Assembly: GCA_011390635.1 (NCBI GenBank)
Contig: JAABSA010000027.1
Span: forward strand, 1-52,416
From: Desulfotignum sp.
GTDB taxonomy: Bacteria; Desulfobacterota; Desulfobacteria; Desulfobacterales; Desulfobacteraceae
Length of the DNA stretch: 52,416 nucleotides
Direction of reading: 5' to 3'
The notes beneath the pieces are model-generated. The model was given only the letters and a program-made list of their open reading frames with translations. It did not search any database and was not told the origin of the DNA. The position numbers and the translations under genes were made by a program. Below, in pieces: positions 1-52,416 of the stretch (within the stretch, counting starts at the first letter, position 1; each line of letters begins with the position of its first letter).

Positions 1-121
1 CCGATAAAGTCTTTCTCGTAACACCCAGTGCTTTTGCCGCTTCCGTGATATTGATATTCAGCGGTTCAACACAAAATTCCCTTATGATTTCGCCTGGATG
101 AGGCGGATTATACATAGCCAT
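1..121 (-). CDS. higA: HigA-family antitoxin, N-terminal part (cut by window edge)
   Basis: The reading frame runs leftward from ATG at 119-121 and leaves the window. The visible 40 residues begin [16 protein letters not shown] and continue into the first helices of a Cro/C1-type helix-turn-helix ([16 protein letters not shown]). The PPHPGEI opening is characteristic of HigA addiction-module antitoxins, which bind and neutralise the RelE-fold ribonuclease HigB and repress their own promoter. In the usual higB-higA order the toxin would lie just upstream, but positions 122-207 are too short for HigB and show no recognisable toxin sequence. The antitoxin may therefore be solitary, or its partner may lie to the left. 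Family assignment is good; pairing is unknown. Confidence 0.78.
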
Positions 122-207
122 GTTTCCCCCTACGGCTGTCTCCAGTCCAGCTTCGGGGTCTTCCATGGCAGAATGACCCGGGTGAAAATCTGGTTTTCCC
201 CCCGGCG

Positions 208-516
208 TTAAATGATCCTTATGCCGGTTTTCAGTATTTCATTGGCCAATGGATTGGAAATTTGAAAATCAGACTCCCTGAATGGGTGAGATTCAATTCT
301 CGTATCAAATTGTCTTCTCAGTTTCATTAATGTTACCTGCATATCAAACAGATCGGATAGATTTTTGAACACAATCGCCAAATCGATATCACTGTCTTCC
401 CTGATACCGCCTTTGGCATAGGAACCGAAAATATAGGCTCTTGTCACATCCGGATTCATACTTTTAACAAATTTTATGTATTTATTTGCTATTCTTGAAG
501 CTTTTTGTTTGTCCAT
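208..516 (-). CDS. MNT-domain nucleotidyltransferase (minimal nucleotidyltransferase)
   Basis: This 102-residue protein has the minimal nucleotidyltransferase signature [19 protein letters not shown], that is GSxAxG followed by the metal-binding DSDID pair. I start it at ATG 514-516 (MDKQKAS...), which has GGAG about nine bases upstream; an in-frame extension to 570 lacks such a site. MNT proteins of this size are typically half of an MNT/HEPN toxin-antitoxin pair, in which MNT AMPylates the HEPN RNase. No HEPN gene is adjacent here: a short gap and the higA-like frame lie downstream, and a divergent spacer lies upstream. It may be a solitary antitoxin or a relic of a module. Activity is inferred from the intact GS...DxD motif. 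Confidence 0.75.
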
Positions 517-632
517 GTTTTGAACTCCGAAATATTTTGAACCCATTCTTGTGTAAACGCATTCGTGCATTTATTATAAAATTCTTTTTTGTAGTCATCA
601 TAATGAATAAAGCCCAGGTGTTGTGACCTTTT

Positions 633-758
633 TTACACAGATGAATCATCGCCACAAAAGACCACCCCTTCTCTGAGCTTGTCCACGGTGAACAAAAAGG
701 CCGGGCAGGTGACCGGGTGGGTCTCCATCTTCCGGTTGATAAAATCCAAGATCCCCAG
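633..758 (-). pseudogene. short coding-like remnant, 41 codons, no start
   Basis: Between the nucleotidyltransferase and the MarR gene the minus strand has a 41-codon open stretch with protein-like composition (it contains NRKMETHPVTCPAF and a tail DKLREGVVFCGDD). It opens directly after a stop and has no start codon or ribosome site. It may be the C-terminal tail of a lost gene; I cannot name the family. It occupies the region where a longer MarR N-terminus would otherwise be placed, which supports the internal MarR start at 811. Confidence 0.22.
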
Positions 759-780
759 TCACCCCGGATTTACAAAAAGA

Positions 781-806
781 TTGACAACAGTGTTTAGTAT
801 ATATAC
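781..806 (+). promoter_or_regulatory. promoter/operator region of the MarR gene
   Basis: A perfect TTGACA at 781-786 is followed after about 15 bases by TATACA at 802-807, immediately before the ATG at 811. The element TGTTTAGTATATATAC (791-806) overlaps the putative -10. It recurs in inverted orientation at 1296-1311 with 14 of 16 matches, so it is a candidate binding site for the MarR protein encoded just downstream. The promoter would give a very short leader. Confidence 0.45.
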
Positions 807-810
807 AATT

Positions 811-1278
811 ATGGCTATGAGCAGCGAATACCAGAAAATACACGGAAAATTTCAGTCTTTGATGGCCCTGGCCCTGAAACTGGATCAGATGCCCAAGCAA
901 TTCGGTACAGGCCGGGATTTGTCCCATACCGAAATCCATCTCATTGAAATTATCGGAGACAACAGTGATCTTGGCGTCACCGACATTGCCCGGCTGATCG
1001 GCGTGACCAAAGGCGCAGTTTCCCAGACACTCAAGCGCCTTGAAAAAAAAGGGATTGCCCAAAAGCAAAAAGATCCGGATAACCGGTCAAAACTGCTGGT
1101 CTCTCTGACTGCACTGGGGAATATGGCTTACTGGGCCCACAAGCACTGGCATGAGACCATGGACGGCGGATTTATCACATACCTGGAAAACCTGAATAGG
1201 GATCAAACCGGATTTCTTCTGGATTTTCTGACCCGGGTGGAGGATTTTTTACAACGCCGGATCGCGTCCCCGGAATAG
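811..1278 (+). CDS. MarR-family transcriptional regulator
   Basis: The protein has 155 residues from ATG 811. The core is a winged helix-turn-helix: a helix set reading LSHTEIHLIEIIGD, the recognition segment GVTDIARLIGVTKGAVSQTLKRLEKKG, and a wing with the MarR-typical D-x-R (DPDNRSKLLVSLT). Such proteins dimerise and repress nearby genes until a ligand or oxidant releases them. Two copies of a TGTTTAGT-type element flank the gene, one over its own promoter and one before the methyltransferase, which fits autorepression plus control of the neighbour. A start at 679 is possible, but that extension overlaps antisense coding-like sequence and the promoter. The ligand cannot be told from sequence. 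Confidence 0.85.
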   Translation: MAMSSEYQKIHGKFQSLMALALKLDQMPKQFGTGRDLSHTEIHLIEIIGDNSDLGVTDIARLIGVTKGAVSQTLKRLEKKGIAQKQKDPDNRSKLLVSLTALGNMAYWAHKHWHETMDGGFITYLENLNRDQTGFLLDFLTRVEDFLQRRIASPE

Positions 1279-1295
1279 TTTTTTTTACCTAAAGC

Positions 1296-1311
1296 GTATA
1301 CACACTAAACA
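1296..1311 (-). promoter_or_regulatory. second candidate MarR box, before the methyltransferase
   Basis: The plus-strand sequence GTATACACACTAAACA is the inverted counterpart (14 of 16) of the element over the marR promoter at 791-806. It lies about 20 bases before the methyltransferase start and its GGAGGT ribosome site. The pairing suggests both genes are under the same repressor. The element is AT-rich, so chance similarity is possible. Confidence 0.4.
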
Positions 1312-1328
1312 CAATACACGGAGGTATC

Positions 1329-1901
1329 ATGTTTTTCAATTCAACCTATCAGGGAGATGTCTGCAGCCACACCCATTCATTTGTACTTGACAATTTCATC
1401 CGCCGGATCTTCCAGGACCCTGTCAAAATTGCCGGTCCCTATATCCGACCCGGAGATACCGTCATTGATTTCGGATGCGGCCCCGGCTATTTTACCGCGG
1501 CCATGGCAAAACTGACCGGGCCGGGCGGCAAAGTATGGGCCGTCGACCTGCAGCCGGAAATGCTTGAAAAAGTTAAAAAAAAGAGCCGTGATCTGGGCCT
1601 GTCAGCCATTGTCAACTGCCACCGGTGCTCTCAAAAAGCCATTGATCTGGACTCCGCGGTTCAGGCGGATTTTATGCTGGCCTATTACATGGTCCACGAA
1701 ATCCCGGACAATCGTGTCTTTTTCAAACAGGCCTATCCGCTGCTCAAGTCCGGGGGACGGTTTTTAGTGGTGGAACCCCCGTTCCACGTCAACAAATCAC
1801 AGTTCAAAACCATCTGCACAGCCGCGCTGGAAGCCGGATTCAACCAGCTGGACACCCCAAAGGACAAAGGCGGCCGCACCCTGCTGCTCACCCGGAATTA
1901 A
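1329..1901 (+). CDS. class I SAM-dependent methyltransferase
   Basis: The 190-residue protein has a Rossmann-fold methyltransferase core. Motif I is VIDFGCGPGYFTAAMA (SAM-binding glycine loop), followed by an acidic motif II (VWAVDLQPEML), the post-motif AYYMVHEIPD, and a strand ending GGRFLVVEPPFHV. Fold and length match the Methyltransf_11/UbiE-like group of small-molecule methyltransferases. The ribosome site GGAGGT stands just before the ATG. It follows the MarR gene closely and is probably regulated by it, a common pairing for detoxification or metalloid/thiol methylation. The substrate is unknown. Confidence 0.82.
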   Translation: MFFNSTYQGDVCSHTHSFVLDNFIRRIFQDPVKIAGPYIRPGDTVIDFGCGPGYFTAAMAKLTGPGGKVWAVDLQPEMLEKVKKKSRDLGLSAIVNCHRCSQKAIDLDSAVQADFMLAYYMVHEIPDNRVFFKQAYPLLKSGGRFLVVEPPFHVNKSQFKTICTAALEAGFNQLDTPKDKGGRTLLLTRN

Positions 1902-2240
1902 GCCGGATCTGGCTTTTGTCCAGCAGGGCCGGCAGCAGCTCCAGGGTCAGCTCGTCCAGGTCCATGAACCAGCCCGGCCTCAAGAAGCATTTCAGGGATG
2001 TCAGGCCGGGACAGGACAGTGTCCTGGGCAATAATGCCGCACTGCTCCCGGGAAAAAGGATTCATGTCCGGATCGCTGAGCCAGGCTTCACGGCAGCAGC
2101 CTTCGTCAAAAAGGCAGAACCCCAGGCTGAACTTTCTGAACAGTTCGATAAACCACTGGTGGACCAGGGACCGGGGCACAATGACCAGGACCCTGCGGAT
2201 CCGGCCGGTCGTCAGGAGGCGGTGGATGACCAGACCGTTG
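1902..2240 (-). pseudogene. decayed fragment of a RapA/SNF2-type helicase
   Basis: Read on the minus strand, about 2236 down to 1990 encodes a segment very like the region after the Walker A motif of RapA/HepA-type SNF2 ATPases: GLVIHRLLTTGRIRRVLVIVP, then SLVHQWFIELFRKFSL and LFDEGCC, then NPFSREQ. The P-loop itself (GKT.EAG), the rest of the helicase and any start are missing. Near 1985 the frame shifts; a second frame continues as GWFMDLDELTLELLPALLDK before running into the methyltransferase gene. This is a relic of a once full-length swi/snf ATPase, not a functional gene. It fills most of the gap between the methyltransferase and the transporter. Confidence 0.6.
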
Positions 2241-2422
2241 CAACCCGTCAAGGAATAAGTTTTATTGAAAAAAAAGGGGTATTCTCTCCATTGGCTGGCA
2301 GGCTGCCAAAATTTTGTCAAAAAAACGGTATCATTTGGCCATTGACGGTTTGTGTTTTTTTTGCAGCACTGCTGAAAAATATATGATAATATGAAATTTT
2401 TGGATTCAAGATAGAGGAAAAA

Positions 2423-3283
2423 ATGCAAGGGTTTCTGTTTTTGCTCATGGCGGTGATTTTTTCCAGCGGGGTCGCGCTGAGCATGAAGGCCGCCAACAGC
2501 CGCGCCGTTGATCTGTGGCAGTTTCTGGCCGTCAATTATGTGGTGTGCACGGTGAGCCTGCTGGCTTGGGGGGCGTGGCAAACCCTGGGTGATAATTCCA
2601 TCTTCATCTGGTGCCTGGGCATTTTTACCGGAATCATGTATGTGCTGTCTTTGTGGCTTTTCAACAAGGCCATCAGTGCGGAGGGCCTTGCATTGTCCAC
2701 AACCCTGATGCGGCTGTCCGCAGCGATTCCCACCCTGGGATCGTTGGTATTCTTCAGTGAAACCATTGGATTTTTCCAGGCAATGGGAGTCGGGCTGGCC
2801 TTTTTATGTCTGCCCCTGGCCGGTAGAACCCCCCTGCATCTGGGAAAAGCCGGGAAAAATGCCTGGAAGGGGATCATCTGGGGCCTGCTGCTGTTCGGGG
2901 TATACGGGGTTACGGACTTTACCTTCAAGATCCAGGCGGAGCTTGAGCCGATGGCGGATCCCAAGGCATTCATGGCAACCATTTTCGGTACGGCACTGGT
3001 GCTGACCCTGCCGCGGCTGATGGGCGGCACCCGGCTCACCCGGCCCTGCGTGACCTTGGGCATGATATTGGGGATCACCAATGTTTTGGCCACCTATTTC
3101 TGGATTCAGGCCCTGTCCCGCCTGCCCGGCGCGGTTGCCTATCCCACCCTGGGACTGGGAGTGATCGCTGTCACCACCCTTGTCAGCCTGATTTTCTGGA
3201 AAGAACAGCTCCGGCCGGCAAACTATGTGTTCCTGGCCATGGCCTGTGCAGCGGTGTTTTTGATCAATCTGAATCTGGGGTAG
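2423..3283 (+). CDS. EamA/DMT-family membrane transporter
   Basis: The 286-residue protein has ten predicted membrane segments arranged as two five-helix repeats, typical of the drug/metabolite transporter superfamily. It begins MQGFLFLLMAVIFSSG and includes the conserved late motif ...AYPTLGLGVIAVTTLVSLIFWKE of EamA repeats. GAGG lies just before the ATG. It stands alone between the helicase remnant and a tRNA gene. EamA proteins export amino acids, metabolites or drugs; the substrate cannot be predicted here. Length and topology are complete. Confidence 0.8.
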   Translation: MQGFLFLLMAVIFSSGVALSMKAANSRAVDLWQFLAVNYVVCTVSLLAWGAWQTLGDNSIFIWCLGIFTGIMYVLSLWLFNKAISAEGLALSTTLMRLSAAIPTLGSLVFFSETIGFFQAMGVGLAFLCLPLAGRTPLHLGKAGKNAWKGIIWGLLLFGVYGVTDFTFKIQAELEPMADPKAFMATIFGTALVLTLPRLMGGTRLTRPCVTLGMILGITNVLATYFWIQALSRLPGAVAYPTLGLGVIAVTTLVSLIFWKEQLRPANYVFLAMACAAVFLINLNLG

Positions 3284-3307
3284 GTACCGTTTGACTAAGA
3301 AAAAAGA

Positions 3308-3382
3308 TGGTGGGCGGTACAAGGATTGAACTTGTGACTTCTACCGTGTGAAGGTAGCACTCTCCCGCTGAGTTAACCGCCC
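3308..3382 (-). tRNA. tRNA-Val, anticodon CAC
   Basis: On the minus strand the gene folds into a full cloverleaf: acceptor GGGCGGT/ACCGCCC, D stem ACTC/GAGT, anticodon stem CTACC/GGTAG around the seven-base loop TTCACAC (anticodon CAC, reading GTG), T stem ACAAG/CTTGT with loop TTCAATC, discriminator A and an encoded CCA. It is 75 bases including CCA. It stands alone and is not visibly interrupted by any integrated element. Confidence 0.95.
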
Positions 3383-3575
3383 GATGGCTGTCTTTCCAAC
3401 CGACATGCACCAATAAATACGACTTTTTCAGATATTGGTCAAGAGAATTTATAACTTCTTTCGGGGGTATGATTATCTGTTTCCTTTCGGGCGGGAATAC
3501 TGATAAAATGGATGGCTGATCCGCAAAAACCCGAAGTTGCGGGCAAGAACCGTTTTAACAGCAGAGGAGGAGCAC

Positions 3576-3734
3576 ATGAAACAACCTGACAGTGGCGCCT
3601 GGAGCCCTTATCTGGTTGGGGCACTGGTGCTTTTTGGGTGGCTGGAAAAAAAGGGTCACAAAAGTATGGGGATCTTGCATGAAAATTTGTGTACAGTTTG
3701 CACTGGAATTCGATTTTTTCCTGACAGACAGTAA
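3576..3734 (+). pseudogene. remnant of a YeeE/YedE-type transporter N-terminus
   Basis: A strong ribosome site (GAGGAGG) precedes ATG 3576. The first 20 codons, MKQPDSGAWSPYLVGALVLF, resemble the start of YeeE/YedE sulfur-transport family proteins, which open with WSPYLVGA before the first membrane helix. After that the similarity stops and the frame ends at 3734, overlapping the start of the next gene. I read this as an internal deletion that left only the translation start of the lost transporter. A genuine 52-residue peptide is the alternative. Confidence 0.35.
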
Positions 3735-4431
3735 CCGTGGTGATGCAATAGATTATGCTTTGGAAAGACGGGCCTCTGTCAAGGATATCATTGAATCTTT
3801 CGGTGTTCCCCACACCGAAGTCGGCAGCTTGTATTTTGACCACCGGGAAATTGATTTTTCCCATGTTCCTGTCTCATCGGGAACGCTGTATGTGCAGGCC
3901 ATTCATGCACCTTTCAATGTGCTTTTTCCCTCGACACTCCGGCCTGTTCCATTTGACTCAATAAAATTCATTGCAGATGTGAATGTGCTCAGGCTGGGAC
4001 GGTTGATGATCCTGTTAGGATTTGATGTTGCCTGTTCCTCTTTTTTTTCGGATGATGAAATAGCTGATATTGCACAGGCAGAATCCCGCATCGTTCTGAC
4101 CCGGGATACCACATTGCTGAAACGCAAAAAAATTGTTTTTGCACGTCGGATCAGATCCAATTTTCCCTATGAACAGGTTCTGGAGGTGGTTAATTTTTTC
4201 GGGCTGCAGGAGCTGATCACGTTTTTTTCACGGTGTACCGGTTGCAACAGTCAACTGGCAGCGGTCGACAAAAATGACATAATCCATCTTCTGGAGCCTA
4301 AAACCAAAAAATATTTTTGTGACTTTTTTCAATGCCCCCAATGTCAAAAGGTTTTCTGGAAAGGTTCCCATTACGATGCCATGAAAAATACATTTTCATC
4401 CCTTGGCATTTTTTCATATATAAAGGAGTGA
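3679..4431 (+). CDS. Mut7-C domain protein (ubiquitin-like + PIN-like RNase domain)
   Basis: The 250-residue protein starts at ATG 3679 (MKICVQFALEFDFFL). Residues 1-85 resemble the Mut7-C ubiquitin-like domain (VKDIIESFGVPHTEVG...). Residues about 95-250 match the Mut7-C RNase domain: FIADVNVLRLGRLMILLGFDV with the first conserved Asp, then RIVLTRDTTLLKRK with the second Asp and basic tract, and a C-terminal zinc ribbon (CTGCNSQL ... CPQCQKVFWKGSHY). The family is PIN-like and thought to act on RNA, but has no established bacterial role. The first four bases of a possible ribosome site (GGGG) lie eight bases upstream. It follows a transporter remnant and precedes an AEC transporter. Confidence 0.8.
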   Translation: MKICVQFALEFDFFLTDSNRGDAIDYALERRASVKDIIESFGVPHTEVGSLYFDHREIDFSHVPVSSGTLYVQAIHAPFNVLFPSTLRPVPFDSIKFIADVNVLRLGRLMILLGFDVACSSFFSDDEIADIAQAESRIVLTRDTTLLKRKKIVFARRIRSNFPYEQVLEVVNFFGLQELITFFSRCTGCNSQLAAVDKNDIIHLLEPKTKKYFCDFFQCPQCQKVFWKGSHYDAMKNTFSSLGIFSYIKE

Positions 4432-4443
4432 CCATACAGTCCC

Positions 4444-5394
4444 ATGTTTTTTCCTACGTTCACCACGGTTTTTTCTGCTGTCTTCCAGGTGTTCCTCATC
4501 TCGGCCGCCGCCGGCGTGCTGGTGAGAACAAATATTGTTTCCCAGACCCATATCCAGGCTCTTTCCGGTGTAACCGTCAATATTTTTCTGCCCTGCCTCA
4601 TCGTGGTCAAAACCGTAACCCGGTTTGATTCATCCGGGTTTGTCCTCTGGTGGATACTGCCATTGTCCGGTGTACTGATTGCCGCTGCCGGGCTTGGCAT
4701 GGCTGTGCTTTTGTTTGGTACAAAACCTGAAAAACAGCCGTTCGTTTCCATGGCAAGCTTTCAGAATGCGGTGTATATTGTACTGCCCATCGGGCAGCTG
4801 GTCTACCCGGACCAGTTCGACCTGCTTGCCCTGTATTGTTTTCTGCTGATCCTGGGGCAGTCACCCATCATGTGGAGCGTGGGCAAGGTACTGGTCAGCG
4901 GCAGCAAGGATGCTGTCATCATGTGGAAAGATTTTGTCACCCCGCCCCTGGTTGCCACCCTGACAGCTATCTTTCTGGTGGTTTCCGGCACCGCATCAAT
5001 GCTGCCCCAAACCCTTTTGTCCTCCATGGACCTCCTGGGCCAGGCCACCGTACCCCTGGCGGTCTTCATTCTGGGCGCCACCCTGGGCAGCATTTCCTTT
5101 AAGAATATGCCGCCCGTCAAGGATGTTCTGCGGGTGACCGGTGTCAAATTCATCCTGGTGCCGGCAACTGCCTTTGCGGTGATGTATGGTCTCGGTCTTT
5201 ACCAGACCCTGCCCTTGTTCTGCAGCCTTATCATCCTGCAGACATCTTCCCCGCCTGCCACCAACCTGATACTCATGGTGAGAAATTACGGGGGAGACAC
5301 CCAGGCCATCGGGAGCATGATGCTGCTCCAGTATCTGGTCTGCATTATTGCCATGCCCCTGTGGCTGTCGGTGTGGCAGACAGTCACAGGCTAG
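4444..5394 (+). CDS. AEC-family (auxin efflux carrier-type) transporter
   Basis: The 316-residue membrane protein has about ten transmembrane segments in the 5+5 layout of the AEC/bile-acid-sodium-symporter-like fold. Internal family-like segments are FLPCLIVVKTVT in the first half and QTSSPPATNLILMVRNYGG in the second; the latter matches the conserved crossover region near the end of AEC proteins. In bacteria AEC members are mostly carriers for malate, malonate or other organic acids. The gene follows the Mut7-C gene closely and may be cotranscribed with it. A second AEC paralogue lies at 21424-22338. The substrate is not predictable. Confidence 0.82.
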   Translation: MFFPTFTTVFSAVFQVFLISAAAGVLVRTNIVSQTHIQALSGVTVNIFLPCLIVVKTVTRFDSSGFVLWWILPLSGVLIAAAGLGMAVLLFGTKPEKQPFVSMASFQNAVYIVLPIGQLVYPDQFDLLALYCFLLILGQSPIMWSVGKVLVSGSKDAVIMWKDFVTPPLVATLTAIFLVVSGTASMLPQTLLSSMDLLGQATVPLAVFILGATLGSISFKNMPPVKDVLRVTGVKFILVPATAFAVMYGLGLYQTLPLFCSLIILQTSSPPATNLILMVRNYGGDTQAIGSMMLLQYLVCIIAMPLWLSVWQTVTG

Positions 5395-5408
5395 GGCCGG
5401 CCGATATC

Positions 5409-5437
5409 TTGACAAAACCAGCTGAAATTGTCATAGA
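5409..5437 (+). promoter_or_regulatory. weak candidate promoter for the MgtC/DUF4010 gene
   Basis: A perfect TTGACA at 5409-5414 stands about 60 bases before the next gene, but the hexamer at -10 spacing (CATAGA, 5432-5437) matches only the ATA core. Plausible, not compelling. Confidence 0.25.
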
Positions 5438-5474
5438 CATGAAACCCCATAAAATGCTCTGAAAAAGGACCGGC

Positions 5475-6737
5475 ATGGAATCTTCCTACAACCTGGCAAT
5501 CAAATTGTTCGCCGCACTGGCTATCGGACTTTTGATCGGCATTGAACGGGGGTGGAGTGACCGGGAAGAAAGTGAAGGAGACCGTATTGCCGGCATCCGC
5601 ACCTTCAGCCTCATCGGATTGCTTGGCGGGGTGAGCGCTTTGATTTCAACACAGACCACCCACTGGTTTATTGCCGCAGTTTTTCTCGGGGTTTCCGCAC
5701 TGATAATTTGTGCGCACATACTGGAAGTGGGGGCAAACAAAGATGTAGGAACCACCACAGCCTTTGCCATGATGCTGTCGTTTGTTCTGGCTGCCTGGGC
5801 CGTGTATGGCCATCCGATTCCGGCAATGGCGGTAACGGTTGTGGTTATTTCCCTGCTCGGGTACAAACCGGTTCTGCATTCATGGCTCCGAAACATAAAA
5901 TCCAGAGATTTTTTTGCCGGGGTCAAGCTGCTGATCATTTCCCTGGTGCTGCTGCCGTTGCTGCCCAACAGGGGATATGGCCCATGGGAAGCCTTGAATC
6001 CCTATTGGACCTGGTGGATGGTGGTGCTGATATCAGCCATATCTTTTCTGGGATATGTCTTCATCCAGATTGTGGGAGAAAAAAAAGGGGTGCTGGCCAC
6101 ATCCATCGGAGGCGGACTGGTATCTTCTACAGCAGTGACCTTCAGCCTGGCCCGTTTTGCAAAGGAGCAAAAGAACCATGCCCTTTTTGCAGGGGGTGTG
6201 CTGCTGGCTTCCGCCATCATGTTTATCCGGGTCGTCATTGAGGTCCTTGTTGTGCATCCAGTACTTCTGGGAGCACTCTGGATGCCTTTGACCACCATGT
6301 TTGGCGGCCTGATCCTTGCCCTTGTCTGGGTATGGCGGTCCCGGGGTGAAAAAAAAACAGGTGAGCATACACCCATAGCAGTAAAAAATCCTTTACAGCT
6401 GGGTATGGCACTGCAGTTCGGCTTGTTGCTGGCTGCCGTGCTTTTTTTGTCGGAGGCCATGAAAGAGTGGTTCGGCAGTTATGGGGTATATGCGCTTTCC
6501 GTTATTTCAGGGCTGATTGATGTGGATGCCATCGCCCTTTCTTTGTCCAGATCCGCAAAACAGGATCTGGCCGCAGAGGTGGCTGTTCTGGGAATTATTC
6601 TGGCCTGCCTGACCAATACACTTGTCAAGGGTTTGATATTTGCTTTTATCGCGGGCTTTACAGACCATTTCAGGCTGCCCCTGCTGATGCTGGCTGCAAT
6701 GGTGCCGGGATGTCTTGTTGCACTGGCCCTGCTGTAG
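5475..6737 (+). CDS. MgtC/SapB and DUF4010 domain membrane protein
   Basis: The 420-residue protein has an N-terminal MgtC/SapB-type domain (about residues 1-135) opening with FAALAIGLLIGIERGW and GIRTFSLIGLLGGVSAL, the family's signature glycine-rich helices. A C-terminal DUF4010 domain follows (about 170-420), with GGGLVSSTAVTFSLARFAKE and ending DVDAIALSLSRSA...LVKGLIFAFIAG. There are about twelve membrane segments. The architecture is common in Proteobacteria; suggested roles are magnesium or cation homeostasis, but none is proven. It is complete and at the usual length. A short upstream gap separates it from the AEC gene. Confidence 0.85.
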   Translation: MESSYNLAIKLFAALAIGLLIGIERGWSDREESEGDRIAGIRTFSLIGLLGGVSALISTQTTHWFIAAVFLGVSALIICAHILEVGANKDVGTTTAFAMMLSFVLAAWAVYGHPIPAMAVTVVVISLLGYKPVLHSWLRNIKSRDFFAGVKLLIISLVLLPLLPNRGYGPWEALNPYWTWWMVVLISAISFLGYVFIQIVGEKKGVLATSIGGGLVSSTAVTFSLARFAKEQKNHALFAGGVLLASAIMFIRVVIEVLVVHPVLLGALWMPLTTMFGGLILALVWVWRSRGEKKTGEHTPIAVKNPLQLGMALQFGLLLAAVLFLSEAMKEWFGSYGVYALSVISGLIDVDAIALSLSRSAKQDLAAEVAVLGIILACLTNTLVKGLIFAFIAGFTDHFRLPLLMLAAMVPGCLVALALL

Positions 6738-6821
6738 GCAGATATTTTTTTTGCATTGCAGCGGCATTTACCGTATCATATGAAGATTGTGTATATCAAA
6801 CATTAAAAGGATCTACCTGCT

Positions 6822-7214
6822 ATGAAAAACCTGCTGATCTGCTTTTCAGCCGGATGTCTGGGAGCCATTGCCAACAGTCTTGTGGTATGGCAGTTTGGAG
6901 AACAGGGCATTGCCCGGTTGGCTGGCGTATCCATAGCCCCGGCACTGACTCCGGCCTGGCTGTACCCGAGAATTGTGTGGGGCGGCATATGGGGACTGTT
7001 GTTTGTCCTGCCTTTCTCAACCTCCCGATTCCTGGTCAAAGGCAGTCTGTTGAGTCTTTTTCCAACAATGGTTCAGCTTTTATACATATTTCCCCATGTG
7101 GCCGGCAAAGGGCTGGGCGGCATGGATCTGGGCATGTGGACACCATTGCTGGTACTGTTTTACAACTGGATATGGGGGGTTATCACTGCCGTAACCATCC
7201 GGTTTTCACGCTGA
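6822..7214 (+). CDS. small hypothetical inner-membrane protein
   Basis: The 130-residue protein has about four hydrophobic segments (MKNLLICFSAGCLGAIANSLVVW; PRIVWGGIWGLLFVLPF; a central span near residues 78-95; and TPLLVLFYNWIWGVITAV). It has a good ribosome site (AAAAGG) and normal codon use. I do not recognise a named family with certainty. It sits between two other membrane-protein genes in the same direction. The function is unknown. Confidence 0.6.
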   Translation: MKNLLICFSAGCLGAIANSLVVWQFGEQGIARLAGVSIAPALTPAWLYPRIVWGGIWGLLFVLPFSTSRFLVKGSLLSLFPTMVQLLYIFPHVAGKGLGGMDLGMWTPLLVLFYNWIWGVITAVTIRFSR

Positions 7215-7328
7215 TACAACCGGAAAAAACCAGGCACGATATCACCGATATAAAAAACCGTCTTTTTCATTGCATTGTATGCTATTGATGCTTTTTCCCA
7301 AATTTTTTACAAAAAGTGATGTCCGATT

Positions 7329-7844
7329 ATGGATGATATGTATAACCCAAACGAGCCTTTAATTCAGAAGCTGCGCATTGTAATCCGGTTCAGTGTCCGC
7401 TGCCTGGCGGTCCTGATGACCATGGTAATCCTCTGGGGGGTGTTGGATGTGGCCTGGGAAATTTTTGAAAAGCTTCGCACCCCCCCTGTCATGCTGATGA
7501 CCATCAGTGATATCCTGGCCACCTTTGGTGCATTTATGGCGGTGCTGATCGCCATTGAAATTTTTATCAATATTACCATTTATCTCAGAGATGATGTGAT
7601 TCATGTAAAGATTGTCATGGCCACGGCCCTTATGGCCATCGCACGAAAAGTGATTATTCTTGATTTTTCATTGGTTTCTCCGGAGTATATGTTTGCAACA
7701 GCCGCGCTGGTGTTTGCCATGAGTATCGGTTACTGGCTGGTGGTAAAAAATGCCGACACCCGGTCGGTATCGCGCAGCCAGGTGGAAAAATGTTTTGAAA
7801 ATCCGGATGAATGCGCTGTTGAAGACGTCCATAAAAACCTGTAA
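7329..7844 (+). CDS. PsiE-family membrane protein
   Basis: The 171-residue protein matches the phosphate-starvation-inducible PsiE family. It has four membrane helices with the family-typical segments LLIAIEIFINI-like (VLIAIEIFINITIYL), followed by RDDVIHVKIVMATALMAIARKVIILD. The C-terminal 30 residues are soluble. PsiE proteins are of unknown biochemical function. There is no visible Pho box. A short GGDEF-like relic abuts its stop codon. Confidence 0.8.
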   Translation: MDDMYNPNEPLIQKLRIVIRFSVRCLAVLMTMVILWGVLDVAWEIFEKLRTPPVMLMTISDILATFGAFMAVLIAIEIFINITIYLRDDVIHVKIVMATALMAIARKVIILDFSLVSPEYMFATAALVFAMSIGYWLVVKNADTRSVSRSQVEKCFENPDECAVEDVHKNL

Positions 7845-7932
7845 AACCATAGCAGACAAAGCATTGTATCAAGCAAAGGAAATAGACGAAACCGATACCC
7901 TTGTATATGAGGCTGGAAAGTCTTTTAAATAA
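7843..7932 (+). pseudogene. possible C-terminal relic of a GGDEF domain
   Basis: Right after the psiE stop, in another frame, the sequence reads KTIADKALYQAKEIDETD and ends after 30 codons at TAA 7930-7932. The block ADKALYQAKE is the characteristic last helix of GGDEF diguanylate cyclase domains. There is no upstream GGDEF sequence, so at most this is the end of a deleted gene. The match is short and could be chance. Confidence 0.3.
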
Positions 7933-7933
7933 T

Positions 7934-10024
7934 CTATTTTTCGTTTAATGCCGTATCCACCTTGACAGCGATTTGCTGCATGGAAAATGGTTTCTGGATA
8001 AACTGCACCCCTTTTTCCAGCACACCCTGATGGGCGATCACATTGGCGGTATACCCGGACATGAACAAAAGCCTGATATCGGGATAAAGGGCTGTCATCT
8101 GCCCGGCCATTTCCCGGCCGTTCATCTCAGGCATAACCACATCGGTGATCAACAGGTGAATCCGGCCGTCATGTGCCCTGGCCAGTTCCAGTGCTTTACA
8201 AGGTGACGATTCTGCCAGAACAGCGTATCCCAGCTGTAAAAGCATTGCCTGAAGAAGTTCCAGAATGGCATCTTCATCCTCCACAATCAGGATAGTTTCG
8301 CCGTTTCCGGTCGGCATCGGTGCAGAAGATTCTTTTGGTATATCCGCGGTTTCATCCCCACTGCGGGGCAGATAAACATGAAAGGTCGTGCCTGTGCCCT
8401 GTTCAGTATACACATTGATAAATCCGTTGTTTTGTTTGACAATGCCGTACACCGTTGACAGTCCCAGGCCGGTGCCTTTTCCCACGCCCTTTGTGGTAAA
8501 AAAGGGTTCAAACAGATTGGCCAGGGTATCCTGGTCCATGCCGCAGCCATTGTCGCTGACCGCCAGCAGGACAAAATCACCGGGGACGAAACCTGGATGG
8601 TCTGCACAATAGGATGTATCAAAGGTTTTTATACCGGTTTCAATGGTGATCTTGCCCCTGTCTGCGATGGCATCCCTGGCATTTACGCACAGGTTGGCCA
8701 GAATCTGATCAACCTGAGAGGGATCGATTTTCACGGGCCAGAGTTTACCGGCAGGCTGCCACAGCAGGTCGATGTCCTCACCGATGAGGCGGCGCAGCAT
8801 GTTGAACATGCCTTCGACCGTTTCATTCAGATCAAGGGTTTTGGGAGAAATGGTCTGTTTTCTGGCAAACCCCAGCAATTTTTTTGTGATCTCTGCGGAA
8901 TGGCTGGCAGCCTTGCGGATCTGCTGCAGATTGTTATGCAGGGAATCGGACGGGTCCACCTTGTCCAGGGCCAGATCCGTATGCCCTAAAATCACGTTGA
9001 GCATGTTGTTGAAATCATGGGCCACACCACCGGCCAGCCTGCCGATGGACTCCATTTTCTGGGTCTGGATCAGCTGGGACTCAAGGGAGCGTTGTTCTGT
9101 GATATCCAGTAAGAATCCCCGGATATGGTCCAGATTCCCGTTTTCATCAAAAACAGCCGCTGCATTTTCAATCAAATGAATAAGGGTCCCGTCGGTTCGC
9201 CTGAAAATGGTTTCATGACCTGAGACCCGCTTTTTTCTGACAAGATTTTCCAGGAATCTATCCCTGTCTGACTTGGTATTGTAGATATCACTCACAGCAG
9301 TATCCAGGGCCTGGCGCTTGTCTGCAAACCCGAAAATGCGCAGATATTCCCGGTTGCATGTGATCAGTTGTCCTGCCGGACTGGAGATATACGCACCGGC
9401 AATGTTTTCTTCAAAATAGGCCCGGTATCTTTCTTCGCTCTGCTCCAGGGCCTGTTTCGATTTTTTATGTTTGTTTATCGCCTGCTGCAAATTGGTATTT
9501 ACCGCTGATAATTCTCCGGTACGGTTGGCAACACGTTCTTCCAGCATTTTTTTTTCATGCACCAGTCCCCTGTATAATTGAAAAATTGCAAACACCATCA
9601 CCAGCACCACCAGGAAAATAATATCAAAATAAATGGTATCACAGTTCCACTCCGCCTGGATGGTACCGATCACTTTATTATCATAACGGACTGGGCTGGA
9701 AAGGGTTACCCGGGGCATCAGGTGAAGGGCGGTAAAAAACCGATCCAGTGGTGTGGGCGCTTCTCCAGAACTGTGTTGAAAAATTTTTCCACGGATATCT
9801 CTGACCACAATAGATGCATAATTGTGGGATCTGCAGGCCAGGGACAAATATTGCGCAGCCCCCTGCTGATTATGGTTCCAGAGTGCGTTGGCAACAATAT
9901 CGGCATGAGATGCAATCCTGGCATGGGCTTTTTTCCGGGCATAGTGGTCATGAACCAGAACAACAGCGCAAAACAGTGCCAGCAATAATACAGCTGCCAG
10001 TATAGTGGTCTTTTGATGGCTCAA
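7934..10024 (-). CDS. hybrid sensor histidine kinase (periplasmic sensor, PAS, HisKA, HATPase, REC)
   Basis: The 696-residue protein starts with TTG (10022-10024) behind AAGGA. Two membrane helices (about residues 8-25 and 135-157) enclose a periplasmic sensory region. A coiled linker follows, then a PAS domain with PAC tail (about 200-315, FLLDITEQRSLE). The dimerisation helix has the phospho-acceptor His in GGVAHDFNNMLNVILGH; the ATPase has N (NLCVNARDAI), G1 (SDNGCGMD) and G2 (GKGTGLGLSTVYGIV) boxes. A C-terminal receiver has its phosphorylatable Asp in LLITDVVMPEMNG. It lies 18 bases downstream of a solute-binding-protein gene, which probably supplies ligand sensing. No separate response regulator is adjacent except the sigma-54 activator further along, which lacks the Asp. 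Confidence 0.9.
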   Translation of the reverse strand: MSHQKTTILAAVLLLALFCAVVLVHDHYARKKAHARIASHADIVANALWNHNQQGAAQYLSLACRSHNYASIVVRDIRGKIFQHSSGEAPTPLDRFFTALHLMPRVTLSSPVRYDNKVIGTIQAEWNCDTIYFDIIFLVVLVMVFAIFQLYRGLVHEKKMLEERVANRTGELSAVNTNLQQAINKHKKSKQALEQSEERYRAYFEENIAGAYISSPAGQLITCNREYLRIFGFADKRQALDTAVSDIYNTKSDRDRFLENLVRKKRVSGHETIFRRTDGTLIHLIENAAAVFDENGNLDHIRGFLLDITEQRSLESQLIQTQKMESIGRLAGGVAHDFNNMLNVILGHTDLALDKVDPSDSLHNNLQQIRKAASHSAEITKKLLGFARKQTISPKTLDLNETVEGMFNMLRRLIGEDIDLLWQPAGKLWPVKIDPSQVDQILANLCVNARDAIADRGKITIETGIKTFDTSYCADHPGFVPGDFVLLAVSDNGCGMDQDTLANLFEPFFTTKGVGKGTGLGLSTVYGIVKQNNGFINVYTEQGTGTTFHVYLPRSGDETADIPKESSAPMPTGNGETILIVEDEDAILELLQAMLLQLGYAVLAESSPCKALELARAHDGRIHLLITDVVMPEMNGREMAGQMTALYPDIRLLFMSGYTANVIAHQGVLEKGVQFIQKPFSMQQIAVKVDTALNEK

Positions 10025-10042
10025 AACACATTCCTTATGATC

Positions 10043-10873
10043 TTATTGTGCACCCTGACTGTCCTTTTCTGTTTGCTGGGCAATGATGGCTGCATTGATC
10101 TTTTCAATGTATGTTTGATCTGTTTTGCGGCTGAACAGCAGATACCGTTTATTGCCCATGGGCACATCACTAAACCGGACCAATGTAAAATCATCAGCCG
10201 GCAATCCTGATGTCCTGATCAATTCTCTGGCTTCTTCTTCAGCTATGAAAAAATAATCTGCCAGCCCGGCATGGATGCTTTTCAGCATACCGATATTCTC
10301 AGCCGTGATAATCTGCTGTTTTGGATGATATCCTGCTATCATATCATCAACGAACTGACCATAGGAATATCCTTGTTTTTGCAGCAGAACCAAATCCGGG
10401 TTTTTTACTGTTTCTTCCAAAGGCCGGCCGGACACCATGCGGTGATTGTCGGCCCGGGCCAGGGCAATGGTGGGTTTATCCTGGTAAATATAATGAGAAT
10501 ACACTGCATATTTTTCACGCGCAGGATTCTTAAACCACCCGATGATACAGTTGTTTTTGCCGTCGTATTGTAAGATATCCAATTGTCTGACTGCCGGTGT
10601 TTTGACCCATTTAACCGGGATATCTGCAGCAAGAAATGCTTTTTTCACTGGATCCACACACAGGCCGTATACACCCAGGGGCCCGGTTACATAATAGGGA
10701 GGCCGCTCATGATAGTGAATGGTGATGATTTGTTCCGGTCCGTCTCCTTTCAGCACCGGTACGGTGAACGGATGCTGAATTCTGCCTGAAATATAGGGTT
10801 TTGCGTACAACAGGGCAATGGCAGCAACCAGGCACACAACCGGTACCAGCAAAGTTCTGGATCGTTTTTTCAT
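10043..10873 (-). CDS. periplasmic solute-binding protein (SBP family 3-like), sensory partner
   Basis: The 276-residue protein from ATG 10871-10873 opens with a signal or anchor sequence MKKRSRTLLVPVVCLVAAIA. The body resembles family-3 extracellular solute-binding proteins: ITIHYHERPPYYVTGPLGVYGLCVDPVKKAF is the conserved first strand and loop, and KSIHAGLADYFFIAEEEA fits the inter-lobe region. No ABC permease or ATPase lies nearby. The gene is immediately upstream of the hybrid kinase on the same strand, so a role in presenting a ligand to that sensor, rather than transport, is likely. An alternative ATG at 10912 would add 13 residues. Confidence 0.72.
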   Translation of the reverse strand: MKKRSRTLLVPVVCLVAAIALLYAKPYISGRIQHPFTVPVLKGDGPEQIITIHYHERPPYYVTGPLGVYGLCVDPVKKAFLAADIPVKWVKTPAVRQLDILQYDGKNNCIIGWFKNPAREKYAVYSHYIYQDKPTIALARADNHRMVSGRPLEETVKNPDLVLLQKQGYSYGQFVDDMIAGYHPKQQIITAENIGMLKSIHAGLADYFFIAEEEARELIRTSGLPADDFTLVRFSDVPMGNKRYLLFSRKTDQTYIEKINAAIIAQQTEKDSQGAQ

Positions 10874-11091
10874 TTTTGATATCACGCCTGTATCATAATA
10901 GCCATGTGTCATACCTGTTTTTCCGGTTCTCCTTACCCTTAATGTGCACATCACGCTGAAGAAACGGGTTCACAACATTGTTTTCCCTGAAAAGCCGGTC
11001 GATTTCAAACCGCAGCCGGGTTTCGGCCGTGAGAAACTCATCGATACTAGATCAGAACCGGAGCCTGAAATCAAGAGAACTTTCACCAAAG

Positions 11092-12516
11092 TCATTGAAG
11101 CCCGGGCTTAAACCGGTTTTTATCAATCCCCAGTTTTTTCATTTTCCCGTACAGGCCCCTGGGATGGATACCTGCCTTCTTTGCTGCTTCCCCCACCCGG
11201 CCCCGGGTTTTTTCAAGAACCATTTCCAGGTATTTTTTTTCCACCCGGGTGATCATTGCTGCTTTCACCTGATCAAGGGTCTGGCTGGTCCAGGTTTTTG
11301 GATCTGTTTCCAAAACACCCATCCAGTCCAGGGACAGATCCGGGTTTTCCTGAAATCCTGAAGGAAGATCCTGCAGGGTGATGCAGTCAGACCGGCACAA
11401 CAAAACCGCCCGTTCAATGACATTCATGAGTTCTCTGACATTTCCCGGCCAGGCATAATTGCACAGGGCATTAACTGCATCTTCTGAAAATCCGGTAATC
11501 TCCCTGCTGGTGCGCTGCGCCTGCTGGATAAGGAACTGTTCGGCCATGACCGGGATATCTTCTTTTCTCTGCCGCAAAGGCGGCAGGGTCAAGGTGATCA
11601 CCCCCAGTCGGTAGTACAGGTCCTGGCGGAAATTTTTATTTTTGATTTCCTGGTCCAGATCCTTGTTGGTGGCGGCAATAACCCGCACATCCACCCATAC
11701 GGGAGATTCCCCTCCCACCGGGATAAACTCGAAATCCTGGAGAACCCGGAGGAGTTTTGACTGTGTTTTCAAGGGCATCTCCCCGATTTCATCCAGAAAG
11801 AGAGTGCCCCCGTGGGCCAGTTCAAATGCCCCCCGCCGGGATCGGATGGCCCCGGTAAATGCCCCCTGCTCATGGCCGAACAATTCACTTTCCATGAGCT
11901 GATCCGGGATGGCCGCCATGTTCAGCGCGATAAACGGTCCACTGGACCGGTGGCTTTCCATATGAATGGCCTTGGAAAGGTGCTCTTTTCCCACACCGGT
12001 CTCTCCCTGGAGCAACAGACTGGCATCACTGGCAACAATCTGGCGGACCTCTTCCAAAAACAACTGCATATCTCTGCTGCTGGAAACAAAATCATGCAGT
12101 CTGGGCTGAATCCTGCCCCGGTGGTCAAACCGGTTCAGGTCATAAAACTGCTGCCGGGATGTCAGGGTGGTTTCAATGGCTTCCATCAGCTGGTCCGGCG
12201 GCAGGCCGGAATAGAGCACCATATCTGCACCTGCCCCTATAAGGGTGGCATGCTCTTTTGAAGACTCCCGGTCATCGAGAATAATGGTTATGGGTTTTTC
12301 CGGCAGATTATTGAGTATGGCAACACTGGCATCCACCGGTTTAGGAATTAAGGTCCGGCTGATGAGGAATACATCAGAGCAGCTTCGTACCAGATCCTGC
12401 CAGGCATTGTGCGGATCACGGAAAATTTTCAGCCGGATATCAGCCTGTGACAGTCGTTTTTCAATGGCAGCAACCAGTTTTTTTTCCTTTACAGCACATA
12501 CAAGCCGGGTCAGCAC
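11092..12516 (-). CDS. sigma-54-dependent activator with degenerate receiver domain
   Basis: The 474-residue protein begins with GTG (12514-12516) behind AGGAGG. Residues 1-120 have receiver-like spacing, but the phosphorylation site reads DVFLISRTLIP, with Ser at the expected Asp (residue 53), and the acidic N-terminal pair is absent (AVKEKK). It is thus a pseudo-receiver. The AAA+ domain (about 145-375) has Walker A GETGVGKE, the sigma-54-contacting GAFTGA loop, Walker B GTLFLDEIGEM and the arginine-finger region. A Fis-type helix-turn-helix ends the protein (GRVGEAAKKAGIHPRGLYGKMKKLG). It is transcribed away from the amine/ligase gene cluster at 13.0-17.1 kb, whose promoter looks sigma-54-dependent, so it is the natural candidate activator. 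Confidence 0.9.
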   Translation of the reverse strand: MLTRLVCAVKEKKLVAAIEKRLSQADIRLKIFRDPHNAWQDLVRSCSDVFLISRTLIPKPVDASVAILNNLPEKPITIILDDRESSKEHATLIGAGADMVLYSGLPPDQLMEAIETTLTSRQQFYDLNRFDHRGRIQPRLHDFVSSSRDMQLFLEEVRQIVASDASLLLQGETGVGKEHLSKAIHMESHRSSGPFIALNMAAIPDQLMESELFGHEQGAFTGAIRSRRGAFELAHGGTLFLDEIGEMPLKTQSKLLRVLQDFEFIPVGGESPVWVDVRVIAATNKDLDQEIKNKNFRQDLYYRLGVITLTLPPLRQRKEDIPVMAEQFLIQQAQRTSREITGFSEDAVNALCNYAWPGNVRELMNVIERAVLLCRSDCITLQDLPSGFQENPDLSLDWMGVLETDPKTWTSQTLDQVKAAMITRVEKKYLEMVLEKTRGRVGEAAKKAGIHPRGLYGKMKKLGIDKNRFKPGLQ

Positions 12517-12844
12517 TGTCCATCCTCCTGTGTCTATCCTGAATGGTTGATTTAGGTAATATAATACCGAATTTTACAACAAGCATATACCAATACCTGT
12601 AAAAATCAACGAAACATAATTTTCCTGCGGCTGTACCAGGACAATTGCATGTACCCGACATCCTTTCGGCAGAAGGATGCCCGCCTCTTGTGTGTGCCTT
12701 GGTCATACGCCTGAATTCACATCTGCATGCGATCAGTTTGTTGCCATACCCGCCGGGGCGGCCTGTATTCCTGGTCTCTGACTTACTGCAGCATACCACC
12801 AGGGGCGGATTTCCGGTACAGACCCACTCGTAAGTGGTAAGAAA

Positions 12845-12886
12845 ATACGGAAAATACTATTAGCAGTAAAACAATACCGGAAAATT
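12845..12886 (+). repeat. pair of direct repeats, possible activator sites
   Basis: ATACGGAAAAT (12845-12855) and ATACCGGAAAATT (12874-12886) are spaced about 29 bases apart, close to three helical turns. They lie 80-120 bases upstream of the -24/-12 promoter at 12966. That is where enhancer sites of sigma-54 activators usually sit. The rest of the 12517-13054 gap is AT-rich and I see no gene in it. Confidence 0.35.
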
Positions 12887-12965
12887 GCCTTTCACGGAAT
12901 GTATAAAATTTTTCAATACACTGAATTTAAAGGAAATACAAAAATATCAGCCGGATATTTCAGTA

Positions 12966-12981
12966 TGGCATATTTTCTGCT
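12966..12981 (+). promoter_or_regulatory. sigma-54 (-24/-12) promoter of the amine/ligase cluster
   Basis: TGGCATATTTTCTGCT has the invariant GG (12967-12968) and GC (12979-12980) with the correct ten-base interval and 13 of 16 agreement with TGGCAC-N5-TTGCW when N is ignored. Transcription would start near 12992, just before the small gene at 13055. A short inverted repeat (TTTCTGC/GCAGAAA, 12974-12990) overlaps the -12 element. The divergent sigma-54 activator supports the call. Confidence 0.6.
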
Positions 12982-13054
12982 AAGCAGAAATTAAACAACC
13001 CCGGATCCCGGCAATATTCCTGGACCGGTAAAACAAAGACCCAAAGGTGAAAAA

Positions 13055-13219
13055 ATGGCCCAGCGAGAAAACAACCGGCAATCCAGACACAAAGCCCCGA
13101 AATTCAAAGAAAACCAGGAAGAAGACCTGTGCTGGGAAGACCGCCGGGAACTTCAGAACCACCGGAAAAAATCAGACAAACGTCCCCATCAGAAAGACAG
13201 AACAAAAATCAAATGGTAG
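13055..13219 (+). CDS. 54-residue basic, charged small protein
   Basis: ATG 13055 follows AAAGGTG at good spacing, and a 54-codon frame ends at TAG 13217-13219. The product is very hydrophilic (about one third Lys/Arg plus many Glu, Asp, Asn and Gln), for example QEEDLCWEDRRELQNHRKK, with no hydrophobic segment. It is the first gene after the sigma-54 promoter. I recognise no family. It might be a regulatory or nucleic-acid-binding peptide, or a leader. A competing frame from GTG 13047 runs through into the next gene but has no family support upstream of 13254. Confidence 0.45.
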   Translation: MAQRENNRQSRHKAPKFKENQEEDLCWEDRRELQNHRKKSDKRPHQKDRTKIKW

Positions 13220-13253
13220 CTGGCTGCTGCCCGGAAAACAAGGAACCCAATAC

Positions 13254-13655
13254 ATGAACATAGCATCTCCTCTAAAAGCAAATGTAACACTGGAAACCAT
13301 GCCGGAGGCATGGGGCATTGCCTCTGCCATTGATATATATGACTGTGACCCCCAAAAGATCCGGGATGCCCAGTATATCAAATCCTTTGTGGTCCAGCTC
13401 TGTGAATTGATCGACATGAAACGGTTTGGAGACACCCAGGTTGTACATTTTGGCGAAGATGAAAAAGTGGCCGGATTTTCCATGGTTCAGCTCATTGAAA
13501 CCTCTTTGATATCGGCCCATTTTGCCAACCTGACCAATACCGTGTACCTGGATGTATTCAGCTGCAAAACCTATGACCCTGAAGTGGTCAGGCAGTTTTC
13601 CCAAACCAGCTTTGGCGGGTCTTTTTCCAGGATTACCGTCACCCACCGCCTCTAA
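13254..13655 (+). CDS. divergent AdoMet decarboxylase (SpeD)-like pyruvoyl enzyme
   Basis: The 133-residue protein is preceded by AAGGAA. It aligns over its length with prokaryotic class 1B S-adenosylmethionine decarboxylase: an early strand SAIDIYDCD, and a core ending YLDVFSC. Set against the Thermotoga maritima enzyme as I recall it, Ser76, Ser84, His89, Asp100 and Cys104 fall gap-free on Ser55, Ser63 (pyruvoyl precursor), His68, Asp79 and Cys83. The usual ESHxxxHTWPE motif is otherwise lost: it reads TSLISAHFANL, so the Glu before the cleavage Ser, the next His and the WPE are gone. Self-processing therefore looks possible, but the substrate is probably not AdoMet. It heads an operon with an acyltransferase, ATP-grasp ligase and PLP decarboxylase. 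Homologues that decarboxylate arginine or ornithine are known. Confidence 0.6.
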   Translation: MNIASPLKANVTLETMPEAWGIASAIDIYDCDPQKIRDAQYIKSFVVQLCELIDMKRFGDTQVVHFGEDEKVAGFSMVQLIETSLISAHFANLTNTVYLDVFSCKTYDPEVVRQFSQTSFGGSFSRITVTHRL

Positions 13656-14627
13656 ATGGGCGGCACAAAGATTGTCCTGTACCAGGACCCGGCCCAGTGC
13701 AGGCGGATGTGGGAGACCCTGTGGCCCGGCCGGGTCCTGTTCGATCTGTGGCCGGTGAGGTGGTGTTTTCATAAGGCGTATGACCGGCCTCTGGCCTTTC
13801 ATGTTGCGGAACAGGCAGGCCGGCCTGTGGGCATGCTGGCCCTGTCCTGGAATGAGGAGACTGCAAACTTTGTACAATTTCCAGGAGAAACCTGGCAGAA
13901 CAAAACCTGGCTCGAACAGAACCGGGTGATTGCCCCGACCCCCCGGATACTGACGGATCTTCTGGAAGCCGTGCCGGGTCCGGTTCATTTGCGGTATATA
14001 AAACGGCACAACGGTATCCACGGGTCCGGCCTGCTGCACCCGGATGAAATCAGATACCTGTTTTTCCCGGCATCTTTTGGATACCGTTTTGATGCCTACT
14101 GGCAGTCCTTTGCAGGCAAAACCCGCAAGAAACTGGCAGCAGACCTGCGAAAACTGGAAAAGGGTGATGTCTGCTTCCGGCATGATACAATATCTGATCT
14201 GGAACATCTGTTTCAACTCAATATCAATGCCTTTGGCCCGAACGCCTATTTCAGCGATCCCCGGTTTCTGCGTTCATTTGAACTGCTGGCTGATTTTTTC
14301 AATAAAATGGGATTGCTGAAAATGACCACCGTGCGTATTAACGGCAAGATAGCAGCCGTAGACATGGGGGTTCTGTGGAAGGGCACGTATACCTTACTGG
14401 CCGGCGGCACCAGCCCGGATTTTCCCGGCGTGGCCAAGCTGATAAATTTTCACCACCTGAAATGGGCCTGCCACCAGCGCGTGAAATATGTGGATTTTCT
14501 GTGCGGGGATTTCAGCTGGAAACAGCGGTTCCGCCTTGTCCCCGTACCGTTGTATGAAATCACAACCCATACCTCCTGCCAGGGATTTGGCACACATACT
14601 GATGACCAACACATCCGCTGCGCCTAA
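13656..14627 (+). CDS. BioF2/FemAB-like GNAT acyltransferase
   Basis: The 323-residue protein starts at an ATG that directly abuts the previous stop. The C-terminal half has features of the BioF2-like/FemAB acetyltransferase fold: YWQSFAGKTRKKLAADLRKLEKG (the family's basic helix), then LKMTTVRINGKIAAVDMGVLWKGTYTLLAGG and GVAKLINFHHLKWACHQRVKYVDFLCGDFSWKQRF, which is a typical acyl-binding core and closing segment. The N-terminal 130 residues resemble a second, degenerate GNAT lobe. Such proteins transfer acyl or aminoacyl groups to amines. It lies between the SpeD-like and ATP-grasp genes, suggesting that the amine is acylated. Confidence 0.65.
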   Translation: MGGTKIVLYQDPAQCRRMWETLWPGRVLFDLWPVRWCFHKAYDRPLAFHVAEQAGRPVGMLALSWNEETANFVQFPGETWQNKTWLEQNRVIAPTPRILTDLLEAVPGPVHLRYIKRHNGIHGSGLLHPDEIRYLFFPASFGYRFDAYWQSFAGKTRKKLAADLRKLEKGDVCFRHDTISDLEHLFQLNINAFGPNAYFSDPRFLRSFELLADFFNKMGLLKMTTVRINGKIAAVDMGVLWKGTYTLLAGGTSPDFPGVAKLINFHHLKWACHQRVKYVDFLCGDFSWKQRFRLVPVPLYEITTHTSCQGFGTHTDDQHIRCA

Positions 14628-15873
14628 AACGTCAAAAGTCCTCGTGGTTGGGACCACTGCCGATTACATCCAGTGGATCAGAAACGCCTGTCCCGGACGT
14701 GCCCTTTTCCTCACGGCACCGGATATCCGGCAAAAAGCAACAGAACCGGTACCGGATCCCTGTGAAGAACTGGTCTGTTCCCTGTCTGATATCCCCGGGA
14801 TCCTGGCAGACCTTGGGGCGCATGTGACAGCACACAACCAGGTGATCACCGGCATTGCCTGTTTTGACTGTGAATCCATGGAAACAGCGGCCCATGTGGC
14901 ACATTGTATGAACCTTGAATATCCCAGTGCCTCAGCCGTTACAAACTGCCGCAACAAACTGGTATCCAAACAACTGTGGCAGATGCACAAAATTGACTGC
15001 CCCCGGGTCTGGCCTGTCCACAGCCTGGCAGATGCAACCCGTTGCCTGTCAAAGTCTGCAGACGGCCTGGTACTCAAGCCGGCCTTTGGCAGCGGCAGCG
15101 AACTGGTGTTTCAGTGCAGAACCAGATCTGATGCAGCAACAGCTTACCAGGCCCTGGCAGCCGGCCTTGAAAAACGCAGAAAAAATCCCCTTTTCGGGGA
15201 AGAAAACTGCCTGATACTGGCGGAAGAACTGGTGTCCGGGCCTGAATACAGCTGTGATTTTATCCTGGGCAAAGGTGGCCTGACCCTGGTCCGGCTCACC
15301 CGGAAAATCAAACCAGCCGGCCTTCCCTTCGGCACAGTGGCAGGATATGAGATACCCGCCACCCTTCCTCCTCACACCAGTATCTCCCGGTTTAATGACC
15401 AGCTGCTGCTGGCAGCCCATGCTTTGGGGATCCACACCGGCATCTGCATGGTAGATTTTATTTTTAAAAACAGCCGGCCGTATTTCATCGAAATGACTCC
15501 CCGGCCCGGGGGAGACTGCCTGCCCCAGCTGCTCATGGTTTCAGGCAGTCTGGATATTCTCAAGCTGACCCTGGATGTGGCCCAGAACAGGCCCTGGAGC
15601 CTGGACAATATACAGTTTTCCCCCCACATGGGTATTCGGATCCATGCACGCAAAGCAGGAGTGCTCAAGGCGATCCATTCCCATAATCTGGAAGCGGAAC
15701 CACGGGTCCGGCAGATGCATTTCATCCGGGAGCCCGGCCATGTCATTGCCATGCCCCCCGATGATTATAACTCCTGGCTGCTGGGACATGTGATTATCCG
15801 GACTGATGGCTGGAATTTTCCTGAAACCCGCAGTATGCTTCTGGTCAAACGCCTGGAAATTGAGATCCTATAA
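14602..15873 (+). CDS. ATP-grasp ligase
   Basis: The 423-residue protein (ATG 14602, overlapping the previous gene by 26 bases) has the ATP-grasp layout. An N-terminal Rossmann-like lobe starts KVLVVGTTADYIQWI. The nucleotide-binding lobe has the Lys and glycine loop LVLKPAFGSGSELVF and then EELVSGPEYSCDFIL. The metal-binding lobe has VDFIFKNSRPYFIEMTPRPGGD, close to the ExNPRxGG motif (here T for N). Enzymes of this class join a carboxylate, via an acyl-phosphate, to an amine or thiol, often in dipeptide or peptide-natural-product synthesis. In this operon it could couple an amino acid to an amine from the SpeD-like or PLP decarboxylase. Confidence 0.82.
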   Translation: MTNTSAAPKTSKVLVVGTTADYIQWIRNACPGRALFLTAPDIRQKATEPVPDPCEELVCSLSDIPGILADLGAHVTAHNQVITGIACFDCESMETAAHVAHCMNLEYPSASAVTNCRNKLVSKQLWQMHKIDCPRVWPVHSLADATRCLSKSADGLVLKPAFGSGSELVFQCRTRSDAATAYQALAAGLEKRRKNPLFGEENCLILAEELVSGPEYSCDFILGKGGLTLVRLTRKIKPAGLPFGTVAGYEIPATLPPHTSISRFNDQLLLAAHALGIHTGICMVDFIFKNSRPYFIEMTPRPGGDCLPQLLMVSGSLDILKLTLDVAQNRPWSLDNIQFSPHMGIRIHARKAGVLKAIHSHNLEAEPRVRQMHFIREPGHVIAMPPDDYNSWLLGHVIIRTDGWNFPETRSMLLVKRLEIEIL

Positions 15874-17102
15874 TGAAACAACACCCCGGGGTACCCCATC
15901 CCCACCCGGTTATGGCCGCAGGCTTTCTGAAGGATCGGGTTGCCCCGTTTTTCCACCACAGACACCTGTATCTGGATGCGTTTGCCACACATGGTTCCGC
16001 CCTTTACGTTCTGGAATCGGGCATCCTTAAGGAGCGGGCAGACCGCTTCAGGTCTGTGTTTGAAGCCTGCCTGACGAAAACAGCCTTTTATTATGCCTTC
16101 AAAAGTAACTCTCTGCCCGAGATATCACAAATTCTGATAGAAAAAGGATTTGGCCTGGATGTTTCTTCGGGCATGGAACTGGCTGCTGCTCTGGAACTGG
16201 GGGCCAGAAATATCATTTTCAGCGGCCCGGGCAAAACAGATCGGGAGTTGGAAATGGCCATCGCCCACAAGGACCGGGTTACGTTACTTCTGGACAGCAT
16301 TGGTGAATGCCGGCGCCTGATGAACCTGTTGAAAAACAAAAAACAATCCTTATCCGCAGGGATCCGCCTCAACTGCAATCCCACAGGATTGTGGCAGAAA
16401 TTCGGGATCATGCCGGATCAATTGCTCCCCCTGTATCAGGAGATCCAGGTCCATCCATTTTTGCGGTGCACAGGACTGCAATTTCATTCTTCCTGGAACC
16501 TGACCCCGGACCGGCAACAGGATTTCATCCTGAGCATGGGCCTGCTCCTACAAGACATGCCCGATGATTTTTTGAGAGATTGTAAATACATTGACATCGG
16601 CGGAGGTTACTGGCCTGAAACCGGAGAATGGCTGGTGTCCGACGATCCGTTATGCCATTATCACATACCGGCGGCACCCCTTGAAATCTTTGCAAAAAAA
16701 ATATCAGCCGCCCTGGCCGAGCATGTTCTGCCCCTGACCAACGCGCGCATCTGTTTTGAACCCGGCCGGTGGCTCTGTCATGATGCCATGCATATCATCA
16801 TCCAGGTTATCGACAAGAAAGCAAAGGATCTGGTCATCACTGATGCCGGGACCAATGCGGTGGGGTGGGAACGCTATGAAACCGATTATTTCCCGATACT
16901 GAACCTGACCCGGCCCAGTCTGACCGAACGGTCCTGCCGCATTTTGGGTTCTTTGTGCACCCCCCATGATGTATGGGGATATGCTTTTTTCGGCAAAGAT
17001 ATCAAAGAAGGCGACATTCTGATGATCCCGTTCCAGGGTGCCTACACCTACAGCCTGCGGCAGACATTTATCAAACCTCTGCCCGGGGTGGTGGTACTTT
17101 GA
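15873..17102 (+). CDS. fold-III PLP-dependent decarboxylase (ODC/DAPDC/NspC type)
   Basis: The 409-residue protein shares the base A of its ATG with the preceding TAA, so the two are translationally coupled. The N-terminal alanine-racemase-like barrel has the Schiff-base Lys77 in YYAFKSNS, then GLDVSSGMELAAALELG, IIFSGPGKTDRELEMAI, GLQFHSSWN, DIGGGY and the phosphate loop EPGRWL. The C-terminal domain has the active-site Cys in GSLCTPHDVW and a Tyr-containing end. This is the group containing diaminopimelate, ornithine/lysine and carboxynorspermidine decarboxylases. With no lysine or standard polyamine genes next to it, I infer a specialised substrate made by the cluster. Confidence 0.85.
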   Translation: MKQHPGVPHPHPVMAAGFLKDRVAPFFHHRHLYLDAFATHGSALYVLESGILKERADRFRSVFEACLTKTAFYYAFKSNSLPEISQILIEKGFGLDVSSGMELAAALELGARNIIFSGPGKTDRELEMAIAHKDRVTLLLDSIGECRRLMNLLKNKKQSLSAGIRLNCNPTGLWQKFGIMPDQLLPLYQEIQVHPFLRCTGLQFHSSWNLTPDRQQDFILSMGLLLQDMPDDFLRDCKYIDIGGGYWPETGEWLVSDDPLCHYHIPAAPLEIFAKKISAALAEHVLPLTNARICFEPGRWLCHDAMHIIIQVIDKKAKDLVITDAGTNAVGWERYETDYFPILNLTRPSLTERSCRILGSLCTPHDVWGYAFFGKDIKEGDILMIPFQGAYTYSLRQTFIKPLPGVVVL

Positions 17103-17167
17103 CACCCCGAGAATTGCATCCCCCCTGTTGATTTTACCGATTAATGCGTTATCATAGGTAGGTATGT

Positions 17168-17182
17168 CAGGTATAATACCTG
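17168..17182 (+). promoter_or_regulatory. perfect inverted repeat before the NifX-like gene
   Basis: CAGGTATAATACCTG is a perfect 7-1-7 inverted repeat about 30 bases before the next ATG. With a single centre base it is unlikely to be an RNA hairpin, and it contains a TATAAT core. A repressor operator over a -10 box is the simplest reading. Confidence 0.4.
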
Positions 17183-17212
17183 CAACGACTTGACCCATGA
17201 ACGGAGGAAACC

Positions 17213-17605
17213 ATGAAAGTTGCATTTCCGGTAACAGAAGACAAGGGGCTTGACAGCCTGATCAACGACCATTTCGGCGTGGCCGAACTGTTTATGGTGG
17301 TGGATCTTGAAACAAAAAAAATCCATGTCCGAAAAAATCAGAAAATTGCAAACCCTGATGCCGGCTGCAAAACCGGAGTTTTGAACAAAGATGAGGCAGT
17401 GGATGCCGTGGTAACAAAATGCATCGGTGACGGAGGACAGCGGGGACTGCACAGTGCTGACATCAAGGTATACGCGGCCCAGAAAGACACAGTTGCCGAA
17501 AATATAGCATTGCTGGAATCAGGTGATCTCAAGCTTTTTCATATGTTTGACCTGTGCCAGGGCAAAAAAAATAAAAAACAGGGCGGATGCGGTCATCATC
17601 ATTGA
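17213..17605 (+). CDS. NifX/NifB-family (dinitrogenase Fe-Mo cofactor domain) protein
   Basis: The 130-residue protein starts MKVAFPVTEDKGLDS and has the family's DHFGVAELFMVVD core, followed by the glycine-rich GVLNKDEAVDAVVTKCIGDGGQRGL. The tail is rich in Cys and His (QGGCGHHH). Members such as NifX, NafY and the MTH1175 group bind iron-sulfur or Fe-Mo precursors. In sulfate reducers they are mostly stand-alone Fe-S or metal carriers rather than nitrogen fixation proteins. No nif gene is nearby. A good GGAGG site and an upstream inverted repeat suggest its own regulation. Confidence 0.8.
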   Translation: MKVAFPVTEDKGLDSLINDHFGVAELFMVVDLETKKIHVRKNQKIANPDAGCKTGVLNKDEAVDAVVTKCIGDGGQRGLHSADIKVYAAQKDTVAENIALLESGDLKLFHMFDLCQGKKNKKQGGCGHHH

Positions 17606-17654
17606 TCTTAAAAAAACTCACCGTTGTCATATGAAAGAAAAGAGGTAGCCCATC

Positions 17655-18401
17655 ATGAGAGGACCCTATACCATCCATCCCATTGTCCTGGGAACCAAAG
17701 TATTTGACAAAAGCATGATGACTTTTCAATACGGCCAGGGAGAAACCTATACCATCCCCATCTATGCCTGGCTCATCAAGGGCTATGATCAGACCATCCT
17801 GGTGGACACAGGAGAGATGCATCCCATCCAGTCCAAAGACAGGGAAGCAGCCATCAACGGCAAAATTTATACTTTTGAACAGGGTCTGGAACGTCATGGC
17901 CTGACACCCGGTGACATTGATATCGTGATACACACCCATTTGCACACCGATCATTGCGAAAATGATTATAAATGCGAAAACGCCCGGTTTTTTATCCATG
18001 AGAAAGAACTGGAGGCCGTCCATGATCCCCATCCCCTGGATTACCGATACCTGGAAGACTACATCGAAGACATTGAAGAAAACGGCCAGATCCAGACCAT
18101 AACCAAAGACATGCAGATTGTACCCGGCATCCGGGCAGTACACACCCCTGCACACACCCGGGGCGGGGTAAGTGTCATGATTGATACCCCCAAAGGCACG
18201 GCTGCCATCACAGGGTTTTGCATTATTGATGAAAACCTCAATCCCCCGCCGGAAATACGTGGCATGGAAATGGCGGTGATCCCGCCGGGCACCCATGTGG
18301 ATGCCTATGCTGCCTATGATATCCTGGTGGCCATGAAAAAAAAGGCGGATATCATCATCCCTTTGCATGAGCCGCGGTTCGCGGCCATGGATGTTATGTA
18401 A
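17655..18401 (+). CDS. metallo-beta-lactamase-fold hydrolase (lactonase-like)
   Basis: The 248-residue protein has the MBL metal motif HTHLHTDHCEN (HxHxDH), preceded by a strand TILVDTGEMHP and followed by metal His in VHTPAHTRGG, an Asp in the later bridging region, and a closing PLHEPRF. Length and order resemble N-acyl-homoserine lactonases of the AiiA/AttM group and related uncharacterised hydrolases. It is a cytoplasmic dizinc enzyme by family. It follows the NifX-like gene by 50 bases and may be cotranscribed. Quorum quenching is possible, but the substrate is unproven. Confidence 0.75.
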   Translation: MRGPYTIHPIVLGTKVFDKSMMTFQYGQGETYTIPIYAWLIKGYDQTILVDTGEMHPIQSKDREAAINGKIYTFEQGLERHGLTPGDIDIVIHTHLHTDHCENDYKCENARFFIHEKELEAVHDPHPLDYRYLEDYIEDIEENGQIQTITKDMQIVPGIRAVHTPAHTRGGVSVMIDTPKGTAAITGFCIIDENLNPPPEIRGMEMAVIPPGTHVDAYAAYDILVAMKKKADIIIPLHEPRFAAMDVM

Positions 18402-18511
18402 AAAAATTCGGAATAAAAATACTTTCGTCAGTATCTCCAGATCAGTTCCATTGGTAACGTAAAAATTTATTGTACCAGAATACCCATATTTATCATCTTA
18501 AGGAGATCATT

Positions 18512-20473
18512 ATGCCCAAAGAGACATCCATTACAAAACAGGTGCCGGCATCAGAACGTACTACGTGTGAAGCCACCCGACAGATGCTGGAAAAAGCCAG
18601 AAAAGACGGTGTTGTCATAGCCCTGGACCGTGCCACGGATATGAAGCCCTGCCCCATCGGGGTGGAATCTGCCTGCTGCAAACACTGCTACATGGGTCCC
18701 TGCCGCCTCAATCCCCGAGACCCTTACAAAAAAGTGGGCATCTGCGGTGCCACCATCGATACCATCATGGCCCGGAACCTGGCCAGAAATGTGGCCACAG
18801 GTTCCGCTTCCCACAACGACCATGGCATGCATATCCTCAAATTGTTCAGGGGAATTGTGGAAAAAAAAGTGACCGATTTTGCCATTGACGATACCATAAA
18901 ACTGGAAAAGCTTGCCAGTTCCCTGGGCATCGATACCGAAGACAGAGAGGTGTATGACGTAGCAAAAGACCTGTGTGATGAACTGGAAAAAACATTTTCC
19001 AATGTGGAGGGGGAAATGCCCTTTACCCGGCTGGTTCCCGAGGCCACACTGGCCCAGTGGCGAAAGGGCGGTATCGTGCCCCGGGGCGCCATGAAGGAAG
19101 TCATGGAACTTATGAGCCGGACCCACATCGGTTGTGACCAGGATTACACCAGCCTGATCAAGCAGATAAGCCGTACGGCCCTGGCCGACGGCTGGGGCGG
19201 TTCCATGGTGGCCACGGAATTGTCCGACATCATGTTCGGCACCCCGTCCCCCGTTGTGGCGGAGGTCAACATGGGAGTGCTCAAGGAAGACCATGTAAAC
19301 ATCATCGTCCACGGCCATGAGCCTGCCATGTTCGAAGGTATGCTGGCTGCGGTGAACGATTCTTTCTACATCCAGGCAGCCAAAGACAAGGGCGCCGTTG
19401 GCATCAACCTGGTGGGCATGTGCTGTTCAGGCGCGGAAATGATGTCCCGACACGGGGTACCCCATGCCGGCAATTTCTCATCAACCGAAGCAGTGCTGGT
19501 AACCGGTGCCGTGGATGCCATGGTGGTGGATATCCAGTGTATCAAACAGGGACTGGCACAAGTGGCCAAATGTTATAACACCCATTTGATCACCACCAGC
19601 GACCGGGCCCATATCGAAGGGGCCACCCATATCGAATTTGTGGAAACCGATCCCCGGGCCTGTACCGATCAGGTATTGACCAAGGCCATTTCCCGGTTCG
19701 GGTCCCGCAGCATGCCCATACAGATCCCCAAACAGGTCCAGAAAGGTGTCCAGGGATTCACCCATGAATACATCGAATACATGCTGGGCGGTACCTTCAG
19801 GGGATCCTACTCACCCTTGAACGAAAACATCATCAACGGCCGGATCCGTGGTGTGGCAGGTGTTGTAGGCTGCACCAATCCAAAGGTCCAGCAGGATTAT
19901 ATTCATGTGGAACTGGTAAAAGAACTGATCCGCAATGATGTTCTGGTCCTTCAGACCGGCTGTTCCCAGATCGCCCTGTCCAAGGCAGGGTTTCTGACAC
20001 CAGAAGCCGGGGCACTTGCAGGACCCGGCCTGGCTGAGGTGTGTGAAACCGTGGGCATGCCCCCGGTACTGGGACTGGGCTCCTGCGTGGACAACACCCG
20101 GATACTCATTGCCGCATCCGCCATGGTCAGGGCAGGGGGCCTGGGCAACAGCATTGCCGATCTGCCGGTTGCCGGATGCGCCCCGGAATGGATGAGTGAA
20201 AAAGCATTGGCCATCGGCCAGTATTTTGTGGCATCAGGGGTATACACGGTATTCGGCATCGGCTTTCCCACCATTGCCGGCACCCGGTTCCATGACCTGC
20301 TGTTCAACGGTCTGGAACAGCAGGGTTACGGCAAATGGGGAACCGCCAAAGACCCCATTGAAATTGCGAAACTCATGATTGCGCACATTGACAAAAAACG
20401 CAAACAACTGGGAATTGACAAGGTACGGGAAAGAACCCTGGTGGATATGAACGACCGCCGGGCCATTGCCTGA
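18512..20473 (+). CDS. cooS: anaerobic carbon monoxide dehydrogenase, catalytic subunit
   Basis: The 653-residue protein starts at ATG 18512 behind AAGGAG. It has the N-terminal cysteine cluster of CooS (CPIGVESACCKHCYMGPCRLN) that binds the D- and B-type Fe-S clusters. C-cluster elements follow: GMCCSGAEMMSRHGVPHAGNF, GVVGCTNPKVQQD, TGCSQIALSKAG and GLGSCVDNTRI. It oxidises CO to CO2 (or the reverse) at a Ni-4Fe-4S centre in the cytoplasm and passes electrons to ferredoxin. CooC (nickel insertase), CooF and the ACS subunit are not in this window. A strong terminator follows immediately, so the gene appears monocistronic. Confidence 0.95.
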   Translation: MPKETSITKQVPASERTTCEATRQMLEKARKDGVVIALDRATDMKPCPIGVESACCKHCYMGPCRLNPRDPYKKVGICGATIDTIMARNLARNVATGSASHNDHGMHILKLFRGIVEKKVTDFAIDDTIKLEKLASSLGIDTEDREVYDVAKDLCDELEKTFSNVEGEMPFTRLVPEATLAQWRKGGIVPRGAMKEVMELMSRTHIGCDQDYTSLIKQISRTALADGWGGSMVATELSDIMFGTPSPVVAEVNMGVLKEDHVNIIVHGHEPAMFEGMLAAVNDSFYIQAAKDKGAVGINLVGMCCSGAEMMSRHGVPHAGNFSSTEAVLVTGAVDAMVVDIQCIKQGLAQVAKCYNTHLITTSDRAHIEGATHIEFVETDPRACTDQVLTKAISRFGSRSMPIQIPKQVQKGVQGFTHEYIEYMLGGTFRGSYSPLNENIINGRIRGVAGVVGCTNPKVQQDYIHVELVKELIRNDVLVLQTGCSQIALSKAGFLTPEAGALAGPGLAEVCETVGMPPVLGLGSCVDNTRILIAASAMVRAGGLGNSIADLPVAGCAPEWMSEKALAIGQYFVASGVYTVFGIGFPTIAGTRFHDLLFNGLEQQGYGKWGTAKDPIEIAKLMIAHIDKKRKQLGIDKVRERTLVDMNDRRAIA

Positions 20474-20490
20474 TAATCATTCTTACCTTC

Positions 20491-20557
20491 CCCCCGGGGC
20501 GGTTTCCTGAAAAACAGCCGGCAGGATGGCTGGAAACCGCCCCGGGGGTTCTTTTTT
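20491..20557 (+). terminator. rho-independent terminator after cooS
   Basis: A perfect 17-bp stem, CCCCCGGGGCGGTTTCC (20491-20507) with GGAAACCGCCCCGGGGG (20532-20548), encloses a loop with a smaller CAGCC/GGCTG hairpin. TTCTTTTTT follows. It is the clearest terminator in the window. Confidence 0.9.
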
Positions 20558-20699
20558 ATGCCAACTTTTTTGGGGCAGTCCTGACGGGGCCGGAGGTTTC
20601 AGAACTTTACGGTAACCACCCGTTATGGAATAGACCCGTGTCGCTGAATGCAGGAGGGGGCGTATGTGCCGAACGGTCCTGCGGGTTTGTGAAAAAAAA

Positions 20700-20728
20700 T
20701 TGACATCCATGCACCAAGGCTTTATATA
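20700..20728 (+). promoter_or_regulatory. sigma-70-type promoter of the TetR gene
   Basis: TTGACA (20700-20705), a 17-base spacer and TATATA (20723-20728) match the consensus well. The start would lie near 20735, about 30 bases before the ATG at 20767. Confidence 0.65.
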
Positions 20729-20766
20729 AATAAGCATACAGACAATCAAAAAAAAGGACCTTATGC

Positions 20767-21507
20767 ATGGGCCGCAAAAGTATCTCCCATATCCGAAAGC
20801 CTGAAATCCTGCGCCACACATACAAAGTCGTAGAGGAAGAAGGTTTCATGGGAATGACCATCGGTAAAATCGCCAACCGCATGGGAGTTAACTCCGGGCT
20901 TCTGATCCATTATTTTAAGAGCAAAGAGGGATTGATCATGGAAATGGTGGATTATCTGTTCACTATTTCCATGGAAACCTACCACGCAGAGCTGGAAAAA
21001 TACACCTCCCCCAAAGCGCGGTTCCATGGTCTTATGCACATACTGTTCAGCACCAGCAACAAAGGGCCCCAGCGGGATGCGGTTTTCTGGTCCTGCTATG
21101 CAATGGGATTTCGAAACGCCGAAATTCGGGAACGTATCCAGGACATGCAGAAAAAATTCATCGCCTTTGGTGTCAAAGAGATTGCTTCCTGGGAAGATGC
21201 CGGACTTGTCACGGTTCAAGACAAGGAAAAAGCGGCCGCAACCATTCTCGCGCTTTCCGAAGGATTCGGTATTCTGCGCAATTCACTGCAGGATCTGGAT
21301 TCCCTGGAACAAATCGCAACCTCCATGCGCCAGTGTGCCCTCAATGCATTAGGGGCAGAAACCACAGCCCTGGAAGATGCAGCAATGACATCAGAGGCTG
21401 AAGAATCAGATCAGCAGTACCAATCAAAGCAGCAGTACAATGGACAGGGACACAAAAGACAGCAATGTGGAGATCATGATTGCCCCGGCTGCAAGGTCTG
21501 TGTCTGA
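20767..21507 (+). CDS. TetR/AcrR-family regulator (BetI-like)
   Basis: The 246-residue protein has a TetR DNA-binding domain at residues about 8-60: ILRHTYKVVEEEGFMGMTIGKIANRMGVNSGLLIHYFKSKEGLI. An all-helical ligand domain follows to about residue 190. The last 45 residues are hydrophilic, rich in Gln, Glu and Asp, and end in CPGCKVCV. That tail is encoded opposite the end of the AEC transporter gene, an 84-base convergent overlap. It lies downstream of cooS but after a terminator and with its own promoter, so a role in cooS control is only a possibility. Confidence 0.82.
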   Translation: MGRKSISHIRKPEILRHTYKVVEEEGFMGMTIGKIANRMGVNSGLLIHYFKSKEGLIMEMVDYLFTISMETYHAELEKYTSPKARFHGLMHILFSTSNKGPQRDAVFWSCYAMGFRNAEIRERIQDMQKKFIAFGVKEIASWEDAGLVTVQDKEKAAATILALSEGFGILRNSLQDLDSLEQIATSMRQCALNALGAETTALEDAAMTSEAEESDQQYQSKQQYNGQGHKRQQCGDHDCPGCKVCV

Positions 21508-22338
21508 ATTCAACTGACCGGACAGAACGTATATGGCCGTCGATGTAGGCAAGGCAAAAAAAATCATCCCCACCGTAAAGGCAATGCCGGTTACGCCAAA
21601 AAAAGTCAGCAGGACAAAGCCTGCTGCCGGCAGCAGCACAAGCTTTATTCCGGCAGCCAGAAGTGATAGCCGGGCATGGTCTGTCAGGCCTTTGAACCGC
21701 AGGGAACCGCCGATGGAAATCAGGGCCAGAGGAAGGGTCACAGATGTCATCAAAGAAAAACTGTTCTGCACAAAAACAGGAAAGCCATATCCGGACCGGG
21801 AATACAAAAATCCAGCCACACACCCGATGATCAACGGATTGGACACCAGGGCACGAATAAAATACTGTGTCTTTTCCCGGAGTGCCGGATTCTGGCCTGA
21901 ATGCCAGACAAGCACGGAAACAGAAAACACATTGATCACCGGAATGACCACCCCGGCAAGAATCCCGAAATGGCGGACTCCTTCCTCTCCCAGAACCGTC
22001 AGAACAATGGCCATACCGATATAGGTATTGAACCTGAAACAGGCCTGGCAAAAGGAACCGGCCGCAAATTGTGATATCTTCAAAAACCGGATGGCCAACA
22101 GGCTTGCCAGAAATGACAGAATCACCCCGGTCAGTCCGGCTAAGCACAGCCCTGCACTGATGCCCTGGTCCGGGCCGCTGCCGCCGATCTTCCAGAACAG
22201 CATGGCGGGGAAAAAAACATAATACACCAGGCGGTCTGACATGGCAAGGAATCGGTCATCGGTCAAGCCGTACGTTTTGAGCAGCCGTCCCAGCACCAGC
22301 AGAACAAATACGGGAAATATGGTATTGGGTACCAGCAT
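21424..22338 (-). CDS. AEC-family transporter (second paralogue)
   Basis: The 304-residue protein has about ten membrane segments and family-typical features: an N-terminal FPVFVLLVLGRLLKTYG, the first-repeat FFPAMLFWKIGG, and a final FALPTSTAIYVLSGQLNSDTDLAAGAIMISTLLSFVS. This is the same superfamily as the protein at 4444-5394, but clearly a different subtype. It begins one base from the stop of the M24 peptidase gene and is surely cotranscribed with it. Uptake or export of the peptidase substrate or product is possible. Confidence 0.82.
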   Translation of the reverse strand: MLVPNTIFPVFVLLVLGRLLKTYGLTDDRFLAMSDRLVYYVFFPAMLFWKIGGSGPDQGISAGLCLAGLTGVILSFLASLLAIRFLKISQFAAGSFCQACFRFNTYIGMAIVLTVLGEEGVRHFGILAGVVIPVINVFSVSVLVWHSGQNPALREKTQYFIRALVSNPLIIGCVAGFLYSRSGYGFPVFVQNSFSLMTSVTLPLALISIGGSLRFKGLTDHARLSLLAAGIKLVLLPAAGFVLLTFFGVTGIAFTVGMIFFALPTSTAIYVLSGQLNSDTDLAAGAIMISTLLSFVSLSIVLLL

Positions 22339-22339
22339 G

Positions 22340-23539
22340 TTACAGGGCGAACATCCGGTTTTCCGTCAGGCTCAGGAACCGGGAACCTTGGGCAGTGACA
22401 TGGATGACGCTTTCAATGCCTGCGGCAAATTTGTCCTGGAAAATAAATTTGGGCTCCACGGCAAACACCATGCCGGGCGCAAGTTCCGTCTGCCTGCCCC
22501 GGGCCAGGATGGGCTCTTCCACCAGTTCCAGGCCGATACCATGGCCGATAAACCGGGACTTGAGATCCGGGAGCCCCAGAAAATGCGCACCCAGACCCAG
22601 TTTTCGCGCCCTGTCCATGGCCGCGGCAAATACCTGTCCCACCGGGGTTCCGGGAACCATTATTTCCTTTACATGGTGCAGAATATCTATGGCGGCCTGA
22701 CCGGCATCTCTTGCCTGGGCAGGCATTTTTCCCATCACCAGCATCCGGGTTTCATCCATGTGATATCCGTTGACCATGGTGCCAAGATCCATGAGCACCG
22801 GCTCATTTTTTTGAATCAGTTTATGGCCTGCTCCGAAGGGATAGGCGCTGCAGGTGCCGGCGCCGCTCAACGGACTGTCCAAAGCCCCGCCCAGACCCCC
22901 GGAGCTGCCGCTCAGAAGGTGGTGGGCAAATCCTTCGGCCCGGTAATGGCGCACCAGCAGTTTGCCTGAATGACCGTTTGCCCGGGCAAAGGCTTCAATG
23001 CGGCCGCAGAATGCGATTTCCGATTCTCCGGGAACCATATTTTCGCAGATAAATGCAAAGGTATCTCTGGACAGGCTGGCCGCTGACTCCATCCGGCTGA
23101 TCTCCCAGTCTGATTTGATCCTCCGGCAGGCCATAATCAAAGGGGTGGCATCTTCAAAAACAGCCGAAGCAAACAGGGTGCGAAAAAATTCAAAATCCCG
23201 CACCGGCACCACATCAAAAGCCAGGCCAATGGATCGGGCCGGGACACTGTAAAAATCTTTTATCCGGTCCGGAATACGGGTGACGGAGTCAATGGGAACC
23301 ACATGCCGAATCCCGGTTTCCAGACGTGCCCGGGGCAGATACCGTTTGACAAACAGTAATGGATCATCATCCACCGGGACATACAGCCAGGCATCCTGGG
23401 CTGTGCCGGAAAAATAAAAAATGTCCGGCTTGTGGGTCAAAAAAATCGCATCCAGGCCGATTTCTGCCATCGTATCTTTCAGGTGAAGAATCCGATCAAA
23501 GATTTCTCTGACCGGTGTCAGATCATTTTTGTTTTTCAT
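22340..23539 (-). CDS. M24-family aminopeptidase P/creatinase-like protein
   Basis: The 399-residue protein from ATG 23537-23539 has an N-terminal creatinase-like domain (about 1-145) and a C-terminal pita-bread peptidase domain. Metal ligands fit Asp in VLMDLGTMVNGYHMDETRM (two Asp), His in RFIGHGIGLELVEEP, and the two Glu in VFAVEPKFIF and GIESVIHV. Xaa-Pro peptidases cleave before proline; members with this domain pair also include creatinases and dipeptidases. It overlaps the end of the upstream kinase gene by 17 bases and is followed by an AEC transporter, making a kinase-peptidase-transporter operon. Confidence 0.82.
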   Translation of the reverse strand: MKNKNDLTPVREIFDRILHLKDTMAEIGLDAIFLTHKPDIFYFSGTAQDAWLYVPVDDDPLLFVKRYLPRARLETGIRHVVPIDSVTRIPDRIKDFYSVPARSIGLAFDVVPVRDFEFFRTLFASAVFEDATPLIMACRRIKSDWEISRMESAASLSRDTFAFICENMVPGESEIAFCGRIEAFARANGHSGKLLVRHYRAEGFAHHLLSGSSGGLGGALDSPLSGAGTCSAYPFGAGHKLIQKNEPVLMDLGTMVNGYHMDETRMLVMGKMPAQARDAGQAAIDILHHVKEIMVPGTPVGQVFAAAMDRARKLGLGAHFLGLPDLKSRFIGHGIGLELVEEPILARGRQTELAPGMVFAVEPKFIFQDKFAAGIESVIHVTAQGSRFLSLTENRMFAL

Positions 23540-25055
23540 CAAGAATATGCCGCATGGCTATCAGAAGGTCATGGTTACCGATGGGTTTTTGCATATATTT
23601 TTTTATACCCATTTTGATTGCAGATGCTTCAGAAATATCCTCGCTGAATCCGCACCACAGGATAACTGGCATATCCGGTCTGATGTCTAAAATTTCTCTG
23701 GCCAGCTTGTCACCTGTCAATTCCGGCATGGTCATATCCGTGATAACCAGATCAAAACCATGGCTATCTGCTGTAAACGCTTCCAGTGCGGCCATACCAT
23801 TTTCAAACAAACATACCTGATACCCGTGATTTTCCAGAAATTCCTTGCAGATCTCTCTGATCGCCTTTTCATCATCAACAACCATAATCGTTTCTGTACC
23901 GTTCAGGGCAGATGCTTCATTTTTTTTAAGATTTTCAGCGCCATGTGGGACTTCCCTGGCCACAGGAAAATATATCATTGTCCGGGTACCCCTGCCAGGT
24001 TCACTGTGCACCGTCAAAAACCCATCATGCTCATCAACAATTGCCTGGACAATGGCCAGGCCCAATCCGCCATTGCCCTGACCCATTTCTCTGGTTGAAT
24101 AATAGGGGTCAAACGCTTTTGCCAGAATTTTATCATCCATGCCATGACCGGTATCACTCACACCAAGAACAAGATAATCGCCCGGGGGAATCACCTTTCC
24201 TCTGGTGGGGATTTTTCGGTCACTTGTCTGCTCAGCCAGTGATACCGTCAGCGTTCCCCCATCTTTTTTCATGGCATGATACGCATTCAGACAAAGATGC
24301 ATGACAACCTGATGAATTTTGGTGGGATCTGCAAGAACACTTTGTTTTGTATCAAGACGTGTTTGTATGTCTATGGTGGCAGGTATGGATGATCTGAGCA
24401 GTTTCAAGGATTCTTTGATGATCAGATGAATGCGCAGTGGTTTTTTAATATAATCAGCCTGCCGGCTGAAGGTAAGCACCTGCTGTACCAGTTCAGCCGC
24501 CCTTTGTGCAGATTTTATGACCTGGTCGATCTGTTCTTTTGCCCGCTGGGGGTTGTCAAGGTTGTTTTGGGCCAGCTGTGAATACCCGAATACTGCGGAA
24601 AGTATATTATTGAAATCATGTGCAATGCCGGCAGCAAGGGTGCCGATTGCTTCCATTTTCTGAGACTGCTGCAGGCGGATCTCATAATTTTTTTGTTCAC
24701 TGACATCCCGGGCAATACCATGAAAACCAATGGGTTCACCATGGGCATTCGTGAGAAGTGCCACTGATGTGTCAACATGGCGGATTTCCCCATTTTTCCT
24801 GATAATTTCCCAATCAAATGCCTTATGTCCTTTTCGGGTTTCATACACCCGGTGAAAGGTTTGAAACACTTTTCTGGCATTTTTTCTGTCCATGTATGCT
24901 CTGTTATTCAAGCCTGCCAATTCATCTTTGGTATACCCGAGAATGTCACACATGGATTGGTTGAAAAAGACAAAATTGCCTGCCAGATCGACTTCATAAT
25001 ATCCGTCTTCAATGTTTTCAATAACCGTTCTGAATTTTTTTTCTTCTGATTCCAT
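23523..25055 (-). CDS. soluble PAS hybrid histidine kinase
   Basis: The 510-residue protein lacks membrane segments. A PAS/PAC domain occupies about residues 5-122 (ENIEDGYYEVDLAGN ... GIARDVSEQKNYE). HisKA has the phospho-acceptor in AAGIAHDFNNILSAVFGYSQ. The ATPase domain has NAYHAM, SDTGHGMD and GGLGLAIVQAIV boxes. A C-terminal receiver has Asp in LVITDMTMPELTG. It is cytoplasmic and heads an operon with the M24 peptidase and AEC transporter genes. No obvious ribosome site precedes the start. Confidence 0.88.
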   Translation of the reverse strand: MESEEKKFRTVIENIEDGYYEVDLAGNFVFFNQSMCDILGYTKDELAGLNNRAYMDRKNARKVFQTFHRVYETRKGHKAFDWEIIRKNGEIRHVDTSVALLTNAHGEPIGFHGIARDVSEQKNYEIRLQQSQKMEAIGTLAAGIAHDFNNILSAVFGYSQLAQNNLDNPQRAKEQIDQVIKSAQRAAELVQQVLTFSRQADYIKKPLRIHLIIKESLKLLRSSIPATIDIQTRLDTKQSVLADPTKIHQVVMHLCLNAYHAMKKDGGTLTVSLAEQTSDRKIPTRGKVIPPGDYLVLGVSDTGHGMDDKILAKAFDPYYSTREMGQGNGGLGLAIVQAIVDEHDGFLTVHSEPGRGTRTMIYFPVAREVPHGAENLKKNEASALNGTETIMVVDDEKAIREICKEFLENHGYQVCLFENGMAALEAFTADSHGFDLVITDMTMPELTGDKLAREILDIRPDMPVILWCGFSEDISEASAIKMGIKKYMQKPIGNHDLLIAMRHILDEKQK

Positions 25056-25132
25056 TGTTATTTTTTTTGCATTCCAGACAGTTAATCAAAAAAAATATCT
25101 CATACAACTTATATCAAACCGCTGTACAATGC

Positions 25133-25297
25133 AAAAAAAAGATTTTAAAAACGCATAATACCGGCTGGATATTTGCCATAAGTGTATCAGTTTTTGCATC
25201 GCCCCATGCAGTGTCCTGTTCCCAGGCCCGCCCCTGGAGGTGTGCTGCGCCCGGCCCGAAATCCCGCGTGGGCATGTTTCCATGAGAGTAATGCACT
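25133..25297 (-). ncRNA. candidate structured small RNA, about 165 nt
   Basis: Inside an AT-rich gap the minus strand has an extended -10 box (TGCTATAAT, hexamer 25303-25308), then a GC-rich block with several clean helices: CATG-GAAA-CATG with a GNRA tetraloop, CCAGG/CCTGG, CCTG-GGAA-CAGG as an alternative, GCAG/CTGC closing the latter, and TGCAT/ATGCA. It ends in T-runs (T5 then T8, 25133-25152) after a weak AATA/TATT hairpin. GGA triplets fall in several loops, as in Csr/Rsm-type sponge RNAs. It matches no tRNA, tmRNA, RNase P or SRP signature I know. No ORF with a ribosome site covers it. Confidence 0.35.
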
Positions 25298-25302
25298 ACC
25301 CA

Positions 25303-25308
25303 ATTATA
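25303..25308 (-). promoter_or_regulatory. extended -10 promoter of the candidate RNA
   Basis: On the minus strand TGCTATAAT is a perfect extended -10. No good -35 is seen at 17 bases, which is usual for extended -10 promoters. The peptidyl-prolyl isomerase promoter lies back to back with it. Confidence 0.4.
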
Positions 25309-25335
25309 GCAAATATTCAGATACCGGGTCTGTCA

Positions 25336-25366
25336 TTGACATTTTTTGTTAATCCCTTATTATAAA
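25336..25366 (+). promoter_or_regulatory. promoter of the cyclophilin gene
   Basis: TTGACA (25336-25341) is followed by TATAAA (25361-25366) with a 19-base spacer, or TTATAA at 18, just before the AAGGAG of the next gene. It diverges from the candidate RNA promoter. Confidence 0.45.
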
Positions 25367-25397
25367 CATTATTTTTTAACCGTTAAAGGAGATTTTC

Positions 25398-25928
25398 ATG
25401 CCTGATTTAACTGCTGTTATGGAAACCAGCAAAGGACCCATCCGCCTGAAATTGTTTGCCGATAAAACCCCGGTCACCTGCGGTAATTTCGCCAACCTTG
25501 CCAAAAGGCAATATTACAACGGACTCAAATTTCACAGGGTGATCAATGATTTTATGATCCAGGGTGGATGTCCCTACGGCAGCGGTATGGGAGGACCTGG
25601 ATATAATTTTGAAGATGAATGCAAAAAAGATCTAAAACATGACAAACCAGGCATTTTATCCATGGCCAATGCCGGTCCCGGCACCAATGGTTCCCAGTTT
25701 TTCATCACCCACGGTCCTACCCCCCACCTGGACGGCATGCATACCGTATTCGGTGCTGTAGAAGCGGAAGCAGACCAGAAAGTGGTGGACAGTATCGCCC
25801 AGGGGGATACCATTGAAAGCATCACCATCCAGGGCAATGTAGGCGCCCTGTTCAAAAAGATCAAACCCAGGCTGGATGAATGGAACAAAACCTTGAACAA
25901 ACAGTTTCCCAAGCTGCCCAAAGCCTAA
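25398..25928 (+). CDS. cyclophilin-type peptidyl-prolyl cis-trans isomerase
   Basis: The 176-residue protein is a single cyclophilin domain: [30 protein letters not shown] carries the catalytic Arg and the FMxQGG strand, then [30 protein letters not shown], the conserved core. There is no signal peptide, so it is cytoplasmic like PpiB. A C-terminal extension of about 25 residues ([24 protein letters not shown]) is basic. It has a good AAGGAG and is closed by a bidirectional terminator. Confidence 0.93.
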
Positions 25929-25935
25929 GTTAAAA

Positions 25936-25964
25936 AAAGCCGGACCAAATATCAGTCCGGCTTT
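25936..25964. terminator. bidirectional terminator between cyclophilin and hypothetical genes
   Basis: AAAGCCGGAC (25936-25945) and GTCCGGCTTT (25955-25964) form a perfect 10-bp stem with A-rich and T-rich flanks on both sides, serving both convergent genes. Confidence 0.85.
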
Positions 25965-25999
25965 CCTTTCCAACTTAATCTTTACTTTCTGAAACGATC

Positions 26000-26410
26000 T
26001 TATTCCAGATCAATATACAACGGAATCACATGAAGGGTACTGCTGTTTTCACTGGTTTCGCCAAGGTGCCAGTCTTTTACCGGGATTCCGGCATCGGAAA
26101 TTTTTTGTATCATGCCCTTGATATTGATGAGGGGATGTCGGGCAAACACGTTGGGCAGTCCATAGGTTAAGCTGCACACCAGGCACTTGCCCGGACGCTG
26201 GGTCAGGTTGAAGGCCAACACAATTCTTTGCGGTTTGATTGAGATGCATTCCAGCTGGATGTCATAGGCACCTTCTGACACATCCCCGTACAATGCCTCA
26301 AAAAACAGGTCACTGGTCTGGGGAGAAAATAGATCATCACAGAATTCTCTGGTAAAAATATTGTCCATAGCGGTCTGATTCATTGTGTCCACCAAATCCT
26401 TGTTGTCCAT
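26000..26410 (-). CDS. conserved-looking hypothetical protein
   Basis: The 136-residue protein from ATG 26408-26410 (MDNKDLVDTMNQ) is soluble. It contains FTREFCDDLFSPQTSDLFFEALYGDVSEGAYDIQLE, LAFNLTQRPGKCLVCSLTYGLPNVFARHP and a C-terminal LHVIPLYIDLE. The invariant-looking CLVC pair and the layout suggest a real, compact beta-rich domain, seen in sulfate reducers as I recall, but without a functional name. An upstream ATG at 26492 would add 28 residues. Neither start has a strong ribosome site. The function is unknown. Confidence 0.65.
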   Translation of the reverse strand: MDNKDLVDTMNQTAMDNIFTREFCDDLFSPQTSDLFFEALYGDVSEGAYDIQLECISIKPQRIVLAFNLTQRPGKCLVCSLTYGLPNVFARHPLINIKGMIQKISDAGIPVKDWHLGETSENSSTLHVIPLYIDLE

Positions 26411-26723
26411 TTTTTTTGCAGTGAATTTCACTTCTATAAAACCTGTATCAGAAAAGCAAGTGTAAAAAATCACTGCAGATCTGTTCCCTTTCATGGTCTT
26501 ATGATAGATTGCCCCATGGAACCAGTATTGTCCGCCATAATGCCGTTTTTTTCGAAAAACCCGCGGTCATCTGCCGGACATTGGAAATCCTTTTAGATTT
26601 GGGCATGGGATCCCTTTTTGAAATTGTCATCTGCGATGTGCACAATATTCAGCCATAACAGTTCTCGATATTTTAAATTGCTGGCCAGCACCCTTTGTGG
26701 TAAAGTAAGTAAAATTTTTTGTG

Positions 26724-26751
26724 TTGATATTCAAAAAAGATTTGTTAGACT
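26724..26751 (+). promoter_or_regulatory. possible promoter of the nqr operon
   Basis: TTGATA (26724-26729), 16 bases, then TAGACT (26746-26751) stand about 70 bases before nqrA. It is weak but the best candidate in the 26411-26819 gap. I see nothing else there: no gene, no terminator, no clear operator. Confidence 0.3.
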
Positions 26752-26819
26752 GTATTTTACTGAAAAACAGCAAATGAAACAGGCGGAATCAACTGCATAA
26801 ACATGGAAATTATCTTCAG

Positions 26820-28151
26820 ATGGAAAAACTTGCGCTTTCCAAAGGATTTAACATAAAACTGGCGGGCATGCCGGATCCCAGTGTCATCAACCTTCCCCGG
26901 CCGGCCACAGTGGGGGTGTCCGCCCAGGACATCCCCCATATCCGTCCCAAACTCCTGGTCAAGGAAAAGGATTTGGTCAAAACCGGCACCCCTTTGTTCT
27001 GTGACAAACGGGACACCAGCATTCATTATGTGTCCCCGGGCACAGGGACGGTGAAAAAAATCCTGTTCGGCAGACGACGGCGCCTGCTGGAAGTAGTGAT
27101 CGCCCTGGATGCAATGGATAATTTTATCCAGTTTGAACCGGTGTCTCCAAAGGACCTGGCCCAGATCTCGAACCAGGATCTGGCCGACCGTCTTAAACAA
27201 GGAGGCCTGTGGCAGACTCTGCGGCAGCTGCCGGCCAGGGATACGGCAGACAGTGAACAAAAACCGCCTTTGATCATTGTCTGTCTCAACGGCAATGATA
27301 TATTTTCCCCCCATCCGGCAGTGGTGCTGCAGGAACGGTTCCAGCAGTTTGAATTCGGGCTCGGGGTGCTGAAAAAATTTTCAGACAGGGTTTTGGTCGC
27401 AGCCCGGGCCGGTTCCTTCCCCCGGCTGGGGCAGATACAGCATGTCATTACCCATCAGGTGCCAGATACCTATCCGGCCTGGGATCCGGGCGCTGTTCTT
27501 TTCCACATCAAAAAAGAGTCAAAAGAAAATGCTGCCTGGTACATTGGACTGGAAGGCCTTCTACGCATGGCCCAATTTCTGGAAACCGGGCGTTATCCTG
27601 TGAACACCATGGTCACCGTGGCCAAAGGCCATGATAAAAAACCCCATATGATCACCCGCCAGGGTACCCCCATCCGTCTTCTGGCCGGCAACTTCCCCCC
27701 GGGCAGCCTCATTACCACGGGCCAGCTCAATGGCCGGAGGGTGGATCCGGATACCCATCTGGGATTTTTTGAAAACACCCTGAACATCCTCCCGGATGCA
27801 CCCGGAGATGAAATGTTCGGATTTATCCGGCCGGGGCTGAACAAACCCACGGTATCCAAGGCATTTCTTTCTTCTCTTCTGAACAGAGAAGTACAGGTTG
27901 ACTGCACCATGCACGGTGAAGTCCGAGCCTGCATCAACTGCAGTTACTGTGAAAAAATATGTCCCAATGACCTGATGCCCAGCTTCATCATGAAGGCCCT
28001 TGTGAGCGATGATATTGAAGAGGCCCTGGAGCTGGGACTTCTGGACTGCTGCCGCTGCGGGCTCTGCTCTTTTACCTGTCCGTCCAAAATTGAACTGACA
28101 CAGATTTTATCTCACGGAATGGATATGCATCACAAGGATAAACAAGGATAA
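26820..28151 (+). CDS. nqrA: Na+-translocating NADH:quinone reductase subunit A, with two 4Fe-4S motifs
   Basis: The 443-residue subunit starts MEKLALSKGFNIKLAG and shows NqrA features: VGVSAQDIPHIRPKLLVKEKDLVKTGTPLF and YVSPGTGTVKKI (barrel-sandwich-like entry), then a long Rossmann-like centre. The C-terminus differs from the classical Vibrio subunit. It has CxxCxxCxxxCP at Cys371-374-377-381 (CINCSYCEKICP) and again at Cys410/413/416/420 (CRCGLCSFTCP), as in RnfC. Vibrio NqrA has no Fe-S cluster and only a trace such as ALCTFVCPGK at the second site. It is still NqrA, not RnfC, because nqrB to nqrF follow in order. It is the membrane-peripheral quinone/electron-entry subunit. Confidence 0.88.
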   Translation: MEKLALSKGFNIKLAGMPDPSVINLPRPATVGVSAQDIPHIRPKLLVKEKDLVKTGTPLFCDKRDTSIHYVSPGTGTVKKILFGRRRRLLEVVIALDAMDNFIQFEPVSPKDLAQISNQDLADRLKQGGLWQTLRQLPARDTADSEQKPPLIIVCLNGNDIFSPHPAVVLQERFQQFEFGLGVLKKFSDRVLVAARAGSFPRLGQIQHVITHQVPDTYPAWDPGAVLFHIKKESKENAAWYIGLEGLLRMAQFLETGRYPVNTMVTVAKGHDKKPHMITRQGTPIRLLAGNFPPGSLITTGQLNGRRVDPDTHLGFFENTLNILPDAPGDEMFGFIRPGLNKPTVSKAFLSSLLNREVQVDCTMHGEVRACINCSYCEKICPNDLMPSFIMKALVSDDIEEALELGLLDCCRCGLCSFTCPSKIELTQILSHGMDMHHKDKQG

Positions 28152-28163
28152 CCATAGGATATC

Positions 28164-29324
28164 ATGAATCCCATCAAAAAAATATTTGAACTGCTGGAAT
28201 ATGATTTCAGTGATGCCGGAAAATTTGCCAAACTGGGGCCTTTGTTTGATGCCACCAAAACCTTTTTCTTCCTGCCGTCTCCCAAAAACAAAATGGGACC
28301 GTTCATTCGGGATCACCTGGATTTGAAACGGTACATGAGCTTTGTGATCATCTCCCTTTTGCCGGTGCTGTTTTTCGGCATGTACAACACAGGATACCAG
28401 TCCGGTCTGGCCAGGGGGGAAACCCTGGAATTCTGGGCTTCATTTTTATCCGGTGCCTGGGTGGTGATGCCCATCATCATTGTTTCCTACGGGGTGGGCT
28501 TTTTCTGGGAAATTCTGTTCGCCGCCATCCGGCGCCACCCCATCAGTGAAGGATTCCTGGTCACAGGTCTGCTGTTCCCCTTGACGCTGCCCCCCACCAT
28601 ACCCCTGTGGCAGGTGGCCCTGGGGATTTCTTTTGGCGTGGTGATCGGCAAGGAGATTTTCGGCGGCACTGGAAGGAATATTCTGAACCCGGCTTTGACG
28701 GCACGGGCCTTTGTGTTTTTCTCCTATCCGGTTACCATGTCCGGCAACGTCTGGGTGGCAGGGGCCGATGCAGTGGACGGCATCACCGGCGCCACAGCCC
28801 TGGCAGTTAATGCAGAAGGCGGAACCAGCCTTTTTTCAACCCTTTCAGACCAGGGATTCTCCCTGTCCAACCTGTTTTTCGGATTTGTGCCCGGCAGCAT
28901 CGGGGAGACCTCTGCCCTGTGCTGTCTGATCGGGGCCGTGTTTCTCATGGTGACCCGCATCGGCAATTATCGGATCATTCTGGGCGGCATTGCCGGCCTT
29001 ATCATCACGGCGATTTTGTTTTATTTTCTGCCCGGCACCAAAGGCACCTGGGCTGATGCTGGTCCATTGTATCACTTGTGTGCCGGCGGATTTTTATTCG
29101 GTATTTCCTTTATGGCCACAGATCCGGTATCTGCGCCGGGCACCAATCCTGGCCGGTGGATTTTCGGGTTTCTCATCGGATTTCTCACCGTGATACTCCG
29201 GGTGGCCAACCCGGCTTTTGCCGAAGGGGTGATGCTGGCCATCCTGTTCATGAACGTGTTTGCCCCTCTTTTAGACCACCTGGTCATGAAACACAGAATT
29301 TCTAAGAGGATCCCCAATGTCTGA
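28164..29324 (+). CDS. nqrB: Na+-NQR subunit B
   Basis: The 386-residue membrane protein has about ten helices and carries the covalent FMN site DGITGATALA (D-x-(S/T)-G-A-T, flavin on the last Thr). The start MNPIKKIFELLEYDFSDAGK resembles NqrB and is followed by the conserved FGVVIGKEIFGGTGRNILNPALTARAF. It is the Na+-channel subunit. It follows nqrA by 12 bases and overlaps nqrC by eight. Its product is in the inner membrane. Confidence 0.93.
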   Translation: MNPIKKIFELLEYDFSDAGKFAKLGPLFDATKTFFFLPSPKNKMGPFIRDHLDLKRYMSFVIISLLPVLFFGMYNTGYQSGLARGETLEFWASFLSGAWVVMPIIIVSYGVGFFWEILFAAIRRHPISEGFLVTGLLFPLTLPPTIPLWQVALGISFGVVIGKEIFGGTGRNILNPALTARAFVFFSYPVTMSGNVWVAGADAVDGITGATALAVNAEGGTSLFSTLSDQGFSLSNLFFGFVPGSIGETSALCCLIGAVFLMVTRIGNYRIILGGIAGLIITAILFYFLPGTKGTWADAGPLYHLCAGGFLFGISFMATDPVSAPGTNPGRWIFGFLIGFLTVILRVANPAFAEGVMLAILFMNVFAPLLDHLVMKHRISKRIPNV

Positions 29325-30060
29325 CAAAAAGAAATCATTTAAAAATAGCAGGGTTTATGTGGTCTTGTTCGCCCTGGTGAATGCTCTGGTGTTCAGCGTA
29401 TTAATCACCTCAGCCGCCACCATGCTCAAAGAAAGGCAGCTGGAAAACATGGCGCTGGATAAACGAACCAACCTGCTGGAAGCTGCCGACCTGGTACCCC
29501 TGGACAAAAAACCGACACCTGACGACATAAAACAGATCTATGATACCCATATCCGGGAAGTCCATGTGGATGCCCGGGGCCGGATCATGGAAACGGCAAC
29601 TGACAGCAGCCTGCAGCTCTACCTGATCCACACGGACCAGAAAGTGCAGGGCTATATTGTCCCCATCAGTACCCGGGGGCTCTGGGGCAAAATCCATGGA
29701 TACATGGCATTTGAAGAAGATGGAGAAACGGTTTCGGGATTTTCCGTTTACAGCCACTCAGAAACCCCGGGCCTTGGCGGAGAAATCGAAAGCGACTGGT
29801 TCCAGAAAAATTTCAAGGGAAAAAAAATACTGAACGCCAGCAACCAGCTGGTTTCCGTGGGTATTGCCAAGGGCCGGGCTGAGAACCTGCCTGAAAAACT
29901 TCAGGATCACTATGTGGACGGTATATCCGGTGCCACCCTCACCGGCAGATACCTGAGTGAGGGACTGGAAGAAACCCTGACAAAATATGAACCGGTTTCC
30001 ATTCTTTTCCGCCAGAAAAAAGGAAGCCAGGCACATGTAGAAACCATATTGGATGAATAA
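29317..30060 (+). CDS. nqrC: Na+-NQR subunit C
   Basis: The 247-residue subunit has one N-terminal membrane helix (VYVVLFALVNALVFSVLITSAA) and a periplasmic domain with the second covalent FMN site, GISGATLTGRY (S-G-A-T). The central PGLGGEIESDWFQKNFKGKKI matches the FMN-binding domain shared with RnfG. It overlaps nqrB and ends two bases into the ribosome site of nqrD, so translation is coupled. Confidence 0.92.
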   Translation: MSDKKKSFKNSRVYVVLFALVNALVFSVLITSAATMLKERQLENMALDKRTNLLEAADLVPLDKKPTPDDIKQIYDTHIREVHVDARGRIMETATDSSLQLYLIHTDQKVQGYIVPISTRGLWGKIHGYMAFEEDGETVSGFSVYSHSETPGLGGEIESDWFQKNFKGKKILNASNQLVSVGIAKGRAENLPEKLQDHYVDGISGATLTGRYLSEGLEETLTKYEPVSILFRQKKGSQAHVETILDE

Positions 30061-30070
30061 GGACACTTTC

Positions 30071-30703
30071 ATGGAAAAAAATCTTTCCCATTACAGGGAT
30101 ATCATGACCAGGGGCATCTGGAGCGAAAATCCCGTTGCCTACCAGGTGCTGGGCATCTGTTCCGCGCTGGCTGTCACGGTTAAAATGTCCACCGCCGTGG
30201 TCATGAGCATCGCCCTGACCCTGGTAGCGGCATTTTCCGGCCTGATCATCTCGACAATGCGCCACTGGATCCCCTCCAATATCCGCATCATCGTGGAGCT
30301 GACGGTCATCGCATCCCTGGTAATCGTAACCGACCAGATACTCAAGGCCTTTTTGTATGACATATCCAAACAGCTGTCCATTTTTGTGGGCCTGATCATC
30401 ACCAACTGCATTATCCTGGGCCGGGCCGAGGCCTATGCCATGGCCAACAATCCGGTGGATTCCTTTGTGGACGGCATGGCCAACGGGCTTGGATACAGCA
30501 TGATTCTGCTGGCGGTTGCGTTTTTGCGGGAACTGCTGGGATCCGGACAGTTTTTCGGATTTTCCGTGATCCCCCGGTTTTTATATGATATGGGATTTCA
30601 AGACATGGGCATCATGGTGCTGGCACCTGGGGCATTTTTCATTATCGGGCTGCTGGTCTGGCTGAAGAACAGCCTGCCCGGCGTATCCCACGAAAAAAAA
30701 TAA
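30071..30703 (+). CDS. nqrD: Na+-NQR subunit D
   Basis: The 210-residue integral membrane subunit has about six helices. I start it at ATG 30071, with AAGGA overlapping the nqrC stop; an earlier ATG at 30053 has no site. The conserved cysteines that bind an iron centre with NqrE are visible in VLGICSALAV and ITNCIILGRAEA. The sequence is typical of the NqrD/RnfE family. Confidence 0.92.
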   Translation: MEKNLSHYRDIMTRGIWSENPVAYQVLGICSALAVTVKMSTAVVMSIALTLVAAFSGLIISTMRHWIPSNIRIIVELTVIASLVIVTDQILKAFLYDISKQLSIFVGLIITNCIILGRAEAYAMANNPVDSFVDGMANGLGYSMILLAVAFLRELLGSGQFFGFSVIPRFLYDMGFQDMGIMVLAPGAFFIIGLLVWLKNSLPGVSHEKK

Positions 30704-30712
30704 GGAGCTGCC

Positions 30713-31321
30713 ATGGGCGATCTGCTGAGTCTGTTTATCAATTCCGTTTTCATCGGCAATATCCTGCTGGCCTATTTCTTAGGTATCTGTTCGTTCATTG
30801 CCGTATCCAAAACCATTGAAACCGCAACCGGTCTCGGGTTTGCCGTCGTCTTTGTGCTGACCGTGACAAGCCCTGTGAACTGGCTGATATATCATGGACT
30901 GCTGGCACCCGGTGCCCTGGCCTGGGCCGGATATCCAGGGCTGGATTTGAGTTTTTTAAAATTCATCACCTTTATTGCGGTCATCGCCGCCATTGTCCAG
31001 GCGGTTGAAATGGTTATCGACCGTTACTCGCCGCTGCTCTATGCCAGCCTGGGGGTATTTTTGCCGCTGATTGCCGTAAACTGCGCCATTTTAGGCACCT
31101 CTTTGTTCATGGTAGAGCGAAACCACACATTCATTGAATCTGTGGTGTTCGGGGCAGGTTCCGGCACCGGGTGGATGCTGGCCATCGTGTCCATGGCCGC
31201 CATCCGCAAAAAAGTGCGGTATGCGGACGTACCTGCAGGACTTGACGGATTCGGATTTGTCATGATCATTGCCGGGCTCATGGCCATGACCTTTATGATG
31301 TTTTCAGGAATCACCCTGTAG
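30713..31321 (+). CDS. nqrE: Na+-NQR subunit E
   Basis: The 202-residue membrane subunit, paired with NqrD, has the matching cysteines in [12 protein letters not shown] and [12 protein letters not shown]. The segment [14 protein letters not shown] is typical of the NqrE/RnfA family. A strong AAGGAG precedes the ATG, ten bases after nqrD. Confidence 0.93.
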
Positions 31322-31341
31322 CAACCCAAGGAGACACCCAA

Positions 31342-32556
31342 GTGATTTACCTTATCAGTCTGTTGATATTTTCCGGTGTGATCATTATCCTTGTCTTTGT
31401 TCTGCTGTTTGTGGAAGCCAAAGTCACCACCCAGGGCAGTCATACCATCACCATCAATGACAGCAAAGACGATGCCCTCACGGTTTCGGGCAATCCCACC
31501 CTGTTGTCCGCCCTGTCGCAAAATGAGATTTTTTTGCCCTCTGCCTGCGGCGGGTCCGGGTCCTGCGCCATGTGCAAATGCAAGGTGGTTGACGGGGGCG
31601 GGGCCATTCTGCCCACGGAACTGGCCCATCTTTCCAGAAAAGAAAAACTGGAGAATATCCGGCTGTCCTGCCAGCTCAAGGTCAAAGAGGATATGGCCAT
31701 CCAGGTACCTGAGTCCATTTTCGGCATCAAAAAAGTGCCGGCTACAGTGGTGTCCAATGACAATGTATCCACCTTTATCAAGGAACTGGTGCTGGAACCG
31801 GCAGAACCCATTGAGTTTGAAGCGGGTTCCTATATCCAGATCGATGTGCCGGAATATGAGCTGACCTTCAAGGACTTTCACATTGACAGCAAGTATGTGA
31901 GTGAATGGAAAAAATACAATCTGTTCGATTTGGCAGCCAAAGGGATCAAGCCGGGATTCCGGGCCTATTCCATGGCCAATGCACCCCATGAAAAAGATAT
32001 CATCAAACTCAATATCCGCATTGCCACCCCTCCCCCGGGCACCGAAGGGATCCCGCCGGGATTCGGATCTTCTTTTGTGTTCGGCCTCAAACCCGGGGAC
32101 AACGTTACCATCAGCGGCCCTTACGGCGATTTCATGGCCAGGGACACCCAAAGGGAAATGTGTTTTGTCGGCGGCGGAGCCGGCATGGCGCCTTTGCGCA
32201 GCCATATCCTCCACCAGCTGGAAGGCATCAACAGCGGGCGCAAAATTTCCTTCTGGTACGGGGCCAGGTCGGTAAAGGAAATGTTCTACCATGAAGAGTT
32301 CACAGATCTTGCGAAACGATACGACAACTTTACCTATCATGTGGGCCTTTCCAGCCCGGAAAAAGAGGATCACTGGAACGGACTCACCGGCTTTATCCAC
32401 ACCCATCTGATAGACTCCTACCTGAACGACCATGAAGATCCCACAGAAATTGAATATTACCTGTGCGGCCCCCCGCCCATGATTGATGCGGTCATTGAAT
32501 CCCTTTATGAGCTGGGAGTGGAAGATGACATGATTTTTTATGACAAGTTCAGTTAG
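31342..32556 (+). CDS. nqrF: Na+-NQR subunit F (NADH-oxidising)
   Basis: The 404-residue subunit starts with GTG behind AAGGAG. An N-terminal membrane anchor (residues 2-24) is followed by a plant-type [2Fe-2S] domain with Cys69, Cys75, Cys78 and Cys110 (CGGSGSCAMC ... LSCQ). The flavodoxin-reductase-like part has the FAD motif RAYSMAN and the NADH-binding GAGMAPLRSHI and CGPPPMIDAV. It takes electrons from NADH and passes them to the NqrDE iron centre and the flavins. It is followed by pyrD after only six bases. Confidence 0.94.
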   Translation: MIYLISLLIFSGVIIILVFVLLFVEAKVTTQGSHTITINDSKDDALTVSGNPTLLSALSQNEIFLPSACGGSGSCAMCKCKVVDGGGAILPTELAHLSRKEKLENIRLSCQLKVKEDMAIQVPESIFGIKKVPATVVSNDNVSTFIKELVLEPAEPIEFEAGSYIQIDVPEYELTFKDFHIDSKYVSEWKKYNLFDLAAKGIKPGFRAYSMANAPHEKDIIKLNIRIATPPPGTEGIPPGFGSSFVFGLKPGDNVTISGPYGDFMARDTQREMCFVGGGAGMAPLRSHILHQLEGINSGRKISFWYGARSVKEMFYHEEFTDLAKRYDNFTYHVGLSSPEKEDHWNGLTGFIHTHLIDSYLNDHEDPTEIEYYLCGPPPMIDAVIESLYELGVEDDMIFYDKFS

Positions 32557-32562
32557 GTTAAA

Positions 32563-33534
32563 ATGATATCCTTTCTTGGGAAAAAATTACAAAATCCCCT
32601 GGTGCTGGCCTCGGGTATTCTGGGCAACAGCGCCGACATCCTGGCCCGGGTGCACGATGCCGGCTGCGGTCTGGTGACCATGAAATCCATCGGGCCTGCT
32701 CCCAGGGACGGACACAAAAATCCCACAGTGATCGACATGGGAGGCGGCATGATCAATGCCGTGGGCCTGCCGACACCGGGATATGCCCATATGGATGCGG
32801 AATGGCAGGCCCTTGCAAACAGAAAATTCCCCCTCAATGCCAGCATCTACGGCGGATCGGTGGAAGAATTTGTGCGGGTGGCCCGGTTTGTGTCAGACCA
32901 GGGACCAGATTTCATTGAAATCAATATCTCCTGTCCCAATTCCGATTGCCACGGCATGCTGTTCGGGGTGGATGAAAAATCGGCCTTTGCCGTCACATCA
33001 GCCGTGAAAAAAGCCATTGATGTACCGTTGATCGCCAAGCTTACCCCGGCAGCCCCGGACATCGGCCGCATTGCCAAAGCCTGTGAAGATGCCGGTGCAG
33101 ATGCCATATGCGCCATCAATACGGCAGGCCCGGGCATGGTCATTGACATCGAGGCAAAAATGCCGGTGCTGGCTTTTAAAAAAGGCGGGCTGTCCGGTCC
33201 CATGATCAAACCCATTGCCGTGCGGTGCGTGTATGATATTTTCGCTGCCGTTTCCATCCCCGTCATCGGTTTAGGCGGCATCACCACCGGAGAAGATGCC
33301 GTGGAAATGTTCATGGCAGGCGCGACCCTGGCAGGCATGGGATCAGCGGTCCGGTACCGGGGCATCCAGGTCTTTGACCAGGTGAATCAGGAGCTGAACA
33401 CCTGGCTGGCAGAACATCACACCACCAGAGATGCGATTATCGGTACGGCCCACGGCAGCGCTCGTGCAGACATGGGTGACAGGGCAGGTACGACCCCGTT
33501 TGCCGCCCGCGAAGATCAGAAAGGAACCCCATGA
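32563..33534 (+). CDS. pyrD: dihydroorotate dehydrogenase, class 1B catalytic subunit
   Basis: The 323-residue FMN TIM barrel oxidises dihydroorotate to orotate in pyrimidine synthesis. Class 1 features are the catalytic Cys in INISCPNSDCHG, the FMN lysine region LIAKLTPA, INTAGPGMVID, and the phosphate loop VIGLGGITTGEDAVEMFMAGA. Class 1B enzymes work with PyrK, encoded next, and use NAD. About 35 extra C-terminal residues follow the usual end. It follows nqrF by six bases and so belongs to the same transcript. Confidence 0.93.
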   Translation: MISFLGKKLQNPLVLASGILGNSADILARVHDAGCGLVTMKSIGPAPRDGHKNPTVIDMGGGMINAVGLPTPGYAHMDAEWQALANRKFPLNASIYGGSVEEFVRVARFVSDQGPDFIEINISCPNSDCHGMLFGVDEKSAFAVTSAVKKAIDVPLIAKLTPAAPDIGRIAKACEDAGADAICAINTAGPGMVIDIEAKMPVLAFKKGGLSGPMIKPIAVRCVYDIFAAVSIPVIGLGGITTGEDAVEMFMAGATLAGMGSAVRYRGIQVFDQVNQELNTWLAEHHTTRDAIIGTAHGSARADMGDRAGTTPFAAREDQKGTP

Positions 33535-34352
33535 CCTTTGATCAGAAACCTGTGATGCTCAAAGTGGCAGAAAAAACAGAACACAACCCCTATTTTGCCA
33601 CCCTGTTTTTCAATTGCCCCATTGACTTTCATCCCGGCCAGTTCATCATGTTATGGATCCCCGGAATCGATGAAAAACCCTATACCATCTCTTTTCATAC
33701 ACCTGCCCGGTTCGGTATCACCATCGAAGCCAAAGGGATTTTTTCCCGCCGGGCGGTTGCCCTGTCACCGGGGGATCTGGTGGGCATCCGGGGACCGTTC
33801 GGCAATGGATTCGACATCATATCTTCTCCCCATGTGGCTGTGGTGGCCGGCGGCTGCGGAATGGCCCCCCTGGCCCCTTTGGTGGAACGTTTGAATCCAA
33901 ATCTGTTTTTTATCCATGGTGCCCGGACAAAGCAATTTATCCTGTATCCGGACCGGTTCAAGGCCAAACGCCACTTCACCACAGATGACGGCAGCTTGGG
34001 CCAGAAAGGATTTGTCACGGATCTGCTGGAAAATGAAATGAAACACCGGACCGAAAAAAGCCTGCCGTCCTTTGACATGGTCTATGCCTGCGGCCCTGAA
34101 ATCATGATGCACGCGGTCTTTACCTTGTGCGAAACCCATGGCATTGCCTGCCAGGTGTCTCTGGAACGGTATATGCGTTGCGGATTCGGTGTCTGCGGCG
34201 CCTGTGTGTGCAGCGACCGGGTGGTATGCACGGACGGCCCGGTATTTACTTCAGAGCAGCTGGAAAAGATGGCAGATTTCAACCGTACCGCCCTGCTCAA
34301 GTCCGGCCGGGCAGTTCCCCTGGACGACTATGTCACTTGGCGCTGCCAGTGA
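33531..34352 (+). CDS. pyrK: dihydroorotate dehydrogenase electron-transfer subunit
   Basis: The 273-residue FAD/[2Fe-2S] protein has the FAD motif EKPYTISFH, the NAD-binding region AVVAGGCGMAPLAPLVE, and the cluster ligands in the C-terminal RCGFGVCGACVCSDRVVCTDG (C-x4-C-x2-C and a later C). It passes electrons from PyrD's FMN to NAD+. Its ATG overlaps the pyrD stop by four bases, supporting an obligate pair. Confidence 0.93.
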   Translation: MTFDQKPVMLKVAEKTEHNPYFATLFFNCPIDFHPGQFIMLWIPGIDEKPYTISFHTPARFGITIEAKGIFSRRAVALSPGDLVGIRGPFGNGFDIISSPHVAVVAGGCGMAPLAPLVERLNPNLFFIHGARTKQFILYPDRFKAKRHFTTDDGSLGQKGFVTDLLENEMKHRTEKSLPSFDMVYACGPEIMMHAVFTLCETHGIACQVSLERYMRCGFGVCGACVCSDRVVCTDGPVFTSEQLEKMADFNRTALLKSGRAVPLDDYVTWRCQ

Positions 34353-34418
34353 TCCTACCCAGAACATGCCCTGTAAAACAATTACCTTCAAACCAACTTT
34401 CAAACCAAGGGACCCAAA

Positions 34419-35087
34419 ATGACCTATCAGGAATCTTTCATCACCTTTCTGGTGCAATGCAATGCCCTTAAATTCGGGGAATTCCAACTCAAAAGCGGCC
34501 GTATTGCCCCCTATTTCATCAACACCGGGATGTTTGACACAGGATCCAAAATCAAACAGCTGGGCACCTATTATGCAAAGGCCGTACACGAACATTTCAA
34601 TTCAGGATTTGACGGCGTTTACGGCCCGGCATACAAAGGCATCCCCTTGTGTGTCTCCACCGCCATGGCCCTGTCCGGTATGGGGCATGACTCAGGATAT
34701 GTGTTCAACCGCAAGGAAGCCAAAACCTATGCCGACAAAAGCAGCACCGTGGGCATGTCCCTGGAAGGGGACACCCGGCTTATACTGGTGGATGATGTCA
34801 TCACTTCGGGCAAGGCCATCAGAGAATCCCTTGAGACCCTGAAAACCAGCGGAAATCCACTGGTCAAGGGCATCGTCATCAGCGTGGACCGCCAGGAAAA
34901 AGGCACCACAGACCAGAACGCCCTGACAGAGGTAGCCCAGATCCTGGGCATCCCCATTTATGCCATTGTCACCCTGTCCGACATCACCACTTTTCTGCAC
35001 AACAAAAAAATCAACGGCCGGATCATCCTGGATAATGACATGATGACAAAAATCGATGCCTACCTGGCCCGATACGGTGCAGCTTGA
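34419..35087 (+). CDS. pyrE: orotate phosphoribosyltransferase
   Basis: The 222-residue enzyme converts orotate and PRPP to OMP. The PRPP-binding motif is LILVDDVITSGKAI, and the substrate region GVYGPAYKGIPL and FKSGRIAPYFINTGMF-like start (QLKSGRIAPYFINTGMF) are typical. It lies 66 bases after pyrK, giving pyrD-pyrK-pyrE at the end of the nqr operon. A minus-strand toxin gene follows 17 bases later, tail to tail. Confidence 0.94.
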   Translation: MTYQESFITFLVQCNALKFGEFQLKSGRIAPYFINTGMFDTGSKIKQLGTYYAKAVHEHFNSGFDGVYGPAYKGIPLCVSTAMALSGMGHDSGYVFNRKEAKTYADKSSTVGMSLEGDTRLILVDDVITSGKAIRESLETLKTSGNPLVKGIVISVDRQEKGTTDQNALTEVAQILGIPIYAIVTLSDITTFLHNKKINGRIILDNDMMTKIDAYLARYGAA

Positions 35088-35104
35088 TGACACCAGCTCA
35101 AGGG

Positions 35105-35497
35105 CTAATACCAATCCTCAAGCCTCAGGGCACTGACCCGTTCAAATTCCCTTACATTGTGGGTTACAAGAATGGCATTTGCAGCCAGTGCCGTACCGGC
35201 GATCAATGTGTCATATGGACCGATGGGCAACCCTTTTTTTTCAAGATCAGCCCTTATCATTGCAGCACTTTCAGCTTCCCTTGTTCCGAAATCAGCAATA
35301 TTCACATGAGACACCAGCAGATTCAGCTGTTTTTTTCTCTTGACCGGATTTATCGATTTGGCGATGCCAAGCTTGAGTTCAAACAGGACAATGGATGGAA
35401 TGAAAATATCGTTTGGAGATTTGGAAAGCAGCATATCCGCGACATTACCGGCACCCTTGAAGAAATAGATGAGTGTATTGGTATCAAGAATATACAA
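35105..35497 (-). CDS. vapC: VapC-family PIN-domain toxin
   Basis: The 130-residue PIN ribonuclease starts with TTG (35495-35497) behind GAGG. The active-site acids fit Asp5 (ILDTNTLIYFF), Glu in SIVLFELKLG, Asp in IGPYDTLIAGTAL and a late acidic residue in NVREFERV. VapC toxins cut initiator tRNA or 23S rRNA. Its start lies three bases after the vapB stop, so it is translationally coupled. The partner is the RHH-type antitoxin at 35500-35733. Confidence 0.9.
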   Translation of the reverse strand: MYILDTNTLIYFFKGAGNVADMLLSKSPNDIFIPSIVLFELKLGIAKSINPVKRKKQLNLLVSHVNIADFGTREAESAAMIRADLEKKGLPIGPYDTLIAGTALAANAILVTHNVREFERVSALRLEDWY

Positions 35498-35499
35498 TT

Positions 35500-35733
35500 T
35501 TACAGAACCTCACGTTCGGTATCTTCCCCTTCTGTTGAACGAATTTCTGCCAATGACGGAAAATCCTTTCGCCAGGAACCTGCCAGATTTACGATATCCC
35601 GGGGCCATTCGGTCGAAATCCTTTCCTTGATAATGTTGGCGACCCATTTACTGACAGATACATGGTTTTCCCTGGCAGCATGTTTCATTTTATTTTCAAT
35701 CTCATTGTCAAGATATATGGTTACCTGCCCCAT
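35500..35733 (-). CDS. vapB: ribbon-helix-helix antitoxin partner of VapC
   Basis: The 77-residue protein starts at ATG 35731-35733 behind GGAGG. Residues 1-40 form a ribbon-helix-helix: GQVTIYLDNEIENKMKHAARE and VSVSKWVANIIKERI. The C-terminal tail (EWPRDIVNLAGSWRKDF) would wrap the toxin. It binds its own promoter, where a perfect 20-bp palindrome is found at 35764-35783. It is the upstream gene of the pair. Confidence 0.88.
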   Translation of the reverse strand: MGQVTIYLDNEIENKMKHAARENHVSVSKWVANIIKERISTEWPRDIVNLAGSWRKDFPSLAEIRSTEGEDTEREVL

Positions 35734-35763
35734 CTTTTCACCTCCGCTTACCAGATAAATATA

Positions 35764-35783
35764 TGTGTAATTATAATTACACA
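35764..35783. promoter_or_regulatory. perfect 20-bp palindrome, vapBC operator
   Basis: TGTGTAATTATAATTACACA is a perfect palindrome with no centre spacer, 30 bases before the vapB start. It includes TATAAT-like -10 sequences. A dimer of the ribbon-helix-helix antitoxin is expected to bind here. Confidence 0.75.
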
Positions 35784-35925
35784 ACATACCCTTGTCAATA
35801 ACTACCTGGATGTTGCGTAAGAATTCGTTTTTTTTATTTGCCCCTTTGAAAAAAGCAGATGGCATAGTAACATCTGTCACAGTTTGTGATACTATAATCG
35901 GCACTGGATAAAAATAAAGGACCGA

Positions 35926-36606
35926 ATGAATACCAGACAGTATCTGACCAACCTGGACCGGCTCCGGGAAATCTATTTTCTGTACGACAGGTTTATGGCA
36001 TATGAAACAAGTGTCTGCAAAAAAAGATGTGCCGACTGCTGCACCTGCAACGTCACCATCACCTCTCTGGAAGCGGATCTACTGCTCTCCTCCCTGTCCC
36101 CTGTTGAAAAAAAGGCACTTGACATCCGAATCATTCGGTATTTCCCCCAAAAACGGTTTGTTCCGAAAATGACCGTTAACACCTTTGCCAGATGGTGTAT
36201 GGAAGGCCGGAACATTCCTGAAGAGGAAAACGATCCTGCGTGGGGACACTGTCCCCTGCTGGCAGATGATCTGTGCACCGTCTATGATGCCCGGCCGTTC
36301 GGCTGCCGTGCACTGATGTCCCGGCACCTGTGTCGAGACAAGGGGCACGCCCGGATCCCGCCCCGGGTGATGACGGCAAACAACCTGTTTCTGCAGGCCA
36401 TCGAACACCTTGATTCGCAAGGATTTTCCGGCAATCTGTCGGACATGCTGACCTGGTTTCCGGCGGATGAACCTGTTCCGCCTGAGGACCGGTTTGTACC
36501 CAACGAGGCGATCCCTGTGCTGATGGTGCCGCCCGAGCACCGTTCCGATATGGCACCGGTGATACAGCAGTTGTCAACCTTGTTAATCCCGGATAGCCGC
36601 CCATGA
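35926..36606 (+). CDS. YkgJ-family cysteine-cluster protein
   Basis: The 226-residue protein has the pattern of the YkgJ/FliB-like zinc- or iron-binding cysteine cluster: CKKRCADCCTCNVTIT near residue 31, then WGHCPLLADDLCTVYDARPFGCRALMSRHLC. The conserved CPLL...C..Y..RP..CR matches the family. It is soluble, of unknown function. The frame ends at TGA 36604-36606, but the same frame stays open for another 37 codons and looks coding, so the gene may have a premature stop. Confidence 0.78.
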   Translation: MNTRQYLTNLDRLREIYFLYDRFMAYETSVCKKRCADCCTCNVTITSLEADLLLSSLSPVEKKALDIRIIRYFPQKRFVPKMTVNTFARWCMEGRNIPEEENDPAWGHCPLLADDLCTVYDARPFGCRALMSRHLCRDKGHARIPPRVMTANNLFLQAIEHLDSQGFSGNLSDMLTWFPADEPVPPEDRFVPNEAIPVLMVPPEHRSDMAPVIQQLSTLLIPDSRP

Positions 36607-36717
36607 CGGCACTCTTCCGGACAAGATCTTTCTCCCTCGGGAAAAGAACTGTTTCCCCTGGTCCGGCCCAAAGACCTGCTGGTGGAAAAACTGACCCGCA
36701 TGGTGCTGCTGAACTGA
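36607..36717 (+). pseudogene. in-frame continuation after the YkgJ stop
   Basis: After the TGA the same frame reads RHSSGQDLSPSGKELFPLVR and PKDLLVEKLTRMVLLN to TGA 36715-36717, with normal coding composition. This suggests either a nonsense mutation in a longer YkgJ-like gene (for example CGA to TGA) or a relic. I see no support for selenocysteine. Confidence 0.35.
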
Positions 36718-36785
36718 GGCAGCCGCGTTACGGCACAATATCAATCCTGGAAGTCCCTGGGCTCAACCCGTGTCCCGCAGGGTGT

Positions 36786-37538
36786 TTATAAACTCTGGTT
36801 GATCTGCCTGGCTGCAGCCAGGGTCTGGTCAATAATGCCCGGCATCAGGTCGTCGGACATGCCGGCTTTGAACCCTACCACCCATAAAGCAGGCAGATAG
36901 CCGCCCCTGGAAGAAAGGCAGACTGCCACGGCCCGGACACCGGCAAGATATTCTTCATCATCCAGGGCATATCCCCTTTTTTTGACTGTCTGCAACTCTT
37001 CCAGATACATTGCCGGCTCCACAATGGTCCGGGATGTGAATCTCGGCAAAGGATGGTTTTTCAGGTAGGCTGCCGCCTCCGGTTTCGGCATGGCTGACAG
37101 AAACACCTTTCCCACGGCCCCGGCCAGAAGGGGCAGTGCCGTGCCAATGGGGGAGCTGATTTTGAAATCTTTGCGGGATTCCACAATATCAATGACCGTG
37201 ACATGATGGGCATTGCGTACGCCCAGAAATACCGATTCACCGCATTGTTCCATGAGATTTTCCATGGCCGGTCTGGCGGATTTTATGATATCCACCCGTT
37301 CATAAACTGCCTTGCCCAGTTCCATAAGGGTCAAACCGATGGTATAACGCTTGGAATCCGGGTTCCGGATAATGGCGCCCTGTTCTTCAAGTGCTGTGGT
37401 GATGCCGTGGACAGTGCTTTTGCTGATGCCAAGATCCAATGAAATGTCACTGATGCGCAGCCCTTTTTCAGACCGGGAGATTGCCTTGAGAATGTCAAAG
37501 GCTTTTTTCACAATGGGAGCCTGGTAGCGTTTGGTCAT
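36786..37538 (-). CDS. IclR-family transcriptional regulator
   Basis: The 250-residue protein starts at ATG 37536-37538, overlapping the TGA of the MscS fragment by one base. The N-terminal helix-turn-helix (VKKAFDILKAISRSEKGLRISDISLDLGISKSTVHGITTALEEQG) is followed by the IclR effector domain (GKAVYERVDIIKSARPAMENL ... VGKVFLSAMPKPEAAAYL ... GYALDDEEYLAGVRAVAVCL). These regulators respond to aromatic or short organic acids. It faces the redox operon across a 580-base region, but the sigma-54 signals there argue that operon is controlled by its own response regulator. Confidence 0.88.
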   Translation of the reverse strand: MTKRYQAPIVKKAFDILKAISRSEKGLRISDISLDLGISKSTVHGITTALEEQGAIIRNPDSKRYTIGLTLMELGKAVYERVDIIKSARPAMENLMEQCGESVFLGVRNAHHVTVIDIVESRKDFKISSPIGTALPLLAGAVGKVFLSAMPKPEAAAYLKNHPLPRFTSRTIVEPAMYLEELQTVKKRGYALDDEEYLAGVRAVAVCLSSRGGYLPALWVVGFKAGMSDDLMPGIIDQTLAAARQINQSL

Positions 37539-37774
37539 CAACGATTTTCCCCTTTCAATACCAGTCGGGTGATGGTTTCCAGCCGGTTTTCAGTTTCAGA
37601 CGGTGGTTCACCGGAAAGTTTACTCTGCCTGAGCAGGCGCTGTTCAAGCCGCTGCAACAATTTTTTCAAAATTCCCATGGCCAACCAGGCCAAAAGCAAA
37701 ACAATCAATATGCGAACGCATGTGAACAGAATTTCCCATCCAACTTCCTGGATCTGCTGCCATAAAGTATCCAA
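37538..37774 (-). pseudogene. truncated MscS-type channel, N-terminus only
   Basis: A 78-codon frame starts with TTG behind GAGGG. It has one membrane helix (ILFTCVRILIVLLLAWLAMGI) and a linker RLETITRLVL that in MscS-family proteins leads into the second and third helices. It stops there (KGENR), without the pore helix or the cytoplasmic vestibule. It overlaps the IclR gene by one base. A functional small protein is possible, but truncation is the simpler reading. Confidence 0.5.
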
Positions 37775-37833
37775 ATGAAATCCCTCTTATACAAAAGTTT
37801 TGCCCGCCGGGCCATAGCGGTTGCCACAATAAA

Positions 37834-37848
37834 GATTCCCCGGGAATC
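37834..37848. promoter_or_regulatory. perfect 15-bp inverted repeat
   Basis: GATTCCCCGGGAATC is a perfect 7-1-7 inverted repeat just upstream of the 26-bp element, in the region between the IclR side and the redox operon. It may be an operator for the minus-strand genes or an extra activator site. Its role is unknown. Confidence 0.35.
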
Positions 37849-37860
37849 GCAGTGAAAATA

Positions 37861-37886
37861 TTGCACTGCATATTTTTTATTGCACC
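37861..37886 (+). promoter_or_regulatory. 26-bp upstream element, copy A
   Basis: The block contains TGCAC, GCATAT, TTTTA and a second TGCAC; TATTGCAC occurs twice 19 bases apart (37859-37866, 37878-37885). It agrees at 21 of 26 positions with copy B at 47451-47476. It lies about 170 bases upstream of the -24/-12 promoter at 38057, a typical enhancer position. I infer it is the binding site of the response regulator encoded at 45907-47298. Confidence 0.6.
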
Positions 37887-38056
37887 AAAATCAAATCAAC
37901 CTGCCCTGATCCGGATCTGTTATGATCTTTTGTTTTCCCGATTTCCTTGACTCAATGCATTATCAATGATTTATTATACCATATTTTCCCTGTTGAATGT
38001 ATTCTTTGTTATGGTTATCTGTTTTTTTGTCAATTTTATTCACGGAAACCATTCTC

Positions 38057-38072
38057 TGGCACATTTATGGCA
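38057..38072 (+). promoter_or_regulatory. sigma-54 promoter of the redox operon
   Basis: TGGCACATTTATGGCA matches TGGCAC-N5-TTGCA with one mismatch. GG is at 38058-38059 and GC at 38070-38071, with the correct spacing. Transcription should start near 38084, about 40 bases before the ATG at 38123, which also fixes that start against an earlier in-frame ATG. Confidence 0.75.
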
Positions 38073-38122
38073 AGAGAAACGCCACAAGTTTAAAAATGTT
38101 TGCAATAAGGAGACAAGAAATT

Positions 38123-40204
38123 ATGGATAAAGATGTATTCAGTTTGTGTTTCATGTGCTCGGTCAGATGTCCCATACAGGTTGGTGTCAAGGACGGGCAT
38201 GTGAACTGGATCCAGGGAAATCCCCATGTGGCGGGGATAGACGGCCGTTTATGTCCCAGAGGTTCTGCCGGCAAATCGCTGCTGTATGATGACCAGCGGC
38301 TCCAGTCCCCCCTTATCAGGGTTGGAGACAGAGGATCGGGCAACTGGCGCAAGGCTTCCTGGGAGGAAGCCCTTGACTATGTGGGAACCCGGCTCAAAGA
38401 AATAAAAGATACCCACGGCGGCCATGCCATTGCATTAGGCGAGCGCGCCCAGCTGGCTACCCATGTGAGCAAAACCTTTTTAAAGGCCCTGGGTTCCCCC
38501 AACTATTTCAGCCACGACGCTTTGTGCAAGGGATCCATGAACACGGCCTGCCGGAGCATGTTCGGTTACACAGACGGCCAGATGGGTATCAATTATGCCA
38601 ATACAAAACATATTGTTCTCTATGGCAGAAACATTTTTGAATCCATTAATGTCAAAGAGGTGAACACCCTCATGGATGCCCTGGAAAAAGGAGCCAAACT
38701 CACCTATATCGATCCAAGGGTCAATGTCACCGCCAGCAAGGCGCACCGGTACTGGATGATTCGGCCGGGTACCGACCTGGCCCTCAACTACGGACTGATC
38801 CACGTGATTTTGAAAGAACGTCTCTATGACGCGGGTTATATGGACAAATGGGCTCATGGGCTCACTGAATTACGTGATTTTATCAAGGAATACACCCCGG
38901 AATGGGCGGAAAACGAAACCGGTATCCCTGCCGGGGAAATCAAGTCGCTGGCCAGGGAAATCAGCAAGGACAAGCCGGCGGTTATTTTCCATTACGGGTA
39001 TCGGTGCGCCAACCACCAGAATGAAATTTATATGCGCCGTTCCATTCTTATGCTCAACGCCCTTATGGGATCCGTGGAAGCAAAAGGCGGCATTTTCTTT
39101 AAAAAAGGCCCTGGTGCGGAAGGCGGCAAACCAGCCAGAAAACTGGTTGAACAGGAATTCCCCAAAATTACGGTCCCCCGGTTTGACAAGGTCGGGACTC
39201 CGGATTTTCCGCTGCCGGATCCGGCCCACGGGGTGGCCCAGATCCTTCCCCATGCCATCCTTACCGAGGATCCCTATCCCATCAAGGCCTTGATCAACTT
39301 TCGGCTGGATCCCCTCATGTCCATTGCCGACACCAATAACACCAAAAAGGCCCTGGACAAACTGGATCTGATTGTAACCATTGATATCAACTATTCAGAC
39401 ATTGCCTGGTATTCGGATGTTATTCTGCCCGAATCCACTTACCTGGAACGTACCGACTGCATCCAGCAGATGAACGGGCTCAAACCCATGATGTTTCTGC
39501 GGGAAAAAGCAGTGGAACCCCGGTACGACACTTTGGAAGGCGCCATCATCCTCAAACGCATAGGAGAGCGCCTGGGCATCGGGGAGTTTTTTCCCTATGA
39601 CACCATGGATGAACTGGTGGACTGGCAATTGGAAGGTACCGGGTTTACCAGAGAAGATTTTGCCAAAAAAGGATTTGTCAGTTACGGCAAATCCCCCATA
39701 TTCTGGGATAGGGACGATATCCCCTTCAAGACCCCGTCAGGAAAAATCGAGTTTACATCATCTCTGCTGGAAGATGCGGGATTTCCCTCCTTGCCGCCCT
39801 ATGCGCCCGTGAATGAACCGCCGGACAGACAATTTCGACTGGTGGTGGGCCGCACAGGGCTTCACACCCATGTATCCACCCAGAATGTGCCGTATCTCAA
39901 TGAACTGATGAAAGAAAACCTGCTGTGGATAAACAACACAAAAGCGGCGGATCTGGGTATCAGTGACGGGGCCGTTGTGGAGGTGTCCTCTGCCTGCGGC
40001 AAAGGACGGATCAAGGCATTTGTGACAGATCTTATCCATCCGGAAGCGGTGTTCATGGTCCACGGATTCGGACACGAGGCCAAGCTGGCAAAACGGTCCT
40101 ATAACCAGGGCCTTTCCGATGCCCTGCTCCAGGAAAATCTGTATGACAAAGTCGGGGGAAGCCCGGCGTTTCATGACACTTTTGTTACCGTGACCCCGGT
40201 GTAA
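38123..40204 (+). CDS. cytoplasmic molybdopterin oxidoreductase (thiosulfate/polysulfide reductase-like)
   Basis: The 693-residue enzyme starts behind AAGGAG, with no Tat signal, so it is cytoplasmic. An N-terminal [4Fe-4S] site (Cys9, 12, 16, 44: CFMCSVRC ... LCPRG) precedes the Mo-bisPGD domains. GSPNYFSHDALCKGSM places a probable Mo-ligand Cys135, as in the PsrA/PhsA branch of the DMSO reductase family. Later markers are LTYIDPRVNVTASKAH, MRPGTD-like MIRPGTDLAL, and the C-terminal VVGRTGLHTHVSTQN cofactor domain. Relatives reduce thiosulfate, polysulfide, tetrathionate or arsenate. The partner subunit is the next gene, and there is no membrane anchor of the NrfD type, so electrons must go to the cytoplasmic flavoprotein and Fe-S proteins encoded after it. 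Confidence 0.85.
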   Translation: MDKDVFSLCFMCSVRCPIQVGVKDGHVNWIQGNPHVAGIDGRLCPRGSAGKSLLYDDQRLQSPLIRVGDRGSGNWRKASWEEALDYVGTRLKEIKDTHGGHAIALGERAQLATHVSKTFLKALGSPNYFSHDALCKGSMNTACRSMFGYTDGQMGINYANTKHIVLYGRNIFESINVKEVNTLMDALEKGAKLTYIDPRVNVTASKAHRYWMIRPGTDLALNYGLIHVILKERLYDAGYMDKWAHGLTELRDFIKEYTPEWAENETGIPAGEIKSLAREISKDKPAVIFHYGYRCANHQNEIYMRRSILMLNALMGSVEAKGGIFFKKGPGAEGGKPARKLVEQEFPKITVPRFDKVGTPDFPLPDPAHGVAQILPHAILTEDPYPIKALINFRLDPLMSIADTNNTKKALDKLDLIVTIDINYSDIAWYSDVILPESTYLERTDCIQQMNGLKPMMFLREKAVEPRYDTLEGAIILKRIGERLGIGEFFPYDTMDELVDWQLEGTGFTREDFAKKGFVSYGKSPIFWDRDDIPFKTPSGKIEFTSSLLEDAGFPSLPPYAPVNEPPDRQFRLVVGRTGLHTHVSTQNVPYLNELMKENLLWINNTKAADLGISDGAVVEVSSACGKGRIKAFVTDLIHPEAVFMVHGFGHEAKLAKRSYNQGLSDALLQENLYDKVGGSPAFHDTFVTVTPV

Positions 40205-40225
40205 TTTACCATAAGGAGGCAATGA

Positions 40226-40741
40226 ATGAGCCAGTATTACCTGTTCCAGGACAGTAAAAAATGCATCGGGTGTCATGCCTGTGAGATCCAGTGCAAAACC
40301 AATAAAGACCTGCCTGAAGGCCCCAAACTCTGCCAGATTATTCAGGTGGGACCAAAATTTATCAACAACCTGCCCAAGATGTCGTTTATTTTCATGCCCT
40401 GTTTTCATTGTGAAAACCCCTGGTGCGTGTCTGCCTGTCCCACTGGTGCCATGCAGCAAAGATCTTCGGACGGCATCGTGTTTGTACAAAAAGATCTGTG
40501 CGTTGGGTGCAAAACCTGTGTGTCCGCCTGTCCGTGGGGTGCACCCCAGTGGAATCCGGACACCGGGAAAGTGGAAAAATGTGATTATTGCAAAGACCGG
40601 GTAGACCAGGGTCTGGAACCTGCCTGTGTCACCACCTGCACCACCGGATGCCTGAAATTCGGGAAAGTGGAAGATATGACCCAGATCCGGCGGCAGCGCC
40701 ATGCCGAATCCGTGGCATCCCTTGAGAACAGCAGTTTTTAA
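40226..40741 (+). CDS. four-cluster ferredoxin-like electron-transfer subunit
   Basis: The 171-residue protein is a DmsB/PsrB-type subunit. Successive motifs are CIGCHACEIQCK, CFHCENPWCVSACPTGAM, CVGCKTCVSACPWGAP and CDYCKDRVDQGLEPACVTTCTTG, enough for four [4Fe-4S] clusters. It carries electrons to or from the molybdopterin subunit. It lies 21 bases after that gene, behind AAGGAGG. It has no signal peptide. Confidence 0.92.
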   Translation: MSQYYLFQDSKKCIGCHACEIQCKTNKDLPEGPKLCQIIQVGPKFINNLPKMSFIFMPCFHCENPWCVSACPTGAMQQRSSDGIVFVQKDLCVGCKTCVSACPWGAPQWNPDTGKVEKCDYCKDRVDQGLEPACVTTCTTGCLKFGKVEDMTQIRRQRHAESVASLENSSF

Positions 40742-40755
40742 AAGGAGCGTACCCC

Positions 40756-42921
40756 ATGGCCAAAGACACCTGTCCGGTTCAGTCCACCCTGCAATATCTG
40801 TCTGAGCGTATTGCATCCGGTGTCCTGACAGACCCCAAGGTGCGGCGGATATGCGAGTCCATCCGGATGCTGGTGGAGGAGATATCACTGGGAGAAGCCG
40901 GTGATGGTCATATGGCCGCCATTGACGACCTGATGACGGAATTTGAAAACAGGACCCCGGATGACGAAGCTGTCAAGACCCGGGATCATCTGAAACAGGT
41001 TCTGTCAGACCACAGAGAAGTGTTTGTCAGTCACATTGAAACCCGGAACTGCCCCTCCCATGACTGCGGTGTCATAGCCCCGTCTCCCTGCCAGATGGCC
41101 TGTCCCGCCGGCATTGATGTACCAACCTACCTGGCGCTGATTGCCGAAGGAAAAGATGACCAGGCCATCGCCGTGATCCGGGAAGACAATCCCCTTCCCT
41201 GGGTCTGCGGCCTGGTGTGCACCAGGCCCTGTGAAATGATGTGCGTCAGGGGGCGTATCGACACCCCTATTTCCATCAAATTTCTCAAGGCTTTTGCCGC
41301 GGAGCGGGCGTTGTCGGACCGGCGGTATATTAATCCAAAACCGGCCCCGCCCAACGGAAAACGGATCTGTGTGGTGGGAGCCGGCCCCGGTGGGCTGTCC
41401 TGCGCCTATTACCTGGCCTTGATGGGATATAAGGTGGATGTGATCGAAGCCCTGCCGTTTGCCGGCGGCATGCTCATGGTGGGCATTCCCCGGTACAGGC
41501 TGCCCCGGGAGGTGATTGACCGGGAAGTGGCCATGATAGAAGATTTGGGGGTGACATTTTCCTTCAACACCCGGTTCGGTAAGGATGTCACCTATGAAGA
41601 CATGAAGGACAGCGGCACGGATGCCTTTTTTCTGGCCATCGGTGCCCACAAAGCATGGGATCTCGGCATCAAAGGGGAAACAGATTTCCCCAAGGTAATT
41701 GATGCCATAAGTTTTTTAAAGAATGTGGCTATAGGGGACCGCCATGCCCCGGGCAAGCATGTGGTGGTCATCGGCGGCGGAAATGTGGCCATTGATGCCG
41801 CCAGAACCAGTCTGCGCCTGGGAGCGGAAAAGGTTACCATTGCATACCGCAGATCCAGAGAACAGATGCCCGCCGATATCGAGGAAGTGGAACAGGCGGA
41901 AGAAGAAGGCATTGCGTTTTCCTTTCTCACCATTCCTACCCAGATTGCAGGCGATGGCGGTATTATCACCGGACTTGCCTGCATCAAGGCAGAACTGATC
42001 GCAAAAAAAGGCACGGACCGCCTGGCACCGGTTCCCATCCTGGGAAAAGAGTTCACCATCCAGGCGGATGCCGTCATATCCGCCATCGGACAGTATGTGG
42101 ATGATACCGGCATGACTGCATTCGATGCCGTGAACTGGACCCGCAGAGGCACCATTGAAGTCAACCATGCCTCAATGGAAACCAGCATGCCAGGGGTATT
42201 TGCAGCAGGGGATGCGGTATCAGGTCCTGCAACGGTCATAGAGGCCATCGGCGGCGGCAAACGGGCGGCCGATGCCATCCACCGTCACCTGACCGGCATG
42301 CCCCAGCCCAGAATGCCCAAGATTCCGGTACGCCGCCGCAAAGTACCCATGATCGAAATGACGGCAGCTGAAAAAATGCGGCTTTCACGGCCGTCCATGC
42401 CCATGCTCAATGTGGACAGAAGAAGAACCACGTTTCAGCAGGTGGAACTGGGGTATGATGAAGCAGCAGTGCGCAAAGAAGCCCGGCGGTGCCTGCGGTG
42501 CGATGTGTGCAGAAGATGTGGCAAATGTGTGGAAATCTGCCGGGACAAAATGGGCATTGACGCCCTGCATCTGGGATACCTGGATTTTGACCACCCGGTG
42601 AAAACCGATTTCCGGATGACAGCGGAAAACTGTATCACCTGCGGGGCATGTGCAGCCAATTGTGAAAACAATGCCATGACCCTGGAAGAAAAAGACGGCA
42701 AGCGCATGCTCAAACTCTGCGGCACCATACTCAACGAGCAGGAGATTCAGACCTGTGATTCCTGCGGGGCAAAACTGCCCTCTGCCCAGTATATGGCCTA
42801 TATTTTGGACAAAACCGCCGACCTGACCCAGAAGGCGGAGCGGCGGCTTTTGTGCACCGACTGCCAGCGCAAGTTGTCAGCCAAAAATCATGTACCGACC
42901 CGGCCGGTCAACCCGGCATAA
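40756..42921 (+). CDS. GltD-like FAD/NAD(P) oxidoreductase with Fe-S and Zn-ribbon ends
   Basis: The 721-residue protein resembles the small subunit of glutamate synthase. A cysteine-rich N-terminal region (CQMACPAGIDVPTY ... CGLVCTRPCEMMC) binds Fe-S clusters. The FAD motif is GAGPGGLSCAYYLA and the NAD(P) motif GGGNVAIDAARTSLRLGA, closing with the GDAVSGPATVIEAIGGGKRAAD segment. A C-terminal extension carries CLRCDVCRRCGKCVEIC and CITCGACAANC, and a probable zinc ribbon (CDSCG ... CTDCQRK). About 110 N-terminal residues of unknown role come first. It is likely to connect NAD(P)H or ferredoxin with the molybdopterin enzyme, perhaps by bifurcation. It is not a glutamate synthase, as no GltB is present. 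Confidence 0.85.
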   Translation: MAKDTCPVQSTLQYLSERIASGVLTDPKVRRICESIRMLVEEISLGEAGDGHMAAIDDLMTEFENRTPDDEAVKTRDHLKQVLSDHREVFVSHIETRNCPSHDCGVIAPSPCQMACPAGIDVPTYLALIAEGKDDQAIAVIREDNPLPWVCGLVCTRPCEMMCVRGRIDTPISIKFLKAFAAERALSDRRYINPKPAPPNGKRICVVGAGPGGLSCAYYLALMGYKVDVIEALPFAGGMLMVGIPRYRLPREVIDREVAMIEDLGVTFSFNTRFGKDVTYEDMKDSGTDAFFLAIGAHKAWDLGIKGETDFPKVIDAISFLKNVAIGDRHAPGKHVVVIGGGNVAIDAARTSLRLGAEKVTIAYRRSREQMPADIEEVEQAEEEGIAFSFLTIPTQIAGDGGIITGLACIKAELIAKKGTDRLAPVPILGKEFTIQADAVISAIGQYVDDTGMTAFDAVNWTRRGTIEVNHASMETSMPGVFAAGDAVSGPATVIEAIGGGKRAADAIHRHLTGMPQPRMPKIPVRRRKVPMIEMTAAEKMRLSRPSMPMLNVDRRRTTFQQVELGYDEAAVRKEARRCLRCDVCRRCGKCVEICRDKMGIDALHLGYLDFDHPVKTDFRMTAENCITCGACAANCENNAMTLEEKDGKRMLKLCGTILNEQEIQTCDSCGAKLPSAQYMAYILDKTADLTQKAERRLLCTDCQRKLSAKNHVPTRPVNPA

Positions 42922-42932
42922 AGGAGGCTGTT

Positions 42933-43154
42933 ATGGTGTTTAAACGCGGCAATCGTGTGGAAGTGTTCCAGGCATCGACAGATGAGGCCTGGGAATCCTA
43001 TATGAATGACTTTATCGGTGCCCACGGGGTGATAACAGACCCTGATTCCTCCATCAATGATCCAGATGACCTCATCGAGGTGAGTCTCCAGGGCAAAGGT
43101 ACCCACCGGCTGCCCCAGGACTGCCTCCGTCTCCTGGATGAAACAACAGGGTGA
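42933..43154 (+). CDS. 73-residue hypothetical protein of the redox operon
   Basis: The small protein starts behind GGAGG, 11 bases after the flavoprotein gene. It reads MVFKRGNRVEVFQASTDEAW, then YMNDFIGAHGVITDPDSSI and ends LPQDCLRLLDETTG. The GVxxD ... EVxLxGxGTHxLPxDCL pattern suggests a small beta-barrel (SH3-like) domain, a guess from the pattern. A maturation or assembly role in the redox complex is possible. I do not recognise a named family. Confidence 0.6.
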   Translation: MVFKRGNRVEVFQASTDEAWESYMNDFIGAHGVITDPDSSINDPDDLIEVSLQGKGTHRLPQDCLRLLDETTG

Positions 43155-43161
43155 AAACGAC

Positions 43162-43920
43162 ATGATTGAAATTACCATCAATAAACAACCCATTACCTGC
43201 ACCGAAGGCCAGACCGTGCTGGAAGCGGCCCGGAGTCACAATATCAGCATCCCCCATCTGTGTTTTCACCCGGCATTGAAACCGTCCGGTGCCTGCCGGG
43301 TCTGCGGTGTGGAAATAACCTCTCCCACCGGCAGACAGACCGTGATGCTCTCTTGTGTGCTGAAAGTAAAACCGGGCCTGGTGGTACTCACCGATTCTCC
43401 CCTGGTCAGATCCCACCGGCAGAAGGCGTTTGTCCGGTTGTTCCGCATGGCACCCCAGGCCCACCGGATACGGGACCTGGCCCACAGATACCGGGTGGAT
43501 CTGCCCCCGGAACCGGACGGGTGCATCAGATGCCGGCTGTGCATACGGGTCTGCCAGGAAATCGTCAAGGTGGGGGCCCTGAAAATGGAAAAAACTGCAG
43601 CCGGCGGACAGGTAGCCAAGGGAGACGGCCAGTGCATCGGCTGCGGTACATGTGCCAATCTGTGCCCCACCAGTGTGATCCAGGTGACGGACCATGACGG
43701 CGTCAGAACGGTTGCCATCCAGGGACGTATGGTGGGGCAACTGCCTCTGGAGCGGTGTGAAGCCTGCGGCCGCATGTATGCCACCGCTGATTTTTTGAAC
43801 CGGGTATCCCATATCAGTCCGGGCCACCCGGACACAAAGGAACACCACAACCTCTGCCCGGCCTGTGTCAAACTCATGTCCACCCGGGCCATGACCGAAA
43901 AAGCACATTTGAAAAAATGA
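43162..43920 (+). CDS. HoxU/NuoG-like [2Fe-2S] and [4Fe-4S] protein
   Basis: The 252-residue protein starts at ATG 43162 (MIEITINKQPITCTEGQTVLEAA). The N-terminal plant-type [2Fe-2S] domain has CFHPALKPSGACRVCGVEI and a later SCVLKV Cys. Next come the His/Cys cluster region of the NuoG/HoxU type and a two-[4Fe-4S] ferredoxin domain (CIRCRLCIRVCQEIV and CIGCGTCANLCPTSV). A C-terminal zinc ribbon (CEACG ... CPACVKLM) resembles the one in the flavoprotein of the same operon. It would link NAD(P)H-side and molybdenum-side electron flow. It overlaps the following gene by four bases. Confidence 0.88.
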   Translation: MIEITINKQPITCTEGQTVLEAARSHNISIPHLCFHPALKPSGACRVCGVEITSPTGRQTVMLSCVLKVKPGLVVLTDSPLVRSHRQKAFVRLFRMAPQAHRIRDLAHRYRVDLPPEPDGCIRCRLCIRVCQEIVKVGALKMEKTAAGGQVAKGDGQCIGCGTCANLCPTSVIQVTDHDGVRTVAIQGRMVGQLPLERCEACGRMYATADFLNRVSHISPGHPDTKEHHNLCPACVKLMSTRAMTEKAHLKK

Positions 43921-44393
43921 ACCGGAAGGTGTGGCACATCAGCCTGATCCCGGCATGTTTGCTGGTACTGCCGACACCGGCCTTTGCGATCCAGCTGCAT
44001 ACCGGCAATGCCGGCATTATTGCCCATCAGATCGGGCATCTGTTTTTTTTGTTTGCCATGGTAGCACTCATGTTCACCATCAACAGCCAGGGACTGATCC
44101 GGCAGAAGGGATGGCGCCAGATTCAATACGGAGCCCTGTTTTTTATCTTCTGGAACCTGGATACCCTGGTGGCCCATTTTCTGGACAACCAGATCGAGGT
44201 GGTGCGTATCGAAACCTTGAGCATCTCAAAAATGGCCATTGTGACCCAGTCCGACTCCCAGCTGCTGGCAGTGATCTACTATTTTCTCAAAATGGATCAC
44301 CTGTGGTGTGTTCCGGCCATGATATTTCTGTTCATGGGTCTGGACAACCTGCTCAAGGCCCAGCGGCAGGGCGGGAAAGGGGCCGGACAATGA
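43917..44393 (+). CDS. membrane protein next to the histidine kinase
   Basis: The 158-residue protein has a signal or anchor sequence (MNRKVWHISLIPACLLVLPTPAFA) and about three further membrane segments, for example HLFFLFAMVALMFTI and QYGALFFIFWNLDTLVAHFL. It shares four bases with both neighbours (ATGA overlaps), so expression is tightly coupled to the kinase. I know no family name. A sensory or accessory role with the kinase is inferred only from position. Confidence 0.6.
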   Translation: MNRKVWHISLIPACLLVLPTPAFAIQLHTGNAGIIAHQIGHLFFLFAMVALMFTINSQGLIRQKGWRQIQYGALFFIFWNLDTLVAHFLDNQIEVVRIETLSISKMAIVTQSDSQLLAVIYYFLKMDHLWCVPAMIFLFMGLDNLLKAQRQGGKGAGQ

Positions 44394-45907
44394 CCGCCAA
44401 TCTGCCCATTCTGCTCGTGGACGTGCTGGGATCCGTGATCATGGTGGTGCTGGGAGTGCTGTCCCTGTTCAAGGCCAAGTCCCTGCGGGACCTTGACCCA
44501 GACAACGTGGTATTCCTTTATTTGATCTGGATCTGTGCCGGCTTCACCATATTTGCGGTATCCCGGTCTTTCAGCCATATCCTGCGCCAGTTTCTGGTCC
44601 TCACCGGCAGCGGAGATATCTGGAGCAGCATCGGTCCTTTCACCGGTGCCGTCAATACCATCACCTTCATGCTGGTGGGTACGGTAACCCTGTTTTTCAA
44701 CCAGAGCTGGCGTATCAATGAAAAAGTGCTCTCCGCCAAACAGAAACATCAGGAAACCAGTGCCAAGCTCCTGGAACTGAACCAGACCCTTGAGCACAAG
44801 GTGGTGGAAAGAACCGAAATGCTCACCAGCTCCGAACACAAGGCCCGCCGAATTTTCGAACACTCCCTGGATACTATTGTGGTCACGGATCCGGCCTTTG
44901 TCATCGCAGAGATCAACCAGGCAGGCGTAGAACTGACCGGGTACAGGAAATCAGATATCCTGGACAATCAAATGGGGCTCAAAGATTTTCTGGCGGTCAG
45001 GTCGGAACGGGAAAAAATTCTGGGACTTCTGGAAACCGATGAATACATCCTGAACGAAGAGGCCGATTTCCTGCGGGCGGACCAATCCTGTGTCCGGGTA
45101 CTCATCACGGGCGGAGTGGATTACGGAGCGTTCGGCTGCGGCAAAACCTTTCATTTCATCATCAAGAACATCAATGATAAAAAACAGATGGAACAGCAGA
45201 TCGCCCAGGCGGACAAGCTGGCGGCCCTGGGTGAGCTGTCAGCCGGGGTGGCCCATGAGATCAACAATCCTCTGGGCATCATTCTGGGGTATACCCAGCT
45301 GATGCTCAAACAGCCGGGAGACCATGAAGAAGATCTGAAAACCATTGAAAAGCATGTAAAAAACTGTAAAATTGTTGTTTCTGACCTGTTGACTTTTGCC
45401 CGGAAAGGGTCCACAAAAATGCAGTCCATTGATGTATGCAAGGTGGTGGATGATGTGATTAATTTTCTGGCCAATCATTCAGATTTCAGGAATGTTGAAG
45501 TGATTCCCCCACAACCGTGTACCCGGCCGTTGACGGTTTTTGGGAATGAACAGGAACTTGCCCAGGTCATCATCAACCTGATGATCAACGCCTGCCACGC
45601 TGTGGAAAAAAAGGGCTGCATCCTGGTGGTAACTGGTCAAGATGACCAGGACCAGATCCTGATAACTATAAAGGACAACGGCACCGGCATTCGGAAAAAG
45701 GATTTTTCCCGGATTTTTGATCCGTTTTTCACCACCAAACCAGTGGGCCAGGGCACCGGCCTCGGACTTTCCGTTGGATACGGCATTATCCGGCGCCACG
45801 GGGGCGATATCACTGTGCGGAACCGAAAAGATAAAGGTGCGGCGTTTACCATCAGCCTGCCCAAAGCCCGATCACCACAAGACACCTTGGACAGAGAGGA
45901 GACCTGA
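44390..45907 (+). CDS. membrane-bound PAS histidine kinase
   Basis: The 505-residue protein has about four N-terminal membrane helices (ILLVDVLGSVIMVVLGVLSLF; VFLYLIWICAGFTIFAVS; TITFMLVGTVTLFF), a coiled segment, then a PAS domain (about 150-265). HisKA has the phospho-acceptor in SAGVAHEINNPLGIILGYTQLML, followed by the ATPase boxes NLMINACHAV, KDNGTGIRKKDF and GQGTGLGLSVGYGI. There is no receiver. It pairs with the response regulator whose ATG overlaps its stop. It presumably senses a signal linked to the redox operon or its permease. Confidence 0.88.
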   Translation: MTANLPILLVDVLGSVIMVVLGVLSLFKAKSLRDLDPDNVVFLYLIWICAGFTIFAVSRSFSHILRQFLVLTGSGDIWSSIGPFTGAVNTITFMLVGTVTLFFNQSWRINEKVLSAKQKHQETSAKLLELNQTLEHKVVERTEMLTSSEHKARRIFEHSLDTIVVTDPAFVIAEINQAGVELTGYRKSDILDNQMGLKDFLAVRSEREKILGLLETDEYILNEEADFLRADQSCVRVLITGGVDYGAFGCGKTFHFIIKNINDKKQMEQQIAQADKLAALGELSAGVAHEINNPLGIILGYTQLMLKQPGDHEEDLKTIEKHVKNCKIVVSDLLTFARKGSTKMQSIDVCKVVDDVINFLANHSDFRNVEVIPPQPCTRPLTVFGNEQELAQVIINLMINACHAVEKKGCILVVTGQDDQDQILITIKDNGTGIRKKDFSRIFDPFFTTKPVGQGTGLGLSVGYGIIRRHGGDITVRNRKDKGAAFTISLPKARSPQDTLDREET

Positions 45908-47298
45908 TGACCGCCCATATCCTGGCAGTGGACGATGAAAAAGACATGACCCGTCTGCTGAAACGCACCCTGGAATCAGAAATTGACTGTACGGTTTCCA
46001 TGGCGTTTTCCGGGGAAATGGCCTTGAATATTTTGGAACAGGGGTCCTGGGATCTGGTGATCTGTGATATCCGCATGCCTGGCATGGACGGGTTTGCGCT
46101 GCTGGAACAGATAAAAAACCGGTATCCGGATCTCACCGTGGTGATGCTCACAGCCTTCGGCAATATCGATTCCGCTGTCACCGCCATTAAAAGCGGGGCC
46201 TATGACTTCATTGCCAAGCCCTTTGAACAGGATGAGATCATATTCAAGATCAGAAAAGCCCTGGAGCGCAGCCGGCTGCTTTTGGAAAACAAGCAGCTGC
46301 TAAAGGCACGGGACAAGGATTTTTCTCCCCTGGTGGGCCGCAGCTCTGCCATGGAAAAAGTATTTGAAAAAATTGCCCTGGTGGCATCTTCTGATGTCAC
46401 CGTGCTTATTACCGGGGAATCAGGAACCGGCAAAGACCTCACCGCCCGGTCCATTCACCGCCGCAGCCAGCGCAGCAAGGCACCGTTCATCCCGGTCAAC
46501 TGCCCCACCATTCCAGAACATATCCTGGAAAGCGAGCTGTTCGGCCACAGAAAAGGGGCCTTTACCAGCGCGTATCAGGACAAAAACGGATTGTTCCAGG
46601 AGGCGGACAAAGGGACCATCTTCCTGGATGAAATCGGGGACATCGGATTGTCCATTCAGACCAAGCTGCTGCGGGTGATCCAGGAAAAAGAGGTGAAGCC
46701 TTTAGGGGATACCAGGGTTCAGAAAGTGGATGTCCGCATCATTGCCTCCACCAACCAGGATCTCAAAGAAAAAATTGCCCGAAAAGAATTCAGAGAGGAT
46801 CTTTTCTACCGCCTGTCAGTCATATCCATCGAACTGCCGCCCCTGCGGGAGCGGATTACCGATATCCCGCTTCTGGCTGATCATCTGGTGGCCAAAAACT
46901 GTGAAAAACTGAACAAACCCTTGAAAACCATTTCCGAAAATGTCATGGACCTGCTCTTGAAACATCCCTGGAAAGGCAATGTCCGGGAACTGGAAAACGT
47001 GCTGGTCCAGGGGATTCTCTATGCAAAAACAGAGGTGATCCGCAGATCCGACATCCCTGTTTCCCCTGTTAGCACCGATGTCGGCCCTGACACCTGCCTG
47101 GATGCCCATATCATGGACATGCCCTACAAAGCAGCCAAAGAGACCATACTGAACCGGTTCAACCATGATTATGTGGGGACACTCCTGTCCATGACCAACG
47201 GCAATATCACCCGGGCAGCCAAACGCTGTGGTCTGGACCGCCAGGCGTTGCAGCAGATCATGAAGCGGTTTGCCATTGACCCGGAAGATTTTCGATAG
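45907..47298 (+). CDS. sigma-54-dependent response regulator (NtrC/AtoC type)
   Basis: The 463-residue protein has a true receiver with DD pair and Asp in LVICDIRMPGMDG, then an AAA+ domain with Walker A GESGTGKD, the sigma-54 loop GAFTSA (variant of GAFTGA), Walker B GTIFLDEIGDI, and a Fis-type C-terminal helix-turn-helix (TRAAKRCGLDRQALQQIMKRF). It is the cognate regulator of the kinase just upstream. Two -24/-12 promoters, before the redox operon and before the permease gene, share an upstream element and are its likely targets. Confidence 0.9.
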   Translation: MTAHILAVDDEKDMTRLLKRTLESEIDCTVSMAFSGEMALNILEQGSWDLVICDIRMPGMDGFALLEQIKNRYPDLTVVMLTAFGNIDSAVTAIKSGAYDFIAKPFEQDEIIFKIRKALERSRLLLENKQLLKARDKDFSPLVGRSSAMEKVFEKIALVASSDVTVLITGESGTGKDLTARSIHRRSQRSKAPFIPVNCPTIPEHILESELFGHRKGAFTSAYQDKNGLFQEADKGTIFLDEIGDIGLSIQTKLLRVIQEKEVKPLGDTRVQKVDVRIIASTNQDLKEKIARKEFREDLFYRLSVISIELPPLRERITDIPLLADHLVAKNCEKLNKPLKTISENVMDLLLKHPWKGNVRELENVLVQGILYAKTEVIRRSDIPVSPVSTDVGPDTCLDAHIMDMPYKAAKETILNRFNHDYVGTLLSMTNGNITRAAKRCGLDRQALQQIMKRFAIDPEDFR

Positions 47299-47450
47299 CG
47301 ATACTGCCAAGCCGATGCCCGGCACCAGTATTGACAGTACTTCCGGTGAATTAGTGCCCTACTCTTCAATTATTGTTAAAAATACAAAGGGCAGCACCCG
47401 GGTTACGGGTTTCCGGCGTTAGAAGCCATATATTTTGTGCAATATAATAC

Positions 47451-47476
47451 ATGCACCGCATATATTTTACTGCACT
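47451..47476 (+). promoter_or_regulatory. 26-bp upstream element, copy B
   Basis: Copy B carries TGCAC, GCATAT, TTTTA and TGCAC in the same order and spacing as copy A (37861-37886), 21 of 26 identical. A further inverted half-site GTGCAATA lies just upstream (47438-47445). It stands about 108 bases before the sigma-54 promoter at 47584. The rest of the 47299-47710 gap holds no gene. Confidence 0.6.
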
Positions 47477-47583
47477 CCCCCTTCCCATAAAAACCATTCC
47501 CTGCCGGCAGCGGCCCGTCATTTTCATAAATAACTCATATAAAACCGGGTAGTTATGGAACAAAAACACGGGCTGCGCAGGTG

Positions 47584-47599
47584 TGGCACCAATATTGCT
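47584..47599 (+). promoter_or_regulatory. sigma-54 promoter of the TauE/SafE permease gene
   Basis: TGGCACCAATATTGCT is a perfect match to TGGCAC-N5-TTGCW (GG 47585-47586, GC 47597-47598). Transcription would begin near 47611, about 100 bases before the ATG. Confidence 0.85.
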
Positions 47600-47710
47600 G
47601 AATATAACCGGCAATGTGAATGTATTAACCCGGCATATAAAAAAATGTGTATTCCGGGTGTAAACAACTAACTCTTATTTTTTATTTGTACCAAACCATA
47701 AGGAGGGAAA

Positions 47711-49024
47711 ATGATGGTGAACCGAACCAGGTTTTATCTTGTAACCGCGCTGATGATTGTATTCTCGTTTGTGGCAGTAGCCATGGCCCAGACAGGATCA
47801 GGCCTGACAACACCGGGCATGCCCGAAAAAATGAAGACAGCCATTGAAGCCAGTCTTCAGGATCCGGAAATGGCTGCAAAAACACAGGAAATTATCAAAC
47901 CTGCAGAGGAACCGGGCTTTTTAGGCATTCCCGGCGCCCCTGATCCCAGCCTGATCATGGGACTTTTATGGGCCATCTGGGTGGGCTGGATCTTTTCCAC
48001 CGTGGGGGCTTTCGGCGGCATCATGGCCGGCGTGGGCCACATCACCATCTTCGGTCTTGCCGACTATGCCAAATCCTTTGGCAAAGGCAATCCTGTGAAC
48101 AATTTAATCACCGACTCCATCCGGGTCTCCAACCAGTGGCTGGTGGGCCTGAGCGGGATGATTTCTTCGTTCAACTACTACCGCATGGGCCGTCTGGTGG
48201 CACCCCTGGGTATCTGCCTGGCCATCGGTGGCGTAGGCGGTTCCTGGCTGATACCGGAACTGACCGCCGGTAAGATTTCCCTGAAGGACTACATCGGGTT
48301 TTTCGGCCTCATTGTTTTTATTCTAGGCGGATTCCTGATTTATGAAATGACCCCGAAGGGTTCTGCCGGAAAAAAACAAGCCAAGGCAGCGGCCCAGGCA
48401 TTTGAAAAAGCAGCCAAAGAAAAAGCCGATACCTCTGAACAAGGTGTTAAAATCATTGAAGGTTCCTGGACCTTCATGTGGGTAGCGGTTGGACTGGTGG
48501 TGTTGTCCGCCCTGTGGATCAACCTGATTCCGGTCCTTAAATGGGTACCCTATATCCTGGTTCTGGCAAGCTGGGCCATGACCTTTATGATCGGCAATAT
48601 CCGGTTCACTTTTTATGGACAGGAATTTGCCTTCAAGGCATATGTTCCTATGATCGGTGGTATTGTAATCGCGGCCCTGGCCTCTTTTCTGGGTGTGGGC
48701 GGCGGTTTTCTCTATGTACCGTTCCTCACTTCCGTTGCTGGACTTCCCATGTTCCTGGTGGCCGGCACCTCAGCCCTGTGCGTGCTGGTGGGCATGATCG
48801 TTTCCATTTTCTCCTACATGGTGGGCAAAGGTGTGGTCATTGCCTGGGGATTCATCGGTGTTGAGCTGATCGGTATTTTCATCGGTTCCATGATCGGTCC
48901 CCGGACCTCCAAATATATCCCGGAAAAAGTGCTGAAGTGGATCTTCATCATTCTTGCCTTTTACGTGGGTATCCGATATACTTCCAAGGGGTTTCTGGGA
49001 TTCAGTCTGCTGCCGCCGTTTTAG
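47711..49024 (+). CDS. TauE/SafE-family permease with long N-terminus
   Basis: The 437-residue protein starts behind AAGGAGGG, with a signal-like segment (MVNRTRFYLVTALMIVFSFVAVAMA) and a short periplasmic stretch. The TauE/SafE membrane domain follows, opening GLLWAIWVGWIFSTVGAFGGIMAGVGHI and ending IGVELIGIFIGSMIGPRTSKYIPEKVLKWIFIILAFYVGIRY. A cytoplasmic insert rich in Lys, Ala and Glu (about 220-245) divides the two halves. Family members move sulfite, sulfoacetate, taurine-related or other sulfonates and organosulfur anions. Its sigma-54 promoter and upstream element match those of the redox operon, so transport and redox step are probably linked. Confidence 0.85.
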   Translation: MMVNRTRFYLVTALMIVFSFVAVAMAQTGSGLTTPGMPEKMKTAIEASLQDPEMAAKTQEIIKPAEEPGFLGIPGAPDPSLIMGLLWAIWVGWIFSTVGAFGGIMAGVGHITIFGLADYAKSFGKGNPVNNLITDSIRVSNQWLVGLSGMISSFNYYRMGRLVAPLGICLAIGGVGGSWLIPELTAGKISLKDYIGFFGLIVFILGGFLIYEMTPKGSAGKKQAKAAAQAFEKAAKEKADTSEQGVKIIEGSWTFMWVAVGLVVLSALWINLIPVLKWVPYILVLASWAMTFMIGNIRFTFYGQEFAFKAYVPMIGGIVIAALASFLGVGGGFLYVPFLTSVAGLPMFLVAGTSALCVLVGMIVSIFSYMVGKGVVIAWGFIGVELIGIFIGSMIGPRTSKYIPEKVLKWIFIILAFYVGIRYTSKGFLGFSLLPPF

Positions 49025-49148
49025 TGGACAGAATGTTGTGTATGCCTTACATCTAAGGGGAAATCCGTGACCCGGTTGCCGTTCCTTATCTGTCTTTTTT
49101 TTAACAGCAGCTGAGGAGTAAGGCACTAAATTGTATAAGGCATGTTTC

Positions 49149-49198
49149 AACGGGTGATCAGGAATCGGCCAATTGAATTCCTGTTCACCCGTTTTTTT
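49149..49198 (+). terminator. rho-independent terminator after the permease gene
   Basis: ACGGGTGATCAGGAAT (49150-49165) pairs with ATTCCTGTTCACCCGT (49177-49192), one T-T mismatch, followed by T7. The remaining part of the gap to 49337 shows no other gene or promoter that I can defend. Confidence 0.8.
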
Positions 49199-49337
49199 GA
49201 TATGAAAATGCAGCCGTCGAGAAAATGCCCGGCATCAAACCAGACACCAGCCCAAATGAGGGGCCTGGAAGTCCACCCCGGGAGCGCCGGGAACAGAATG
49301 GCAAAAACAACTTCACGGGGAATTATATAAAAAACAT

Positions 49338-49844
49338 ATGGATTCCATACAGGGTATACTCCATTTCATCGATCCGGTGCTGATCTATCCCTACCGGATG
49401 TTTGAAAACCCCATGGCAGGCTGGTGGGCAGGCACCTTCTGCCTGGCGGCCTGGGCCGTGCTCATCGGGGAGATCACCTTGGCTGTTGCCGGGCGGATCA
49501 ACCGGTCCGCGGTGTCCACCAACCTGGATGACACCATGTATTACCATGAACAATCCATGAAAGCCAAGCAGGCCGGGGATGAAAAAGCCTATAAAGGCAT
49601 CAACAAACTGGCCAACGAGGCCTACGGCAAATCCTTTTTCCTGCTCATGGCCATGGGCATGGCAGCCCTGTGGCCGGCATTTTTTGCCGTTGCCTGGCTG
49701 GACGAACGGTTCGGGGATATCAGCTTCACCATGCCGGCCTGGACCGGGGGGCTGGAATTGAATTTTGTCGCCCCGTTCATCCTGATCTATATCTCGCTGC
49801 GGGTTGCCTGGGCCAAGACCAAAAAAAGATTCTCCCGGCTTTAA
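49338..49844 (+). CDS. small membrane protein, DUF106-like
   Basis: The 168-residue protein has membrane spans near residues 28-50 (GWWAGTFCLAAWAVLIGEITL), 98-118 (FFLLMAMGMAALWPAFFAVAWL) and 145-160. A charged helical stretch lies between the first two (TMYYHEQSMKAKQAGDEKAYKGINKLANEAYGK). The layout of membrane helix, amphipathic helix and membrane helix resembles the DUF106/Oxa1-related group, but this is a weak fold guess. It lies downstream of the permease and may work with it. It ends overlapping the kinase gene on the other strand by four bases. Confidence 0.55.
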   Translation: MDSIQGILHFIDPVLIYPYRMFENPMAGWWAGTFCLAAWAVLIGEITLAVAGRINRSAVSTNLDDTMYYHEQSMKAKQAGDEKAYKGINKLANEAYGKSFFLLMAMGMAALWPAFFAVAWLDERFGDISFTMPAWTGGLELNFVAPFILIYISLRVAWAKTKKRFSRL

Positions 49845-51280
49845 CAGGCTGAACACACAGCCTTGACATGGTAAAAACCGGTAAAATCATTTCTGCCCAC
49901 AAACCCCATTTCCAGATTCAGGTACCAGGCTGACACAAACGTGCTTTTGTCAGCACTCCACAGCCATTTCTGTTCCCCATCAAACACCGGTGACATGCAA
50001 TGGTCCCGGCCCTTGGCCAAGGGTGCGGCAAGGGTGAGCAGTTCATGGATGGTGGGCAGGCGCCATGCGGCATATCCCCCAAACTGCCGGAAGATCAACT
50101 GTTCCACATAGGTTTTTGCCTGAAGCCAGTTAACAGGAAACCAGATGCCGGACTGCTGCCACACCAGACCGGTATGCCTGTCCTGCACAAGGCCCTCTTC
50201 GATCAATACAAAATCATTGGCACCATATCGGCGGGGCTGCATGAACCGGTCCAGACCAAAAAAGGCACGGGCCTGTTTCAAAGGGATTTTTTCAGGAACA
50301 GCCCGCACCGGAACAGGCTTTCTCCTGTCAGATGCTGGCCGTCCTGAGTCCTGCCCGTCACTTTTTTCACCGCCGTATGCAGCCGGATCTCCTTCTGACT
50401 GCTGGGCGTTTTCCGGCACATGACCGTTTTCCTGTTCCAACGCTACCGGCATGGAACAGATTTTCTCTTTTTTTTCCTTCCAGTCCCGGGCCAGTTGTTC
50501 CAGGTCCCGGCACATGGTATCCGCTCCCTGGAACCGCCCGGCCGGATCCGGATCAAGGGCTTTTGCAAAAAACCGGTCCCAGGACATATCCAGATCCGGG
50601 TTCATATGTGATGCCGGGGAACCGCTCTTCTGGGGCAGACGGCCGGTGAGCATCTTGTAGAGCATGATGCCCAGCGCGTAAAGATCTGCAGTAACACCTA
50701 CGTTATCCGGATCTGCCTCCTGCTCCGGGGCTGCGTAATATGGGGAGCCCACCCGGATACTCCCATGCCGTCTGCGCCATTCATCCTGTCGCAGGGACAG
50801 GCCGAAATCACAGATTTTTACGGTATCCAGGTCTGTGATCAACATATTGGCAGGCTTGATATCTCTGTGAACAATACCGGAAAAATGAAGGCACACAAGG
50901 CCTTTTAATATCTGGGTGGTATACTGCACCGCCTTTTCAATGGGAACAACCCGGGTATCATCTTCTTCAAAGGATTCCCCCATAAGAGTTCCCAGATTGT
51001 TGCAAAAATAATCCATGACATAATACAGCCGGTTGTCTGTACGTCCAAAATCCAGAATATCCACCACATGGGGATGGCGGATGGCAGCCATGGTGACGGC
51101 TTCTTTTGTGAACATATCTTCCAGCTCTTTTTTTGGTGTGAGGCTGGCCAGAAGGGGAGAAGGCTCCAGCAGTTTCAAGGCGGCAATTTTTTTGGTGACA
51201 GGATAGGCGATCTTATATATCCTGCCCATACCCCCTTTTCCCAGCAGGCCTGTGATGGTGAATCTGCCGATTTTTTTCAT
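49841..51280 (-). CDS. Ser/Thr protein kinase with C-terminal DUF1566-like domain
   Basis: The 479-residue protein has a Hanks-type kinase domain at about 6-270: GLLGKGGMGRIYK (P loop), Lys in IAALKLLE, HRDIKPANMLI (catalytic loop), CDFGLS (DFG), and SPYYAAPEQ (APE). A linker rich in Pro, Glu and Arg follows, then a C-terminal domain at about 365-479 with VQDRHTGLVWQQSG, WRLPTIHELLTL and FDGEQKWLWSADKS. The last is the Lcl/DUF1566 pattern, often extracellular, but no membrane segment is seen here. It is probably cotranscribed with the phosphoesterase gene upstream (16-base gap). Confidence 0.9.
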   Translation of the reverse strand: MKKIGRFTITGLLGKGGMGRIYKIAYPVTKKIAALKLLEPSPLLASLTPKKELEDMFTKEAVTMAAIRHPHVVDILDFGRTDNRLYYVMDYFCNNLGTLMGESFEEDDTRVVPIEKAVQYTTQILKGLVCLHFSGIVHRDIKPANMLITDLDTVKICDFGLSLRQDEWRRRHGSIRVGSPYYAAPEQEADPDNVGVTADLYALGIMLYKMLTGRLPQKSGSPASHMNPDLDMSWDRFFAKALDPDPAGRFQGADTMCRDLEQLARDWKEKKEKICSMPVALEQENGHVPENAQQSEGDPAAYGGEKSDGQDSGRPASDRRKPVPVRAVPEKIPLKQARAFFGLDRFMQPRRYGANDFVLIEEGLVQDRHTGLVWQQSGIWFPVNWLQAKTYVEQLIFRQFGGYAAWRLPTIHELLTLAAPLAKGRDHCMSPVFDGEQKWLWSADKSTFVSAWYLNLEMGFVGRNDFTGFYHVKAVCSAC

Positions 51281-51295
51281 ATAAATGTCTCTTTG

Positions 51296-52048
51296 TCATC
51301 CTTTATCCGCAGCTTCAGCACCGACAGCCAGTTTTTCCGCATACATTTTCGGAATACCCGCAGCAATAATTTTTCTGCCGGTATCAGCAAACGGATAATC
51401 CAGGGCCATGACAGACAATTGGCACGTTTGTGTGTCATATACCAGAAATTTGGCTGCAGCCGTACCATCCCTGGGCTGGCCCACACTGCCGGCATTGATG
51501 ATATATTTTTTATTTTCCTCCAGCTGACACACCCCGGGAACCAGTTTGTCTCTTGTCAGGCAGGCACCGTCCCAGGAAATGATGCCCAGATCATGGGTAT
51601 GTCCCACAAAGCAGATATGTTCCTGCAACCGGTCCAATTTCTGGATCAGTTTTTTTTCCGGCACCTGGAAAAGATATAGAAAAACGTTTGCAGGAGGTAC
51701 ACCATGGACAAACCGCAGACCGTGTTTCACTAGAAAAAAGGGCAGTTTTCGGATCTTTGAAACAGCAGGCCCGGACAATTGCGACCGGGTTATTTCCAGG
51801 GCTTTTTGTGCCATGGGATTGAACCACTCCAGGCTGGCCCGGTTTTTCACCGCCATTTCATGGTTGCCCAGAACAGAGGCAATCTTGTGTTCTGCCAAAA
51901 GATCCATCACAGCCTGGGAATCCGGGCCATATCCGATATTGTCTCCGAGACAGACCACTTCATCCAGGCGCAGGGCATGAATTTTTGCCAGCACTGTCTG
52001 CAGGGCTTCCAGGTTGCCGTGGATATCTGATAATACGGCAATTTTCAT
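51296..52048 (-). CDS. calcineurin-like metallophosphoesterase (YfcE/MJ0936-like)
   Basis: The 250-residue protein has the five metallophosphoesterase motifs: DIHGNLEAL, GDNIGYGPDS, GNHEMAV, VHGVPPAN and GHTHDLG. It resembles the YfcE/MJ0936 group of cyclic-nucleotide and broad phosphodiesterases, and is cytoplasmic. It lies upstream of the Ser/Thr kinase gene, with the same direction. Whether it dephosphorylates a product of that kinase or acts separately is unknown. Confidence 0.9.
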   Translation of the reverse strand: MKIAVLSDIHGNLEALQTVLAKIHALRLDEVVCLGDNIGYGPDSQAVMDLLAEHKIASVLGNHEMAVKNRASLEWFNPMAQKALEITRSQLSGPAVSKIRKLPFFLVKHGLRFVHGVPPANVFLYLFQVPEKKLIQKLDRLQEHICFVGHTHDLGIISWDGACLTRDKLVPGVCQLEENKKYIINAGSVGQPRDGTAAAKFLVYDTQTCQLSVMALDYPFADTGRKIIAAGIPKMYAEKLAVGAEAADKG

Positions 52049-52349
52049 TGTATGGACACCTCTTTGTTCTGCATCATTTTCTCCATGTGTCAGCCGGCCT
52101 GATATCCAGCCGCAATTTCAGTATACCGGTCATGGAATTGTTTTTAAAGGATGATCTTGCAGGCAATCTTTACAATATGAAAATGTGATGCTAGCAAAAT
52201 ACATATAGTTGTTTGATAGCTTCCCGGACAGACTCCAGATACAACCGCCAGGCTGAACATACCCTGAAACATACCAGAGGACAGCAGATGAATATACAGA
52301 CACCAACGGCTTTAAAGGCCCGAAAGAGCCAAAACTGCCTGCGGAAACC

Positions 52350-52416
52350 ATGGAAAAATTATCCAGGGTAAGCATACAGGCAGGCCATGAGAACAAGGTT
52401 TCTGATGCTCCTGAAA
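52350..52416 (+). CDS. possible start of a gene running off the right edge
   Basis: ATG 52350 opens a frame MEKLSRVSIQAGHENKVSDA that continues to the window edge, in line with protein-like upstream sequence (GFKGPKEPKLPAE). There is a loose GGAAA before it. The 52049-52349 stretch otherwise holds only the divergent upstream region of the phosphoesterase. Too short to identify. Confidence 0.2.
   Translation, partial: MEKLSRVSIQAGHENKVSDAPE

Follow-up and report, generated by a model that had tools for sequence, protein, structure and literature searches.

Gene content of the locus

We analysed 52,416 nucleotides of the Desulfotignum sp. contig JAABSA010000027.1 (the window), which encode a group of redox enzymes, a small membrane protein, a sensor kinase and a response regulator, followed by a permease gene (Table 1). 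The molybdopterin (Mo) oxidoreductase resembles thiosulfate and polysulfide reductases of the PhsA/PsrA type: its nearest solved relative is 2vpw, a 'thiosulfate reductase' (E = 5.9e-116), and its best NCBIfam match is PhsA, with 620.7 bits, which is below the curated cut-off of 694. The protein may work like PhsA/PsrA though it is not filed as one. Unlike these reductases, it shares its operon with Fe-S proteins and a GltD/NfnA-like NAD(P) flavoprotein. In Pfam and NCBIfam, none of the operon's products matched any of the known quinone-reactive membrane subunits (PsrC/NrfD-type anchor). A cytoplasmic NAD(P)-linked reaction is suggested by the lack of such a match. By eye, no Tat-like N-terminus was seen in the Mo oxidoreductase. 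The genome paper of D. phosphitoxidans lists a thiosulfate reductase PhsAB (PMC4046663), which does not imply identity with the operon described here.

Table 1. Features of the redox locus and the adjacent permease gene, in window coordinates
Feature	Position	Strand	Remarks
Double dyad of 39 bp (site A), proposed UAS (enhancer) for the redox operon	37847..37885 (core 37849-37883)	+	37.8 bits
-24/-12 promoter TGGCACATTTATGGCA	38057..38072	+	one mismatch, in the -12 part
PhsA/PsrA-like molybdopterin oxidoreductase (693 aa)	38123..40204	+	family matches
4Fe-4S (DmsB-like) electron-transfer subunit	40226..40741	+	
FAD-NAD(P) oxidoreductase, GltD/NfnA-like, with an additional Fe-S part	40756..42921	+	
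73-aa protein without Pfam or NCBIfam match	42933..43154	+	found in 27/40 family loci
2Fe-2S/4Fe-4S protein, HoxU/NuoG N-terminus-like	43162..43920	+	
Membrane protein of 158 aa, invariant His residues; proposed to partner the kinase in sensing	43917..44393	+	
Sensor histidine kinase, PAS-HisKA-HATPase	44390..45907	+	hydrophobic N-terminus by eye
NtrC-type sigma-54 response regulator	45907..47298	+	GAFTSA at residues 217-222; C-terminal helix DRQALQQIMKR
Weak terminator-like hairpin between regulator gene and site B	47408..47427	+	1 found, 0.7 expected (chance level)
Double dyad of 39 bp (site B), proposed enhancer for the permease gene	47437..47475 (core 47439-47473)	+	38.8 bits
-24/-12 promoter TGGCACCAATATTGCT	47584..47599	+	perfect; TGGCA[CT]-N5-TTGCT in 6/6 loci (L033-L038)
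TauE/SafE (TSUP) permease, 437 aa	47711..49024	+	PF01925, 65.2 bits (cut-off 32.6)

The 158-aa membrane protein has no family match, and a fold search against the PDB gave nothing at E<=0.001 (mean pLDDT of the structure model, 81.8). Therefore, its proposed role as a sensor partner is deduced from gene order: the gene adjoins those for the kinase and the regulator even where a locus lacks the enzyme genes (L053, L056-L058, L063 and L069). It could be a membrane part of the enzyme instead, yet it stays with kinase and regulator at these enzyme-less loci. The His and ATP-binding motifs of the kinase are kept in its relatives. The regulator contains receiver and Sigma54_activat domains; among 39 aligned family members the receiver Asp and Walker A are found in all 39 and Walker B in 38. 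It falls short of NtrC (nitrogen regulator I) itself, scoring 419.4 bits against a curated cut-off of 558.6. The first-pass annotation had called this the only complete kinase/sigma-54 regulator pair nearby, which is about right for the ten window ORFs whose domains were scanned: the second sigma-54 activator of the window (11092-12516, minus strand) has no receiver-domain match, and a hybrid kinase is encoded near it (7934-10024, minus strand).

A double-dyad element upstream of the operon and the permease gene

A shared 26-bp element had been annotated at 37861-37886 (copy A) and 47451-47476 (copy B). Both copies lie at these positions, 9.6 kb apart, and agree in 21 of 26 bases as counted by eye. 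The element is real, but it is only a part of a longer unit. When we scanned 40 loci from the same taxonomic family, matches on the two strands overlapped with an offset of 15 bases. Therefore, the true unit is a 39-bp near-palindrome composed of two 20-bp dyads, with the core GCA-N10-TGC-N3-GCA-N10-TGC. The dyads are of the type GYGCA-N10-TGCRC, their centres are 19 bp apart, and their inner halves are joined as TGC-N3-GCA.

The element is restricted to these two places in the assembled genome (4.09 Mb in 98 contigs, 96.4% complete). A 24-base consensus of A and B, allowing up to three mismatches, matched only A and B in the window and likewise in the whole assembly (no match in 100 shuffles of the window or in the reversed genome control). 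The exact bare core pattern also occurs only at the two sites. Across 59 genomes the bare core is present in 30, some of these matches being unlike the element, and its reversed control gave no match at all. Finally, in a genome-wide search with a sequence profile derived from 27 sites, the next-best place after A and B scored only 14.8 bits. A common occurrence at unrelated loci would have spoken against a regulon; with exactly two copies in the assembly, the regulon reading survives.

This profile (A1) was built from 27 of 39 element rows, and its E-values are rough. Left out were both copies of L035, which nearly equal those of L034, copy A of L038, and the rows of L039, L051, L056, L057, L069, L070, L071 (two) and L072. 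Elements of L081, L083 and L084 had been skipped earlier as repeats of those of L054, L070 and L053, respectively. Wherever the regulator could be read, the source loci of A1 encode the D type described below.

A palindrome of this kind could also act as an RNA or DNA structure, i.e. a terminator, an attenuator or a small mobile repeat, and not as an enhancer. The folding of the 39-bp palindrome as RNA indeed beats that of shuffled sequences (z = -2.4 for A and -4.0 for B). But the element is located upstream of both promoters and outside their transcripts, two copies in the genome exclude a repeat family, nine of the 12 invariant columns of the element alignment are half-site bases, and terminator-like matches by the sites do not exceed chance. 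A structural role is therefore very improbable, and we rejected the hairpin or terminator reading on the grounds of position and copy number despite the better-than-shuffle folding.

Sigma-54 promoters downstream of the element

Both annotated -24/-12 promoters were found as described, with one mismatch at 38057 and none at 47584. They start 171 bases (A) and 108 bases (B) after the ends of the 26-bp copies, in good agreement with the 100-170 bases given before. One-mismatch matches to the sigma-54 consensus occur in the window at chance level (three found, 3.24 expected), so that promoter 38057 owes its credibility to its conservation in relatives. The form TGGCAC-N5-T(G/A)GC is common to the operon promoters of all six loci L033-L038, and the 'mismatch' is therefore itself conserved. 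Moreover, TGGCA[CT]NNTTATNGCW fits 17 of 25 non-permease promoters. The genome contains rpoN, represented by one PF04552 match (E = 1.5e-59).

We then counted -24/-12 promoters (TGGCAC-N5-TTGCW, with GG and GC invariant and at most two mismatches) within 300 nt of the element. Such a promoter was found for 32 of 38 element rows, which include near-duplicates (one further row is too short downstream). On the reverse strand, none of the 38 rows had one, and the rate in shuffles was 2.3%. The six rows without a match belong to L051, which has a weak element, L053, L059, L061, L066 and L067. The last four are Desulfobacter-type loci in which the double dyad stands without a recognisable sigma-54 promoter; L068 from the same genus has one. 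Measured from start to start, element and promoter are separated by 147-150 nt (permease) and 207-223 nt (operon) within the genus of the window, and by 114-296 nt in the other 18 promoter-bearing rows, nine of which fall at 256-262 nt. In nine loci outside the model, picked from 19 for having a site, a promoter follows 165-263 nt further on in all nine. Thus, the element occupies the position expected of an enhancer of a sigma-54 regulon, upstream of the promoter and at looping distance.

Conservation of the element in Desulfotignum and other genera

Six loci of the same genus (L033-L038, of which L034 and L035 are near-identical; same-genus contigs, n = 5, from G013, G020, G041, G045 and G053) have kept the gene order and the two sites with their promoters. 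The short contig L039 holds only site B, at its end. A second site before the permease gene in the same locus was seen only within this genus; in other genera, the TauE gene is mostly found between the Fe-S and 158-aa genes.

In these other genera, the operon may begin with Mo, FeS or GltD, and the site usually stands before this first redox gene. We extended 18 loci upstream and found the element before the Mo gene in L073-L078 and L080, before GltD in L079, and, in a form with one extra base, before the Mo gene of L082. The full element was not found in the upstream-extended loci L085-L090, and L085 and L086 carry a single dyad ~267 nt before the Mo gene. Further elements precede the Mo gene in L126, L130, L133, L135, L138 and L140, the FeS gene in L054, L070, L136 and L142, and GltD in L134. 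An element of at least 30 bits is present in 21 of 68 loci; several of the 21 are contigs also used in the model, and many of the remaining loci are short or perhaps do not reach the operon head. Of the 40 family loci, 33 contain a TauE-type match, whose subfamily often differs (26-95% identity). More than any other feature, this repeated association hints at a sulfur anion. The motif scan of this genome and its relatives, which had been proposed as a check, thus revealed a joint conservation, throughout Desulfobacterales, of the site, the sigma-54 promoter, the gene content and the regulator.

These data bear on a further explanation, namely that the likeness of A and B is due to chance or to a recent local duplication without function. 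Their identity of only 21/26 and the chance level of one-mismatch sigma-54 matches in the window would fit this view. However, the consensus never occurred in 100 shuffles, and the element is conserved across genera with diverged spacers. The comparative data already contradict this explanation, to which we assign practically no weight.

Some sites were found in other surroundings. A further Mo gene of G009, at a distance of 22 kb, carries a site of its own (L130). In L127 and L139, sites lie by TauE and DUF169 as well as PPDK-like and phosphatase genes. Further sites are located by genes for a phosphonate-binding protein and a chemoreceptor (L137), by mscS (L132), and at a place where no regulon gene matched (L144). 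The sites at these other kinds of genes may be extra regulon members or accidents.

Association of the site with the sensor-regulator cassette

We next asked how the site is distributed relative to the cassette of 158-aa protein, kinase and regulator. The 158-aa protein is encoded in 42 of 59 genomes of the family, and a search of 17 genomes with the regulator (E<=1e-150) added two more cassette genomes, giving 44. Counting a site anywhere in the genome, strong sites (E<0.001) are present in 41 of the 44 genomes with the cassette and in three of the 15 without it (Fisher p 1.5e-7, phylogeny ignored). The corresponding numbers are 43/44 and 6/15 at E<0.01, and 35/44 and 3/15 at E<1e-5. Three cassette genomes (G008, G023 and G027) have only weak sites, none of them at E<0.001.

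The cassette-less genomes with a site were inspected individually. In G028 the site precedes a Mo gene that matches residues 3-520 only, and no regulator was matched at E<=1e-150. G031 has kept the site, and its Mo match, judged by eye, ends soon after the start codon. The sites of G028 and G031 look like relics of lost operons. In G057 the contig ends within the Mo gene. Conversely, in three genomes (G047, G051 and G058) the locus of the cassette operon contains no site (L064, L065 and L060). The sites of these genomes are found next to TauE-type genes at a distance of 0.2-2 Mb; the neighbours were identified by Pfam for L127 of G047 only, where DUF169 and PPDK-like genes lie beside the TauE-type gene.

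The DNA-binding helix of the regulator was read by eye, and Pfam HTH_8 gave no match. Very little variation was seen in the recognition helix, (D/E)RQALQQ(I/V): RQALQQ is identical in the 38 regulators that reach it, except for one A to G exchange. The first position divides the regulators into 35 with DRQ and 23 with ERQ, and an element of at least 30 bits accompanies 20 of the 35 and one of the 23, respectively. This D/E difference is no more than suggestive, and we do not count it as proof: the profile derives solely from DRQ loci, contigs vary in length, and relatedness is uncontrolled.

The element might instead be bound by another protein, either a different activator of sigma-54 or a redox or sulfur regulator of global scope, with the regulator of the operon acting elsewhere. 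The genome offers candidates, with 48 sigma-54 activator-domain matches, and both the three genomes with sites far from a site-less cassette operon and the few sites by unrelated-looking genes such as L137 would agree with it. But the only two sites of the genome are both at this cassette, sites track the cassette over 59 genomes, and the recognition helix hardly varies in the regulator family. We therefore regard a different binder as unlikely.

A probable dedicated sigma-54 regulon

Taken together, we consider it very likely that the element acts as the enhancer in a dedicated sigma-54 regulon, in which the NtrC-type regulator of the operon activates both the redox operon and the permease gene. 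The kinase, probably aided by the 158-aa membrane protein encoded immediately upstream, would sense a signal and phosphorylate the regulator. The latter would bind the two adjacent 20-bp dyads at each site, form an AAA+ ATPase ring, loop to the sigma-54 RNA polymerase downstream and open the promoter. Phosphorylation, binding, ring formation and looping are the general picture of NtrC-type activators. From site A, the PhsA/PsrA-like Mo enzyme, the Fe-S and NAD(P)-flavin subunits, the kinase and the regulator would be expressed, including the regulator's own gene and hence with positive autoregulation; from site B, the TauE-type permease gene would be switched on. The regulon proposed in the first-pass annotation (redox enzymes, sensor, regulator and TauE/SafE permease) is thus supported as a prediction from sites, promoters, gene order and their joint conservation, which we observed directly. 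A role in the reduction or export of sulfur compounds, suggested by the enzyme and permease families, is a weaker inference.

The proposed regulon is a new and well-conserved example of an already known type, the sigma-54 enhancer regulon, and as such an ordinary kind of gene switch. The enhancer consensus of NtrC-type activators is TGCACC-N5-GGTGCA. Like such enhancers, which usually come in pairs, the element consists of inverted repeats with TGCAC-like half-sites. It differs in its GCA-N10-TGC spacing and in the joining of the two dyads by three bases.

The closest parallels are the two-component sigma-54 regulons of Desulfovibrio vulgaris Hildenborough (Kazakov et al. 2015, PMC4641369). 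According to the text of that study, the activator gene often adjoins the target operon, as it does here, a conserved site lies upstream of -24/-12 promoters, the regulons of most activators comprise one to four operons, and nine sigma-54 operons encode TSUP or PSE permeases. In contrast to our work, that study covers Desulfovibrionales, and the likeness is drawn from its text. The words TauE, molybdopterin, TGCA, thiosulfate and Desulfobacter are absent from its main text. A targeted literature search found no paper on such a regulon in Desulfobacterales. Our analysis provides a precise candidate binding site and a two-target regulon for this order. If the prediction is correct, a Mo-enzyme complex, a membrane protein and a TauE-type permease would be tied to one signal, and the identity of the inducer would help to assign all three.

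More tentatively, the locus could encode a three-part sensor, widespread in Desulfobacterales and made up of the histidine-rich 158-aa protein, the kinase and the regulator, whose sigma-54 contact loop departs from the canonical glycine. It would respond to a sulfur compound and, via the paired dyads, induce a cytoplasmic NAD(P)H-linked Mo reductase and a sulfur-anion exporter. In this possible scenario, which we hold to be rather less probable than not, thiosulfate, polysulfide or sulfite would elicit a dedicated response. The variant loop described below would then represent a loosened control step like that of the NorR bypass mutants.

A natural variant of the GAFTGA loop

GAFTGA itself was seen in none of the loops read from the regulator family: every ortholog whose loop could be read has GAFT(N/S/H/D/Q)A. 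Among 39 aligned regulators, including that of the window, we found GAFTNA 30 times, GAFTSA eight times and GAFTHA once. In an overlapping set of 58, the variable position is N in 35, H in 11, S in eight, D in one and Q in one, and the loop was not found in two. In NorR, Asn or Asp in place of the second Gly is reported to give full signal-free activity and Gln or Ser partial activity, and residues outside the list of active ones, including His, are described as non-functional (PMC2941729). Most of the regulators studied here thus naturally carry a residue that activates NorR (Asn, Asp, Gln or Ser). However, 11 of the 56 loops have His, which is among the substitutions reported as non-functional in NorR, and the loops described here are known from sequence. 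On the other hand, D. vulgaris has natural GAFTDA and GAFTHA activators, which are treated as compatible with activation in the text of PMC4641369. In view of these activators and the NorR data, the loop variant is probably tolerated; this analogy proves neither loss nor gain of function. The conserved non-GAFTGA loop would be a natural counterpart of the step studied by mutation in NorR. Within the genome, in 39 other activator domains (the 48 matches minus the two of the window and seven weak ones), the loop position is Gly in 35, D or H in two and not resolved in two.

Gene context of the double dyad

We compared the genes next to the 39-bp double dyad, the proposed enhancer of the redox operon (site A, 37847-37885), in loci of related genomes. 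In four Desulfobacter-type loci (L059, L061, L066, L067), the double dyad lies between the genes for the molybdopterin oxidoreductase and the 4Fe-4S subunit, and no σ54 promoter was recognisable at it. In genera other than Desulfotignum, both L127 and L139 have PPDK-like and phosphatase genes beside the element, and in L127 a TauE-DUF169 pair is also found there. These genes are possible further regulon members; for L128, L129, and L141, which also carry the element, the surroundings were judged solely from position, ORF size, and tblastn matches.

Just upstream of site A, a divergent ORF resembles only the initial 70-odd codons of an mscS-type channel, and an IclR gene directly follows this fragment. 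The channel is a 304-aa ORF in the relatives L037 and L132, with a Pfam match observed for L132.

Signalling proteins

The canonical GAFTGA loop was absent from all orthologs of the σ54 response regulator in which the loop was read, its second glycine being replaced by N, S, H, D, or Q. For the second σ54 activator in the window, no receiver domain was found; a hybrid kinase is encoded nearby (7934-10024).

The membrane protein encoded directly before the sensor kinase gene is predicted to be helical. Neither a family search nor a comparison with the PDB returned any match, and His 28, 37, 41, 87, and 128 are invariant among the 17 aligned sequences.

Features discussed in this section
Feature	Position	Strand	Remarks
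Second σ54 activator	11092-12516	minus	loop GAFTGA
ORF divergent from site A	about 37538-37774	minus	mscS-type similarity, N-terminal part only
158-aa membrane protein	43917-44393	plus	without family match
σ54 response regulator	45907-47298	plus	loop GAFTSA, residues 217-222, σ54 contact
ORF joining protein kinase and Lcl C-terminal domains	49841-51280	minus
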